Assembly: GCA_965371225.1 (NCBI GenBank)
Contig: CBDUXP010000025.1
Span: forward strand, 1 to 53,948
Origin: CBDUXP01 sp965371225 [NCBI: uncultured bacterium]
Lineage (GTDB): Bacteria; Abyssobacteria; SURF-5; CBDUXP01
Length of the DNA: 53,948 nt
Direction: 5' to 3'
This document shows positions 1 to 53,948 of this stretch, piece by piece; position 1 is the stretch's first letter, and every line of letters starts with the position of its first letter. Both the position numbers and the translations under genes were made by a program. A model generated the notes under the pieces. That model saw only the letters and a program-made list of their open reading frames with translations. It had not been told where the DNA came from and searched no databases.

Positions 1-806
1 CCGGTGCGGCGCGGGTCATTGTGGCGTGCACGCCCGAGGTGGTGCTCCCCACGTTGCCCGACATGGAAGAGATGCGCGTTCCCGCGCGCGCGCCGAACGA
101 TAACCCGCTGGTGCTGTGCGATGCGGTGGACCGCGGCGCGTACGCGTGGGGCATCGACGTGCAGGATGCGCTGGCCGTGCGCGACGCGGTGTCGGACGGA
201 TTCGTGCCGGCCGAACGGATCATCGCCCTCGCAGGCGGGTTGGTCCACCAGCCGAAGCACCTGTGCGTAAAAGTCGGCACGCCCCTGCGCGACCTGACAC
301 CGGGCCGGTTGAAGCCGGGCATGCCGCGCTACCTCAGCGGCGGGATGCTGAGCGGCGAACGCACGAGCCCGGACCGCGGTGTCCCCCCCTGGGCGCGCGG
401 CGTGAACGTGTTGCCCGTCCCGCAGGAGCGGGAATTCCTCTCTTTCCTGCGGCCGGGCGCCGACCGCGATTCGTATATGGGCGCGTTCCTCTCCGCGCTG
501 TGGCCCTCGCGCCCCCGCACGGCGCATACGGCGATCCGCGGCGAACGGCGGGCGTGCGTGAACTGCACGGCGTGTCAGTGGGTCTGTCCGGTCGGACTGA
601 TCCCGAGCTTGCTCTGGAAGTGCGCGGTGCACGACATGGTGGACGAGGCGGTGGCGTTGGGCCTGAACCGATGCGTGGAGTGCGGGCTGTGTACGTACGT
701 GTGCCCGTCGAAGATCGAGCTGGCCTACGCGTTCAACGTGGCCCACACCACGCTCCGCGCAGAGGCGGCGGAAGAGCGGGCGCTCCGTGCCGGACACGAT
801 GAGTAG
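1..806 (+). CDS. nqrA: Na+-translocating NADH:quinone reductase subunit A (3' part), with two 4Fe-4S motifs
   Basis: The reading frame is open from the window edge, so the start lies upstream; about 268 codons are seen. The product is the C-terminal half of NqrA, the peripheral subunit of the Na+-pumping NADH:quinone oxidoreductase, judged from its sequence and its place at the head of nqrBCDEF. It ends in two complete CxxCxxCxxxCP motifs (CVNCTACQWVCP near 559-594 and CVECGLCTYVCP near 673-714), the pattern of two 4Fe-4S clusters in the homologous RnfC. The studied Vibrio NqrA keeps only remnants of this segment. RnfC is the alternative name, but the following subunits, especially NqrF, make this an Nqr locus. 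An in-frame GTG at 21 is not the true start. nqrB follows after 15 bases. Confidence 0.86.
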   Translation, partial: GAARVIVACTPEVVLPTLPDMEEMRVPARAPNDNPLVLCDAVDRGAYAWGIDVQDALAVRDAVSDGFVPAERIIALAGGLVHQPKHLCVKVGTPLRDLTPGRLKPGMPRYLSGGMLSGERTSPDRGVPPWARGVNVLPVPQEREFLSFLRPGADRDSYMGAFLSALWPSRPRTAHTAIRGERRACVNCTACQWVCPVGLIPSLLWKCAVHDMVDEAVALGLNRCVECGLCTYVCPSKIELAYAFNVAHTTLRAEAAEERALRAGHDE

Positions 807-821
807 GGGCGGGGGAACGGC

Positions 822-2024
822 ATGAGACCGCTGCGGCGATTCCTCGACTGGGTCGAGCCGGCCTTCACGGAAGACGGCGTCTTCACGCGCCTCCACCCGC
901 TGTTCGACGCCATGGATACGTTCCTCTACGATCCGAACGAGTTGGCAACCGCGGCGCCGTACGTGCGGGATGCGATCAACCTGAAGCGCTACATGATCCT
1001 GGTCGTCGTGTGCCTGATGCCGCCGACGATGATGGCGGTCTACAACGGGGGCCTGCGCAGCCTGGCGATTATCCTGACGTCGTACGCGGCCGGCGGGGCG
1101 GTGGAAGCCGTGTTCGCCATGCGGCGGCGCGAGCCGATCAACGAAGGCTTCCTGGTGACCGGTCTGCTGTTCCCGCTGACCCTGCCGGTGACGACGCCCC
1201 TCTGGCAAGTGGCCGCGGGAGTCGCGTTCGGCGTGATCTTCGGGAAGGAAGTGTTCGGCGGGACGGGCCACAACCCGTTCAACCCGGCGCTCGTGGGCCG
1301 CTGCTTCGTGCTCTTGGCGTATCCGGTGGATGTGTCGCCGGACAAATGGGTCGCGCCGGGGTCGGGGCTGTTTGGTAATGCGTTGCACTACTTTTACGCG
1401 GGCATGCACGAGGGGCGGCGCGCCATCTTCGACCTGTTCGACGGGTCCGCATTGCCGCACGCCATCGACGCGGTCAGCGGCGCGACGCCGCTCGGCGCCG
1501 CGGCGGTGGGAGGGCTGCCCGCCGTGCAGGAGCAGTTCAGCATGTTGCACTTGTTCCTGGGCCATGTCCCCGGATCGCTGGGGGAGGCGAGCGTGCTCGC
1601 GTCCATCGTGGGCGGCGTGTTCCTCTGCGCGATGAAGATCGGGAACTGGCGGGTGCCCGTGAGCATGCTGGGCACGGTCGCGGCGCTCAGCGCGGTCCTG
1701 TACTACCAGGTCAATCCGCTGCTGGGGCCCACGGCCGATCCGGGCATGCTGTTTGAGCCGCCGCTGTTCCATCTCGTCTCCGGAGGCATGGTGTTCGGCG
1801 CCGTATACATGGCGACGGACCCGGTCTCCAGCCCCACTACGGACCGCGCGCGCTACCTGTACGGCATCCTTATCGGCATCGGCGCCGTCTTGATTCGCGA
1901 ACTCACGGGCTATCCCGAAGGGGTCATGTTCGCCATCCTATTGGGCAACATGTGCGCCCCCTCGCTGGACGAACTTATGTACCGCGGCGTGCGGCGGCGG
2001 GAGGCGGCGCTTGTTTCACGGTAA
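822..2024 (+). CDS. nqrB: Na+-translocating NADH:quinone reductase subunit B
   Basis: A 400-residue membrane subunit of Na+-NQR that carries covalent FMN and forms much of the sodium and quinone path. The family signature is clear, with many hydrophobic helices, a GGTGHNPFNPALVGR stretch and an SGAT motif at residues 219-222 whose threonine is the expected FMN attachment site. The length is close to the usual 400-415. The ATG at 822 has a G-rich ribosome site (ggggaa) just before it. The 3' end overlaps nqrC by 14 bases, so the two are translationally coupled. The flavin would need ApbE, which is not in this window. Confidence 0.96.
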   Translation: MRPLRRFLDWVEPAFTEDGVFTRLHPLFDAMDTFLYDPNELATAAPYVRDAINLKRYMILVVVCLMPPTMMAVYNGGLRSLAIILTSYAAGGAVEAVFAMRRREPINEGFLVTGLLFPLTLPVTTPLWQVAAGVAFGVIFGKEVFGGTGHNPFNPALVGRCFVLLAYPVDVSPDKWVAPGSGLFGNALHYFYAGMHEGRRAIFDLFDGSALPHAIDAVSGATPLGAAAVGGLPAVQEQFSMLHLFLGHVPGSLGEASVLASIVGGVFLCAMKIGNWRVPVSMLGTVAALSAVLYYQVNPLLGPTADPGMLFEPPLFHLVSGGMVFGAVYMATDPVSSPTTDRARYLYGILIGIGAVLIRELTGYPEGVMFAILLGNMCAPSLDELMYRGVRRREAALVSR

Positions 2025-2667
2025 CCGCTGGACGATCTTCTACGCGACGGCCCTGAGCGTCGTGTGCGCCACGATCCTGGCGGCGCTCAACCAGTCCCTC
2101 TTGGGGCGGATCGCGCTCAATCGGGAGAACGAGCGGAACCAGATCATCCTCGGCTGCTTCGGCATCACGCTTCCGCCGGGGACGAGCGGTGAGGACATCA
2201 AACGCACCTACGACGCGCGCATCCAGCAGGCGGCGTTGACACTGGAGACCGGTGATGAGGTGGTGTACTACCGGCTATTAGACGATGCCGGGGTGCTGGA
2301 CGCGATCGCGGTGCAGGTGGACGGGGTCGGCCTGTGGAGTTACATCCACGGCTACGTGGCGATCGAGGCGGACGACTTCACCACGATCCGCCAGGTGAAT
2401 TTCGACAAGCAGGAGGAAACGCCCGGCCTGGGTGGCGAAATTGTGGCCGAGTGGTTCCGCAAGCAGTTCGCGGGCAAGTCGATCCTGCACGAGGGCGTCC
2501 CCATCGCGCAGATGGTGGCGAAGCCGGGGCAGGCCGCGCCGCACGAGGTGGACGGCATCTCCGGTGCGACCATCACGTCGGTGGCGGTGGGGGACATGTT
2601 GCACCGCGGGTTCGCGCAGGCGGTGGCGATCGCGGCGCACCTGCGGGCGGAGGCGACGGACGCATGA
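2011..2667 (+). CDS. nqrC: Na+-translocating NADH:quinone reductase subunit C
   Basis: A 218-residue subunit with one N-terminal membrane helix (about residues 7-28) and a periplasmic FMN-binding domain. The motif SGATIT at residues 184-189 is the covalent flavin site of the NqrC/RnfG family, and its last threonine is the attachment residue. It is a little shorter than Vibrio NqrC (about 257), missing mid-domain sequence rather than the ends. The best start is TTG at 2011, inside nqrB; no ATG gives the membrane helix. It overlaps nqrD by ATGA at 2664-2667. Confidence 0.93.
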   Translation: MFHGNRWTIFYATALSVVCATILAALNQSLLGRIALNRENERNQIILGCFGITLPPGTSGEDIKRTYDARIQQAALTLETGDEVVYYRLLDDAGVLDAIAVQVDGVGLWSYIHGYVAIEADDFTTIRQVNFDKQEETPGLGGEIVAEWFRKQFAGKSILHEGVPIAQMVAKPGQAAPHEVDGISGATITSVAVGDMLHRGFAQAVAIAAHLRAEATDA

Positions 2668-3266
2668 GCACACAGCGAACGACGTTGCTGGAACCGCTGA
2701 TCCGGAACAATCCGATCTACTGCCAAGTGCTCGGGCTATGTTCGGCGCTGGCAGTGACGGGACGGCTGGAAAACACGATGGTGATGTGCGTGGCGCTGAC
2801 GCTGACGACTGCCGGCTCGAGTCTCTTCGTCTCGCTGCTGCGGTCGTACACGCCGGGGAGCATCCGCATGATCGCCGAAGTGGCGATCATTTCCACGTTC
2901 GTCATCATGTTTGACCTGACCCTGAAGGCTTTCAACTACGAGATGTCGAAGCAACTCGGCCCGTACGTCGGCCTGATCATCACCAACTGCATCGTGATGG
3001 GCCGGGCGGAGGCGTTCGCGCTGCAGAACCGGCCGCTCATGTCCATGGTGGACGGTATCGGCAATGGGCTCGGGTACTCCTTCGTCCTGCTCGGCATTGC
3101 GGTGTTCCGCGAACTGTTCGGCAACGGCACGTTGTGGGGCATTCGCGTGATGCCGGACGGGTACGTGAACAACAACCTGATGGTGGTCGCCCCCGGCGCG
3201 TTCATCATGCTTGGCGTGTTCGTCTGGATCATCCGCACCGTGTATCCGGAAGACGAGGAGATGTAG
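2664..3266 (+). CDS. nqrD: Na+-translocating NADH:quinone reductase subunit D
   Basis: A 200-residue integral membrane subunit with about six helices, paralogous to NqrE. The start is the ATG overlapping the nqrC stop (ATGA); the open frame extends upstream but only as a shadow of nqrC. Cysteines in the YCQVLGLCSALAVT stretch and in ITNCIVMGRAE match the half-membrane cysteines that, with those of NqrE, hold a 2Fe-2S cluster inside the Nqr/Rnf membrane core. That role is family knowledge, not proved here. nqrE begins 3 bases later. Confidence 0.95.
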   Translation: MSTQRTTLLEPLIRNNPIYCQVLGLCSALAVTGRLENTMVMCVALTLTTAGSSLFVSLLRSYTPGSIRMIAEVAIISTFVIMFDLTLKAFNYEMSKQLGPYVGLIITNCIVMGRAEAFALQNRPLMSMVDGIGNGLGYSFVLLGIAVFRELFGNGTLWGIRVMPDGYVNNNLMVVAPGAFIMLGVFVWIIRTVYPEDEEM

Positions 3267-3268
3267 GC

Positions 3269-3904
3269 ATGGCGCCGGACATCCATCCACTGGTGATCCT
3301 GCTGGCCGCGGTCTTCACCAGCAATATCCTGCTCGTGAACTTCCTGGGCATGTGCAGCTTCGTGGCGTGTTCCCGCCGGATCGATACGGCGTTCGGTCTC
3401 GGGGCTGCGGTCACGTTCGTGCTCACGTGTACCACCGCGCTGAACTGGACCTTGAACGCGTACCTGTTGCAACCGGGGGCGCTCGAGTGGCTGCTGGGCG
3501 CCGGCCGGGCGGGCCGGGTCAATCTCGAATTTCTGCAGTTCATCACGTTCATCGCAGTCATCGCCGCGTTCGTGCAGCTCGTGGAAATGATCATCGAGCG
3601 CTTCTCGCCGACGCTCTACTACGCGCTCGGCATTTTCCTGCCGCTCATCACGGTGAACTGCTCGATCCTCGGTGCGTCCCTGTTCATGATTTTCCGCCAC
3701 TACACCTTCGCCCAGTCGGTCGCCTTCGGCTTCGGGTCGGGCGTCGGCTGGGCGCTCGCCATCCTGCTCATGGCCGGGCTCCAGCAACGCCTCCAGTTCG
3801 CGCCCGTGCCGCGGCCGCTCCGGGGCGTCGGCGTGACCATGATCGTCACCGGCCTCATGGCCATGGCGTTCATGGGCTTCACCGGCATGGTGGCGGTCCA
3901 GTAA
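3269..3904 (+). CDS. nqrE: Na+-translocating NADH:quinone reductase subunit E
   Basis: A 211-residue membrane subunit homologous to NqrD in inverted topology. It shows the expected cysteine motifs NFLGMCSF (N-terminal) and TVNCSILGAS (middle), partners of the NqrD cysteines for the intramembrane iron-sulfur centre. The ATG at 3269 follows the nqrD stop by 2 bases. The length is slightly above the usual 198-202, the excess being a short insertion after the second helix (GAGRAGRVNLEF region). Confidence 0.95.
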   Translation: MAPDIHPLVILLAAVFTSNILLVNFLGMCSFVACSRRIDTAFGLGAAVTFVLTCTTALNWTLNAYLLQPGALEWLLGAGRAGRVNLEFLQFITFIAVIAAFVQLVEMIIERFSPTLYYALGIFLPLITVNCSILGASLFMIFRHYTFAQSVAFGFGSGVGWALAILLMAGLQQRLQFAPVPRPLRGVGVTMIVTGLMAMAFMGFTGMVAVQ

Positions 3905-3940
3905 CCGACCCGGAGGCCGCACGCCACCCGCGCACCACCT

Positions 3941-5155
3941 ATGCTCCAATTCTTCGCCGCCCTGCTCGTCTTCGTCGTCGTGATCGTGGGTCTCGCCGCC
4001 CTGCTCATGCTGGCGATGCGCTACCTCGCGGACTACGGCGATTGCGACATTTGGATCAACGACCAGGAAACCCCGCTGAGCGTCGACGGCGGTGGCACCC
4101 TGCTGCAGGCGCTGTTCAATGAGGAGATTTTCATTCCGTCCGCGTGCGGCGGGCAGGCCACCTGCTCCATGTGCAAGGTGCGCGTCCTGGAGGGCGGCGG
4201 CCCCGTGTTGCCGACCGAGGAGCCGCACTTGACGAAGGTCGAGAAGAAGCTGGACACCCGCCTCGCGTGCCAGGTCAAGGTGAAAGAGGACATGCGGCTC
4301 GTGATGCCGGCGGTGTACTTCAGCATCAAGCGCTGGCACTGCACGGTCCGCTCCAGCCGCAACGTGGCCACGTTCATTCGGGAACTGGTGCTCGAACTGC
4401 CGGAGGAGGAACGCCTGGACTTCCAGGCCGGCGGCTACATCCAGATCGAAATCCCGCCGTATGAAGTTGATTTCCGCGACTTTGCCATTGAGGAGGAATA
4501 TCGGGCCGCGTGGGACCAGTTCGACGTGTGGCAGTACCAATCGGTGAACAAGGAGGAGGTGATCCGGGCCTACTCGATGGCGAACCATCCCGCGGAGGGG
4601 AACATCGTCATCCTGAATATTCGGATCGCCACGCCGCCACCGAAGTCGGACCATCCCCCCGGCATTTCGTCCAGCTATATTTTTGGCCTGAAGCCGGGCG
4701 ACCGGGTGTGGATCAGCGGGCCGTACGGCGAGTTCCTGGCGCAGGACACGGACCGCGAGATGCTCTACCTGGGCGGCGGCGCGGGAATGGCGCCCATGCG
4801 CTCGCACATTTTCGATCAGCTGGACACGAAGCACACGGACCGCACGATCAGCTTCTGGTACGGCGCGCGCTCGGTCTGCGAAATGTTTTACGACGAGGAT
4901 TTCAAGCGGCTCGAGGCAGCCCACCCGAATTTTTCGTACAACGTCGCGCTGTCCGACAAGCAGCCCGAGGACAACTGGGACGGGTATGAAGGCTTCATCC
5001 ACCAGGTCTGCCTGAACACCTACCTGTCCACGCACCCGGATCCCACGCAGATTGAGTACTACCTCTGCGGGCCGCCGCCCATGATCGATGCGGTCGTCGA
5101 TATGCTGCACGAACTCGGCGTGCCCGACGACATGATCCGCTATGACAAGTTCTAG
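3941..5155 (+). CDS. nqrF: Na+-translocating NADH:quinone reductase subunit F
   Basis: The NADH-oxidising subunit, 404 residues, with one N-terminal membrane helix (about 4-26), a plant-type 2Fe-2S ferredoxin domain (C69, C75, C78, C110), an FAD domain (RAYSMANHP) and an NADH domain (GGGAGMAPMRSH). The C-terminus LCGPPPMIDA...MIRYDKF is typical. It feeds electrons from NADH via FAD and 2Fe-2S to the membrane subunits. It is the last gene of the operon, separated from nqrE by 36 bases, the largest gap in the cluster; GGAGG at 3911 is too far to be its ribosome site. Two hairpins follow the stop. Confidence 0.97.
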   Translation: MLQFFAALLVFVVVIVGLAALLMLAMRYLADYGDCDIWINDQETPLSVDGGGTLLQALFNEEIFIPSACGGQATCSMCKVRVLEGGGPVLPTEEPHLTKVEKKLDTRLACQVKVKEDMRLVMPAVYFSIKRWHCTVRSSRNVATFIRELVLELPEEERLDFQAGGYIQIEIPPYEVDFRDFAIEEEYRAAWDQFDVWQYQSVNKEEVIRAYSMANHPAEGNIVILNIRIATPPPKSDHPPGISSSYIFGLKPGDRVWISGPYGEFLAQDTDREMLYLGGGAGMAPMRSHIFDQLDTKHTDRTISFWYGARSVCEMFYDEDFKRLEAAHPNFSYNVALSDKQPEDNWDGYEGFIHQVCLNTYLSTHPDPTQIEYYLCGPPPMIDAVVDMLHELGVPDDMIRYDKF

Positions 5156-5181
5156 CGGCTAAAAAGCGCCACGCCCCCAAG

Positions 5182-5225
5182 GCGTCATCCAAGAAGATGA
5201 CGCAGGCCGCGCCGTCGTGCGCGGC
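5182..5225. terminator. Two tandem hairpins between convergent nqrF and MFS gene
   Basis: Two perfect inverted repeats stand back to back: GCGTCATC/GATGACGC (5182-5189 with 5196-5203, 6-base loop) and GCCGCGC/GCGCGGC (5206-5212 with 5219-5225, 6-base loop). They fill the gap between the convergent genes. Read on the minus strand, an A-run at 5161-5165 becomes a T-run downstream of both hairpins, so the pair could end the minus-strand operon as a factor-independent terminator. For nqrF there is no T-run. Confidence 0.55.
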
Positions 5226-5228
5226 GCG

Positions 5229-6668
5229 TCAGGCCGTGGGCGCCGGCGGATCCGCTGGCGCGTCGCGTTCGGCGAGCTGTTGGCGGATGTCCTCGTACAC
5301 CGGGCGCGTAATCGGGTACCAGACAAACAGGATCGCGGCGAGCGCCATGAAGGCGGCGGGAAAGCCGATGGCCATCACGATCAAACCGTGCAGCACTTCG
5401 GCGGTCTGCGCTTGGCCGGCCTGAAAGCCGATGGTGCTGAGTGTGAAGCCGACGAGCGCGGAGGCCAGCGCCTGGCCGCAGGGGAGCAGGAAGCCCCAGA
5501 ACCCGTAGAAGAATCCTTCGCGTCCCCCCTGCCGGTGCAGCGCATTCCACGCCACCACGTCCGGACTGAACGCGGCCGGTACCAGGATCAGGCCCGCGCC
5601 GCAGAAGCCGATGCCGACCATGCACGCGACGTAATAGCGCCCCTCATCCGGACCGAGGAACGGAACCGGCGTCGCGCACACCAGCCAGCCGAGAAAGCCG
5701 GCGATGTACGCGCGCTTCTTGTCCCAGTGTTTCGCGAGCCAGAGCCAGCAGGGCACCCCGGTAATGGCGCCCAGTTGATACACAAGCATGACGGGGATAT
5801 CGAGCCCTTCGTCGTGGAAGTAGTACTTCGTGAGGTAGCGGAAGGTGGAGACCGGGACCGTGCCGCCGATGGTCCCCATCAGGCTTGCCGCGAACACCAC
5901 CGCCGTTGGGAAGGTCCAGAGCGACGAGACCGCCGCGCGGGTTTCCATGAAGGCGGCGTGCATCGACTCGCGGGGCGTGCGCTGGGGCGCCGGGGGCTTC
6001 GGCGGCGGGGGCAGTTCGGACGTCCCCCGGTAGCACCACACGCCACACGCGACCAGGATCGCGCCGATGATGCAGGTGGCCACGGTGAACCCGCTTCGCT
6101 GCGAGCCCAACCAGCCGGCCAGCACCAGTGGCAAGATGCCGCCGAGCATGTCGCCGGGCACCCCGAGCCCGATCCGGAACGCCGCCAACCGCGACCGCTC
6201 GTCGTAGTGCGGCGTCAGGTCCGGCGCCTGCGCGCTCCAGGGGATGTAAAACGCCGTGCGCGCCGTGTTGTACAGCAGGTACAGCACCATCATGTACCAG
6301 AACAGGGCGAGGCCCTCGAGCCCCTGCCCGGGGCTGTAGAGCAGGATCCAGACGATGGCCGTGATCGTGCAGCCGGGGATGTAGAACGGCCGCCGCCGGC
6401 CCGCGCGCGTGCGCACCGCGTCGCTGATCATGCCCATGAGGGGGTTGGTCACCGCGTCGAGGATGTGGCCCGCCGCGAGCACGATCCCCGCCAGCGCCGG
6501 GTTCAGCCCCGCCGTGTCCGTGTAGAAGAACAGCAGGTGCACCCCGTTGATGGTGAACAGCGCGTGCGTGGCGAACTGGATGGAGCTGTACGAAAAGATC
6601 GTCCGGTAGGACAGCCGCTCGGACGGCGGCACGGTGGTCGATGCGGTGGGAGCGGTAGCCGTGCTCAC
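5229..6668 (-). CDS. MFS transporter of the glycoside-pentoside-hexuronide:cation symporter (GPH) type
   Basis: A 479-residue protein with about 12 membrane helices. The N-terminal part (SYSSIQFATHALFTINGVHL, then NPLMGMISDAVRTRAGRRRPF) carries the GPH/MFS_2 signature with the D-x-R-T-x-x-G-R-R-R-P cytoplasmic loop, as in MelB-like symporters. A sugar or glycoside taken up with Na+ or H+ is the likely cargo; the substrate cannot be read. The start is GTG at 6668; the stop of the upstream epimerase is 12 bases away, so the two are probably co-transcribed. A sodium-driven cargo would fit next to a sodium pump, but that is inference. Confidence 0.85.
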   Translation of the reverse strand: MSTATAPTASTTVPPSERLSYRTIFSYSSIQFATHALFTINGVHLLFFYTDTAGLNPALAGIVLAAGHILDAVTNPLMGMISDAVRTRAGRRRPFYIPGCTITAIVWILLYSPGQGLEGLALFWYMMVLYLLYNTARTAFYIPWSAQAPDLTPHYDERSRLAAFRIGLGVPGDMLGGILPLVLAGWLGSQRSGFTVATCIIGAILVACGVWCYRGTSELPPPPKPPAPQRTPRESMHAAFMETRAAVSSLWTFPTAVVFAASLMGTIGGTVPVSTFRYLTKYYFHDEGLDIPVMLVYQLGAITGVPCWLWLAKHWDKKRAYIAGFLGWLVCATPVPFLGPDEGRYYVACMVGIGFCGAGLILVPAAFSPDVVAWNALHRQGGREGFFYGFWGFLLPCGQALASALVGFTLSTIGFQAGQAQTAEVLHGLIVMAIGFPAAFMALAAILFVWYPITRPVYEDIRQQLAERDAPADPPAPTA

Positions 6669-6680
6669 GATGCGCGCCGG

Positions 6681-7853
6681 CTAGTCCGCGGAGGAATCCG
6701 ACGAATCGTCTGACGAGTCCGACGAGTCCGAGGAGTCGCTCGACGTGTCGTCGCTGCTGTCCGAAGCGTCCGCATCCGCGGCGTCCTGCGGCTCCCCATC
6801 TTCTTCCTCGTCCCAGTCGTGGCCCCAGTCCTCGGCCGCTGTCGCCCCGCCGAAGGTGGCCAGCGTGTGCAACATTCCGTCGCGCATCGTGTGCGGCGGC
6901 ACGAAGTCGAGCAGCCAGCGCGCCTTCTCCATGCTGTAGGGCCGCACGAGCATCGCCCCGTCCACGGCGAAGCGCGTCAGGGGCGGCGCCACGGGCACGT
7001 CCAGCGCTTTCCAGACGGTCTCCAGGGCCGACGCCGCAAACTGGGCGGCTTCGGGCAAGACCACGCCCCGCGGTCGCCGCCCGCCGGTTTTGGCGGCGAC
7101 GAGCCGCAGCAGGTTCACCATGCGCATGGGCTCGGCGTCGATGGCGTTGAACGCGTGGCCCACGGCGCGCTCGTGCGTGGCCTGGTGCAGGCATTGCGCC
7201 ACCACGTTCTGGACGTACACGCAGTTCGCGATCGAATCCGTGCCGAACAGGCGGGGCACCGGCACGTACCGCATGGTACGAATCAGGCGCGGCAGGAAGA
7301 GCTTGTCCTCCGGGCCATAGATGATGCCCGGCCGGAGGGCGGTCACCTCGATCTCGTCGCCTACGGCAAGCGCCGCCCCTTCCGCATCGATCTTCGAATC
7401 GTAGTAGGGGTCGCCGCAGTACTCCAGCGGCAGCGCCTCGGTCATCTCGGGCCGCGGGTGTTTGCCATACACCGCGATGGAGGACAGGTGCACCAGCCGC
7501 CGCACCCCGGCAGCCACCGCTGCAGCCGCCACGTTGCGCGTGCCGCCCATGTTGACGCGGCGGAACCGTTCCGCCGGCCCCCAATCGCCCACGAACGCCG
7601 CGCAGTGAAACACCGTGTCGACTCCCTCCACGGCGGGTTCGATTGATTCCTCGTTCGTGATGTCGCCGACGAAGAGCTGGACTCCCAGCGCGTGCAGGTG
7701 CGCCGTCTTCGACGTCGGCCGCACCAGCGCGCGGACCGCGTCGCCCCGTGCCACGAGCGCCTCGGCCAATGCGCCGCCCACGAGGCCGGTGGCCCCGGTG
7801 ATCAACACGGTGCGGGTCGTGGTGGCAGGTGAGTGCTTGCGTGCGGCCATCAT
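6681..7853 (-). CDS. NAD-dependent epimerase/dehydratase (extended SDR) with acidic Asp/Ser tail
   Basis: About 390 residues. The N-terminus has the Rossmann motif TGATGLVGG and the body has LSSIAVYG and the catalytic YYDSK (YxxxK), typical of extended SDRs of the 3-beta-HSD/sugar-epimerase group. The substrate is unknown. The last ~50 residues (6684-6830) are acidic, ending in about 25 residues made almost only of Asp and Ser, which is not part of the enzyme fold. I prefer ATG 7853 over TTG 7862; a possible -10 (TACCAT, complement of 7871-7876) lies just upstream. It precedes the GPH transporter in one operon, so a role in handling the transported compound is plausible. Confidence 0.8.
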   Translation of the reverse strand: MMAARKHSPATTTRTVLITGATGLVGGALAEALVARGDAVRALVRPTSKTAHLHALGVQLFVGDITNEESIEPAVEGVDTVFHCAAFVGDWGPAERFRRVNMGGTRNVAAAAVAAGVRRLVHLSSIAVYGKHPRPEMTEALPLEYCGDPYYDSKIDAEGAALAVGDEIEVTALRPGIIYGPEDKLFLPRLIRTMRYVPVPRLFGTDSIANCVYVQNVVAQCLHQATHERAVGHAFNAIDAEPMRMVNLLRLVAAKTGGRRPRGVVLPEAAQFAASALETVWKALDVPVAPPLTRFAVDGAMLVRPYSMEKARWLLDFVPPHTMRDGMLHTLATFGGATAAEDWGHDWDEEEDGEPQDAADADASDSSDDTSSDSSDSSDSSDDSSDSSAD

Positions 7854-8033
7854 CGGGACCAAGTGCGCCTATGGTATCCGGTCGTATTCCGGCCTGCGGG
7901 TCCGGAGGTCCAGGCCCGCCGGGGCGGCAGAGCGCCTGCTCATCGGCGTCCTGCAACGGCCGCGCCAAGGTTACTAAATGCCTAAATTTTGATCCTGTTT
8001 AGACACAGAAACGATCCGCCAAGCTGATCCAGC

Positions 8034-8049
8034 TAGCTGTATTCAGCTA
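8034..8049. promoter_or_regulatory. Inverted repeat in AT-rich divergent promoter region
   Basis: TAGCTG-TATT-CAGCTA is a perfect 6-base inverted repeat in the only AT-rich part (about 7970-8075) of the gap between the epimerase and the PhnD-like gene. It is followed by TAATAATG, a possible -10. It could be an operator for the two-gene sensor operon downstream. A related GCTAA-T-TTAGC repeat sits in the promoter region of the Sel1 gene (20177-20187). No regulator can be named. Confidence 0.3.
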
Positions 8050-8112
8050 ATAATGCTAGAGTGACATTTGACAATCCTGCGTCCATCAGCGAGGGAACGA
8101 GGAGTTGCGCTG

Positions 8113-9138
8113 ATGAAGCAGCACGGGGCAAACACAGGGGCGGGGAGCCGGGGTGAGCATCTCCCCGGGCGGTCAACCGGCGCCCCCGTGACCTTCCAGA
8201 GCAGCGGTCCAGGTCGCACGGCGCAGAAAGCGCCCGCTGGCCTGTGGGCGCATGTGCGGCAAATCCGGTGGACGGATCTGCCCCGAATATGCGTGTCAAT
8301 CGCGATCGGGCTCGCGTTGGGATGTGGGGCGCGCTCCCCCGGCACGTTGGTTCCCGACCGTCTCAGACTCGCCGTGGTCCCGGACCAAAGCACCGAACAA
8401 CTCCGGATCAAGTACCAGCCGCTGCTGGACCATTTGGAGGCCCACCTCAACCTCCCGTGTCAGCTGGTGGTGCCCGAAAACTACGACGCCTTGGTGGACG
8501 CCTTCGCCGGCGGGGAGGTGGACCTGGCCCGCTTCGGGGGCATCACGTTCGCGCGTGCGGTGGAGCGATCCAACGCCGTCCCGCTGGTGATGCGGGACGT
8601 GGACCTGTATTTCACCAGCTATTTCTTCGCGCATCCGGCTCACCCCGGGCGGGACCTGGCCGACTTTGCCGGCGTGGCGTTCAGTTTCGGCGCGCGCTCG
8701 TCCACGTCGGGGCACGTCATGCCGCGGCATTTTCTGGACCAACAGGGACTCAATCCCGAGCAGACCTTCGCGGAGGTGCGGTACTCGGCCACGCACGATG
8801 AGACGGCGTTCCGGGTTCGCGATGGCGTTGTGGCGCTTGGCGCGGCGAACGCCTTGATCGTTCGGCGCATGCTCGCGGATGGCCGCCTGCAGCCCGACGA
8901 CATCCGCATCGTGTGGGAGACGCCGCCGTACGCCGATTACGTCTGGGCCGCGCAGCCGAGCCTGAACCCGGACCTGCGCCGGCGCGTGCGCGACGCGTTT
9001 CTACACCTGAGCGGCGATCATCCCACCCACGCGGCGCTCCTTGATGCCGTGGGCGCGGGCGGGTACCTGCCCGCTACGGTGGATGATTTTGCGCTGCTCA
9101 TGGAGGTCAATGACCGCTATCCCCAGGAGCCTTCCTGA
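8113..9138 (+). CDS. PhnD/SsuA-type periplasmic substrate-binding protein
   Basis: A 341-residue protein of the phosphate/phosphonate periplasmic-binding family: RLAVVPDQSTEQLRIKYQPL at the start of the mature domain, then VDLARFGGITFARA and FGARSSTSGH, the latter resembling the ligand-binding Ser/Thr loop of PhnD. A hydrophobic segment ending LALGC (about residues 57-72) looks like a membrane anchor or poor lipobox after an unusually long basic N-terminus. The ATG at 8113 has a good ribosome site (CGAGGAG, 8 bases before), so TTG 8068 is not used. No ABC permease or ATPase follows. It is coupled (TGATG) to a PAS sensor, so it is more likely a receptor than a transporter part. Confidence 0.8.
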   Translation: MKQHGANTGAGSRGEHLPGRSTGAPVTFQSSGPGRTAQKAPAGLWAHVRQIRWTDLPRICVSIAIGLALGCGARSPGTLVPDRLRLAVVPDQSTEQLRIKYQPLLDHLEAHLNLPCQLVVPENYDALVDAFAGGEVDLARFGGITFARAVERSNAVPLVMRDVDLYFTSYFFAHPAHPGRDLADFAGVAFSFGARSSTSGHVMPRHFLDQQGLNPEQTFAEVRYSATHDETAFRVRDGVVALGAANALIVRRMLADGRLQPDDIRIVWETPPYADYVWAAQPSLNPDLRRRVRDAFLHLSGDHPTHAALLDAVGAGGYLPATVDDFALLMEVNDRYPQEPS

Positions 9139-11279
9139 TGTCTCCCGAACCTCGCCGCAGCGCCTCGGGTCTGGGCAATCTGGCAGGCTACGTCTACGGG
9201 ATGATTGCCATCATGACGTCCCTGTGGATCGTGACCGGTATCTTCGCGTATTGGCAAGTGCAACGATACTTACGGGTCGAGCAACAGACCTCCCGGTACC
9301 ACCAGCCCACCATCCTGGCGTGCGATCGCATGCGGAGGGCGACCCACGAGATGGAAGCGGAGTGGCGCTCCCGGACGGTGGGAGGGCCGGGCGCGGTTCC
9401 ATCGGTCGAGCGCCAACGTGTGGGTGTTCCCGACAACACGGCGGCCATGCTCTACGTCATCGAGCGGCAACTGGAGCGCGTCGAACAACTCCAGGACGGG
9501 CACCACGGCGCGGATTTCGCGGAATCGGTCGTCCGGGCGCGGACGCAATTCGATGCAGTCACCGCGGCAGCCCGCGACATGCGCGATCCCGCACGCGCAG
9601 AGCCGCAGGAAGCCCTGCAGGTCGCGGAGGCTTTCGCGCACACCATTGACCAGGTAGGACTGCTCCACCTTGCGGCAAGCGCGGACCTCCACCGCGATCT
9701 CCGCGAACGCGAGGTGCGGGCCGGGCGCTACCTGGCCGTCCTGTTAGCGGGGATGTTCGTCGGCGCCGTCGTGCTCATCCGCGGCTTGTTGCGCGGAATG
9801 GGAAACGTGATCGCGGAGCGCGCCCGCGCGGAGGCGGCGGTGCGCGACCGGGAACGGAAGCTGGCCGACGCCCAGGAACTGGCCCGCGTGGGGAACTGGG
9901 AGTGGGACCTATCCACCGGCCGGATGACGGGAAGCCCGGAGTTCTATCGCCTCTTTCAGCTCACACCGGGGGAGGAGGGCGTATCGCTCGACCAGGTCGT
10001 GGAGGTCATGCACCCGGAGGACCGCGCCGCGGTGAGGGAGGGGATTGAGCAGGTGCAGGCGGGGCAGTTCGTCGCGAGCCTCGAGTACCGCGTCGTCTGG
10101 CCCACGGGCGAGGTGCGGTACATCCACGGGCGGATGGAGCAGCCGGAGGGGGACGGAGGCCCGCCCATCGTGGTCGGCACCGTGCAGGACGTCACAGAGC
10201 GCACCCTGGCGGAGTTGGAGCTGCGTGAACGGGACAGCCGCCTGCGGGCCATGCTCGAGACGTCGCCCCTCGGCATCGTGGCCTGCGGGCGGGACGGCCG
10301 CGTGCAGTTCGTCAACGAGCATTTCGTCGAGTTGGTCGGGGCGCCCTCAGTGGAGGCGCTCGTGGCCGAGGTGAACGTGCTGACCCATCCCCATCTGATG
10401 CAGGGCGGGCTCGCAACCTTCGTCGGGTCCTGCATGCGGGAGGGGCGCAACATCGTCACGGAGGTCAGCTACACGACCAGTTTCGGCGAGCCCGCAGAAC
10501 TCCGCTATCACTTGGCCCCCTGGCGCGACCACGGCGGGCAGGTCGTCGGCTGCCTGGGCATCGTCGAGGACGTGGCGGTCTCCCGGCAGGCCGAGCTGGC
10601 ACTCGCGGAGAGTCAGGCCAGCCTGGCGAAGGCGCAGGAACTGGCGCACATCGGCAATTGGGAGTGGGACGTCCCCGCGGGGACGGTACAGGTGTCGGCA
10701 GAGGTCTGCCGGCTCTTCGGCGTGTTCCCCGACGACTTTGCGAAGACTTTCGACGCGTTCCTCGGCTTCGTGCATCCGGAGGAACGCGCGGTGCTCCGGC
10801 TGGCCGTGGATGGGGCGCTGTACGAGGGCACCAAGGTCGCCATCGATCATCGCGTGGTGCGCCGCGACGGGCTGGAACGGTGGGTGCACACGCAGGGCGA
10901 GGTGCAGTTCGATGACGCTGGCCTGCCTGTACGGATGGTGGGCACGGTGCAGGACGTCACCCGGCGCAAGCGCGTGGAGCAGGAGCGCGAACGGCTCATC
11001 ACTGAACTGCAGGGGGCGCTGGCGCGGGTGAAGACCCTCAGCGGGATGCTGCCTATCTGTGCGTCCTGCAAGAAGATTCGGGACGACCGCGGATATTGGC
11101 AGCAGTTGGAGGAATACCTCACCGAGCATTCGCAGGCGGAGTTCAGCCACGGGGTGTGCCCGCCTTGCGCCAAGACGCTGTACCCGGACATGTACCGGCA
11201 ATTGTTCCCCGAGCTGTCGGAAGCCGACTTCGTGGAACCCCTCGAGCACCCGCGCCTGCGCCGGCCCGAAGCCGGCTAG
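9138..11279 (+). CDS. Membrane PAS sensor protein with C-terminal Cys-rich module, no kinase domain
   Basis: 713 residues: membrane helix about 14-38, extracytoplasmic region about 39-195, second helix about 196-216, then three PAS domains (about 240-355, 363-478, 489-615; the first and third share ELARVGNWEWD/ELAHIGNWEWD), a short coiled coil (620-640) and a C-terminal module with PICASC, RDDRGYW, FSHG and CPPC, that is two CxxC pairs likely to bind zinc. There is no histidine kinase, GGDEF or other known output. The same module ends the PAS protein at 44694. The start ATG overlaps the stop of the PhnD-like gene (TGATG), so the binding protein probably presents ligand to this sensor. Confidence 0.82.
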   Translation: MSPEPRRSASGLGNLAGYVYGMIAIMTSLWIVTGIFAYWQVQRYLRVEQQTSRYHQPTILACDRMRRATHEMEAEWRSRTVGGPGAVPSVERQRVGVPDNTAAMLYVIERQLERVEQLQDGHHGADFAESVVRARTQFDAVTAAARDMRDPARAEPQEALQVAEAFAHTIDQVGLLHLAASADLHRDLREREVRAGRYLAVLLAGMFVGAVVLIRGLLRGMGNVIAERARAEAAVRDRERKLADAQELARVGNWEWDLSTGRMTGSPEFYRLFQLTPGEEGVSLDQVVEVMHPEDRAAVREGIEQVQAGQFVASLEYRVVWPTGEVRYIHGRMEQPEGDGGPPIVVGTVQDVTERTLAELELRERDSRLRAMLETSPLGIVACGRDGRVQFVNEHFVELVGAPSVEALVAEVNVLTHPHLMQGGLATFVGSCMREGRNIVTEVSYTTSFGEPAELRYHLAPWRDHGGQVVGCLGIVEDVAVSRQAELALAESQASLAKAQELAHIGNWEWDVPAGTVQVSAEVCRLFGVFPDDFAKTFDAFLGFVHPEERAVLRLAVDGALYEGTKVAIDHRVVRRDGLERWVHTQGEVQFDDAGLPVRMVGTVQDVTRRKRVEQERERLITELQGALARVKTLSGMLPICASCKKIRDDRGYWQQLEEYLTEHSQAEFSHGVCPPCAKTLYPDMYRQLFPELSEADFVEPLEHPRLRRPEAG

Positions 11280-11318
11280 CGCCCGGGCCGACGCCCCGGC
11301 CCGCCCGGCGAATCGGGG

Positions 11319-11336
11319 GTTGGCCGCCGGGCCAAC
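11319..11336 (+). terminator. Hairpin after the PAS sensor gene
   Basis: GTTGGCC-GCCG-GGCCAAC is a perfect 7-base stem 40 bases after the stop, flanked by GG and (offset) ACCC that could lengthen it. There is no T-run, so it would be a weak or Rho-assisted terminator. A TACACT box at 11354-11359 could be the -10 of the next operon. Confidence 0.4.
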
Positions 11337-11441
11337 AACCCGCCCGTCTCTGGTACACTACCGCCGCAAATCCGGCCTGGGGGGCCGACGGCGCGCGGCG
11401 GACGGCCGCGGCCGACCACAGCAACGCAGGAGACTTCCACT

Positions 11442-12338
11442 ATGAGTGAAATTCGGTTTGACGGCCGTGTGGCGATCGTGACCGGTGCGGGCGGCGGCCT
11501 CGGCCGCGCCCACGCCCTGCTGCTCGCGTCCCGGGGCGCGCAGATCCTCGTCAATGACCTGGGCGGCAGCTTCACCGGCGAAGGGGCGGACGCGACGCCC
11601 GCGCAGAAAGTCGTCGATGAGATCGCCGCCGCGGGCGGGGAAGCCGCGGCGAACTACGATTCCGTGACGGACGGCGAGAAAATCGTGCAGGCCGCAATGG
11701 ACGCGTTCGGTAAGGTGGACATCATCATTAATAACGCGGGGATTCTCCGCGATGTGAGCTTCCACAAGATGACCGACGAGGATTGGAACAAGATCTTCGA
11801 GGTGCACGTGTTCGGTAGCTACGCGGTGACGCACGCCGCCTGGCCGCACATGCGGGACAACCAGTACGGGCGGGTGGTGATGACCACGTCGGCGGCGGGG
11901 CTGTACGGCAACTTCGGGCAGGCGAACTACTCGGCCGCGAAGCTGGCGTTGGTGGGCCTCGGCCAGACGCTGGCGGTGGAAGGCGAGAAGCGCAACATTA
12001 AGGTGAATACCATCGCGCCCATCGCCGGTAGCCGCATGACCGAGACCGTGCTCCCGCCCGATCTCGTGAAGAAGCTGAAACCGGAGTACGTGAGCCCGCT
12101 CGTGACCTATCTCTGCTCCGAGGAATGTCCCACCACGGGGGCCACGTATGAAGTGGGGCCCGGACACGTGCACCGCGTGCGCCTGGCGGCGGCGGACGGT
12201 ATGTCGATCCATCCGGACGAGGTGACCCCGGAGGCGGTGCGCGACCACTGGGAGGCGATCAACGACATGGAAGGCGCGACGTATCCCGAGAACCTCCAGG
12301 CCAGCACCATGAAGTTCATGGCGGCGATGCAGGGCTAG
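11442..12338 (+). CDS. SDR-family (3R)-hydroxyacyl-CoA dehydrogenase, MFE-2/HSD17B4-like
   Basis: 298 residues. It has the classical SDR NAD motif GAGGGLGRAHA, NNAGILRD and the catalytic YSAAK. The stretches VNDLGGSFTGEG and HAAWPHMRDNQYGRV closely follow the dehydrogenase domain of peroxisomal multifunctional enzyme type 2. The length fits that domain plus a short tail. A strong ribosome site (GCAGGAG) precedes ATG 11442. The next gene, 8 bases on, is a MaoC hydratase, so the pair would perform two steps of (R)-type beta-oxidation or of polyhydroxyalkanoate/sterol side-chain metabolism; which one cannot be read. Confidence 0.9.
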   Translation: MSEIRFDGRVAIVTGAGGGLGRAHALLLASRGAQILVNDLGGSFTGEGADATPAQKVVDEIAAAGGEAAANYDSVTDGEKIVQAAMDAFGKVDIIINNAGILRDVSFHKMTDEDWNKIFEVHVFGSYAVTHAAWPHMRDNQYGRVVMTTSAAGLYGNFGQANYSAAKLALVGLGQTLAVEGEKRNIKVNTIAPIAGSRMTETVLPPDLVKKLKPEYVSPLVTYLCSEECPTTGATYEVGPGHVHRVRLAAADGMSIHPDEVTPEAVRDHWEAINDMEGATYPENLQASTMKFMAAMQG

Positions 12339-12346
12339 GCGGCCGC

Positions 12347-13204
12347 ATGCCTATCGATGTCGACCAAGCGCTCGGCGCCACCATGGAGGCCATCCCGTTC
12401 GCGTACGAGGAGCGGGACGTGTTGCTGTACGCGTTAGCCGTCGGCTTGGGGGATCCGCCCACCGACCCGCAGACGCTGGCATACACGTACGAGAACGGGC
12501 TCACCGTACTGCCCACGTTCGGCGTGATCCCGCCGTTCGCGGCGCTCATGGGGTTGGCCGGGGTGCCGGGGATGGAGATCAACCCCATGATGATCCTGCA
12601 TGGGGAACAGTACCTGGAGCTGAAGGGGGCGATCCCCACGAGCGGCACACTGACGAGCACCCCGAAGATCGCTGGTATCTACGACAAGGGGAAGGGCGCG
12701 CTCATCCTGATGGACGTGGATACCATCGACGCGCAAGGGAACTGGGTGTGCTACAACCAGTTCAGCATCTTCGTGCGTGGCGAGGGCGGGTTTGGCGGCG
12801 AGCGCGGCCCCAGTGCGGGTGCTGGCGCGCCCGACCGCGCGCCGGACGCGACGGAGGAGTTCCGCACGCTCCCGCAGCAGGCGCTCCTCTACCGGCTGTG
12901 CGGGGACCGCAATCCGCTGCACGCGGACCCGGGCATGGCGAGCATGGTGGGATTCGAGCAGCCGATTCTCCACGGCCTCTGTACGTTCGGGGTGGTGGGC
13001 CACGCGGTCTTGAAGCACTACTGCGGCTACGATGCGGCGAAGTTCAAGAGCATCAAGGTGCGCTTCAGCGGCCACGTCTTCCCGGGCGAGACCATCGTCA
13101 CCCAGATGTGGCGCGAGAGCGACACGCGCGTGGCACTGCAGGCGAAGGTTCAGGAACGGGACACGATCTGCGTGTCCAACGCGGTGGCTGAGCTGAACCC
13201 CTAG
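12347..13204 (+). CDS. MaoC-like enoyl-CoA hydratase 2
   Basis: 285 residues with a two-part (double) hotdog fold as in the hydratase-2 domain of MFE-2. The C-terminal half contains the hydratase-2 signature GDRNPLHADP with the catalytic Asp and His. The N-terminal half (TYENGLTVLPTF, HGEQYLEL) forms the substrate-covering pseudo-hotdog. It should hydrate trans-2-enoyl-CoA to (3R)-hydroxyacyl-CoA for the SDR encoded just upstream. The start ATG lies 8 bases after the SDR stop. A GC hairpin follows the stop. Confidence 0.92.
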   Translation: MPIDVDQALGATMEAIPFAYEERDVLLYALAVGLGDPPTDPQTLAYTYENGLTVLPTFGVIPPFAALMGLAGVPGMEINPMMILHGEQYLELKGAIPTSGTLTSTPKIAGIYDKGKGALILMDVDTIDAQGNWVCYNQFSIFVRGEGGFGGERGPSAGAGAPDRAPDATEEFRTLPQQALLYRLCGDRNPLHADPGMASMVGFEQPILHGLCTFGVVGHAVLKHYCGYDAAKFKSIKVRFSGHVFPGETIVTQMWRESDTRVALQAKVQERDTICVSNAVAELNP

Positions 13205-13208
13205 CGCC

Positions 13209-13227
13209 CGCGGCCGGCGGGGCCGCG
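13209..13227 (+). terminator. GC hairpin after the SDR-MaoC operon
   Basis: CGCGGCC-GGCGG-GGCCGCG is a perfect 7-base stem starting 5 bases after the MaoC stop, without a T-run. A TACAAT box at 13242-13247, 11 bases before the next ATG, looks like the -10 of the following operon, so the hairpin separates two transcription units. Confidence 0.5.
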
Positions 13228-13258
13228 TGACGGCCGTGCAGTACAATCGCCCCGCCGC

Positions 13259-14662
13259 ATGCTCTTCAATAGCTACGAGTTTCTGTTCGTCTTCCTGCCC
13301 CTGGTGCTCGTCGTGTACCACCGGGTGCTGCCGCGGCGGGCGCAGACCGGTTTCCTGACCCTCGCCAGTTACGCCTTCTACGGCTGGTGGGACTGGCGTT
13401 TCTGCTCGCTGCTGCTCGCGAGCACGGTGGTCGACTACTACGCCGGGCGGCAGTTGGCCGCGACCGACGACGCGCGCAGCCGCCGGGGGTGGGTAGCGCT
13501 GTCGCTGGCCACGAACCTGGGCGTGCTCGGATTCTTCAAGTACGCCGGATTCCTGGCGCAGTCCATCAACGCCGTCGCCGGTGGGGGCACGGTCCCCGTG
13601 TTCGCGGTGGTGCTGCCTGTGGGCATTTCGTTCTACACGTTCCAGAGCATGAGTTACACCATCGACGTGTACCGCCGCAACGTGGAGCCCGTGCGCAATT
13701 TCGTGGACTTCGCATGTTACGTCTCGCTCTTCTCCCAGTTGGTGGCAGGCCCCATCGTGCGCTTCCCGCATTTCCGGCCGCAATTGGAGTCGCGCACCAC
13801 CCCCCCCGATCGATTCGTCGACGGGCTGCACCTCTTCGTCATCGGGTTGGCGAAGAAGGTGCTGGTGGCCGATGCGGCCGCGCGCGTCGCGGACCCGTGC
13901 TTCGCCCTCCCCGCGCCCACGTTCGGCCTCGCCTGGCTCGGCGCGGCGGCGTTCGCCATCCAAATCTACTTCGACTTCTCCGGGTACTCGGACATGGCGG
14001 TAGGCCTCGGGCGCCTGTTCGGGTTCGAGCTGCCGCAGAATTTCAACTCGCCGTACCGCGCGTACAGCATGACGGATTTTTGGCGGCGGTGGCACATGTC
14101 CCTGAGCACGTGGCTACGCGACTACCTCTATATTCCCCTCGGCGGGAACCGGCGCGGCCGCGCGCGCACGTACGTGAACCTGATGGCCACCATGCTGCTC
14201 GGCGGCCTCTGGCACGGGGCCAATTGGACGTTCGTGGCCTGGGGCGCGTTTCACGGGGTGCTGCTTGCCGTGGAGCGCGCGTGCGGCATTCGCGGCGGGG
14301 GCGCGCCCGACAGCGGGCCCCGGGGGGTGTGGCGAGTCCTGCGCACGGGGGGTACGTGCGTGCTCCTGGTCTTCGGCTGGGTGCTGTTCCGCTGCCAGAC
14401 CATTGGACAAGCGGCGCAGTGGTGGACCGCGATGGTGGGCGCGCGTGGCCTGCGCGTGGGGCCGCTGCCGGTGGAGCTGGAGCACTTCGCGGTCGCGGTC
14501 GTGCCGCTCGCGTTCGCCGTGTGCTGGTTCGTCCCGAACACCTGGGAGTGGCAGCCGCCCCCGACGCTGCGCTGGGCCGTCGCCGTCAGCGGCCTCGGCG
14601 TCGTGGCCGTCATCGTCATCCTCTCCAGTACGGTCTCCCCCTTCCTCTACTTCCAATTCTGA
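13259..14662 (+). CDS. MBOAT family O-acyltransferase (AlgI/PatA-like)
   Basis: 467 residues and about 10-11 membrane helices. Typical motifs are LFNSYEFLFVFLP at the start, NFNSPYRAYSMTDFWRRWHMSLS in the middle, GGLWHGANW and FHGVLL, which supplies the invariant MBOAT histidine. Such proteins move acetyl groups across the inner membrane to acylate exopolysaccharide or cell-wall glycans. The start ATG lies 11 bases behind a TACAAT -10-like box, so the leader would be only a few bases. The stop overlaps the start of the next gene (TGATG), and the partner is an AlgX/AlgJ-like SGNH protein, the usual pairing. A run of eight C (about 13799-13806) lies in the coding sequence. Confidence 0.93.
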   Translation: MLFNSYEFLFVFLPLVLVVYHRVLPRRAQTGFLTLASYAFYGWWDWRFCSLLLASTVVDYYAGRQLAATDDARSRRGWVALSLATNLGVLGFFKYAGFLAQSINAVAGGGTVPVFAVVLPVGISFYTFQSMSYTIDVYRRNVEPVRNFVDFACYVSLFSQLVAGPIVRFPHFRPQLESRTTPPDRFVDGLHLFVIGLAKKVLVADAAARVADPCFALPAPTFGLAWLGAAAFAIQIYFDFSGYSDMAVGLGRLFGFELPQNFNSPYRAYSMTDFWRRWHMSLSTWLRDYLYIPLGGNRRGRARTYVNLMATMLLGGLWHGANWTFVAWGAFHGVLLAVERACGIRGGGAPDSGPRGVWRVLRTGGTCVLLVFGWVLFRCQTIGQAAQWWTAMVGARGLRVGPLPVELEHFAVAVVPLAFAVCWFVPNTWEWQPPPTLRWAVAVSGLGVVAVIVILSSTVSPFLYFQF

Positions 14663-15837
14663 TGCCTCCCGCCGCGACCTCCTCCACCGTCTTACACGCC
14701 GCCCGTTACTGGCGGGCCCTGGCAGTGGGCGTGCTTGCCCTCGAGCTGCTGGGCCGGTGGGTGGCGCCGCCGCCCTGGGCGTACTATCGCGGGTTCAGCT
14801 GGGCGAAGAAGGAGCTGGGCCCCTTTCATGGCGACCAGTCGCCAGGCCCGTTCTTCGCCAACGTGCGGTACGAAGGTACGGCGTACGGGGATCTGGCTTA
14901 CGTGGGGCGGGTGCGCGCGTTGCGCGTCGAGCGGCCGCAAATCTTCACGACGGACGCGTACGGCTATCGAAATGCGCCGGGCGGGGAACGGGGACCGTGG
15001 CGCGTGCTCGCGGTCGGGGATTCCGTGATGGCCGGCGCCGGGCTGGACGATGCCGACACGTTTCCCGCACACCTCGCGGACCTGATCGATGCCCCGGTGT
15101 ACAACGCGGGCGCTTCCTGGTCGGTATCGCTCTTCACCCAGCGCCGCTTTCAGCAACGCCCCCCGCGCTACCTGCTGTTGCAGACCGCGGAACGGTACGT
15201 GGTCGGCAAGCCGGACACGGTGGCCATGCTGCGCGCCCTGCCGCCGCCCGGCCGCCGGCAATCCGCCTGGGTGCCCACCACCGAGCCGCCACCGACGCGC
15301 ATCCGGCATCGCACGTCCGAGGTGTATTCCACCGCCACGCACTTCGGCAGCCTCGCGTTCGCGGCCCTCCGCCTGCGTATGCTGGGCTCGGTGAGCGCGC
15401 GCTCGGGCTTGCTCGGCACGGACGGGCGGACCCTGTTCGGCATGGAAACCGTGAAGCATGCGCTGCTGACGCCCGACCAGTTGCGCCTGGACCTGGCCGC
15501 CGAATCGGTCGACGCGCTACGTGACTGGTTCGGCCGGCGCGGGGTGCAACTGGTGTACCTGGTCACGCCGGATAAGGCGACGGTGTACCGGGAGCTGCTG
15601 CCCGACGGGTGGCGCGCGCCGTTGCAGCCGCCCGGCTCGAGCATCGTGGCACTGCATCAGCGGCTGGACGCCTTCGGCGTGCCGTACGTGGACGCGCTCT
15701 CGGCCATGCTCGCGGCCAAGGCGCAGCCAGGCCCGCCGCTCTACTGGCCCGACGATACGCACTGGTCGCCGCGCGGCGCGCGCGTCGTGGCCGAAGCCGC
15801 CGCCGCCCGCCTGGCGCAGTTGGACGCCGCCCGTTAG
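14662..15837 (+). CDS. AlgX/AlgJ-like SGNH acyltransferase-associated protein
   Basis: 391 residues with an N-terminal membrane anchor or signal (about 12-30). The SGNH elements are VGDSVMAGAG (block I Ser), NAGASWS (block II/III) and PDDTHWSPRGA (DxxH near the C-terminus), the layout of AlgX/AlgJ-type periplasmic proteins that accept acyl groups from an MBOAT protein and pass them to a polysaccharide. The ATG at 14662 overlaps the MBOAT stop, so it is translationally coupled. No polymerase or export genes are nearby, so the glycan is unknown. Confidence 0.82.
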   Translation: MPPAATSSTVLHAARYWRALAVGVLALELLGRWVAPPPWAYYRGFSWAKKELGPFHGDQSPGPFFANVRYEGTAYGDLAYVGRVRALRVERPQIFTTDAYGYRNAPGGERGPWRVLAVGDSVMAGAGLDDADTFPAHLADLIDAPVYNAGASWSVSLFTQRRFQQRPPRYLLLQTAERYVVGKPDTVAMLRALPPPGRRQSAWVPTTEPPPTRIRHRTSEVYSTATHFGSLAFAALRLRMLGSVSARSGLLGTDGRTLFGMETVKHALLTPDQLRLDLAAESVDALRDWFGRRGVQLVYLVTPDKATVYRELLPDGWRAPLQPPGSSIVALHQRLDAFGVPYVDALSAMLAAKAQPGPPLYWPDDTHWSPRGARVVAEAAAARLAQLDAAR

Positions 15838-15844
15838 CGGCGTC
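15823..15844. terminator. Hairpin at convergent gene ends (AlgX-like / gpmI)
   Basis: GACGCCGC-CCGTTA-GCGGCGTC is a perfect 8-base stem that includes the stop codon of the AlgX-like gene and ends 9 bases before the gpmI stop on the other strand. It could act in both directions. No T-run. Confidence 0.5.
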
Positions 15845-15852
15845 CCGTCCGC

Positions 15853-17409
15853 TCAGCGGAAGAGCACGTCCGCCGTCATGTCGGCGGGGATATCGATACC
15901 GAGGAGCTGGAGCGTGGTGGGCGCGAGGTCGCTGAGCTTGCCGCGGTCGATGAGGTGCGTGCCGTCCACGTGGTTCGCGATGTAGAAGCATTCGACCGGA
16001 TAGCAATCGCTGTGCGCTGTGCGCACGCGGTCGCTGTCCGCCTCGCGCATCTGCTCCGCATTCCCGTGGTCCGCGGTCAGCAGCACGTGCGCGTCCAGCT
16101 CCAGCGCGCGGTCTACCACCGTGCCTACGCACGCGTCGGTCACTTCCACCGCCGTCTTCGTGGCCGCAAAGTCGCCCGTGTGGCCCACCATGTCGCAGTT
16201 GGCGAAGTTCACCACGTACAGTGCGTACGCGTCCGGCTGCATCCGGCGCACTAGCTCGTCGCGCACGTCGTACGCGTTCATTTCCGGGTGTTGCGCGAAC
16301 GAGGAGGCGTCGTACACGCTGGGGATTTCGATCTGCTCCTCCAGCGGGTACGGCGTTGTGCGTTTGCCGTTGAAGAAGGAGGTGACGTGGCGGAACTTCT
16401 GCGTTTCGGCGATGCGGAGCTGCTTGAGCCCCTGCGCGCCGACCACCTCACCGAGCAGGTTGGCCATGCCCGCGCCGGCATCGAGCGATTCGAGAATGGC
16501 GTGCGGGAAGGCGTCGTAGTACCGCGTCAGCCCCGCATAGTGCACGTCCAGCCGGTCGCCCTCGCGGCCCGGGCACTCGGCCTCCACGAACGCCTGCGTC
16601 AATTGGATGGCCCGGTCCTGGCGGTAGTTGCAGTGGATGACTCCGTCCCCGGGGCGGATTCCACGAAAGGAGCCGATGACATGCGGCACGATGTACTCGT
16701 CCGTCATGGGCGTGTCCGTGGGCGTGCGATCGGTCGCGTACGACCGCTCGACCGCCGCGGCGGCTGAGGCGGCGTGCGCGCCCTCCCCGCCGACCAGGCA
16801 CGCATACGCGCGCCGGACCAGGTTCCAGTTGCGCGACCGGTCCATGCCGTAGTACCGCCCCATGACGGTGCCGATGTGCGCCATAGGCCCGCAGCGCGCC
16901 AGCTCCTCCTCGAGCTTCGGAATGAACTCCATGGCGCTGCGCGGCGGCGTGTCTCGCCCGTCCGCAAACACGTGCACCATGATCCGGCCCACCCCCGCCG
17001 CGTGCACGTGCCGCAGCATCCGGTACAGGTGTTCCTCGTGGGCGTGCACGCCCTCGTTCTGCAGCAGCCCCAGAAAGTGCAGCGTCGCGTCGGGATGCGC
17101 GACGCAATGGTCGAGCACGCGCCCGAACGCCGGCTGCTGCCAGAACGTCCCGTCGGCCATCATGTCGTTGATGCGTTTCAGTTCTTGCTCGACGATCCGG
17201 CCCGCGCCCATGTTGAGATGGCCCGCCTCACTGGAACCCATGAAGCCCGGGGGCAGCCCGACCGCCTCGCCGGCACAGTCGAGCAGCGTCCAGGGATAGT
17301 CCCGCCGGTAGCGGTCCACGTTCGGCGTGTGCGCCGCCGCGACCGCGTTGCCGTCCGCCTGCTCGGTGACGCCCCACCCGTCGCGGATGATGATGACTAC
17401 CGGTCGCAC
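15853..17409 (-). CDS. gpmI: 2,3-bisphosphoglycerate-independent phosphoglycerate mutase
   Basis: 518 residues, usual length for the family. It interconverts 3- and 2-phosphoglycerate in glycolysis/gluconeogenesis with two metal ions. Seen are RDGWG at the N-terminus (metal Asp), MGSSEAGHLNMGAGR with the phospho-acceptor serine, HVFADGRDTPPRS, NYRQDRA, NCDMVGHTGD and LLTADHGNAEQM. The GTG at 17409 has a perfect ribosome site (AAAGGAG, 5 bases before); TTG 17430 lacks one. It stands alone between two SGNH genes, without other glycolytic genes. Confidence 0.96.
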   Translation of the reverse strand: MRPVVIIIRDGWGVTEQADGNAVAAAHTPNVDRYRRDYPWTLLDCAGEAVGLPPGFMGSSEAGHLNMGAGRIVEQELKRINDMMADGTFWQQPAFGRVLDHCVAHPDATLHFLGLLQNEGVHAHEEHLYRMLRHVHAAGVGRIMVHVFADGRDTPPRSAMEFIPKLEEELARCGPMAHIGTVMGRYYGMDRSRNWNLVRRAYACLVGGEGAHAASAAAAVERSYATDRTPTDTPMTDEYIVPHVIGSFRGIRPGDGVIHCNYRQDRAIQLTQAFVEAECPGREGDRLDVHYAGLTRYYDAFPHAILESLDAGAGMANLLGEVVGAQGLKQLRIAETQKFRHVTSFFNGKRTTPYPLEEQIEIPSVYDASSFAQHPEMNAYDVRDELVRRMQPDAYALYVVNFANCDMVGHTGDFAATKTAVEVTDACVGTVVDRALELDAHVLLTADHGNAEQMREADSDRVRTAHSDCYPVECFYIANHVDGTHLIDRGKLSDLAPTTLQLLGIDIPADMTADVLFR

Positions 17410-17431
17410 CGCTGCTCCTTTCACGCGCAAA

Positions 17432-17450
17432 GCCCGCCGCCGCGGCGGGC
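17432..17450 (-). promoter_or_regulatory. GC stem in the gpmI leader
   Basis: A 9-base perfect inverted repeat with a 1-base centre (GCCCGCCGC / GCGGCGGGC) lies about 11 bases upstream of the gpmI ribosome site. On the minus strand an extended -10-like box TGGTATGCT (complement of 17461-17469) is just upstream, so the stem would form near the 5' end of the mRNA. It may stabilise the leader or modulate translation; this is inference. Confidence 0.35.
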
Positions 17451-17576
17451 CCCTACGCCGAGCATACCAGTTCCGCCCAAGTGGAGACGCCCATGCATCG
17501 GGAAGCCTGGCGCAACGGAAGCGGGAAGCGGATATGCTTTCGGCGCGGGGATCAGACGAGCGACCGAAGCGGAAGA

Positions 17577-18659
17577 ATGCGACGCAAGTTTTGGCGGGCC
17601 GGGGCGGCGGCGTTGGGGCTGCTGCTCGGTCTTGGGCTGGTGGAGGGGGCCCTGCGCCTCTTCCGCGTGGCGCCGGCAGGCCGCGTGTCGACGGTCACGG
17701 AGTCCGAGTACGCGCGCGTGCCCGGCATTTTCACGCCCAACGTGCACCTGGTGGACCGGCGCAACCCGGCGCTGCCGCACCAGGTGCGCATCAATACTCT
17801 CGGCTATCGGGGGGTGGACTTTCCCCGCGCGAAACCGCCGGGCGAAGTGCGTGTGCTCCTGGTGGGCGACTCGTTCACGTATGGCGACTTCGTGGACGAC
17901 GACGCGACGCTGCCGGCCCAACTGGAGCGCGAGCTGCGCGCCCGGGGCGTGAAGGCGCGTGCGATCAATGCCGGCCTGAGCGCCACGACGATTGTTGGAC
18001 AGCGCGCCATGGTGGACCGCGCCCTGCCGCTGCAGCCCGACCTCGTCCTGCTGACGTTCTCAGAGAATGACGTGGATGATATGGCAGGGCCCCTGTGGCC
18101 CCGTCTGGCGGCGACCCGGCGGCTGAAGTCGCGGTTCCCGGTGGGGGCGGTCTATCCGGTGCTGCGCCGTACCGCCCTGTGGAATTTCGCGCTTCAGGTG
18201 CGCGCGCGCCGGCAGGCGGGGCAGCGGCAGCGGCTCCTGACGACCGAAGCGGCGCCGGGGGAGCCGGCGGGCACGGAGCCGGCACGCCGCGCGCGCTACG
18301 CGGTCGCCCTCAGGGAACTGCACGAGGCGCTGGCGGCGAAAGACCTGCCCCTGGTGTTCCTCGCGTTTCCGTCATACCCGTCCGTGGTGGTGGCCGAGCC
18401 GCCCGAACTGTTGCAGTGGGCGGAGCGCACGGCGGTGGAGGCCGGGATCGCCACCATTGCGCTGGCGCCGCCGTTGCGGGCTGCGTCCCACGCGCCCGAA
18501 ACCCTCTACCTGGTACCCCACGACAAACACCCCAGCCCGCAGGGCTACGGGGTTGCCGCGGCGTACGTCGCGGACCGGCTGCTGGCGACGGTGTTCAGCA
18601 CTCCCGCGCCCAGCAGTCCCAGCGATCCCGCTCTACACACGGCCGCGCCGGCGCGATGA
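17577..18659 (+). CDS. SGNH/GDSL hydrolase family protein, membrane-anchored
   Basis: 360 residues. An N-terminal signal or anchor (about 8-28, GAAALGLLLGLGLVEGALRLF) is followed by an SGNH fold: VGDSFTYGD (Ser), NAGLSATT, TFSENDVDD and the C-terminal DKHPSPQGY with the catalytic His. It resembles glycan O-acetyltransferase partner or esterase domains like the gene at 14662, but is not coupled to an MBOAT gene. I chose ATG 17577 because a TATGCT -10-like box at 17533-17538 lies inside the longer open frame starting at 17481. The substrate is unknown. Confidence 0.75.
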   Translation: MRRKFWRAGAAALGLLLGLGLVEGALRLFRVAPAGRVSTVTESEYARVPGIFTPNVHLVDRRNPALPHQVRINTLGYRGVDFPRAKPPGEVRVLLVGDSFTYGDFVDDDATLPAQLERELRARGVKARAINAGLSATTIVGQRAMVDRALPLQPDLVLLTFSENDVDDMAGPLWPRLAATRRLKSRFPVGAVYPVLRRTALWNFALQVRARRQAGQRQRLLTTEAAPGEPAGTEPARRARYAVALRELHEALAAKDLPLVFLAFPSYPSVVVAEPPELLQWAERTAVEAGIATIALAPPLRAASHAPETLYLVPHDKHPSPQGYGVAAAYVADRLLATVFSTPAPSSPSDPALHTAAPAR

Positions 18660-18671
18660 TTGCCGGCGCGG
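18643..18671. terminator. Strong bidirectional hairpin between convergent SGNH and Sel1 genes
   Basis: A perfect 10-base stem, CCGCGCCGGC (18643-18652) with GCCGGCGCGG (18662-18671), 9-base loop. It overlaps the SGNH stop codon and ends 4 bases before the stop of the Sel1 gene on the minus strand. No T-run. Confidence 0.6.
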
Positions 18672-18675
18672 TGGA

Positions 18676-20115
18676 TTACTCGCTACTCGGCTCCCACTGC
18701 GCGGCGAGCCGCTGCGCTTTGGCCAATTCCGCGGGGCTGAGCATTTCGAGCACCGTCTTCACGGCGTCGACGGCTTTCCGGTCGCCATTGACCGCCGCCA
18801 GGCTCAGCCACATGTGGGCGTTGACGCCATCCTGCCGCACCCCCTCGCCGATGGCGAAGGAGATGCCCAGATTGAACTGGGAGGGCTGGTAGCCCTGTTG
18901 CGCGGCGCGGCGGTACCAGCGGACGGCTTCTGCATGGTCCTGCTTCACGCCTTCCGCTTCGTCATAGGCGACGCCCAGATTGTGCTGCGCGGGCGGATGG
19001 CCCTGCTCGGCCGCGCGCCGATACCACTCTGCGGCTTCCGCATGGTCCTGGGGTACGCCCCGGCCGTTGTCATACGCCACGCCCAGGTTGTGCTGCGCGG
19101 GTGGATGACCCTGCGCGGCCGCGCGCCGGTACCAGGTGATGGCCTCGGCCTGGTCCACCGCGACACCCTCGCCCTGCTCGTACGCGACGGCCAGGTTGTG
19201 TTGCGCGGCGGTGTGGCCCTGGGTGGCGGCGCGGTGATACCACTTGGCCGATTCCGCCACGTCCTGCGGGACGCCCCGGCCGGTGTCGTACGCGATGCCT
19301 AGGTTGTACTGGGCCGACGCGTGGCCCTGGTCCGCGGCCATGCGGAACCACGTGACCGCCTTCGCATAGTCCACGGCGATGCCTTCGCCGATGGCATAGG
19401 ACACGCCCAGGTTGTGCTGGGCATTGGCATGCCCTTGCTCACCGGCGCGGCGGTACCACTCCACGGCGGCCACATGATCCACGGGCACGCCTTCGCCCTG
19501 GTCATACGCTACCGCCAAGCTGTACTGGGCCCGCTCGTGGCCCTGGTCGGCGGCGCGGCGATACCACTTGACCGCCTCCGCATCGTCGACGGGCACGCCT
19601 TCACCGATATCGTAGGAGACCGCCAGGTTGTACTGCGCCCCGGAATGATTCTGGTCGGCGGCGCGGCGGTACCAGCGGACCGCTTCCTTGTGGTCTACGG
19701 ACACGCCCTCACCCTGGTCGTAGGCCACCGCCAAGTTGTACTGCGCGGGCGCATGATCCTTGTCGGCGGCGCGGCGGTACCAGACGGCCGCTTCGGCATG
19801 GTCCGTGGGCACGCCCTCGCCGCTGTCATAGGCCACGGCCAGATTGTGCTGCGCCGGCGCGTAGCCCTGCTCCGCGGCCTGGCGGTACCAGGCAACGGCC
19901 TGGGCGGAGTCCTGCGGGACGCCTTCGCCGCTCTCGAACATGGAGCCCAGGAAGTACTGCGCCTTGGGGTCCCCGGCCTCCGCCAGGGGCGCCCATTCCG
20001 CCAGCGCAACCGCATAGTCGTCGCGCAAATAGGCCGCGACGCCCGTTTCGTAATCTGCAAAGGCCGGCGCCTGCCACAGCAGCGCCACACAGCTTGCCAC
20101 GAGAATTCTCTTCAT
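18676..20115 (-). CDS. Secreted Sel1-repeat (TPR-like) protein, 11 repeats
   Basis: 479 residues. A signal peptide (MKRILVASCVALLWQAPAFA) is followed by a lead-in and 11 Sel1-like repeats of 36 residues (pattern AQ-NLAVAYD-GEGV--D-AEAV-WYRRAA-QGH), then a short C-terminal cap ending PAELAKAQRLAAQWEP. Sel1 proteins are alpha-solenoid scaffolds, often periplasmic and used in signalling or envelope complexes; the partner is unknown. Repeats are evenly spaced (108 bases) and very similar, suggesting recent internal amplification. A TATAAT box (complement of 20162-20167) lies 46 bases upstream. It has no operon partner. Confidence 0.9.
   Translation of the reverse strand: MKRILVASCVALLWQAPAFADYETGVAAYLRDDYAVALAEWAPLAEAGDPKAQYFLGSMFESGEGVPQDSAQAVAWYRQAAEQGYAPAQHNLAVAYDSGEGVPTDHAEAAVWYRRAADKDHAPAQYNLAVAYDQGEGVSVDHKEAVRWYRRAADQNHSGAQYNLAVSYDIGEGVPVDDAEAVKWYRRAADQGHERAQYSLAVAYDQGEGVPVDHVAAVEWYRRAGEQGHANAQHNLGVSYAIGEGIAVDYAKAVTWFRMAADQGHASAQYNLGIAYDTGRGVPQDVAESAKWYHRAATQGHTAAQHNLAVAYEQGEGVAVDQAEAITWYRRAAAQGHPPAQHNLGVAYDNGRGVPQDHAEAAEWYRRAAEQGHPPAQHNLGVAYDEAEGVKQDHAEAVRWYRRAAQQGYQPSQFNLGISFAIGEGVRQDGVNAHMWLSLAAVNGDRKAVDAVKTVLEMLSPAELAKAQRLAAQWEPSSE
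18780..19970 (-). repeat. 108-bp coding tandem repeat array (11 units)
   Basis: The DNA of the Sel1 gene repeats with a 108-base period in frame. Units share blocks such as GCGCGGCGGTACCA (reading WYRR) and GTTGTGCTGCGC or GTTGTACTGCGC (reading AQHNL or AQYNL). This is a coding repeat, not CRISPR, but it may recombine and change the repeat number. Confidence 0.8.
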
Positions 20116-20161
20116 TACGTACTACCCCATCTGCTTCTGCGAGTTGGTGATGTGTAATGCT

Positions 20162-20187
20162 ATTATAGTCTTTTTCGCTAATTTAGC
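20162..20187 (-). promoter_or_regulatory. Promoter and small palindrome upstream of the Sel1 gene
   Basis: On the minus strand a perfect TATAAT (complement of 20162-20167) is 46 bases from the Sel1 ATG. Upstream of it GCTAA-T-TTAGC (20177-20187) forms a 5-base inverted repeat in the spacer/-35 area, a likely operator position. The gap 20116-20293 is the second strongly AT-rich patch in the first 25 kb. Confidence 0.5.
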
Positions 20188-20293
20188 TAGTGCCGAATAA
20201 CAATCTGATCTGATGGTCGCGCGGCCGGGCAGCCCCCGGCCTGCCCTGGTCGGGCGTGGGCCGAACGCCTTCTCTGGCCGGGGTGGGGTTTCG

Positions 20294-20938
20294 CTAGGCG
20301 CGAGCCCGGCGCGGGGTAATGCGGTAGGCGCAGCGGCGGTCGCCCGTCAGGATGTACTCGGTCCGGTCGACCGTGACGTTCGGGCCGAGCACCGTCTGGA
20401 ACAGCTCCAGCTCCCCGGCGCACAACCCCTGGCACGCGGCGGCGGCGGCGCAGATGGGGCAGTTGTTTTCCAGCAGGAGGAAGCCCCGGTCCCCGTCCCG
20501 CGACCACTCGGCCATGTAGCCTTCTTCGCGGCGGATGGCGGCGAGCGCCGCGACCCGCTTGCCGAGGGCGGCCCGCTTGGGGATGCGCGCGCTATACGCG
20601 GTCACTTGGGCGCGGGTGCGTTCGGCGATGAGCCTGTCCATGCCACGCTTCCCGAACGCGGCCTTCAGGGCGGCGAGCATGCCCACCGCCAATTCGCCGT
20701 GGCTGTCGGGAAAGTGGCCCGCGGCGGCGTCCGTCACGCGCCACACGCGCGCCGGGCGGCCGACCTTGCGGCGCTCGTCGGCATAGGCGGTCAGCTCCGC
20801 GTCGGTGAGGGCGTAGAGGTGCTGGCGCACGGCCATGGGGGTGACCTTCAGGCGCTTGGCAAGCTGCGCGGCCGTCTGCGGCCCTTTGGTTTTCAGGAGG
20901 TGCAGGATACGCTCCCGGGAGTTGTCCGCCGGCTGCAT
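20294..20938 (-). CDS. SufR-like HTH transcriptional regulator with C-terminal cysteines
   Basis: 214 residues. An N-terminal winged helix (about 8-66, QTAAQLAKRLKVTPMAVRQHLYAL) of the DeoR/ArsR-like type is followed by a regulatory domain with C160, C163, C169, C173 and C203 in the pattern ENNCPIC...CQGLC...GDRRCAYRI, resembling the iron-sulfur-binding domain of SufR regulators. It probably senses iron-sulfur or redox state and represses. It is divergent from the VOC gene at 21053 and an AT palindrome lies between. The open frame continues upstream through the VOC gene, but ATG 20938 is preceded by a TACACT -10 box only 6 bases away, supporting this start and a leaderless mRNA. Confidence 0.82.
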   Translation of the reverse strand: MQPADNSRERILHLLKTKGPQTAAQLAKRLKVTPMAVRQHLYALTDAELTAYADERRKVGRPARVWRVTDAAAGHFPDSHGELAVGMLAALKAAFGKRGMDRLIAERTRAQVTAYSARIPKRAALGKRVAALAAIRREEGYMAEWSRDGDRGFLLLENNCPICAAAAACQGLCAGELELFQTVLGPNVTVDRTEYILTGDRRCAYRITPRRARA

Positions 20939-20944
20939 GGGGGC

Positions 20945-20973
20945 AGTGTAGGGCGGGGGCCGGAATAACGCAA
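20945..20973 (-). promoter_or_regulatory. Leaderless promoter of the SufR-like regulator
   Basis: On the minus strand TTGCGT (complement of 20968-20973), 17 bases, TACACT (complement of 20945-20950), then only 6 bases to the ATG at 20938. Transcription would start at or next to the start codon and no ribosome site is present. Confidence 0.55.
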
Positions 20974-20981
20974 GGTTTTGC

Positions 20982-21016
20982 TTGACATAATATATATAGA
21001 TGTTACTATATATATA
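20982..21016 (+). promoter_or_regulatory. VOC-gene promoter overlapped by a 10-base AT palindrome (operator)
   Basis: TTGACA at 20982-20987, a 16-base spacer and TACTAT at 21004-21009 make a near-consensus promoter. Inside it lies a perfect inverted repeat, ATATATATAG (20990-20999) and CTATATATAT (21006-21015) with a 6-base centre, covering the spacer and the -10. That is an ideal repressor site, and the divergent SufR-like regulator is the obvious candidate to bind it. The AT-only arms contrast with the G+C-rich surroundings. Confidence 0.7.
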
Positions 21017-21052
21017 GGCCTTGCGCCGACGCGGGCCGGGAAGGGGTGCAGC

Positions 21053-21493
21053 ATGCAGGTGAAGCATCTGGACCATCTGAATCTGTCCGTACAGGATTTC
21101 GAGAACACCGTGGCGTGGTATGGCCGCGTGTTGGGCTTCGCGCTCGTGGAGGAGGGTGTGCAGGAGGGCGTGCGGTGGGGCGTCATCCGCGCGGGCGAGG
21201 CCATGCTGTGTATCTACGAGCATCCGGAGTTGCACGCCGAGGATGCCGACACCCAGCGGGAGCAGCACGGGCTGCACGGCATCGCGCACTTCGGGCTCCG
21301 CATCACGGACCGGGCGGCGTGGGAGGACACCGTGGCGCGCGAAGGCCTCCCCGTGCGCTTTGGTGGGCCCATCGAGTGGCCGCATTCCACGGCCTGGTAC
21401 ATCAACGATCCCACCGGCTACGAAATCGAAGTCGCCCTCTGGCACGACGACCGCGTGATGTTCGATCGGGAGACGTCAGCAAGGAGTGCGTAA
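21053..21493 (+). CDS. VOC (glyoxalase/dioxygenase-fold) family protein
   Basis: 146 residues with paired beta-alpha-beta-beta-beta units: KHLDHLNLSVQDFENTVAWYGRVLGF at the start and AHFGLRITDR...DPTGYEIEVALWHDD in the second half. H6, E62-region and E136-region residues are where VOC enzymes bind a metal, but the reaction (lyase, dioxygenase, resistance binding) cannot be read. The ATG at 21053 has AAGGGG 7 bases before. It is controlled by the palindromic promoter upstream and was followed by a second VOC gene, now a remnant. Confidence 0.85.
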   Translation: MQVKHLDHLNLSVQDFENTVAWYGRVLGFALVEEGVQEGVRWGVIRAGEAMLCIYEHPELHAEDADTQREQHGLHGIAHFGLRITDRAAWEDTVAREGLPVRFGGPIEWPHSTAWYINDPTGYEIEVALWHDDRVMFDRETSARSA

Positions 21494-21590
21494 TGACCGC
21501 GCCCGCGCTAACGCACATCGCGTGGTCGAAACCGAGGGTAACCGCGTGGAGTTCGCGTACGCGTGGAGGACGGAGTGTCTGCCGGACTAG
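21493..21590 (+). pseudogene. Remnant of a second VOC family gene (internal deletion)
   Basis: An ATG overlaps the VOC stop (TAATG, with AAGGAG at 21481) and begins MTAPALTHIA, a typical VOC N-terminus. Thirty bases on, in another frame, the sequence reads VVETEGNRVEFAYAWRTE and stops at 21588-21590; NRVEFAY is the typical C-terminal strand of VOC proteins. So only the first ~10 and last ~22 codons of a ~120-130 codon gene remain, joined with a frame change. The remnant stop overlaps the end of the DUF2231 gene by 4 bases. Confidence 0.65.
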
Positions 21591-22174
21591 TGCGCGTGGT
21601 CCCCGTGCTCGTGCGCGCCCGGCTCCGGTTCCGGCGCCGGGGCGGGCTCGGCACTCTCCGCGGGTTCGGCATGCCCGTGGTCATGCCCGTCGCCATGTTC
21701 CTCGCCGCCGGCGGGCACGGGTTCGTTCGCGACGGAGATGCCGTACCGGAACACGAGATTCGCGCCGCGGTCCGCGCCCAGCGTCAGTACGCCCCAGGTC
21801 ACGAGCAGGCCGAGGAGCACGACGCGGTTGCGTTGCCGAGGCTGGGCCGCCATGCGCAAACTGGCAAGAGAGGTGCCCATCGCCAGGAGTGTGGTCGCGA
21901 ACATGAAGTTACGATGGATGTGCACCAGGTCGTGGCCCGGCGAATCGTGTCCCAGGCTCTCGGCGGCCAGCAAGCCCGCGCCCACGGCGGCCAGCGCGCC
22001 GACGGTACCCAGGTACAGGCACACGCGCGCGTGTCCGGCCCACGCCTCCCGCCGCCCCAGTACCACCGCCGCCTGGAGCGCCAGCGCGACCGTAAGCAGC
22101 GCGATGGGGAAGTGCACGGTCAGCGGATGAATGTTGTGGATCCCGGCCAGCCCGGGCAACAACGTCTCCAGCAT
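21587..22174 (-). CDS. DUF2231 membrane protein with His-rich C-terminal tail
   Basis: 195 residues, four membrane helices (about 15-38, 50-70, 88-106, 118-136). IHPLTVHFPIALL and HIHRNFMFATTLLA are DUF2231 features with conserved helix-flanking histidines that may bind heme or metal. The tail (about 155-195) is rich in His, Asp, Glu and Pro, with HGDGHDHGH and HEHGDHAH, a likely metal-binding segment. Function unknown. It lies downstream of metF and a small membrane protein on the same strand and may share their transcript. Confidence 0.8.
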   Translation of the reverse strand: MLETLLPGLAGIHNIHPLTVHFPIALLTVALALQAAVVLGRREAWAGHARVCLYLGTVGALAAVGAGLLAAESLGHDSPGHDLVHIHRNFMFATTLLAMGTSLASLRMAAQPRQRNRVVLLGLLVTWGVLTLGADRGANLVFRYGISVANEPVPAGGEEHGDGHDHGHAEPAESAEPAPAPEPEPGAHEHGDHAH

Positions 22175-22224
22175 GCGTGCTCCTTACGGGGGCAATGGTC
22201 GCGCCCACCGTGGAGGGGGTGGCC

Positions 22225-22404
22225 TTATTTGCTCCTGCCGTTGAGCAGCACGAACGCAAACGCCGCCCCCGGGATCACCACGACGGGGATCAGGGCGGTT
22301 AGCGGCGGCCGGCCGTAGGCCACCGTCATGAAGCCCAGTACCAAAATACCGAAGAGTAGATACACGCCGGCGAACATCGCCGCCTTCGCCGGCGCCACCT
22401 TCAT
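22225..22404 (-). CDS. Small two-helix membrane protein of unknown function
   Basis: 59 residues from ATG 22404 (ribosome site AAAGGGG 5 bases before); the longer frame to 22425 has none. Two hydrophobic helices (about 10-30 and 35-53) are separated by AYGRPP, and a short polar end NGRSK follows. I do not recognise a family. It sits 25 bases after the metF stop and 50 bases before the DUF2231 gene, so it is probably co-transcribed. Confidence 0.6.
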   Translation of the reverse strand: MKVAPAKAAMFAGVYLLFGILVLGFMTVAYGRPPLTALIPVVVIPGAAFAFVLLNGRSK

Positions 22405-22429
22405 TTGGCCCCTTTCCGGCGACACGGAT

Positions 22430-23323
22430 TTAGGTTACTGGGAGGAGCCCGGCGACGCCGGAATGCTGGAGGTTGCGGAAAATGTCTTGCGTGGCGCGGG
22501 ACTTGTTCAGCGTGTAGAAGTGGATGCCCGGCGCGTTGTACTCGAGCAGTTGCATGCACTGCTCGGTAGCGTAGTCGACGCCGATGCGATAACACTCGTC
22601 CGGCTGGTCGGCGTACTTGGCAAGGTGTTGTGCCAGCTCGCCGGGCAGGTCGGCCCCGGCGAGTTCGGAAATCCGTTTGATCTGCTTCCAGTTCGTGATG
22701 GGCATGATGCCGGGCACGATGCGCTTGTCGAGCCCGATGCGCGCCGCCAGGTCCATGAACCGGAAGTAGTGATGGTTCACGTAGAACAGCTGTGTGATGA
22801 CCAGGTCGGCGCCCGCGTCCACCTTCTGTTTCAGGTACGCCAGGTCTTGCTCCGGACTCTCCGCATCGGGATGGGTTTCCGGAAAGCCGGCGACGACGAC
22901 CGAAAAGTCGGCCACCTCCTTGGCGAGCTGCACCAGTTCGACGGCGTGCGCGCACCCGCCGGGCGGCTGCACGAACTCCGCCTCGCCCGGCGGCGGATCG
23001 CCACGCAGCGCCAGCACGTTCACGATGCCCTTCGCCCACATGGCTTCCAGCCGTTCGCGCAACTGGTCCCGCGAATGGCCGACGCAGGTGAGGTGCCCCA
23101 TGGCCGTCAACTCCAGCTCGTCCTGGAGGCGGCTCACGGTTTCCAGCCACGCGCCCGCGTTCGAGCCGCCGGCCCCATACGTGACGGAGACGAAGGACGG
23201 TCCCAGCTCACGCAGCTCGGCCGCTGCGCCCATCAGCTGTTCGGCGCCTTGCGGGGTCTTGGGCGGGAAGAACTCGAATGAGAACGTGCGTGGCTGATCG
23301 GCGATCAGATCACGGATATGCAT
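22430..23323 (-). CDS. metF: 5,10-methylenetetrahydrofolate reductase
   Basis: 297 residues, the bacterial single-domain length. It reduces methylene-THF to methyl-THF for methionine synthesis, using FAD. Typical are FSFEFFPPKT (with the catalytic Glu), SVTYGAGGS, LALRGDPP and DLVITQLFYVNHHYFRF. The ATG at 23323 starts the conserved N-terminus; a TATGAT -10-like box lies about 35 bases upstream on the minus strand. No metH or metE is in the window. Confidence 0.95.
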   Translation of the reverse strand: MHIRDLIADQPRTFSFEFFPPKTPQGAEQLMGAAAELRELGPSFVSVTYGAGGSNAGAWLETVSRLQDELELTAMGHLTCVGHSRDQLRERLEAMWAKGIVNVLALRGDPPPGEAEFVQPPGGCAHAVELVQLAKEVADFSVVVAGFPETHPDAESPEQDLAYLKQKVDAGADLVITQLFYVNHHYFRFMDLAARIGLDKRIVPGIMPITNWKQIKRISELAGADLPGELAQHLAKYADQPDECYRIGVDYATEQCMQLLEYNAPGIHFYTLNKSRATQDIFRNLQHSGVAGLLPVT

Positions 23324-23413
23324 GCGCGCGGCCCCGACGACGTCCCCTCAAGGGATCATCATACCATCCGCATGTCCTGCCGGGCGCTCCAGGGCGCCTC
23401 TGCCCGTCGCCGC

Positions 23414-23884
23414 CTATGCGGCGCCTCCGGGTTCCCCGCCGCCGTCCGCGTCGGTAAGGTCCACCAGCTCCTCCCCCGATTCGGAGACGAACACCAAGTG
23501 GAAGGGCAGCCCACGCTCCTGCCACGCGGGCGCGGCGGTGCGCCAGGCGCGCAGCAGCTTCCACGCGATGTTCTTGCGCGCGTTCCAGAGCGTGTCCGCG
23601 TCTTGGAGAAACAGGACGTAGCCCTTCGTGGTCGGCTGCGTTTCTTCCAACTGCATGAGGCAGTACTGGAGCGACACCCAGTTTTCCGCGAAGTAGTGCG
23701 GGAGGTGCAGTTTGCGCTTGAGCAGTTGGAGCAGGCGCCGCTCGGTGCGCACCTTGCCGCCGGGCAGGGCGAAGACGATGAGCCCCTCTTCCGTGAGTTG
23801 CTTTCGGAGCGCGCGTTCCTGGGTGCGTGTCGCGAAGTGCACGCAATCCCAACGCACTTGCAGGAGGTCCCCCAGTTGTAGCAT
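23414..23884 (-). CDS. Barstar-like (RNase inhibitor fold) protein
   Basis: 156 residues. The middle shows the barstar pattern: a beta strand with HFATRTQERALRKQL, then LKLPHYFAENWVSLQYCL resembling the barnase-binding helix (YFGxNWDAL) of barstar, and a final strand FHLVFVSES. The acidic Asp in the helix is replaced by Val-Ser, so it may not bind barnase the usual way. There is no barnase-like toxin gene beside it. It may be cytosolic and part of stress or phage-linked biology; unknown. Confidence 0.7.
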   Translation of the reverse strand: MLQLGDLLQVRWDCVHFATRTQERALRKQLTEEGLIVFALPGGKVRTERRLLQLLKRKLHLPHYFAENWVSLQYCLMQLEETQPTTKGYVLFLQDADTLWNARKNIAWKLLRAWRTAAPAWQERGLPFHLVFVSESGEELVDLTDADGGGEPGGAA

Positions 23885-23938
23885 GCGTGCGCGGCCCCGT
23901 TTTCCCCTAGCGCTCCACCGGCGTGGCGCGCTGCCGGC

Positions 23939-25165
23939 CTACTCTTGGACCTCCAGCAGGATCTTGTTTTGGTCGACGCTCTGCGGCTCCAGCCGGAACC
24001 CGTCAAACTCCTGCAGCGCCAGCTTGTCGGCCAGGGTGGTGGCCTTGCCGGCGTACTCGATGCGGATGCTCGCCGTGCCCGCCGTGTAGTCATCCTCGTG
24101 CGTGCCGCGCGTCTGCTCCAACCCCCGCAGGAACTCGCGCACCAGGATGAAGTGGCGCCGGCTGGAGAGGTTCGTGAGCACGAGGGTGATTTCACTCGTG
24201 TTGCTCACCTCGCCCGCCCAGAGCGCGCCGATCTTCTGCTTCAGCCGGCCGCCGAGTTGTTCGCCCGCCTTCGTTGCGGCGCGCGTGACCGCGCCCGCGG
24301 GCGAGACGTGCCCCTGCGTGCCCTCCCCCTGGACGGCTACCACCACGCGCCCCGAATCCCGCGCCACCACGCGCGCCTGCGTGCTCACGTGCGCCATCTG
24401 CAGGCGCGGGTTGCCGGGAAACCGGGCCGTCGGCTCGGGCGTCACCGTGACCGTGATGAGGTAGTCCGCTTCCAGGCGGGTGCCGAGCCGCTGCGCCGCT
24501 GCCGGATCGTTCAGGATGTCGCCGACGAGGGTAGTGTCGCGCCCGTACGCGTCGTCCACTAACAGTTTATCCACTACGCGGAAGTTCGCGTCGAGCAGCA
24601 CCCCGCTGGCGCTCTGCTCCACCGCCGCCTCGGCGAGGGCGCGGTAATCGCCGCCAGCCAGGTACGCCGCCTCGACGTTCGCCGTCGCAGTCAGCGCGCG
24701 CACGTCCGTCGCGCGCACCAGCAGCGCCACCCGCGGCCGCTCGCGCAGGTGCTGCACCACGTTCAGCGCCGCCAGATCGCGGTCCAGCGCCGCGTCGTCC
24801 ACGATCGCGTGCACCGTCACCCAGTAAACGCGCCCGTCCTCCGACTTGCCTTCGCCGCGCACGTTGTACCGCCGCACGTAGCCCGTGGCTTTCGTCAACA
24901 CCTTGTCGGCAATCACGCGCTTCTCGCCGATGAAGGTCGCGGAGTCGATCTGCGTGCCCACTGCCTCCTCGATGGCGGTGCGCAGGGCGGCCTGGATGGC
25001 CTCCTCGCGCGCGGCGATCTCGTTGCCGCCGCGGATCACGGCCTCGCCGCGGGCCGTGTGCCCCACCTGTTGGGCGCGGGCCATGGCGGGCAGCAGCAGC
25101 AGCGCAGCCACGAGGCAGGCCGCCCGCGCCGCGCCGCGCCGGGCAATGGTGGACACGCGTTCCAT
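23939..25165 (-). CDS. FlgT-like exported protein
   Basis: 408 residues with a signal peptide (RGAARAACLVAALLLLPAMARAQ). The N-terminal mature part ARGEAVIRGGNEIAAREEAIQAAL...AVGTQID resembles the N-terminal domain of FlgT, a flagellar/envelope assembly protein; the middle (RVALLVRA...DANFRVVDK...ADYLITVTV) resembles the FlgT/LPP20-type middle domain. No flagellar genes are present, so I call it only by fold. Start ATG 25165 is preceded by GAAGGA and a TAAGAT -10-like box (complement of 25222-25227). The upstream frame to 25309 is spurious. Confidence 0.65.
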   Translation of the reverse strand: MERVSTIARRGAARAACLVAALLLLPAMARAQQVGHTARGEAVIRGGNEIAAREEAIQAALRTAIEEAVGTQIDSATFIGEKRVIADKVLTKATGYVRRYNVRGEGKSEDGRVYWVTVHAIVDDAALDRDLAALNVVQHLRERPRVALLVRATDVRALTATANVEAAYLAGGDYRALAEAAVEQSASGVLLDANFRVVDKLLVDDAYGRDTTLVGDILNDPAAAQRLGTRLEADYLITVTVTPEPTARFPGNPRLQMAHVSTQARVVARDSGRVVVAVQGEGTQGHVSPAGAVTRAATKAGEQLGGRLKQKIGALWAGEVSNTSEITLVLTNLSSRRHFILVREFLRGLEQTRGTHEDDYTAGTASIRIEYAGKATTLADKLALQEFDGFRLEPQSVDQNKILLEVQE

Positions 25166-25358
25166 AGAATCCTTCGCTTCCCGGGCGCCGGCCGAGACCC
25201 CTCCGGAGCCCCGGGGCGCCCATCTTAGCAGGTGCGGCAGCCGCGCAGTCCCGGGCTCGCACGGCACCGTGCGCCATCTCATCTTTGACGCGCGCCGCGG
25301 CCGCCGCATTCAATCCGCGCCCCGGCCTGCCCGTGGCCCCCTGTGCCAGGCCGTCGAT

Positions 25359-25364
25359 TAGACT
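25359..25364 (+). promoter_or_regulatory. -10-like box before the giant kinase gene
   Basis: TAGACT ends 14 bases before the ATG at 25379, and there is no clear ribosome site. The mRNA leader would be only a few bases. No good -35 is seen. Confidence 0.3.
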
Positions 25365-25378
25365 AGGCGCTGGCAGCC

Positions 25379-28300
25379 ATGCGCTTACGAGAGGGAACGG
25401 TTGGGCAGAAAGCGCTGTTCGGGCTCATCGTCAGCGTCTTTTTCATGACGGTTGGGCTGGTCATGTACGGTACCTCGCAGCGCATGGTGGGGGGCCCGAA
25501 TTGGGGCTTCCTGTGGGTGCCAAGCCGTACACCTCCCGACTTGCTCACGCCTGCCCGTGCGGGCGTGGCGGAGATGGGCCTCGTCTACGGCAGCCGGTGG
25601 GAAATCGTGAACGGGGTTCCGGCGACCGACAGGCATTTCTACGAGGGTCTGGCGCTCCTCGACCGCGAGATCGGCGCGGTCAACGACCTGACGATCCGCC
25701 AACCGGGCGGTGCGCGCCTGGGGCTGACGCTCCCCGTCACGGCGTGGACCTGGGGAGACGCGTGGTTTGTCTTTGGTGAGAACTTCATCATCGGGACGCT
25801 GTTTTTCCTCACCTGCGTCCTATTCTTCCTCCTGCGCCCTTACGAAGCGACAAGCTGGGCGCTCCTCTGCGGCGGAACGTTCTTCGGCGCACAGGTGTTC
25901 AAGGTATTCACCCGGTTACCGGGTGACGACCTTTACAACGTGGTTTCCAGCGGCCTCCTCGGCGTCCTCACCGTCAGCGTGTACCATGGCGTACTCGCGT
26001 TCCCCGTCCCGCATCGGTTGCTGAAGCGGGTTCCCCGTGTGGCAAGCTGGCTCTATGTCGGCGCGCTGCCGGTCGCCGGCCTCTGGCTGGGGTCTACCGT
26101 CGCCCTAGAGCGGGGACGCACCGATCTGTCAGCCCCCTTCGAGGTCGCAGGCTGGGGCCTGGTGCTTCTCGGCGCCTGCCTGTTTGTTGGCCGGCAGTGC
26201 GTCTGGGCCGTCGGCCGCCGGGATCGCACGATCCAACAGCGGGCCCGGCTGCTCGTAGTGGGCTACGCCGCCACCTCTCTCCCGATAGGCAGCTTGATAA
26301 TCCTCCAGGTGGCGTTCGGGCTATTGTCGGCCGTGCCGCAGTCTGTGGTGTTGCCCCTCGTGCTCGCATACCCCCTCGCGCTCGGGTACGCCATGGTGCG
26401 CAACGACATGTTCGACGCGCGGATCGCGGTCCGGCGCGCGGGGGCGTACGCCTTGGCTGGCGCGGCGGCCGCGGGGCTCGTGTGGGCGGGGGCGCAGGTC
26501 CACGCGCTGCTCGCCGCCGCGTGCTTGCTGCCCGTGCTCTACCTGGCGCCGCGGTTCCATGCGCTCGTGACCATGATGCTGTATCCCAAACGGATGCAGT
26601 ATCCCGACCTGCTGCGCAGCATCGGCGACGAGCTGGCGGCGGCGCCGACGCGGCAGGAGGTCGTAGAAATCCTGGCAAGCGCGCCGCAGTTGGTGTGCGA
26701 CACGGACAGCGGCGCCGCGTTCTTCTTGCCCAAGGTGGCGGACGGCGCCGAGCGCATCAGCGTCAGTGGCGAAACGCAGGCGGCGGAGGTGGGGAGCTTG
26801 GCCGACGAACCGCTCATCCACCTACTCGTTGGTGGCCGCCGAGCGATCAAGCGGGAAAGCCTCGGGGTGGATCCCCAGTTCGCGCTTATAAAGGATGAGG
26901 CCGTGGCGTGCATGGATCGTTTGCGCGCGGCGGTGCTGCTGCCCATTGTGAACGGGGGGAAGGTCGTCGGCGGCCTGGCCGTCGGCCCCCATACCAGCGG
27001 CGACGTGTACGACCCCGCTGAACTGGCGGTCCTCAGCCAGCTCGCGCATCAGGCGGCGCAGGCCCTGGATACCGCTGCCCTCCGGGAAGAACGAGACGCA
27101 GGGCAGGCGGTTGGGCGAAGCCCAGAGGCGGATTCCGGGCCGGGCGGATACACAGACGCGGCACCTGCGGCTGACCGGGTAGATGTGCCCGCGGCGATCG
27201 CCGGCGATCGGTACGTGGTCAAGCGGTGGCTGGGCGAAGGCGCGTACAAACGGGTGTATCTCGCCCACGATCAGGTGCTCGGCCGCGACGTGGCGCTCGC
27301 GCTGCTGAAGATGGACGTGTTGGAGATGGACGCCGCCAGTTGGATGCAGCGCGAGGCCCGTACCGTGGCCCAACTGGGAGAACACCCCAACATCGTGCCG
27401 GTGTACGACGTTGGCGAGGCCGGCGGCCAGCTCTACGTCACTAGCCAGTTCCTCCCGGGCGGGTCGGTGGCGGAGTTACTGGCGCAGTCCGGGGGTGCGC
27501 CCCTGCCGCTGGAGCAGGCGCTCCGGATCGGGCAGGACGTGTGCGCGGCGCTCGAACTCGCGCACGCGAATGGGATCCTGCACGGCGATCTCCGACCGCG
27601 CAACGTGCTGCTCACCTCGAGCCAGACCGCTAAGCTCTGCGATTTCAGCGTGGAGCGGCCCCTCGGCCACCCGGGCGCGGCGGACAGGGAGCCGGCGGCC
27701 GGCACCGCCGCCTATCTGCCGCCGGAGCACTACACGGGCCAGGAGCTGGACGCGCGCAGCGACCTGTACGGGTTCGGCGTGATGCTCTACGAGATGCTGA
27801 CCGGCCGGTTGCCGTTCACCGGCGCCGATGCCAGCAGCGTCATCGCCCAACACATCTACAATCCCCCGCCGCTCCCGACGATCTCCAACCCCGCGCTCCC
27901 CGCCGCGCTCAGCGACCTGACCCTGGCGTTGCTCGCCAAGGACCCCGCCGCGCGCCCCGCATCGGCAGCCGAGGTTTCCGCTGCGCTCGCCGCCATCGCC
28001 CCGGCGCGGGCGCCGTATGCGGCCCACGACGCGACCGTACCTGTGGACGTGGCCGATGCCGTGCCCGACGCGATCACGGGCGACCGGTACGTGGTCAAAG
28101 GCTGGCTGGGGGAGGGGGCGTTTAAGCGCGTGTATCTGGCGTACGACACGATGCTTGACCGCGACGTGGCGCTCGCGCTGGTGAAGATGGAAGTGCTGGA
28201 CGAGAGCGGGCGGCAGCGGTTGCGCCGGGAACTGCGCAGCATGGGCCGCCTCGGGGATCACCAGCACATCGTGACGGTGCACGACGTGGGCGAGGCGGAC

Positions 28301-31300
28301 GGGCAGACGTACCTCATCAGCCAGTACATGGCGGGCGGCGCGGTCTCCGATGTACTGGACCGGACGGACCAGGCCGGGTTGCCGCTGAAGCAGGCTCTGC
28401 GTATCGGAGTGGACGTCTGTCGCGCGCTGGAGCACGCACACGCGTACGGGATCATCCACCGGGATCTCAAGCCCGGCAATGTGTGGCTGACGGGGGAGGC
28501 GACGGCGGCGCAGGTCTCGGGACCGGAAGGCGCGCACGCGATGCTGGGCGATTTCGGGCTGGCGGCGGTGGCGGACCAGTCGCGCCTGACGAAGGCGGGG
28601 CAGATCATGGGCACGGCGGCGTACATGGCGCCGGAGCAGGCGCGCGGCGCGGACCCGGACGCGCGCACCGACCTGTACGCCCTCGGCGTGATGCTATACG
28701 AAATGACCACCGGCCGCGTGCCCTTTGCGGGCGGCGATATCGCGAGCATCATCGCGCAGCACCTGCACAACCCGCCGGTGCCACCCATCACGCACACGCC
28801 CACGCTGCCGCCCTCGCTGAACGCGCTCATCCTCGCGCTCCTGGTGAAGGAACCCGCCGCGCGCATGCAGACCGCCACCGACGTGCGCACGCGGCTTGAG
28901 GCCATCCTCGCCGAGCCGATGCCGAGTGGCGTGCTCCACGAGGCCCACATCAGGACCACGGCCATGTCCATACCGGCCACCTCTGCCCCGACCGAATTGC
29001 TCGTGGGGCGCGAGACCGAACTGGCGCGCGCGCAGGTGTTGCTCGGCGACGCGCTCGCAGGCCAGGGGAAGCTACTCCTGCTCGCGGGGGAACCGGGCAT
29101 CGGGAAGACGCGGCTCGCCACCGAATGCGCGCAGGCCGCGGCGCAGCGGGGCGCGCGCGTGCTGTGGGGCCGGTGTTATGAAGGCGAGGGGGCCCCGGCG
29201 TACTGGCCCTGGGTACAGATTCTGCGGACCTACGTGGTCGAGCGGGACGCCGACCTGCTGCGCGCCGAGTTGGGCGCCGGCGCGGCGCACGTGGCGCAGA
29301 TGGTCTCCGACGTGCAGGCGAAACTGCCCGAGGTCGAATCCGCGCCCGAATTGGATGCCGGCGCCGGCCAGTTTCTCCTGTTCGACAGCGTGGTGCGCTT
29401 TCTCAAGAACGCCGCCATGGCGCAGCCGCTCGTGCTCATCCTCGACGATTTGCACTGGGCCGATCCGTCCTCGCTGCTGCTCTTGCAGTTCCTCGCGCGC
29501 GCGCTGGCGGACGGGCGGCTGTTCGTGCTGGGCACATACCGGGACGCCGAGGTTGATCGCGACCACCCGCTAGCCGAGGCACTGGGGCAGCTCGTGCGCG
29601 AACCCGTCAGCGAGCGCCTCCACCTGACCGGGCTGTCCGAGGACGCGGTCGCCACACTGATCCAGGCGCAGCGGCGCGAAGGGATCGACGCGGCGCTGGC
29701 CCACACGGTGTACGAGCGCACAGCGGGCAATCCCTTCTTTATTAAGGAAACCCTGCGGCACCTGGAGGAGACGGGCGCGGCGGACGGCGGGGGTGGCGTG
29801 CCCGCAGGGGTGCGAGACGTGATTCGTCTGCGCCTGGCTCGCCTGTCCGAACGCTGCGTGGCGATCCTCACCATGGGCGCCGTCGTGGGCCGCGATTTCG
29901 GGGACGTCGAGGTGGAGGCGGTCAGCGGATTCCCCATGGCAGAGGTGTGGGCCGCGCTCGAAGATGCCGAGCAGGCGGGGTTGATTCGCGAGGTGGGCCA
30001 ACAGGTGAAACGCTGGCGATTCATCCACGCGCTCATCCGTGAAACGCTGTATGACGATCTCGGCCGCGCGCGCCGGGCTGAACTGCACCGGCAGATCGGC
30101 GAAGCGCTCGCCCGCCTGCACGCGGATCACCTGGACCCGTACCTCCCGGTGCTGGCGTTTCACTTTGCCGAAGGGGTGCACGCCGGCGCGGACGTGGATC
30201 AGGCGGTGCACTACAACGTCCGTGCCGCCAAGCGCGCCATGGGCCAAACGGCGTTCGACGACGGGGTCGCGCATTTCCGGCGGGCCCTCGAGACGCAGCA
30301 AGCCGCCGCGGCTCCGGACGAGGCGCTGCGGTGCCAGCTGTACGTGTGGCTGGGGTACGCCTTGACGGCCGTGAACCAGACCACCGAGGCCATGGACGCG
30401 CTCTCGCAAGCGATCGCGTTGGCGCGCAAGCATGGGCTGGTCAAGCCGTTCGCCGATGCGGCGTTCCTGTATAGCAGTTTACGCACGTCCTACGCCGTGC
30501 TCGACGAAGAAGTGGTGGGGCTCGTGGAAGAAGGCTTGCGTCTGGTGGGGGATCGCCCCAGCCCGGAGCACGCCATGCTCCTGGCGCAACTGTCCATCTG
30601 TCTATCCAATGCCGGTCGCGAGCCGGACCGGGCGACGAGCCTGAGTGAGGATGCGCTCGACATGGCCCGGGAGCAAGGGGATTCGCAGGCGCTGCTGCAC
30701 GCGTTGGGGAGCCGACTCGAATCCGCCCAGATCGTCCCCGCCGAGCGGGCGGCACTGGCCGGGGAGATGGCGGCGGTAGGCCGGCGTATCAACCGGCCCG
30801 AGTGGCTGGGGTTGGCGCTCATGCGCCGCGCCACTGCCGGACTGGAGCTGGGCGATCGCGACACGTTCGGTCGCGACGTGCGCGAATTAGTGGAGTTGGT
30901 CGAGCGGGTGCCGTGGGCGCGGAACCAATGGAACCTCGAAGTCGCCCGCGCGGTGGACGCGGTGCTGGATGGCCGCTTTAGCGATGCTGCGGCGCACCGC
31001 AGCGCGGCGCTGAAGGCTGGCCGGCGGTATCGCGAGAAGAACGCGATTCAGACGTTCTATACCCAGGAATTTCTGTTCAATCATGTGCGGGGGACGTTGC
31101 CGGACCTGGGCGACATCATCCGCCAAGCGGCGTCGGAGGAGCTGTACAGGTTCGGGGTGCGCCTGTCGGTAGGCCTGTTGCACGTGGCCGAAGGCGACAT
31201 GGCCGCTGCGCGGGCGGAGTGGGAGCGCTTGGCGGGGCACGAGTTCGCCGACTTGCCGGAGGATCGCGTGAAGAGCACGTGGTTATCCGGCATGGCCGAG

Positions 31301-34300
31301 ATCGCGGTCGCGCTGGAGGATGCCCCGCGTGCGCGCCTGCTCTATGACCTGTTGACTCCCTACGCGGACCTGACGATCACCATGGGCGGCGGCAGCGCGT
31401 GCATGGGGTCCACGCAACGGTACCTCGGACTGCTCGCCGGGTATCTCGAGCGGTGGGGTGAGGCTGAAGCGCATTTCGAGGCGGCCATCGAGCTGAACGC
31501 ACGCCTGCGGGCGCGACCGTTCGTGGCGCACACGCAGTACGTGTACGCGCGCATGCTGCTCGCGCGCGGCGACGCGGGGGACCAGGATAAGGCGCGCGAT
31601 CTCCTCGCCGCCGCCGCCGCGACCGCCGACGAGCTGGGTATGCCCCGGCTACTCCGCGACGCCCGTGCCGCTCTGCCTTCCGGCCCCGGGGTGGCCGGCA
31701 GGCCGGAACCGGAGGCCGGACCGGGCGGCGCCGAAGATTCCGGGTGGGCCGGATCTGCAGGATTCGTGGGCCGCGATGCTGAACTGGCGCGCGCGCGGGC
31801 AGCCCTGACGGAAGCGGTACAGGGCCAGGGGCAGGTGCTGCTCCTCGTGGGCGAACCGGGAATCGGAAAGACCCGGCTGGCGACCGAGTGCGCGGCGGCG
31901 GCGGCGCACTCTGGCGCGCGGGTCCTGTGGGGCCGGTGTTTCGAGGGCGAGGGGGCGCCGGCGTTCTGGCCGTGGGTCCAAATCCTGCGCCGGTATGTGG
32001 CAGACGCGGATGCGCAACGCTTGCGCGCGGACTTAGGTGACGGGGCCCCGCACGTGGCGCAGATGGTGTCGGACATTCGCGCGGCGCTGCCGGAGATCGC
32101 GGATGCACCACCGCTGGAAGGCGACGCCGCACGCTTCTTGCTGTTCGATGCGGTATCGCGATTTCTCAAGAACGCGGCGGCCGTACAACCGTTGATGCTG
32201 GTGCTCGACGACTTGCACTGGGCCGACACATCGTCCCTGCTGCTGTTGCAGTTTCTGGCGGGAGAGCTGGCCGACGCGCCGCTGTTCATCCTGGGGACGT
32301 ACCGCGACGTGGAGGTGGACAAGGACCATCCCCTGGCCGAAGCGATGGGGCGGCTCGTGCGGGAGCCCGTCACCCGGCGCATACACCTGGGCGGCCTGTC
32401 CGAGGCGGCCGTCGGGGCCTTAGTAGAGGGCGACGACCCGGCCTTTGCGCATGCCGTGTACGCGCAGACGGAGGGGAACCCGTTCTTTATCCAGGAGACG
32501 GTGCGGCACCTGCAGGAGTCCGGCGGCAGCATCGCGGACATGGGAGTGCCTGCAGGCGTGCGCGACGTGATCCGCCTGCGCGTGGCGCGGTTGCCCGATG
32601 CCTGCCGCGAGCTGTTGACGATCGGGGCCGTCGTGGGCCGCGAGTGCGAGCGGGCGGTGCTCCTGAGCGTGCGCCAATGGACGGAGGCTCAGCTGCTCGA
32701 CGTCGCGGCCGTCGCCACGCGCGCCGGGCTGATTGAGGATACCGACAGCCGGCCTGCGTCGTACCGCTTTGTACACGCGCTTATCCGCGAGACGATCTAC
32801 GATGATCTGCAACCATCCGCCCGCGCACAACTGCACCGGGAGGTGGGGAACGCGCTGGAGAGCCTCCACGCGAACAACCTCGAACCGCACCTCCCCGCCC
32901 TCGCCCATCACTGTTCCGAAGCGCTCCCCGCCGGTGTCGATGCAGAGAAGGCGATCGCCTTCAGTGTCCGGGCCGCGGAGCGCGCGACGGCGCAGATGGC
33001 ATTCGAGGCCGCCGTCATGCATTACGAGCGCGCCCTGCACGTCCTGCAGCGGCAGGTATCCGGGGACCCCCTGCAGCAGTGCACCCTCATGCTTGAGCTG
33101 AGCCGGGCGCTGATCAACGCGGGCGACGTCGAACGCGTTGAGGAGACCCTCTTCCAGACGTGCGACCTCGCCCGCCGCCTCCCGGCGCCTGAATTGTTCG
33201 CTGAAGCGATCTTTCTGCTCAGGCATGTGCGGTACGTGTACGGCGCCGCCGACGAGGCGCTTGTCGAGCTGATCGAAGAAGGGTTGGGCCTGCTGCCCGA
33301 GGAGGACAGTGCCGCACGCGCTAGCCTCTTGGCACAGTTGTCACGCACGCTCTATGGGGTCCCGGATACCGAGCACCGCCAGGTTACGCTCAGCGCGGAC
33401 GCCCTGGCGATGGCGCGCCGCGTCGAGGATGCGCAGGCCTTGACGCATGCACTCCGCAGTCGTCACAACCTGATCGCACTCGACCCGACGGAACGCGCGG
33501 CGCTGGCCTCGGAACTTGTGGATTTGGCCACGGAAAAGGGGCGCACTGACTGGCTGGCGATGGGGTTGTCCATCCGCTCCGGCGTGCGGGTGAGACTTGG
33601 GGACGTCACCGGCTTTGAGGCGGACGTGAACGCGCTCATCGCGTTGGCGGACAAGATGCCGCTGCCCGAGAATGTCTACGTGGCGCAGGGCGCGCAAGTC
33701 GTCCGCGCCATTCTGTTTGGGCACTTTGCCGACGCAGAACAGCACGCCGTGCAGGCCCTTGAAAGCGGCCGAAACGTCCAGGTGACAAACGCGGGTCAGA
33801 CGTTTGCCGGCCACATCGGCATCCTGCGTTGGCTCCAGGGGCGGCTGCCCGAAGTGGAAAGCAGCATGCCGCAACCGGGCGACCGCGACGGCGCGCTGCC
33901 TATCTACCGCTTGTACCGGGCGCTCGTGAATCTCGAGCTGGGACGCCAGGGCGAGGCGCAGGCTGAATGGGATGCGTTGGCCGCGCAGGACTTCGCGGAC
34001 CTGCCCCACGATTGGAACCGGCCGACCCTCTTGGCACTCGCTACCGAAGTGGCTGCTGCCCTCGACGACGGACCACGCGCCGCGCACCTGTACGCCATGT
34101 TGTTGCCGCTGGCTGACGAGACGATCACACAGGGGACCGGTAATTTCTGTTTGGGTTCCGCGGAACATTGGCTTGGCGTGCTCGCTGCCCTGTTGGACCG
34201 ATGGGCGGAGGCGACCGCCCACTTCGAGGCGGCGGGGGAGATGAACGCACGCATGCGGGCGCGGCCGTTCGTGGCGCGGACGCAGTATGCGTACGCGCGC

Positions 34301-34453
34301 ATGCTGCTCGCGCGCGGTGACGCCGGGGACCAGGACAAGGCGCGGGGGCTGCTGACCGAAGCGGCCGCGACGGCCGAGGAGCTGGGCATGGCGACGCTGC
34401 AGCGCGACGCCCGTGCCGGCCTGGATGGCGCGAACGCGCCGGAGCAGGGGTAG
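25379..34453 (+). CDS. Giant membrane signalling protein: GAF, two Ser/Thr kinase domains, two AAA-TPR modules
   Basis: 3,024 residues. Order: membrane helix (14-34); a PDZ-like stretch (about 45-130); about seven helices (134-395); GAF (about 409-573); kinase 1 (608-870), degenerate: HGD at 735-737 for HRD and DFS at 755-757 for DFG, but Asp737 and Asn742 kept; kinase 2 (900-1178), intact HRD 1027-1029 and DFG 1058-1060; AAA/STAND ATPase 1 (Walker A GEPGIGKT 1237-1244, Walker B LDD 1355-1357); TPR region (about 1600-2095); a linker; AAA 2 (Walker A 2158-2165, Walker B near 2276); second TPR region to the end. The two AAA-TPR halves are duplicates 921 residues apart. Kinase-AAA-TPR proteins with the DVALAL-K beta-3 pattern are a known broad family; the double set with a membrane/GAF front is not one I know. 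Targets are unknown. Confidence 0.88.
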   Translation: MRLREGTVGQKALFGLIVSVFFMTVGLVMYGTSQRMVGGPNWGFLWVPSRTPPDLLTPARAGVAEMGLVYGSRWEIVNGVPATDRHFYEGLALLDREIGAVNDLTIRQPGGARLGLTLPVTAWTWGDAWFVFGENFIIGTLFFLTCVLFFLLRPYEATSWALLCGGTFFGAQVFKVFTRLPGDDLYNVVSSGLLGVLTVSVYHGVLAFPVPHRLLKRVPRVASWLYVGALPVAGLWLGSTVALERGRTDLSAPFEVAGWGLVLLGACLFVGRQCVWAVGRRDRTIQQRARLLVVGYAATSLPIGSLIILQVAFGLLSAVPQSVVLPLVLAYPLALGYAMVRNDMFDARIAVRRAGAYALAGAAAAGLVWAGAQVHALLAAACLLPVLYLAPRFHALVTMMLYPKRMQYPDLLRSIGDELAAAPTRQEVVEILASAPQLVCDTDSGAAFFLPKVADGAERISVSGETQAAEVGSLADEPLIHLLVGGRRAIKRESLGVDPQFALIKDEAVACMDRLRAAVLLPIVNGGKVVGGLAVGPHTSGDVYDPAELAVLSQLAHQAAQALDTAALREERDAGQAVGRSPEADSGPGGYTDAAPAADRVDVPAAIAGDRYVVKRWLGEGAYKRVYLAHDQVLGRDVALALLKMDVLEMDAASWMQREARTVAQLGEHPNIVPVYDVGEAGGQLYVTSQFLPGGSVAELLAQSGGAPLPLEQALRIGQDVCAALELAHANGILHGDLRPRNVLLTSSQTAKLCDFSVERPLGHPGAADREPAAGTAAYLPPEHYTGQELDARSDLYGFGVMLYEMLTGRLPFTGADASSVIAQHIYNPPPLPTISNPALPAALSDLTLALLAKDPAARPASAAEVSAALAAIAPARAPYAAHDATVPVDVADAVPDAITGDRYVVKGWLGEGAFKRVYLAYDTMLDRDVALALVKMEVLDESGRQRLRRELRSMGRLGDHQHIVTVHDVGEADGQTYLISQYMAGGAVSDVLDRTDQAGLPLKQALRIGVDVCRALEHAHAYGIIHRDLKPGNVWLTGEATAAQVSGPEGAHAMLGDFGLAAVADQSRLTKAGQIMGTAAYMAPEQARGADPDARTDLYALGVMLYEMTTGRVPFAGGDIASIIAQHLHNPPVPPITHTPTLPPSLNALILALLVKEPAARMQTATDVRTRLEAILAEPMPSGVLHEAHIRTTAMSIPATSAPTELLVGRETELARAQVLLGDALAGQGKLLLLAGEPGIGKTRLATECAQAAAQRGARVLWGRCYEGEGAPAYWPWVQILRTYVVERDADLLRAELGAGAAHVAQMVSDVQAKLPEVESAPELDAGAGQFLLFDSVVRFLKNAAMAQPLVLILDDLHWADPSSLLLLQFLARALADGRLFVLGTYRDAEVDRDHPLAEALGQLVREPVSERLHLTGLSEDAVATLIQAQRREGIDAALAHTVYERTAGNPFFIKETLRHLEETGAADGGGGVPAGVRDVIRLRLARLSERCVAILTMGAVVGRDFGDVEVEAVSGFPMAEVWAALEDAEQAGLIREVGQQVKRWRFIHALIRETLYDDLGRARRAELHRQIGEALARLHADHLDPYLPVLAFHFAEGVHAGADVDQAVHYNVRAAKRAMGQTAFDDGVAHFRRALETQQAAAAPDEALRCQLYVWLGYALTAVNQTTEAMDALSQAIALARKHGLVKPFADAAFLYSSLRTSYAVLDEEVVGLVEEGLRLVGDRPSPEHAMLLAQLSICLSNAGREPDRATSLSEDALDMAREQGDSQALLHALGSRLESAQIVPAERAALAGEMAAVGRRINRPEWLGLALMRRATAGLELGDRDTFGRDVRELVELVERVPWARNQWNLEVARAVDAVLDGRFSDAAAHRSAALKAGRRYREKNAIQTFYTQEFLFNHVRGTLPDLGDIIRQAASEELYRFGVRLSVGLLHVAEGDMAAARAEWERLAGHEFADLPEDRVKSTWLSGMAEIAVALEDAPRARLLYDLLTPYADLTITMGGGSACMGSTQRYLGLLAGYLERWGEAEAHFEAAIELNARLRARPFVAHTQYVYARMLLARGDAGDQDKARDLLAAAAATADELGMPRLLRDARAALPSGPGVAGRPEPEAGPGGAEDSGWAGSAGFVGRDAELARARAALTEAVQGQGQVLLLVGEPGIGKTRLATECAAAAAHSGARVLWGRCFEGEGAPAFWPWVQILRRYVADADAQRLRADLGDGAPHVAQMVSDIRAALPEIADAPPLEGDAARFLLFDAVSRFLKNAAAVQPLMLVLDDLHWADTSSLLLLQFLAGELADAPLFILGTYRDVEVDKDHPLAEAMGRLVREPVTRRIHLGGLSEAAVGALVEGDDPAFAHAVYAQTEGNPFFIQETVRHLQESGGSIADMGVPAGVRDVIRLRVARLPDACRELLTIGAVVGRECERAVLLSVRQWTEAQLLDVAAVATRAGLIEDTDSRPASYRFVHALIRETIYDDLQPSARAQLHREVGNALESLHANNLEPHLPALAHHCSEALPAGVDAEKAIAFSVRAAERATAQMAFEAAVMHYERALHVLQRQVSGDPLQQCTLMLELSRALINAGDVERVEETLFQTCDLARRLPAPELFAEAIFLLRHVRYVYGAADEALVELIEEGLGLLPEEDSAARASLLAQLSRTLYGVPDTEHRQVTLSADALAMARRVEDAQALTHALRSRHNLIALDPTERAALASELVDLATEKGRTDWLAMGLSIRSGVRVRLGDVTGFEADVNALIALADKMPLPENVYVAQGAQVVRAILFGHFADAEQHAVQALESGRNVQVTNAGQTFAGHIGILRWLQGRLPEVESSMPQPGDRDGALPIYRLYRALVNLELGRQGEAQAEWDALAAQDFADLPHDWNRPTLLALATEVAAALDDGPRAAHLYAMLLPLADETITQGTGNFCLGSAEHWLGVLAALLDRWAEATAHFEAAGEMNARMRARPFVARTQYAYARMLLARGDAGDQDKARGLLTEAAATAEELGMATLQRDARAGLDGANAPEQG

Positions 34454-34777
34454 GCCGGGCCAGGGCCCCACGGGCTCGCGGAGCCAGCGGCGATGCGGGG
34501 CGCACTGAACGCACCCCCCCCCGCAGACGAGGGGTATGGTCTGGGCTCAATGGTGATGCATAACCAACGTATGGCGTCTCTGTAGTCCTTTCTGCAAACT
34601 GGCGTCCCAGCAAGCTGGCGTGGGGTAGAGGCCGCTGTTATGTGTGTATAGAGGTGGCGTTGCTGCGCCATTTCGCAGGGGAACCGGGAACGGACAGGTG
34701 GGACAGGATCCATCGGCGGGGAGTGGCGGCGACGCGCGTCTCCGTTGGGGTGTCGCGCAGCTCCACGAGAGAACCAC
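34454..34777 (+). other. Intergenic region between giant kinase and histidine kinase genes
   Basis: 324 bases without a convincing gene. It holds a short hairpin after the kinase stop (GGCTC-GCG-GAGCC, 34473-34485), a run of nine C at 34514-34522, and less G+C-rich sequence from 34530 to 34660 with TATAGA (34648-34653) that may contain the promoter of the next gene. No family-level similarity is seen in any frame. Confidence 0.5.
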
Positions 34778-37063
34778 GTGATCGCCTCCGCCGTTCTGGT
34801 GGGCGCGACGCTTCTGCTGGTGGGGGCCGCAGTCCTGGCCGTGCGCTTGGCGGCGACCACACGCTCGCGCGCTTGGGTTCTGCTGGCGGTGGGTATCGTG
34901 CTCTTGGTGGCCCGGGATGTGGTGACCATGACGCAGAATCTGTGGGGCCTCCGCGCGGAGACGGATGGCCTGGCGGTGATGACCCTGCTGCTCTCCGGCT
35001 GTCTGCTGGCGGGGCTGCTGTATGTCCGCCGGGAGTTCGCGGCCCAGACTGACGCGACGCCTCGACGCACCGCGCGCTTCGGCGCGCCGGTCCCGGGGGT
35101 GGGATGGCTGTTGCCGCTGCTGGCGGCGGGCGCGGTCCTGGTGGGCACGTTCACCCTGTGGTGGGACATGCGCACGAACGCGCAGTCGATCCTGGTTGGG
35201 ACCACACACCGGGGCGCCGGCGAAGCTTCGCAAAAGTTTTCCGACCAGTTGGAGACGGATATTCGGGCGCTGGACCGGATGGCGCGGCGGTGGGCACGGC
35301 GCGGGCAGACGCCGCCGGATGAGTGGGTCGCGGACGCGCAGCGGTACCTGACGGATACGCCGAGCCTCCAGGCGCTGGCGGTCGTGCGGGGCGAGGGGCG
35401 GGTGCAACGCTTCGTCACGGTGCGGTCCGGCGCGGCGGGCCGGGACCGTGCGGCGGCGGTGCTCGTGGCGCGCGAGACGACGCTCGCGGGTCCTGCGCCC
35501 GGGACGCCAGGTGGGCTCAGCGTCCCGGTCCACTTACAACTCACGGCGTCGGGGCTGTGGACGGCATTGCCGTTGCTCAATCAAGACGAGTTGGATGGCT
35601 ACCTCCTGGGGCTGTTCGATGTGCAGTGGCTCATCGACGACTTGTTGCCCCGGACGGATGCGCTAACGCACAGTCTGGTCGCGTACGTCCGGGGCGAGGA
35701 ACTGGGGCGCACGGGCCCGATCAGTGCGCCGCCCAACGCTTGGCACCAGTCGGCGAGTTTTCGGGTCGGGGACACCCCCTTCCGCGTCGAGGTGTGGCCG
35801 ACGGCGGTGGCGCTGGCCGCGTCGCGGTCGAATCGGGCCTTTCTCGTGCTGGTGAGCGGGTGTTTGGCCGCCGCTTTGGTGGGGACCATCGCCCAGCTTG
35901 CGCAAACCGCGCGGCGCCGGACCGAGGCCATCGAGCGAAACACTAACGCATTGCGCGAGAGCGAGGCCGGCCTGGCCCGGGCGCAGGAAATCGCGAACAT
36001 GGGAAGCTGGGAGCTATCCATTTCCGACGGTACGGCCACCTGGTCGGCGCAGCTCTACAAGATCTGCGGCGTGGCGCCGGAAACCTTTCGCCCGACGCTG
36101 GAAAATTTCTTGCCGCTCGTGCACTCGGACGATCGCGGCCGGGTCCGACGTACGATCGAGGACACCATCCGGTCGCACGAGCCCTTCACACTCGACTACC
36201 GCCTGGTGCGGCCCGACGGGGAAGAGCGCTGGGCGCACGCGCAGGCCGAGGCGGTGTTGGACGCGGAGGGGGCCGTGGTGTCCATACGCGGCATCACGCA
36301 GGACGTGACCGGCCAACGCCGCATGCAGGAGCGCATCCAGCGCGCGCAGAAGCTGGAGAGCCTGGAGATTCTGGCCGGCGGTGTCGCCCACGATTTCAAC
36401 AACCTGCTCGTGGGCATCCTTGGCGGCGCGGACCTGGCCCTGTCCACCCTCGAGCCGGAGGCGCCGGGCCGCGCCGATCTGGAGCTGGTCAAGGTGGCCG
36501 CCCAGCGCGCCTCCGACCTGACCACTCAGATGCTGGCGTACTCCGGGAAGGGGACCTTCGTGGTGGAACCCGTGGACCTGTCGCGGCTCGTGCAGGAAAT
36601 GGCACGCCTGCTGGAAGTCTCCATCGCCAGCCGCGTGACGCTGGCGTACGAGTACGCGCCGAATTTGCCCAAGGTCCGGGGCGACGCCGCGCAGTTGCGC
36701 CAGGTGGTCCTCAATTTGGTGCTCAACGCTTCGGAGGCTAGCGCGGACCGGGGCGGCTTCATCACGCTGCGTACGGGCACGATGCAAGCGGACCGCGCCT
36801 ACCTGGCCGACACGTATCTGGAGGACGACGTGGCGCCTGGAGCGTACGTCTACCTGGAAGTCACCGATCGGGGGGAGGGCATGGACGAGGACACGCGGGT
36901 GCGCATCTTCGATCCGTTCTTCACCACGAAGTTCCAGGGACGCGGACTCGGCCTGGCGGCGGTGCTCGGCATCGTCCGCAGCCATCACGGCGCCGTGCGC
37001 GTCGATTCCGTGCCGGGCCACGGCACCACCCTTCGGGTGCTCCTCCCCAGCGAACCGGCCTGA
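34778..37063 (+). CDS. Membrane PAS histidine kinase
   Basis: 761 residues from GTG 34778 (TTG 34745 is an alternative with no ribosome site). Three N-terminal helices, a fourth (about 110-133), a CHASE-like extracytoplasmic region (about 135-355), a fifth helix, a PAS domain with PAC (about 385-510), a HisKA domain with the phospho-acceptor H538 in LAGGVAHDFNNLL, and an HATPase domain (N-box LVLNASEA, DRGEGMDED, GRGLGLAAVLGIV). No receiver domain is fused and no response regulator is nearby. The HDFNNLL H-box is that of hybrid-type kinases. It lies in the cluster of large signalling genes. Confidence 0.9.
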   Translation: MIASAVLVGATLLLVGAAVLAVRLAATTRSRAWVLLAVGIVLLVARDVVTMTQNLWGLRAETDGLAVMTLLLSGCLLAGLLYVRREFAAQTDATPRRTARFGAPVPGVGWLLPLLAAGAVLVGTFTLWWDMRTNAQSILVGTTHRGAGEASQKFSDQLETDIRALDRMARRWARRGQTPPDEWVADAQRYLTDTPSLQALAVVRGEGRVQRFVTVRSGAAGRDRAAAVLVARETTLAGPAPGTPGGLSVPVHLQLTASGLWTALPLLNQDELDGYLLGLFDVQWLIDDLLPRTDALTHSLVAYVRGEELGRTGPISAPPNAWHQSASFRVGDTPFRVEVWPTAVALAASRSNRAFLVLVSGCLAAALVGTIAQLAQTARRRTEAIERNTNALRESEAGLARAQEIANMGSWELSISDGTATWSAQLYKICGVAPETFRPTLENFLPLVHSDDRGRVRRTIEDTIRSHEPFTLDYRLVRPDGEERWAHAQAEAVLDAEGAVVSIRGITQDVTGQRRMQERIQRAQKLESLEILAGGVAHDFNNLLVGILGGADLALSTLEPEAPGRADLELVKVAAQRASDLTTQMLAYSGKGTFVVEPVDLSRLVQEMARLLEVSIASRVTLAYEYAPNLPKVRGDAAQLRQVVLNLVLNASEASADRGGFITLRTGTMQADRAYLADTYLEDDVAPGAYVYLEVTDRGEGMDEDTRVRIFDPFFTTKFQGRGLGLAAVLGIVRSHHGAVRVDSVPGHGTTLRVLLPSEPA

Positions 37064-37126
37064 GAGTACGGGCGCCTCCGGGCCGGCGCGCACCCGTCCT
37101 GCGCCGCACGCGGCCGCGCTGTCCGG

Positions 37127-37132
37127 TAGAGT
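37127..37132 (+). promoter_or_regulatory. Leaderless -10 box of the DUF4197 gene
   Basis: TAGAGT stands 6 bases before ATG 37139, with no ribosome site and no good -35. The same spacing is seen at 20945 and 52910. Confidence 0.4.
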
Positions 37133-37138
37133 AGGCGC

Positions 37139-37864
37139 ATGCGCATTCCTCCGCCCCTGGCGGCGCTGACTCTGCTCGCACTTGCAGCGGCATGTGAGGG
37201 GTTGCCTATGGACCGGAGCGTGCTGGAGGGGTGGTCCGGGCTCGGCGCACCCGCGCTGACCCGCGCCGACATTGCCGCGGGGTTGCGCGAGGCCTTGCGC
37301 GTAGGCACGCAGCGGGCGGTGGCGCGCGTCGGGCGGGCGGACGGGTTCAACGCCGATCCCGACATTCACATTCCGTTGCCCGAGAAGCTGGCGCGCGCGC
37401 AGGTGGCGCTGCGGCGCGTGGGCGCGTCGGGGTTGGCGGACGATCTGGAGTTGCGGCTCAACCGGGCGGCGGAGGCCGCGGCGCCGGAAGCGCAGCGCCT
37501 CTTCTGGGACGCCATCGCGCAGCTCACGTGGGCGGACGCGGAGCGCATCTACCGCGGGCCCGACGACGCGGCGACGCAGTACTTCCGGCGGACGACGAGC
37601 GGGCCGCTGATGGACGTGATGCGCCCGGTGGTGGAGGGGCAGCTTGCGCGGGCGGGCGCGGTGCAGGCCTACGACCGGATGATGGGGCGGTACCGCGCGC
37701 TGCCGCTGGTGCCGGACATCAAAGCGAACCTTACCGAGTACGCGCTGGAGCAAACGCTGGCCGGGTTGTTTCTGTACTTGGCGCGCGAAGAAGCCGCCAT
37801 CCGCCGCGATCCCGCCAAGCGCACCACGGCGCTGCTCCGCCGCGTTTTCGGCGCCGGCGCCTAA
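37139..37864 (+). CDS. DUF4197 family lipoprotein
   Basis: 241 residues. A lipoprotein signal ends in LAAAC (Cys19). The mature part follows the DUF4197 pattern: IAAGLREALRVGTQRAV, DIHIPLPEKLARAQVALRRVG, FRRTTSGPLMDVMRPVVEGQLARAG and YALEQTLAGLFLYLAREEAAIRRDP. The function is not known; the family is found in envelopes of Gram-negative bacteria. Its stop codon overlaps that of the convergent cyclase gene. Confidence 0.9.
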   Translation: MRIPPPLAALTLLALAAACEGLPMDRSVLEGWSGLGAPALTRADIAAGLREALRVGTQRAVARVGRADGFNADPDIHIPLPEKLARAQVALRRVGASGLADDLELRLNRAAEAAAPEAQRLFWDAIAQLTWADAERIYRGPDDAATQYFRRTTSGPLMDVMRPVVEGQLARAGAVQAYDRMMGRYRALPLVPDIKANLTEYALEQTLAGLFLYLAREEAAIRRDPAKRTTALLRRVFGAGA

Positions 37865-40800
37865 TCAGCCGCGACGGCCTCAACCGGTTCCCCCTCCGGC
37901 AGGCCGGCCTTGAGGTAGGCCGCGACGACGCGGGCGCGCACCGCCGGATCGCGGTAGGGCAGCCTTCCGGCCATGCCGGCGACCGTCCAGTCGGGACTGA
38001 GGCGCAGCAAATCCTGCGCCGCTTCATGGGCCGCGGCCAGCTCCCCCATTTCCGCGTAAGTGCGGGCCAGGAGCGCGTGCCCGCGTACGAAATTGGGGTA
38101 CTGCGTCACGAACTCGCGGAGGTGGACGATTGCTTCCTCGAACCGCCGGAGCAGCGCGTACGTCGCGCCGTACACGAAGCCCAGCATCGCCCGCCGGCTC
38201 GGATCGAGGCGCACAGCCCGGTCCAGCAGTTCCAGGGCCTCGTCGTAGCGCTCAACCCCGGCGAAGGTATGCGCCACGAACTGGAGCACCGCCGGGTTGC
38301 GGGGCTCCAGCGCATAGGCGCGCTCGGCCGCCGCCTCCGCACGATCGAAGTCCTGGGCGAACAGGGAAATGGCGCCCACGACCGCGTGGGGATACCCCAG
38401 GTGTGGCTCCAGCGCCATGGCCTGCTCCGCGCGTTCCCGCGCCCGCGGCAGCACCGCGGGGTCTCGCGTCCATTGGTTGGCCCATGCCTCTATACCGGTG
38501 CGCGCGAGCAACGCATGGGCCTCGGCGAGCGTCGGGTCGCGTGCCACGGCCTCGTGCAGGAACGTGCGCGCCTGCGCGACGCTCTCCGCGGTGCCAATCC
38601 AGTACGCGGCCACACCGCGCAGGTAAAGGTCGTACGCCTCCGGGTCCGCAGTCGGAATGCGCGTGAGCTGCGCGCGCTCCTCCGGCGTCAGGGCCACGCG
38701 CAGTTCGGCCACGATGGCCTGCGTCACTTCGTCCTGCAGGGCAAAGATGTCGGTCAGCTCCCGGTCGTACCGTTCCGACCAGAGATGGTGGCCCGTGGCC
38801 CCGTCGACGAGCTGCGCGGTGATGCGCACGCGGTTTCCCGCCTTGCGCACGCTGCCTTCGAGCACGTACTGCACGTTCAGGTCGCGGGCCACGTCTTGGA
38901 CTTTGGTGGGTTTCCCCTTGTAGGTGAACACCGAGTTGCGCGCGATCACGAGCAGGCCGCTGATCTTGCTCAAGTCCGTAATGAGGTCCTCGGTCATCCC
39001 GTCGGCGAAGTACTCCTGCTCCGGGTCGCCGCTCATGTTCGCGAACGGCAAGACCGCGATGGCCGGCTTCTCGGCAGGCGCCGCGGCCGCCGGTTCGCCC
39101 TCGGGCAGGCCGGCCCTGCGCAGCGCATTGGTGGAGCGCAGCGTGTCGTGGGGCTCCTTGAACGGAATGCGTCTGCCGAATTCCGCGACCGTGAAGCCGG
39201 GACTGATACGCAGGATCTCAGCTACTGCTGCCTGCGCGTTCGCCATGTCGCCCGTCTCCGCGTACGCGCTCGCCAGAAACAAGTGCGCACCGATGAGGTC
39301 GGGGCTCCGGTTGATCGCTGCCTTCAGCAGGCCGATGCCCTCCTCGAAGCGTTCGAGGCTGACGTGCGCCGCTCCGAGGTAGAAGGTCCGAAATGGATTC
39401 TGGGGATCGAGACGAACGGCGTGCCGAAGGGGAGCGAGGGCCTCGCGGGCCCGACCGCTCATGTAGAGCGCTTCGCCCAGGCTGCCGAGCGCGGCGGCAT
39501 CATTTGGTCCCAGTTCCACGGCCCGCCCCGCGGCCGCCAACCCCTCGTCGTGGCGACCGCTGAACATGTAGACGCGCCCGAGCTGCGCGTGCGCCTGGGG
39601 TAGCGCGGGGTCGAGCGCCACGGCCCGTTCGGCGCTGGCGATGGCGCGCGTCATCACCTTGGGATCGTCGCTCCACTGCGACACCGACTCCAAGAAGTGC
39701 GTTATGGCCAGGCCCCTGTGGGCGAGTGCGAATCCCGGATCGAGTGCGATGGCGCGCTCGAACAATTCCCGCGCGCGAAGCGTGTCCACGCGCGACTGCC
39801 GCAGCACATACGCCTGCGCGCGCAGGTAGAGGTCATACGCGTCCAGGTTGGCTGTCGGCGGCGTCTCGGTGCGGGCGTGTTCGTCCTCCGTCAGCGTTAC
39901 GCGCATCGCGGACACGATCTCCTCGCGCACGTCATCCTGGAGCCCGAAGAGATCGGTCACTGCGCCGTCATAGCGGTCGGACCACAGGTGATGTCCGGTC
40001 GCACCATCCACGAGCTGGGCTGTGATGCGCACCTGATCGCCCATCTTCCGCACGCTGCCTTCCACGATGTACTGCACGTCCAGGTCGCGCGCCACGTCTT
40101 GGACTTTGGTGGGTTTCCCTTTATACGTGAACACCGAGTTGCGCGCGATGACGAGCAGGCCGCTGATCTTCGACAGGTCGGTAATCAGATCCTCTGTCAT
40201 GCCGTCGGCGAAGTACTCCTGCTCCGGATCGCCGCTCATGTTCGCGAACGGCAGCACCGCGATCGCGGGTTTCTCCGCCCCAGCGGCCGGTGCCGGCCAG
40301 TATCGCTCGATCACGACGTCGATGCGTCCCAGCCCCTGATCAGGCAGGCTCAAGCCCCCGAACACTTTGTTGCGCTGTTCTGCTGAGTAGTTCGGCATGA
40401 GCCGGTGGAGCTGTTCCACCGCCCATCGGGCGTTGTCCTGCTCGCCAATCTCCTCGTAAGCCAGGGCCAATGGGAGGTAGACGAACCCCATGTCCGGGAG
40501 GAGGGTGGCGGATCGCCGCAGCTCCCGGGCGGCGTCTTTGTACCGGCCGAGTACCAGGTACGCGGACCCGCGGATGCTGATGCTCCACCGGTCATGAGGA
40601 TCCAGGCGCATGGCCTGTTCCACGGCCGCCAGCGCCTCTTCCCCCCGCCCTTGGCGGCTCAAGGCCATGGCCAGGGATTGATAGCCCCACAGGTTCGGTG
40701 CGATCGCAATGGATTGTCTCGCCATGTCGATGGCCTCATCCACCCGATCCTGAAACTGGTAGTACATAGCCAGTTGCGCTTCCGGGGTTCCCGAGCTGTC

Positions 40801-42141
40801 CCGGAGGGCGACCGCCTTGAGCGCGAATTCCTCGCAGCGTTGTAGGGCGGCGGGATCGGTAGTCCACTGCGACATCCAATCCAGGAGATAGGTAAAGGAG
40901 AGCAGGCCGTACGCCGTCGCGAATTGGTCGTCGAGCGCGATGGCCTGTTGCAGCGTGTCCCGGGCCTGGGCGTTGGTCTCCCGGGTTGCGAGGTTTATCA
41001 GGGATAATGCCCGCAGGTACAGATCGTACGCTTCCAGGTTGGCGGTCAGAGGCAGGGCAGTCCGGGCGCGTTCTTCATCCGTGAGGGTGACCGACAGCGC
41101 CTCCACGATGCGAGCCATCACGTCGTCCTGCAATGCGAAGATTTCGCCGGCGGGGCGATCGAACCGCTCCGACCACAGGTGATGCCCGGTGCCGGCATCG
41201 ATCAATTGCGCATTGATGCGGACGTTCTCGCCCATCTTGCGCACGCTGCCTTCGAGGAGGTATGCAACCTTCAGTTCATCGGCGATTTGCTGCACGGGCA
41301 CGTGGCGGCCCTTGTAATAAAAGACGGACGTGCGCGCGATGACCCGCAGCCCCGAAATCTTCGACAGGTCCGTGATCAGGTCTTCGGTCATGCCATCGGC
41401 GAAGTACTCCCGCTCGTCGTCGCCGCTCATGTTCACGAACGGCAGCACCGCGATGGAGGGTTTTTCCTCGGCAACCGGAGTGGGCGGGGGAGCGGGGGTC
41501 TCTCCCTGGCCGCGGAAGAACAACACGCCCGCGACGGCCAACACGAGCGCTACGACAGCGGGCCACACCGGCCGCGCGGGGCGCGGGGGCGGTGGAGCCA
41601 ATGCTGCGGCGGGGGCGTCGAGCCGGACGCGGTACGCCCGCACGGGGTTGGGCAGATTCTTCAATTCCTGCGGCCCCATGTCCACGAAGGCCACGTCCAC
41701 GCGGGTCTGCACCTGCGCGTGCACGGCTTCGGACAGACAGATGCCGCCAGGGTCGGCGAGCGCCTCCAAGCGCGCGGCGATGTTGATGCCGTCGCCGTAC
41801 AGGTGGCCGTCCTCTTCCCGAATGTCCCCCAGGTTGATCCCGATGCGAAATAGCAGCTTGCGTTCCTCGGGCAGCGACGCATTCCGCGCTTCGAGCACGC
41901 GCTGAATCTCGATGGCGCAGCGCACCGCATCAAGCGCAGCGGGGAACTCCGCGAGAAAGTTATCCCCCGTGAAGTCCACGATGCGGCCGCGATGGCCGTC
42001 CACCAGCACACGCACCTGTTCCCGGTACGCGCCCAGCGTCCGGACGGTGGCGTCCTCGTCCTGCGCCATGAGCCGCCCGTAGCCGACCACGTCGGCGCTC
42101 AGGATCGCGGCGAGGCGGCGGTCGGGCGTGTCGGCGGCCAT
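37861..42141 (-). CDS. Class III nucleotide cyclase with three TolB-like/TPR modules
   Basis: 1,426 residues. N-terminal cyclase domain (about 8-185): SADVVGYGRLM and FTGDNFLAEF for the metal Asps, GINIAARLEA for the transition-state Asn/Arg; the substrate-lysine position reads VDFTGD, as in a common bacterial subgroup. One membrane helix (about 190-210) follows. Then come three copies of a TolB-like domain (AVLPF-NMSGD...EYFADGMTEDLITDLSKISGL, starting near 225, 622 and 1022), each with a TPR region. Usually such proteins carry one copy. Outside the membrane the three modules would be periplasmic or, if reversed, cytoplasmic; the topology is not settled. Product cAMP or cGMP. ATG 42141. Confidence 0.9.
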   Translation of the reverse strand: MAADTPDRRLAAILSADVVGYGRLMAQDEDATVRTLGAYREQVRVLVDGHRGRIVDFTGDNFLAEFPAALDAVRCAIEIQRVLEARNASLPEERKLLFRIGINLGDIREEDGHLYGDGINIAARLEALADPGGICLSEAVHAQVQTRVDVAFVDMGPQELKNLPNPVRAYRVRLDAPAAALAPPPPRPARPVWPAVVALVLAVAGVLFFRGQGETPAPPPTPVAEEKPSIAVLPFVNMSGDDEREYFADGMTEDLITDLSKISGLRVIARTSVFYYKGRHVPVQQIADELKVAYLLEGSVRKMGENVRINAQLIDAGTGHHLWSERFDRPAGEIFALQDDVMARIVEALSVTLTDEERARTALPLTANLEAYDLYLRALSLINLATRETNAQARDTLQQAIALDDQFATAYGLLSFTYLLDWMSQWTTDPAALQRCEEFALKAVALRDSSGTPEAQLAMYYQFQDRVDEAIDMARQSIAIAPNLWGYQSLAMALSRQGRGEEALAAVEQAMRLDPHDRWSISIRGSAYLVLGRYKDAARELRRSATLLPDMGFVYLPLALAYEEIGEQDNARWAVEQLHRLMPNYSAEQRNKVFGGLSLPDQGLGRIDVVIERYWPAPAAGAEKPAIAVLPFANMSGDPEQEYFADGMTEDLITDLSKISGLLVIARNSVFTYKGKPTKVQDVARDLDVQYIVEGSVRKMGDQVRITAQLVDGATGHHLWSDRYDGAVTDLFGLQDDVREEIVSAMRVTLTEDEHARTETPPTANLDAYDLYLRAQAYVLRQSRVDTLRARELFERAIALDPGFALAHRGLAITHFLESVSQWSDDPKVMTRAIASAERAVALDPALPQAHAQLGRVYMFSGRHDEGLAAAGRAVELGPNDAAALGSLGEALYMSGRAREALAPLRHAVRLDPQNPFRTFYLGAAHVSLERFEEGIGLLKAAINRSPDLIGAHLFLASAYAETGDMANAQAAVAEILRISPGFTVAEFGRRIPFKEPHDTLRSTNALRRAGLPEGEPAAAAPAEKPAIAVLPFANMSGDPEQEYFADGMTEDLITDLSKISGLLVIARNSVFTYKGKPTKVQDVARDLNVQYVLEGSVRKAGNRVRITAQLVDGATGHHLWSERYDRELTDIFALQDEVTQAIVAELRVALTPEERAQLTRIPTADPEAYDLYLRGVAAYWIGTAESVAQARTFLHEAVARDPTLAEAHALLARTGIEAWANQWTRDPAVLPRARERAEQAMALEPHLGYPHAVVGAISLFAQDFDRAEAAAERAYALEPRNPAVLQFVAHTFAGVERYDEALELLDRAVRLDPSRRAMLGFVYGATYALLRRFEEAIVHLREFVTQYPNFVRGHALLARTYAEMGELAAAHEAAQDLLRLSPDWTVAGMAGRLPYRDPAVRARVVAAYLKAGLPEGEPVEAVAAD
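38690..39080 (-). repeat. Copy 3 of a ~390-bp internal coding repeat in the cyclase gene
   Basis: This stretch is strongly similar at DNA level to 39890-40280 (copy 2), with long shared blocks in the part encoding VFTYKGKPTKVQDVARDL and EYFADGM; a more diverged copy 1 spans about 41060-41470. Copies 2 and 3 are closer to each other than to copy 1, so the last duplication was the second-third pair. Confidence 0.7.
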
Positions 42142-42156
42142 GGCGTCGTGCGGCGG

Positions 42157-42327
42157 TTACGCGTTCATCGCGTCGATGAACGCGTTGGCTTCCGCAATGG
42201 ACCGTTCCAAGTCGCGCTTGTGGACTCCCACCGCTCCCATGGCGCGGTAGTAGGTCGTCTGGCAGCCCGCCGCCCCGAGCAGCGCCACGAGTGCGGCGGC
42301 GGGTAGCCACAGTCTTCCTGCCTGCAT
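42157..42327 (-). CDS. Small lipoprotein, 56 residues, like the N-terminus of DUF2959
   Basis: Too short to be noticed by length filters. MQAGRLWLPAAALVALLGAAGC is a clear lipoprotein signal (lipobox LGAAGC, Cys22). The mature part, 35 residues, contains YYRAMGAVGVHKRD, matching the start of DUF2959 lipoproteins (YYxAMxxVGVHKRDIL), then SIAEANAFIDAMNA and a stop, whereas DUF2959 proteins are about 210 residues. It could be a truncated gene or a genuine mini-lipoprotein. GGGGAG lies about 10 bases before ATG 42327. It ends 15 bases before the cyclase ATG and probably shares its transcript. Confidence 0.7.
   Translation of the reverse strand: MQAGRLWLPAAALVALLGAAGCQTTYYRAMGAVGVHKRDLERSIAEANAFIDAMNA
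42160..42184 (-). promoter_or_regulatory. 11-base perfect hairpin at the lipoprotein stop, before the cyclase start
   Basis: CGCGTTCATCG (42160-42170) and CGATGAACGCG (42174-42184) pair with a 3-base loop. The hairpin is made by the last codons of the lipoprotein gene and ends one base before its stop; the cyclase ATG is 18 bases beyond. Ribosomes finishing the small gene would melt it, so it could couple or limit cyclase translation. Inference. Confidence 0.45.
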
Positions 42328-42368
42328 ACGCGAATGCTCCCCTCAGTGATCCCTCGCCTCGGACGGTG

Positions 42369-42374
42369 TAGAAT
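42369..42374 (+). promoter_or_regulatory. -10-like box in divergent gap
   Basis: TAGAAT lies 48 bases before the plus-strand GTG at 42423, in the 95-base divergent gap with the small lipoprotein gene. Overlapping TATTCT on the other strand could serve the lipoprotein-cyclase unit. Both are weak calls. Confidence 0.3.
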
Positions 42375-42422
42375 AGCGCATCCGCTGCGGCGCCCGCCCC
42401 GGGCGTCCTCCGCGGCTTCCCC

Positions 42423-43115
42423 GTGTGCAGCAGCCGCATATGTACTCGCGCGTTCGTGGGTCTTCTCAGCGTGGCGGTGCTCCCGTTTGCGGCCGGCGCC
42501 GACGTGCTGATCGTGCGGCAGGGCGCACACGGCGAGCGCGCTATTCCCTGCGTTATTCACCGCGAGACCGACACGTCCTTCAGCGTGCAGATGCTGGTGG
42601 GCAAGCGAATGAGCCGGGCTACGTTTCCCAACGATCGCGTCCTCCGCGTCGAGCGCCACACGGCTGAGGAGAACGCCGCCCTCCTCGCCCGGTGGGCCGC
42701 TGCCGATGCTCCGCCCGCGCCCGCGGCACCCGCCGCACCCGCGACCCAGAACACCGTCCCACCACCGGCGGCGCCGACTCCGGCGGATCCCGACGAGGCC
42801 GTGCGCACGGCAATCCGCACGGCGGGGGCCGCCGCCCGCCGGCGCGTCGACGTGCACTACCGGGCCCTGCGTACTCGCGTGGAGGCGTATCACCGGGAGA
42901 ATCTCGCCAAACTGGATGCCGCCGCCATGCCCGAACAGTACGCCTTGATCCGCGCCACGCAGGCCCGGGTGCTGGAGCAACTGGGGCAGGCCGTGGCCGC
43001 CGTCCGGCGCCGGATCGACGCGACCGAAACACGCGGGCTGCAGGACGGCGACGGGGCCGCCGCGGGTGCCCTGCATCGGCTCGCCGCCGCGTACGTCGCG
43101 ACCGCCGCGCCCTAG
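42423..43115 (+). CDS. Exported protein of unknown function with Ala/Pro linker and coiled coil
   Basis: 230 residues. A signal peptide (TRAFVGLLSVAVLPFAAGA) is followed by a small beta-rich part (VLIVRQGAHGERAIPCVIHRETDTSF; FPNDRVLRVERH), an Ala/Pro linker (about 92-118) and a helical region rich in Arg, Ala and Gln (about 125-225) likely to form a coiled coil. I do not recognise a family. The beta part resembles short SH3-like or Lsm-like N-terminal segments seen in other exported proteins, but too weakly to name. The start is GTG 42423; no ATG is in frame upstream of the signal peptide. Confidence 0.6.
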   Translation: MCSSRICTRAFVGLLSVAVLPFAAGADVLIVRQGAHGERAIPCVIHRETDTSFSVQMLVGKRMSRATFPNDRVLRVERHTAEENAALLARWAAADAPPAPAAPAAPATQNTVPPPAAPTPADPDEAVRTAIRTAGAAARRRVDVHYRALRTRVEAYHRENLAKLDAAAMPEQYALIRATQARVLEQLGQAVAAVRRRIDATETRGLQDGDGAAAGALHRLAAAYVATAAP

Positions 43116-43232
43116 GGTCGGGGTGAGGGCGCCGCCGGCCTTGAGTACACTGCACATGCGTGCAGCTTTCCCAACGCCCAGGGGGGCGCGCCGCGGTGGC
43201 GTCACCACCGCCGGCAGAAGGAGGAGGGAGCC

Positions 43233-44636
43233 GTGTCGATTCCGCTGATCTGCCCGCAGTGTGGCAAGCGCGGTAAGGTCCGCGACGAAAAGGCAGGTGG
43301 GCAAGTGCGCTGCTCGGGCTGCGGCGCCACGGTCCACGTGCCGGCGCCGTCCCGGGGCGCCCGCGCCGATCCACCCGGGGCGGGGGGGCAGACCTCGCAG
43401 GAGTGGCAGGATCCGAGCACCCCGTGGCGCCCACCGCCGACCCGGCTCCTCGTGCGGGTCGCCGTCGCGGTGGCCGGAGTCCTGGGGTTGGTGGCGGTGG
43501 TGTTCGTCGTCGAAGGTATCGGGACCTCGCGCGTGCGGAAGAATGACTTGACGGCTGGGGCGGCACGGGGAGATAAGCAAGCACAGTACGACCTGGCGAT
43601 GATGTATTACACGGGCGAGGGCCTGGGCGTGTTGCGCGACGTTGACCTGGCTTTCGCGACGTTCACCACTGCGGCGAAGCGGGGTCATCGGGAGGCGCAG
43701 TTTGTCCTGGCCCACATGCACGAGTGGGGCGAGGCCGAGCCCGCCAATCCCGAACAGGCCCGGCGCTGGTACGGCCAATCAGCCCAGCGCGGTCACGCGG
43801 GCGCGCTGCAGAAGTACCGCGAGATTGGGGACGAGGGAGACGTGATAGCGCAGATCGTGCTCGGACAGATCTACGACTTGGGCAAGGGGGTTCCGGTGGA
43901 CTACGCGGAAGCCGCCACTTGGTATCGCCGCGCCGCGGAACAGGGGGCGGCGGCGGCGCAGTACGCCCTGGGCATCATGTACGTGGAGGGCAAAGGCGTG
44001 CAGCAGGATCCGGCGGAAGCGGTGACTTGGCTACGCCGCGCCGGCGACCAGCGGAACGTGCTCGCCCAGTATCAGCTCGGGCGGCTCTACAGCGGCGGGC
44101 GAGGCATTCCGCGGAATGCGGGCGAGGCCGTGGCGTGGTACACGCAGGCCGCGGAGGCCCGCCACCTGGACGCCCAAATGGCGGTGGCGGAACTGTACTA
44201 CGAGGGCGACGGGGTGCAACAGGACTATGCGGCCGCGCTGCGGTGGTTGACCGCCGCGGCGAAACGCAACCACACGGAGGCCCAGTTCCGCGCCGGCGGG
44301 ATGCACTACAACGGGCAGGGGACGCCGCGGGACTTTGCTAGAGCCCTCGGCTATTTCCAGAGAGCGGCGCTGCAGAAGCATGCGCTCGCCGCCTACGCCG
44401 CGGGCGTCATGTACGCAAACGCTCCAGGCGTCGCCCCCCGGAACCTTATGGAGCAGCTGGCGCCGTCCACGAAAGAAGCCGGCTACTGGCTCAGCCTCTC
44501 TGCGCAACTCGGCGGATGGGAGAAACCGGAGGTGCTGGTGGACCGCAAGAACAAAGAGGCCTACGTGTTCGTTCCGGACCAGGGCCTGATCGTGCGGAAC
44601 AGCAAGGCCCGGCGGAAGTACCCGCCACCGGGCTAG
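43233..44636 (+). CDS. Zinc-ribbon, single-helix, Sel1-repeat membrane protein
   Basis: 467 residues. An N-terminal zinc ribbon (CPQCGK...RCSGCGATV, two CxxC), a proline-rich linker, one membrane helix (about 72-93) and about eight Sel1-like repeats, then a cap (PSTKEAGYWLSLSAQLGG). The start GTG has a very strong ribosome site (AAGGAGGAGGGAG). A TACACT box at 43146-43151 may be its -10. With the zinc ribbon in the cytoplasm the Sel1 solenoid would face the periplasm. It is separate in sequence from the Sel1 protein at 18676 (repeat units are much less uniform). Confidence 0.85.
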   Translation: MSIPLICPQCGKRGKVRDEKAGGQVRCSGCGATVHVPAPSRGARADPPGAGGQTSQEWQDPSTPWRPPPTRLLVRVAVAVAGVLGLVAVVFVVEGIGTSRVRKNDLTAGAARGDKQAQYDLAMMYYTGEGLGVLRDVDLAFATFTTAAKRGHREAQFVLAHMHEWGEAEPANPEQARRWYGQSAQRGHAGALQKYREIGDEGDVIAQIVLGQIYDLGKGVPVDYAEAATWYRRAAEQGAAAAQYALGIMYVEGKGVQQDPAEAVTWLRRAGDQRNVLAQYQLGRLYSGGRGIPRNAGEAVAWYTQAAEARHLDAQMAVAELYYEGDGVQQDYAAALRWLTAAAKRNHTEAQFRAGGMHYNGQGTPRDFARALGYFQRAALQKHALAAYAAGVMYANAPGVAPRNLMEQLAPSTKEAGYWLSLSAQLGGWEKPEVLVDRKNKEAYVFVPDQGLIVRNSKARRKYPPPG

Positions 44637-44662
44637 GCCCGGAACCCGACGGCACGAGGGAC

Positions 44663-44694
44663 ACCCTGGCGCCGCCCCGCGGCCTGTCCAGGGT
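44663..44694. terminator. Possible stem between convergent Sel1 and PAS genes
   Basis: ACCCTGG (44663-44669) pairs with CCAGGGT (44688-44694) around an 18-base G+C-rich loop in the 57-base gap between convergent stops. It overlaps the last base of the PAS gene stop. Weak because of the long loop and lack of a T-run. Confidence 0.3.
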
Positions 44695-45395
44695 CAGGTG
44701 CCGTCCGCGTCGTCCGACAGATCGAGATCGGGATACAGCTTCGCCGCGCAGGTGGGGCACAACCCGTGGCTGAAGCGCGTCTCCGCGTGCGCCTCCAGGT
44801 ACGCTTCGATCTGTTGCCAGTAGCCGCGGTCGTCGCGCACGTTCCGGCACGACGAGCAGATGGGCAGCAGCCCGCTGAGCGACTTCACCTCGGCCAGCGC
44901 CTCTTCCACCATCGTTTCCAGGCGATCGCGATACCGCTGCAGCTCCGCTTCGACGCGCTTGCGCTCGGAAATGTCGCGCACGATGCCCGTGAAGATCCGC
45001 CGATCCGGAAACTGCACGTCGCTGACCGCCAGGTCGATCGGAAAGACGGTGCCGTCCTTGTGGAGGCCCACCGCCTCGCGGCCGATCCCGATAATCTTCG
45101 CCTCGCCGGTGTCCAGGTACTTTGTAATGTACGCGTCGTGTTCGGCCTGGTAGGGCAACGGCATCAGGCAGCTGACGTTCGTCCCGACCAAGTCCACGGC
45201 CGTGTAGCCGAACATGCGCTCCCCGGCGGTGTTGATGCTTTCGATGGTGCCGCGCTCGTCGATCGTGATGATCGCGTCGACGGCGGTCTCAACGATGGCG
45301 CTTAGCCGCGCCTCGCTTTCGCGAAGTGCCTCGTCCATGGATTTGCCGGTGGCCACGTCGCCGCCGCGGCCGGTGGGCTCTCGTTGCTCGTCCAT
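44694..45395 (-). CDS. Soluble PAS protein with C-terminal Cys-rich module
   Basis: 233 residues from ATG 45395; the open frame extends to 45593 but no start there fits. One PAS domain (about 17-140: SAIVETAVDAIITIDERGTI, INTAGERMFGYTAVDLVG; PAC GIVRDISERKRV), a coiled coil (140-170) and then PICSSC, RDDRGYW, FSHG and CPTC, the same module as at the end of the sensor at 9138. No membrane helix. Such proteins with no enzymatic output presumably act through the Cys-rich module, whose partner is unknown. It ends near a convergent Sel1 gene. Confidence 0.82.
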   Translation of the reverse strand: MDEQREPTGRGGDVATGKSMDEALRESEARLSAIVETAVDAIITIDERGTIESINTAGERMFGYTAVDLVGTNVSCLMPLPYQAEHDAYITKYLDTGEAKIIGIGREAVGLHKDGTVFPIDLAVSDVQFPDRRIFTGIVRDISERKRVEAELQRYRDRLETMVEEALAEVKSLSGLLPICSSCRNVRDDRGYWQQIEAYLEAHAETRFSHGLCPTCAAKLYPDLDLSDDADGT

Positions 45396-45491
45396 CCTAG
45401 CTGACACTCCGCATTCCGTCGTGGGGTTCCCTCGTGCGCGCGCGCGGTCACCGGTGCGGCCCCCCTGTACGCAAATGCCGGCGCGGCGGGG

Positions 45492-45521
45492 AGAGTACAG
45501 GAGACGGGGCTCGCTGTTCAA
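45492..45521 (-). promoter_or_regulatory. Promoter of the PAS gene
   Basis: On the minus strand TTGAAC (complement of 45516-45521), 18 bases, TACTCT (complement of 45492-45497), about 97 bases before the start codon. The region 45396-45697 (302 bases) otherwise holds an AT-rich patch (45530-45570) with TATAAA on the minus strand as a second possible -10, and no gene. Confidence 0.4.
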
Positions 45522-45666
45522 GTACACGGGGTCTTTTATACCTTCCGTGCTATTACAACCACCATAAGCCGCACCACAGTTGCAGATGCTCACGAGGAAC
45601 TACGTGTTGCTGTGCCCTCGGGATTGCGGAGGCGGTGGTGCACGACGGCCCCCCGCATGGCAACTG

Positions 45667-45685
45667 CCGGTGCGGTCGGCACCGG
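45667..45685 (-). terminator. Hairpin after the DUF3237 gene
   Basis: CCGGTGC-GGTCG-GCACCGG is a perfect 7-base stem 12 bases beyond the DUF3237 stop (minus strand). No T-run. Confidence 0.4.
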
Positions 45686-45697
45686 GGGCCGTGGCGG

Positions 45698-46156
45698 CTA
45701 GTCGTTCGTGACGTGAAAGACGCGGTACTCGACGGCGCCCGGTAGCACGCGTCCTTCGGCGACGGCTACCACGCTGTTGAGCCACGCGTAGCGCTCGTCT
45801 CCCGTTTCGAAACGCGGCTGCGTCATGAAGTACGTGTCGCCGTAGTCGCAGGTGCGATTGCCCGCCAGCGTCTCGGTAACCGCTTCGTTCATGACCAGGA
45901 CGCCGACGTACTGCATATAGATGTTGGCGCCGTCGTCCGTGGTGAGCGTGGCGCGCACATCCAGGCGTCCCACCCCATCGGGGCCGATCAGCAGCCAGTC
46001 CGCGCCGCTCGCCCCAAGCGTCCCCTTGAGGCGTGGTCCCTCGAACGTGCCCCCCGCCACGTCTGCGATGATCCGGGTCCCCGTGGGGACCGGGCCCACC
46101 GGCGTCGCCTCTTTCAAATCCGCGTGATACGTCAGCAAATGCTCCAACTTGGCCAC
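45698..46156 (-). CDS. DUF3237 family protein
   Basis: 152 residues, complete. LEHLLTYHADLKEATPVGPVPTGTRIIADVAGGTFEGPRLKGTL (in parts), DWLLIGPDGVGRLDVRATLTTDDGANIYMQYVGVL and TYFMTQPRFETGDERYAWLN are typical DUF3237 strands, a beta-barrel of unknown enzymatic role. Starts with GTG and a good ribosome site (GGAGGAGG). It stands alone. Confidence 0.88.
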   Translation of the reverse strand: MAKLEHLLTYHADLKEATPVGPVPTGTRIIADVAGGTFEGPRLKGTLGASGADWLLIGPDGVGRLDVRATLTTDDGANIYMQYVGVLVMNEAVTETLAGNRTCDYGDTYFMTQPRFETGDERYAWLNSVVAVAEGRVLPGAVEYRVFHVTND

Positions 46157-46226
46157 GACTCGCCTCCTCCGTACAATGCGCCTTCAGCCGGACTCCCCGG
46201 CGGTCTTGATACTACCAGGCTGCGCG

Positions 46227-46270
46227 CCCCCCCCCCCCCGATTGACAGGCGCCGCGCCTCCGGCGAGAAT
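46227..46270 (+). promoter_or_regulatory. 13-C tract beside a TTGACA promoter
   Basis: A run of 13 C (46227-46239) ends 2 bases before a consensus -35 TTGACA (46242-46247); 17 bases later comes GAGAAT (46265-46270) as -10. The cyclase-AAA gene starts 58 bases on. Homopolymer tracts next to a -35 can change length by slipped-strand replication and alter promoter strength. Confidence 0.5.
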
Positions 46271-46328
46271 GGACCTTATCCGAGGGGGCGCTACCCGGCA
46301 CTGGTGATCCCTGGGGGGCTGAGGGCAC

Positions 46329-49300
46329 GTGCACTGCGCGCAGTGTAATCACGATAACCGACCGGGAACGGGATTCTGTACCGAGTGCGGGACGGAACTC
46401 GCGGCGCTGTGCCCCGCGTGCGGCAACGCGAGCGAACCCGACGCGAAGTTCTGCGGTGCGTGCGGCGCCCCGCTCGCGGCCGAGGTGCCGCCCCGCCCCC
46501 GGCCCGCTGTCCCCGCGCACCTGGCGGAAAAGATCCGCGACGCCCGCGGCGAAGTGGAGGGCGAGCACCGCATCGTCACGATCCTGTTCGTGGACACCGT
46601 CAGCTCCGTGGCGGCCAGCGAAGGCCTGGACTTGGAAACGCTGCACGAGGCGGTGCAGAAGCGGACGCAACTCATGGCGGACGCGGTGCACGCGTACGAA
46701 GGGACGGTACTGCAGTTCCTGGGTGACGGCATCATGGCCGTGTTCGGCGCCCCCATCGCGCACGAAGACGGCGCGCGCCGCGCGATCGACGCCGCTCTCA
46801 CCATGCGGACCGACCTGACCGCGCACGCTGAGCGGCAGCGCGCCGCCGGGGGCCCGGCGTTCGAGTACCGCATCGGCCTGAACACTGGGCCGGTCATCGT
46901 CGGAGCCATCGGCGATGACCTGTCCATGGAATACACGGCGCTCGGGGACACGGTGAACCTGGCCGCACGGATGGAGCAAGCCGCGCAGCCGGGCACCATC
47001 TACGTAACCGCCGACACGCACCGGCAGGCCGCGGGCTACTTCGAGTTTCGCGAGCTGGGCGGCCTGACGGTGAAGGGGAAACCGGATCCGATTCCCGCCG
47101 CCGAGGTCGTCCGCGAGTTGGCGACCCGGACGCGGTTCGACGTGGCGCGCCAGCGCGGCCTGACACCCCTCGTCGGGCGCGACACGGAACTGGCGACCCT
47201 GCGGAACTATTTTGTCGAAGCGCAGGGCGGCGCCGGCCAGGTGGTGTCCCTCGTCGGGGAGGCCGGGATCGGCAAGTCGCGTCTCGTGATGGAATTCCGC
47301 CAGACGCTCCGGGAGGAGGAGCACTCCTGGCTGCAAGGGCAGTGCATTACGTACGGGCGCAGTATTCCGTACATGCCCGTCACGGACCTCCTGCGCTCCG
47401 GCTTCGGCATCGAGGAGGGGGATGATCCGCAGCAGATCATCGACAAAGTGACGCAGGGGACGGCGGAATGGGAGGCGGAGACGCGCGCCCTCGCCCCGTA
47501 CCTCCGGTTCCTGCTCGCCGTGGATCCCGGCGACCCACGCGTCGCGGCGATGGAAGCGCTGGAGCGGCGCGCGGGCATCCTCGAGGCGCTTCGCGCGAGC
47601 GTAGTGGAGAGCAGCCGCCAGACACCGCTGGTGCTCGCGATCGAGGACCTGCACTGGATCGATGCGCGGTCCGAGGAGGCGGTGCACTCGCTGGTGGATG
47701 CGGTGGGGTCGCTACCGGTGCTCCTGTTGCTGACCTACCGCCCCGGGTACGAAACCGCAATCCCCGAACGGGGGTACGTCAGCCGCATCGGCCTCCGCAC
47801 CCTTTCGGGCGACGGCACCGCGGCGGTGGCGCGGGGCCTGCTCGATGCCCCGGAGTTGCCCGCGGAACTGTGCGACCACCTGGCGGCGAAGGCCGGGGGC
47901 AACCCGTTCTACATAGAAGAAGTGGCGCGGCACCTGGTGGAGAATGGGGTGCTCGAGCCCAGCAACGGATCCTATCGCCTGGTGCGCCCGCTCGCGGCCG
48001 AGGACATTCCCGGCACGATCCAGGATGTGATCCGCGCGCGGATGGACCGCCTCGATTCGCACCAGCGCGAAACCCTGCAAGTGGCCAGCGTGGTGGGCCG
48101 GGAATTCACCGTGCGGCTCCTCGAACGGCTCACGGCCCGTACCGACCAAGTCTCCGAGGAAGTGCGCGCGCTGCAAAACGTGGAGTTGATTCTGGAGAAG
48201 AGCCGGTTTCCGGAAATGGCGTACATGTTCAAGCACGCGCTCACGTGCGACGTGGCGTACGAGAGCCTCTTGGCTGACCGCCGCCGGGCCCTGCATCGCA
48301 TCATCGCTGCCGCCATCGAGGAACTGTACGCCGACCGTATCGCCGAACACACTGGCACCCTCGCGCACCACTGGTACGAGGGCCAGGAGTGGCCGAAAGC
48401 GTTCCACTATCTGCAAGAAGCTGGGGCCCAGGCCGCCCAGCGCTACGCAAACCGGGAGGCGATTGGGTGCTACGACCGCGCGCTGGAGGTCTGCGAGCAT
48501 CTGGACGAGGCCGCGCCGACCGCACCGCGCCACATCCTGGCGCGCAAGGGCCACATTCACTTGACCCTCAGCGACTGGCCCGGCGCGGTGGCCAGTTTCA
48601 CCCGCGCGTGCGCCCTGGCGCGGGAGGCGGACGACGTTGCGGGCGAGTGCAATCTGGCGTCGTACCTCACCTTCGCCCAGTGCATGAATAACGAGGCCGG
48701 CGAGGGGAAACGTACCCTGGACCGCGCCCGCGCCCTCGCCGAAGAACTGCAGGATGAGAGCCTGCGGCTGCAGACGGAGTTCCTGCGAATCTGGTGGGAA
48801 TGCTCGAACGAGGGGCCCAGCGCGGGTGTCGTCGAACAGTGGTCGGAGCTGGCGGGCCTCGTGCGGGCCGCGGGGGTGCCTCAGTTGATCGGCCGCGTCA
48901 GTCTGCAGTGGGGGTTTACGTTGTCCTGGGAAGGCCGGTACGCGGACGCAATGGAGCAACTACCGAAGCCTGCGGACACCATTTCCCTAGATTCGCTCGC
49001 ACAACAGTTCACAATCGGCTTGACGCTCGCCGGAAGCGGGCGATACGCGGGCGCGATCGCGCGGTTGCGAGATTGCGTTGCCCGGGGCCGGCGCGTCGGT
49101 GAGGTGGCCAACGGATCCCGGGCCTGGAACACGTTGGGCTGGATTTACGGTGACCTGGGCGATTGGCGCCAGGCCAGGGACTGCAATGAAGCCGCCCTCG
49201 CCCTGGCCGAGGACACGGCCAACGACGAGATCGTCAACAACGCCAAGATCAACCTCGCGGACTGCGCGGCCGCGCGGGGGGATCTCGCTGAAGCGAAACG

Positions 49301-49793
49301 CATCCTGGAAACCCTGTACGACAACATGCCCCAGTTCCAGCCTAATGCCCGGTGGCGGTATGCACAGCACTGCGTCCACACGCTGGGCGAGGTGCTGCTA
49401 GCCCTGGGCGAGCCGGACCGCGCCCTCGCGCTCGCGAACGAATGCCTGGCCGAGGCGGAGCGGACGGTGTCGCGTCGGAACATCGTCAAGGCGCGCCGCC
49501 TGCGGGGCCAGGTGTTTGCGGGCCAGGGCAAGCCGGCCGATGCCGAAACCGAATACCGGGCGGGGTTGGAGGTTGCGCGCGAGATCGGGAATCCCCCGCA
49601 GCTTTGGCGCACGCTGGATGTGCTCGGGCAGGCGTTGGCGGAACAGGGGGACGCCGCCGAGGCCGGGGCGGCATGGACCGAAGCGTTCGCCGTTATCGAA
49701 CAGACCGCGGCGGACCTGGACGATGACGAACTGAGACAGACCTTCCTGGCGGGGGCGGAAGTCGAGGCGATCCGCGGCCACGCGGGCGCGTAA
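46329..49793 (+). CDS. Zinc-ribbon class III cyclase-AAA-TPR protein
   Basis: 1,154 residues. Two N-terminal zinc ribbons (C3, C6, C17, C20 and C28, C31, C42, C45); class III cyclase domain (about 80-255: TILFVDTVSS, FLGDGIMAVFG, ALGDTVNLAARM); AAA/STAND ATPase (about 280-530: Walker A GEAGIGKS near 310, Walker B AIEDLHW near 437); a long TPR region to the end. The order is that of soluble adenylyl cyclase (sAC-like) proteins. No membrane helix. The start is GTG 46329 with a G-rich ribosome site. It is likely regulated through ligand or partner binding to the TPR part. Confidence 0.92.
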   Translation: MHCAQCNHDNRPGTGFCTECGTELAALCPACGNASEPDAKFCGACGAPLAAEVPPRPRPAVPAHLAEKIRDARGEVEGEHRIVTILFVDTVSSVAASEGLDLETLHEAVQKRTQLMADAVHAYEGTVLQFLGDGIMAVFGAPIAHEDGARRAIDAALTMRTDLTAHAERQRAAGGPAFEYRIGLNTGPVIVGAIGDDLSMEYTALGDTVNLAARMEQAAQPGTIYVTADTHRQAAGYFEFRELGGLTVKGKPDPIPAAEVVRELATRTRFDVARQRGLTPLVGRDTELATLRNYFVEAQGGAGQVVSLVGEAGIGKSRLVMEFRQTLREEEHSWLQGQCITYGRSIPYMPVTDLLRSGFGIEEGDDPQQIIDKVTQGTAEWEAETRALAPYLRFLLAVDPGDPRVAAMEALERRAGILEALRASVVESSRQTPLVLAIEDLHWIDARSEEAVHSLVDAVGSLPVLLLLTYRPGYETAIPERGYVSRIGLRTLSGDGTAAVARGLLDAPELPAELCDHLAAKAGGNPFYIEEVARHLVENGVLEPSNGSYRLVRPLAAEDIPGTIQDVIRARMDRLDSHQRETLQVASVVGREFTVRLLERLTARTDQVSEEVRALQNVELILEKSRFPEMAYMFKHALTCDVAYESLLADRRRALHRIIAAAIEELYADRIAEHTGTLAHHWYEGQEWPKAFHYLQEAGAQAAQRYANREAIGCYDRALEVCEHLDEAAPTAPRHILARKGHIHLTLSDWPGAVASFTRACALAREADDVAGECNLASYLTFAQCMNNEAGEGKRTLDRARALAEELQDESLRLQTEFLRIWWECSNEGPSAGVVEQWSELAGLVRAAGVPQLIGRVSLQWGFTLSWEGRYADAMEQLPKPADTISLDSLAQQFTIGLTLAGSGRYAGAIARLRDCVARGRRVGEVANGSRAWNTLGWIYGDLGDWRQARDCNEAALALAEDTANDEIVNNAKINLADCAAARGDLAEAKRILETLYDNMPQFQPNARWRYAQHCVHTLGEVLLALGEPDRALALANECLAEAERTVSRRNIVKARRLRGQVFAGQGKPADAETEYRAGLEVAREIGNPPQLWRTLDVLGQALAEQGDAAEAGAAWTEAFAVIEQTAADLDDDELRQTFLAGAEVEAIRGHAGA

Positions 49794-49817
49794 GCGCCAA
49801 CCGCAACCGGCAGTCGA

Positions 49818-50627
49818 TTACGCGTCGCCGCTTTTCTGCTGCCAGAACGTAGTGTGCAGGCTGAGGGGGCGGAACCCCAGGGCGGCGTACATGTGCTTTG
49901 GCGTGTCCTGCGCGTCCGCGGGTATGGCGATGCGTTGCGTCCGGCGGGCACGGACGTCGGCGACGGCGTGTGCGATGAGCGAGGTCGCCAACCCCCGGTG
50001 CCGGTACTCCGGCTGCGTGAACAGGTCCTCGAGCATGCCGATGCCGTTGATCCCCTCCCACGAGGACAGGAACGCGCGCGGCGCGCCATCCGCGTACGCC
50101 AGCCAATACTGGATCGCGCGGGTGCGTGCCCGTTTCAGCGTCGCGTAGTGCCCCTGGAATTCCTCGGAGAAGGTGACGCCGACCTTCGCAGTCGTCTCCG
50201 CCCAGTTCATGGCATCGAGCGTGCGCCACGCGGCCCAGTCCGCGTCCGTCTCCATGAGCCGCACCTCATGCGCCGGCACGCCTGCCCGGAGCGGTCCTTC
50301 TAAGAGTAGGAACACGCCGTCATCCCGCTTGAACCCGGCGCACAGCAGTTGCGCGGCAATGTCGGGCGGCGTGAGCGCCGACGTTTTGATTACGCGCGCA
50401 GGGGCCCCCCCGAGAATCGTGTCCGTGTAAGCCAGCAGCGCGTCGAAGGTTGGCGCGGTGTCGTGCGCGATCAGGCTCACGTGGTTCGCATCCCGTACGC
50501 GGAGGGCATCGGCGTTGTGTACGATCGTCGCGCCCGGCTCGTTGACCGTCGTGTTGCCGAGCCCCATGAACGCGTCGTCCATGGCGTACACGGCGCGGAG
50601 CGTCGCGCGTTCGGTCGTGTCGGGCAT
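49818..50627 (-). CDS. GNAT family N-acetyltransferase
   Basis: 269 residues from ATG 50627; the open frame upstream to 50777 overlaps the divergent methyltransferase and is spurious. The GNAT core is in the C-terminal half with the acetyl-CoA loop QPEYRHRGLATSLIAHAV. The N-terminal half (MDDAFMGLGNTTVNEPGATIVHN) is a separate domain. The substrate is unknown. Part of this gene's DNA is repeated at 52918-52944 (25 of 27 bases). Confidence 0.8.
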   Translation of the reverse strand: MPDTTERATLRAVYAMDDAFMGLGNTTVNEPGATIVHNADALRVRDANHVSLIAHDTAPTFDALLAYTDTILGGAPARVIKTSALTPPDIAAQLLCAGFKRDDGVFLLLEGPLRAGVPAHEVRLMETDADWAAWRTLDAMNWAETTAKVGVTFSEEFQGHYATLKRARTRAIQYWLAYADGAPRAFLSSWEGINGIGMLEDLFTQPEYRHRGLATSLIAHAVADVRARRTQRIAIPADAQDTPKHMYAALGFRPLSLHTTFWQQKSGDA

Positions 50628-50656
50628 GGAGTGTCCTGCGCCTGCCGCGCGTTTCG

Positions 50657-50662
50657 TATAAT
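50657..50662 (+). promoter_or_regulatory. -10 box of the methyltransferase gene
   Basis: Perfect TATAAT, 59 bases before ATG 50722, in the gap between the divergent GNAT and methyltransferase genes. No strong -35 is seen. Confidence 0.4.
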
Positions 50663-50721
50663 AGCTGGCGCGGAACCGGCATCCTACACCCCCCTTGACG
50701 CGGCGGGAAGGTTCATCCCCT

Positions 50722-51771
50722 ATGAAAATCGATATCGTGCCGCAGGGCCCCGTCGAGTGGTTCCTGGTTCGGGGCAATCACGTCCCCGTCCCCCTGATGC
50801 ACACCATGAACGGCCTGTTTCTCGTGCGCAGCGTGATGGCCGGGGCGAAGCTGGGGCTGTTCGGGCAGTTGGCCGACGAGGCGCGCACTGCCCGGGACGT
50901 GGCCGAGGCGTGCGGGACTAATCCGCGGGCGACGGAGAAGTTGTTAAACGCCCTCGTCGGCGCCGGCTACGTCACCCTCGACGGCAACCGGTACGCGCTG
51001 ACCCCCATGGCCCGCCGGTGGGTGTTGCCCGATGCCCCGCAATCCTTGCATGACAACCTCCTGTTCCGTTACGCCGAGTGGAACATGCTCGAGCGGTTTG
51101 AAGACTTCATCATTCACGGCGAAGCGCTGGACATCCACGCGGTGACGGACGGGTCCTTCTCGTGGGAACTTTACCAGCGGGGGATGCGGTCCCTGGCGTC
51201 CCTGAGTGCGGCCGCGGTGGCGCAGCAGATGCTCGTACCCCCGGGCGCCACGCGGATGCTCGATATCGGTGGGTCGCACGGGTTGTATTCGGTCGAACTC
51301 TGCCGGCGGTACCCCGCGTTGTCATCGGAGATTCTCGATTTGCCGCAAGCGATTAAGCACTCCGCGCCGCTGCTCGCCGCCGAAGGCATGGGGGACCGGG
51401 TGGTGCACCGCGCCGGCGATGCGCTGACCGACGACCTGGGGACGGAGACCTACGATCTGGTCTTCACCTCGCAGTTGGTGCACCACTTCGACGACGCGAC
51501 GAATCGAGCGCTGGCACGCCGCGTGGCTCAGGCGCTGCGCCCCGGCGGCGCGTACGTCATTCTCGACGCGCTGCGGCCGGAAAATCCGCACGAGGCGGGG
51601 CAACTGGCCACGTTCCTGGATCTCTACTTCGCCATGACAAGCGAAGCGGGTACGTGGTCGATCGAAGAAATACAGGCGTGGCAGCACGACGCGGGCCTGA
51701 CCGTGCAACCGACAATCCTGCCCCGCGGCCTCCCCGGCTCCGGGCTCATCTCGGGGATGAAACCCACCTAA
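50722..51771 (+). CDS. SAM-dependent O-methyltransferase (methyltransferase-2 type)
   Basis: 349 residues from ATG 50722. An N-terminal dimerisation/winged-helix part (about 20-100: RSVMAGAKLGLFGQLADE, ATEKLLNALVGAGYV) is followed by the SAM domain with motif I MLDIGGSHGLYSVEL and later LVHHFDD and ALRPGGAYVILD. This is the acyl/phenol O-methyltransferase layout also used in hydroxyneurosporene and polyketide methyltransferases; the acceptor is unknown. It lies 13 bases from the stop of the convergent PI-PLC-like gene. Confidence 0.88.
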   Translation: MKIDIVPQGPVEWFLVRGNHVPVPLMHTMNGLFLVRSVMAGAKLGLFGQLADEARTARDVAEACGTNPRATEKLLNALVGAGYVTLDGNRYALTPMARRWVLPDAPQSLHDNLLFRYAEWNMLERFEDFIIHGEALDIHAVTDGSFSWELYQRGMRSLASLSAAAVAQQMLVPPGATRMLDIGGSHGLYSVELCRRYPALSSEILDLPQAIKHSAPLLAAEGMGDRVVHRAGDALTDDLGTETYDLVFTSQLVHHFDDATNRALARRVAQALRPGGAYVILDALRPENPHEAGQLATFLDLYFAMTSEAGTWSIEEIQAWQHDAGLTVQPTILPRGLPGSGLISGMKPT

Positions 51772-51784
51772 CGAAAGCGGTGCT

Positions 51785-52903
51785 CTAGCGCGTCTGCGCG
51801 GGCAACTCGGTCGCTGCGGTGACGGGGTTGAGGCGCGCGTACTCGCCGTCGCCGAAGTGAATCGCGTAGGCCGGGTTGATGCGCGTGTCAGCGCGATAGT
51901 AGTCCGTGGTGATGACCTGCGCCCCGCTGGCCTTCGCCGCGTCGAACCGCGCATAGGAGCCGGTGCGGGCTTCAACCGTGTTCGCATCCGCGCGCGTGCG
52001 CACCAGGTAGCCGCGCTGGACCAGCCTCCGGATGCGACCCCCGTCGGCCACGGGATCGTTGATGATGAACGCGGCGGCCTCCGGGGTGCCGGGCTCGGCG
52101 GAGGTGAACATGACCCGCCCGCGCAGCGACGGATGCCCGTGGCGGTAGTCGGCGCGGCGTTCCGCTCCCGTGTCGAGGATGAACAGGAAGCGCCCGCCAC
52201 TTGCGCCCAGCGTGGGCCACCCGCGGGTCGTCACCGCCGCCTCCAGCGACGCGGCCTCGCCTCGGACATCGTCCGGCGTCAGCAGCCGGTCGCGCCCCAG
52301 CCCAGCGACGATCGCGCGGTCCAGCCGGTCAAACGCGTCCGTGGTGAACGGCAAGGGCTCCACGGTGCCGGGAAAATCCACTTGCCGTTCTTTCAGGTTG
52401 ATCGTGACCACGACCGGCAGGTGACCCGGCCGGGAGAAGGACCACGCGCGCAACTCTGCCAGGCACCCGCTGAACGTCAGGTTGGTGCTGCGGAAATCGA
52501 AGTCCGCCCCGTGCATGACCTTGAATCCCGGCTCTGCCAGCACCCCCGCCGGATCGAACGGCCGCGGCGCCGTCCCCGTCATCGCCAAAAGGCGCAACCC
52601 CAACGGGTTCGCGTACCGCCCGCCGTCCGGATCGTCGTACACGTCCAACTCCAGATTGCGCAGCCCCAGGTCCAACTGTTCCGTCAGCGGCACGTGCCCG
52701 TAATCGAGTTCGCGCGACTGCGGGTAGGCCTTGACCATCAGCGCGTACAGCGCCGGTTCGATCAGTTGCTTGAAACTGTTGTGGCTGCCGATGACCTGCA
52801 ACTCGTTCAGCCGCCGGTCCTCACCGAATCGCCCCGGGTCCGCCCACGCCCCGCCGGCGCACAACACCACCGTAGCTGCGGCCACCATACGTACGAAACG
52901 CAT
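51785..52903 (-). CDS. Secreted phosphatidylinositol-specific phospholipase C-like protein (Ca2+-type)
   Basis: 372 residues with a signal peptide (MRFVRMVAAATVVLCAGGAWA). Mature domain: VIGSHNSFK with the first catalytic His (H41), NLELDVYDD with Ca2+-type acidic residues, and KVMHGADFDF with the second His. The pattern fits the Ca2+-dependent bacterial PI-PLC group (Streptomyces PLC1-like), which cleaves phosphoinositides. Its natural substrate here is unknown, and many relatives have other lipid or glycan targets. ATG 52903 lies 6 bases after a TATAGT box. Confidence 0.82.
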   Translation of the reverse strand: MRFVRMVAAATVVLCAGGAWADPGRFGEDRRLNELQVIGSHNSFKQLIEPALYALMVKAYPQSRELDYGHVPLTEQLDLGLRNLELDVYDDPDGGRYANPLGLRLLAMTGTAPRPFDPAGVLAEPGFKVMHGADFDFRSTNLTFSGCLAELRAWSFSRPGHLPVVVTINLKERQVDFPGTVEPLPFTTDAFDRLDRAIVAGLGRDRLLTPDDVRGEAASLEAAVTTRGWPTLGASGGRFLFILDTGAERRADYRHGHPSLRGRVMFTSAEPGTPEAAAFIINDPVADGGRIRRLVQRGYLVRTRADANTVEARTGSYARFDAAKASGAQVITTDYYRADTRINPAYAIHFGDGEYARLNPVTAATELPAQTR

Positions 52904-52909
52904 CCGCGC

Positions 52910-52915
52910 ACTATA
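52910..52915 (-). promoter_or_regulatory. Leaderless -10 box of the PI-PLC-like gene
   Basis: On the minus strand TATAGT (complement of 52910-52915) then GCGCGG and the ATG: 6 bases only, no ribosome site. Confidence 0.45.
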
Positions 52916-52917
52916 CC

Positions 52918-53183
52918 GGCGTTGTGCACGATCATCGCGCCCGGGCCGCTGGCTACCAGCCCGATGGCAGGTTCGGCGCCCCGCTCGGCAATGGACAGTG
53001 CATCCGGACTAGCAGTTGCCGTCCCCCCGTCGATACACAGGGCGTATTCGGGGTGGTGGACAACGGACGACTTCGGGACTAGAGGGATTTTTCTTTTGGG
53101 CCTCACTCTACTGGTGGATGCGTACTGGCGGAGAGAGCACCCAGGATTCTTTCAAAGCTGTGTGTCAAGAGATTTTGAACTGA
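52918..53183. other. Gene-free junction: GNAT-like fragment, then abrupt base-composition change
   Basis: 52918-52944 repeats 50511-50537 (the GNAT gene) with 2 mismatches, and the minus-strand frame reads GPGAMIVHNA like EPGATIVHNA in that gene, so this looks like a fragment of a paralogous gene. Around 53,080 the sequence changes from G+C-rich to much more A+T-rich. No gene is seen in 53,080-53,183. Confidence 0.5.
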
Positions 53184-53948
53184 TCATAACTCCTCAAAGA
53201 GGCAAGGAAGAACCTCTTCTGACACGATTCGCGCAAAAACGGCAGGGGTTGCCTCCTCCAAGTTCTCTACCACCACAAATCTTACTGAATCGGGATCAGC
53301 TATTTCTATTCCAGCAAGAGCCATTCTGCGAGCTCCTTCAATATGGCCCTCCCATAGTTCCAGGAGCCTCTTCTTGAGTGCGTCCAACACATCGGGATCT
53401 TCGCCTTGGGTTAGCGGCCCCGCCCCACCATAGTTCAAGTTATCCACCCAGTTGGGAGACCTCAGGTCTACTTTTTCAAGTCCCAGCGTATTAGTTAAGG
53501 CTGGGCCCAACTCCCCTGAAATCGCACCGTACAAGTAGGACTGCTCTTCCTGCTTCCGTCGTTCGGCCTCGGTCTTGCCATGGACGAATACCGCACGACC
53601 CAAAGGCCACAGTACTGGCTCATTGGCGGACCGAAGCTCTTTGCTGCGCTCGACTATCTTCCTCCAGTTCTTCAGCTCACCCTCAACACCACTGCTGAGT
53701 GTGTCCTTGTAGAAGAAGGGGCGGTATATGAGAGATCGGCCACTCTGCCGAACTAGAGCATGATCGCGTTGTGCAAGCTGGCTCTCGATTTCGTATAGCA
53801 GGCTACTGAGAAGTGAACTGACCTTTGCTTGGGCATCAGGGCTAAGATTTCTAGCAGCATCCAATGCGCTATCTGCAAACTTACCCAGTATCAGCGGGTC
53901 TGGTTGGATCAACTTGGACCCCTTGGGGTTAAATATTTCCTCTAACAG
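53184..53948 (-). CDS. Unrecognised protein, C-terminal part, low-G+C
   Basis: The frame is open to the window edge, so the true start is outside; at least 254 residues are seen. TTG 53912 could be used but nothing supports it. The protein is mixed helix/strand, soluble (ALDAARNLSPDAQAKVSSLLSSL; SEEVLPCLFEEL at the end), with a cluster of charged residues in the middle. I do not recognise a family. Its base use is clearly lower in G+C than all other genes in the window, suggesting transfer or that this end belongs to another region. Confidence 0.55.
   Translation of the reverse strand: MLEEIFNPKGSKLIQPDPLILGKFADSALDAARNLSPDAQAKVSSLLSSLLYEIESQLAQRDHALVRQSGRSLIYRPFFYKDTLSSGVEGELKNWRKIVERSKELRSANEPVLWPLGRAVFVHGKTEAERRKQEEQSYLYGAISGELGPALTNTLGLEKVDLRSPNWVDNLNYGGAGPLTQGEDPDVLDALKKRLLELWEGHIEGARRMALAGIEIADPDSVRFVVVENLEEATPAVFARIVSEEVLPCLFEEL

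Follow-up and report, generated by a model that had tools for sequence, protein, structure and literature searches.

Can a single chain with two protein kinases and two AAA-TPR halves be a working receptor if the VAIK lysine is absent from both kinases? The question is raised by one very large gene in the stretch of DNA analysed here, a window of 53,948 nucleotides. We read the gene product as a membrane STAND-kinase in which kinase 2 would catalyse by means of a WNK-like relocated lysine and kinase 1 would be a weakened regulator. We give this reading as a whole a probability of about 57%.

Gene continuity and the membrane front end

The gene is a single ORF that begins with ATG at 25379, ends with its stop at 34453 and contains no internal stop in 3,024 codons. 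The domains of the giant protein are ordered as follows: a PDZ-like segment, about eight membrane helices, GAF, kinase 1, kinase 2, AAA-TPR and again AAA-TPR (Table 1). Pfam recovers one GAF, two Pkinase and two AAA_16 stretches. The initial annotation, made from the sequence alone, had described a receptor of 3,024 residues with a doubled kinase and a doubled AAA-TPR half, and the single ORF and the Pfam domains bear this out. It had also considered that the gene might be a misassembly of two neighbouring genes. This is disfavoured by our results. Internal repeat copies are 70–81% identical in DNA, too diverged for a read-joining error, and the GC content at codon position 3 stays between 0.77 and 0.93 in all 21 blocks of the gene. 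Because of the diverged repeats and the even composition an assembly join is unlikely, and we reject an assembly chimaera. Together with a recent accidental fusion without function, such an origin is highly improbable. It would fit the fact that the full architecture was found in no second genome among the matches listed, but the reading frame is uninterrupted, and an accidental fusion is at odds with motifs kept in each AAA domain and with HRD and DFG kept in kinase 2. The window has no tRNAs, and Rfam at gathering thresholds gave no match in it.

Table 1. Features of the giant gene, with nucleotide positions in the window.
Feature	Position	Strand	Basis
Whole gene, 3,024 aa	25379..34453	+	ORF, composition
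First membrane helix, aa 12-30	25412..25468	+	hydropathy
PDZ-like segment, ~aa 41-125, probably outside membrane	25499..25753	+	co-linear with L065 (PDZ_2)
Membrane region, aa 136-390, seven hydrophobic peaks	25784..26548	+	hydropathy
GAF domain, ~aa 427-564	26657..27070	+	Pfam GAF_2, GAF_3
Kinase 1, aa 604-880, HGD/DLRPRN/DFS	27188..28018	+	Pfam, alignment
Kinase 1 glycine-loop lysine Lys624, position 55	27248..27250	+	alignment
Kinase 1 Ala641 at VAIK-lysine position (72)	27299..27301	+	alignment
Kinase 2, aa 899-1180, HRD/DFG kept	28073..28918	+	Pfam, alignment
Kinase 2 glycine-loop lysine Lys916, position 55	28124..28126	+	alignment
Kinase 2 Ala933 at VAIK-lysine position (72)	28175..28177	+	alignment
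AAA_16 and helical/winged region after it, copy 1, ~aa 1207-1640	28997..30298	+	Pfam, repeats, model
TPR array, copy 1, ~aa 1641-2106	30299..31696	+	repeats; helical repeats in model
AAA_16 and region after it, copy 2, ~aa 2129-2560	31763..33058	+	Pfam, repeats
TPR array, copy 2, ~aa 2561-3015	33059..34423	+	45% identical to copy 1

The membrane/PDZ-like/GAF front end proposed earlier also stands. Hydropathy gives eight peaks of 19 residues within residues 1–400, and Pfam finds GAF_2 over 437–564 (E 2.8e-9) and GAF_3 over 427–564. There is no direct Pfam PDZ match in the giant protein; the PDZ-like segment is recognised through its co-linear alignment with L065, which has PDZ_2 by Pfam at this place (E 2.8e-7). 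Homologues of the front end finish in HisKA/HATPase (L065, L078 and L048) or in a cyclase (L041), and in the relative L063 no output domain was found, Pfam giving a weak PDZ_2 only. Among the matches listed, the front-end query was found in 54 of 301 genomes from the phylum to which G003 belongs (Chloroflexota; G003 is the genome of L003) and in 29 of 198 from that of G011; in many cases the match is confined to the GAF part. In one further locus (L183:1718-5221) a single chain runs from a kinase through a region matching the membrane/GAF front of the giant protein to a cyclase, and a further GAF protein comes after it.

The glycine-loop lysine and the clade that carries it

Kinase 2 had been annotated as intact. 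HRD and DFG are indeed kept in it, but the VAIK lysine is missing (Ala933) and a lysine of the glycine loop is present instead (Lys916). Kinase 1 likewise lacks the beta-3 (VAIK) lysine and has a lysine in the glycine loop. This swap between positions 72 and 55 (PKA numbering) is the point that the initial annotation missed. In the alignment of the clade, Ala, Ser or Gly occupies the VAIK-lysine site and the glycine-loop lysine is the sixth and last residue of GxGxxK. Among the 143 distinct kinase domains that we collected, Lys55 without Lys72 occurs in 28 and Lys72 without Lys55 in 113; in no domain are both lysines present or both absent, and two domains are gapped at one of the two sites. 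One gapped row, L003, in which the chosen start codon falls within the kinase, has Lys55 and Ala72 once the DNA just upstream is translated; the other is the badly degraded kinase 2 of L126. The clade-profile score is at least 377 bits in 27 of the 28 Lys55 rows (L109 has 252) and never exceeds 287 bits in the scorable rows without Lys55, and it is important to note that the profile delimiting the clade includes positions 55 and 72 themselves. A partly independent check on 60 loci found in two later searches gave nine rows above 330 bits, all with Lys55 and no Lys72, and 51 rows that were all the reverse; the 330-bit cut was picked after the gap had been seen, and six of the nine Lys55 rows are new genes, L219-L221 being L125, L122 and L039 again. 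One later genome sample overlapped an earlier one and, apart from G014, consisted of genomes already sampled; another search went over the same genomes as the one before it. Since the Lys55 rows are essentially one clade, the clean count reflects a fixed trait and not repeated coevolution. Linkage to an AAA domain also occurs in kinases that keep Lys72, namely L139 and kinase 1 of L126.

If the VAIK lysine had only slipped three residues along the strand (to Lys644 and Lys936), these would be ordinary Hanks kinases with a shifted strand. An extra lysine is indeed present three residues past position 72 in 24 of the 28 Lys55 rows, but this site varies (A, D, R and N are also found), and the structural models put the lysine just beyond beta-3. 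A slip would moreover demand three residues more before the lysine and four fewer after it. The spacing between Val57 and position 72 is 15 residues in all 28 Lys55 rows, as it is in 109 of the 113 others, and the spacing from position 72 to the alpha-C Glu is 18 in 25 of the 28, against 19 in 102 of the 113 others. An odd offset along a strand points to its opposite face, which also speaks against a slip. We consider it quite improbable. Between the glycine loop and the VAVK lysine the clade profile aligns with the PknB crystal sequence without gaps, Ala falling on that lysine. In the AlphaFold2 models (mean pLDDT 83.9 and 87.3) Lys624 and Lys916 are at the start of beta-2 and Ala641 and Ala933 are inside beta-3. 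We hold it fairly probable that the relocation of the lysine to the glycine loop is functional.

The swap marks a clade of mostly zinc ribbon-kinase-AAA_16-TPR proteins, often with a cyclase, which is found in at least three phyla (Chloroflexota, Myxococcota and Actinomycetota). In the Actinomycetota sample, seven matches from 6 of the 198 genomes score 377–474 bits and the next one among the matches listed scores 284. Twenty family proteins besides that of the window were inspected, five of them truncated by a contig or locus end (L033, L086, L087, L254 and L256). Specifically, a C-terminal match to our home-made cyclase model is present in 13 of the 20, at least two CxxC motifs precede the kinase in 16, and matches to the TPR queries were found in 15. 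Pfam, run on six family proteins, finds the cyclase in three and a double zinc ribbon in four. Both zinc ribbon and cyclase are absent from the giant protein according to Pfam, the cyclase model and the CxxC check. Elsewhere in the window (46329-49793, + strand) a protein of 1,154 aa with the order double zinc ribbon-cyclase-AAA_16-TPR has the modules of the family without the kinase.

Could the family consist of true pseudokinases, which bind ATP or partners without phosphorylating and leave the output to the STAND ATPase, or in the relatives to the cyclase? The usual three-residue rule, given in the cited passages of a 2025 review (PMC12599244), files kinases without the beta-3 lysine as pseudokinases, and the C-terminal cyclase of the 13 relatives would suit such a division of labour. 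However, 22 rows (L109 left out) agree without exception in HRD Asp, catalytic-loop Asn, DFG Asp, alpha-C Glu and APE Glu, which is unexpected if catalysis had been lost. This explanation is in our view unlikely. Bacterial pseudokinase families without the beta-3 lysine do exist according to the same passages, but those described there are unlike the Lys55 clade: they have Arg or a bulky residue in place of the lysine, have lost HRD/DFG, or have beta-2 arginines.

Dependence on a beta-2 lysine was shown for POMK after 2007, in addition to the WNK kinases. According to the cited parts of Kannan et al. 2007 (PMC1821047), no functional ePK family other than WNK lacks Lys72, and WNK catalysis requires the conserved Lys55. 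A 2023 review (PMC10211241) states in its relevant part that mutation of the migrated lysine abolishes the activity of WNK1 and POMK. The window kinases resemble the WNK kinases as described in PMC1821047 in having no VAIK lysine and Lys55 in the glycine loop, and kinase 2 also in keeping HRD and DFG. Position 72 is Ala in the window kinases and Cys in WNK. The best sequence and fold matches of the window kinases and their clade are bacterial (PknB, StkP and PknA). WNK1 is absent from the best 60 matches of the clade profile and reaches a weak E of 0.18 with a 58-residue N-lobe query, and the best 50 matches of the fold search with the tandem kinases are ordinary kinases. We therefore reject WNK by descent, the best sequence and fold matches being PknB and other bacterial kinases, and infer a separate origin of the bacterial swap. 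On this reading the giant protein is WNK-like at one step and not WNK by descent. The balance tips slightly towards an independent invention of WNK-type catalysis by bacteria, in a STAND-linked clade of at least three phyla that here would take the form of a giant membrane receptor with a regulatory kinase copy and two STAND modules driving assembly. No bacterial family of Hanks kinases with the Lys55 swap came up in the literature searched (titles and starts of abstracts); the kinase atlas of O'Boyle 2025 may contain the clade. If the bacterial swap clade is real, it offers an independent test of how this 'essential' residue can change place, and rules built on VAIK risk labelling active bacterial kinases as dead.

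Unequal kinases and duplicated AAA-TPR halves

Copy 1 and copy 2 are 53% identical in the kinases, 61% in the AAA domains and 45% in the TPR arrays, in line with the duplicated AAA-TPR half noticed earlier. The two window kinases are sisters in a tree built from 87 kinase domains; their support of 91/83 falls short of the 95/80 that the tree tool sets as its mark. A second tree, of 47 AAA domains, took in the 45 best-scoring among domains longer than 380 aa, and there the window AAA copies are sisters with support 100/100. Each pair therefore looks like the product of an internal duplication. A joining of two unrelated kinases is rejected by the sister placement, though at 91/83. The giant protein is thus a putative case of receptor growth through doubling of whole modules.

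The two kinases differ in their divergence, with a branch length of 0.73 for kinase 1 and 0.41 for kinase 2 in the kinase tree. Kinase 1 has HGD at 735–737, DLRPRN, and DFS at 755–757. It keeps the loop lysine, the alpha-C Glu, the catalytic Asp, the Asn, the DFG Asp and an APE-type Glu. The alignment here agrees with the initial annotation, which had reported HGD and DFS beside a kept Asp and Asn, and adds the DFG Asp. In the relatives changes occur singly at the same sites, with HLD in L109 and Asn for the catalytic-loop Lys in L008. HGD, Arg for the catalytic-loop Lys and DFS are found in no other Lys55 row of the alignment, and kinase 1 has all three. Tandem kinases of other kinds provide a comparison: among seven tandem types one copy has a changed HRD in four (the window, L126, L179 and L181) and both copies are intact in three (L128, L150-L153 and L180). 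Decay of one copy is therefore common and not a rule. In the other tandem types the usual lysine is kept wherever it is readable.

These observations bear on whether both kinases are active, so that the duplication would double the output and HGD and DFS would be tolerated in kinase 1. The catalytic residues retained in kinase 1, the single changes in L109 and L008 and the three tandem types with two intact copies are consistent with this. On the other hand, the co-occurrence of three changes is unique to kinase 1 among the Lys55 rows, its branch is longer, and one copy has a changed HRD in the majority of the tandem types, the window included. We regard activity of both kinases as rather doubtful. 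A divergent kinase 1 beside a more conserved kinase 2 is supported; that kinase 1 regulates kinase 2, as proposed earlier, is argued by analogy, and we give a regulatory role of kinase 1 an even chance. The model of the tandem kinases has a pTM of 0.55 and does not establish a contact between kinase 1 and kinase 2. The giant protein offers one chain for a direct assay of how a duplicated kinase has diverged beside its more conserved sister.

Both AAA-TPR halves contain, in the same order, Walker A (1237/2158), DDLHWAD (1353/2274), GTYRD (1384/2305) and GNPF (1450/2366). We take these to be the STAND motif set of Walker A, Walker B (DDLHWAD), sensor-1 Arg (GTYRD) and GxP (GNPF). Judging by these motifs, each AAA half seems capable of binding ATP. 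In a fold comparison the kinase 2-AAA-TPR model aligned with 6mfv, a solved STAND-TPR protein, over 735 columns (E 8.5e-14), but the two superpose loosely, with a TM of 0.45 by target length and an rmsd of 12.2. The STAND-like character that the initial annotation gave to the AAA-TPR halves is upheld by the motifs in both and by this loose match for the model of one half. The motifs place the giant protein among the STAND-TPR proteins, and the fold does so more loosely.

A possible mechanism can be outlined as follows. The giant protein would be derived from the bacterial zinc ribbon-kinase-STAND ATPase-TPR(-cyclase) family. Its loop lysine may grip ATP as Lys233 does in WNK1, and because of this kinase 2 would be active through Lys916 although it fails the VAIK check. 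Kinase 1, with HGD, DLRPRN and DFS, would be slow or inactive and could serve kinase 2 as a regulator or a scaffold. The membrane front and the TPR arrays would supply the signals for the kinases. The switch would be a clustering of the two STAND halves, driven by ATP, which brings kinase 2 domains together for trans phosphorylation.

Similar architectures and known systems

The full architecture was seen neither in 30 confirmed loci nor among the matches listed from 1,780 overlapping genome look-ups. Architecture was read directly in the loci retrieved; for the remaining matches it was estimated from the query range and the length of the frame. Because these searches with protein parts scored only the best 2–25 candidates per genome, they do not prove that the full architecture is absent. 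The initial annotation had called the architecture unfamiliar, and this is true of the full combination but not of its parts, since kinase-AAA-TPR singles, tandem kinases and AAA-TPR-AAA occur separately. Matches spanning a tandem kinase were found in at least 5 of 282 genomes in the phylum of G001 and in at least 4 of 301 in the phylum of G003, with at most the best four candidates per genome considered. A row of G249, which spans both query kinases over 783 bases and is too short for two, was excluded. The closest architecture among the matches listed is that of L177 (2255-7633, 1,792 aa), in which the first kinase is canonical, the second is badly degraded and an AAA_16 is present; it has been reached from another kinase family. 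AAA-TPR-AAA is found in a single frame in L188, and adjacent AAA-TPR genes in L184, L018 and L029. Thus each half of the architecture has been reached elsewhere. Tandem kinases are followed by WD40 repeats in L178:999-5639 and by HEAT repeats in L179:1166-5686. L182 and L150-L153 encode double kinases of 740–746 aa with motifs intact in both copies; they are nearly identical and come from four genomes in the phylum of G003.

With the zinc ribbon-kinase-AAA_16-TPR(-cyclase) proteins the giant protein shares the order of kinase, STAND-type AAA and TPR as well as Lys55 without Lys72. It differs from them in lacking zinc ribbon and cyclase, in its membrane/GAF front and in the doubling of kinase and AAA-TPR. 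The nearest curated model is TIGR03903 (TOMM_kin_cyc), for which the giant protein scores 495.8, below the cut-off of 705.75, and the C-terminal cyclase of TOMM_kin_cyc is absent from the giant protein. In the tandem Hanks kinases of L177 and L181 there are likewise two kinases, one of them with a changed HRD (HGD in the second kinase of L181), and L177 also has AAA; unlike the giant protein, they keep the VAIK lysine where it is readable, and no doubled AAA-TPR or front-end match was found in them. In JAK-type pseudokinase-kinase tandems a divergent kinase stands right before a conserved one. The giant protein is like these in kinase order, but the origin is unrelated. CP1 pseudokinases (kinase and COG3899 ATPase) also join a kinase to a predicted ATPase, which we take as the same broad kind. 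According to the cited passages of PMC12599244 they are found in cyanobacteria and proteobacteria and, unlike the giant protein, have no membrane segments, and about 40% of them are pseudokinases through scattered motif changes. The two CP1 examples listed there have KILR and VLIK at the VAIK site, the comparison covering this site and not the glycine loop.

Two further assignments were tried. Membership of the PASTA kinases is rejected: with the PASTA kinase model NF033483 the giant protein scores 498.3 against a cut-off of 450, but the score passes only through two kinase stretches, the best of which covers model positions 4–292 of 563, and no PASTA domains are among the 19 Pfam families of the giant protein at E 0.001. 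Whole-protein scores of NF033483 on tandem kinases are a possible source of wrong names. In PADLOC, with PD-T4-6 and MAD6 among the kinase families, the best stretches of the 25 families listed, of 33, all lie in the kinase region, and three other proteins of the window that were compared had no match. An anti-phage defence system seems improbable, the matches being those of generic kinases.

None of the 1,047 matching plasmid records covers 80% of kinase 2-AAA-TPR. No close relatives of the host were found: the best match of the phosphoglycerate mutase is 55% over residues 8–397 (22 genomes) and that of MTHFR is 56% (148 genomes). A PAS-HATPase protein (34745-37063, + strand) is encoded immediately downstream of the giant gene and may be a partner or a coincidence. 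A protein of 1,426 aa (37861-42141, − strand) has weak cyclase, FlgO-like and many TPR matches. The window also encodes two Sel1-repeat-rich proteins (18676-20115, − strand, and 43233-44636, + strand, with Pfam bits of 383 and 194) and a barstar-like inhibitor (23414-23884, − strand).
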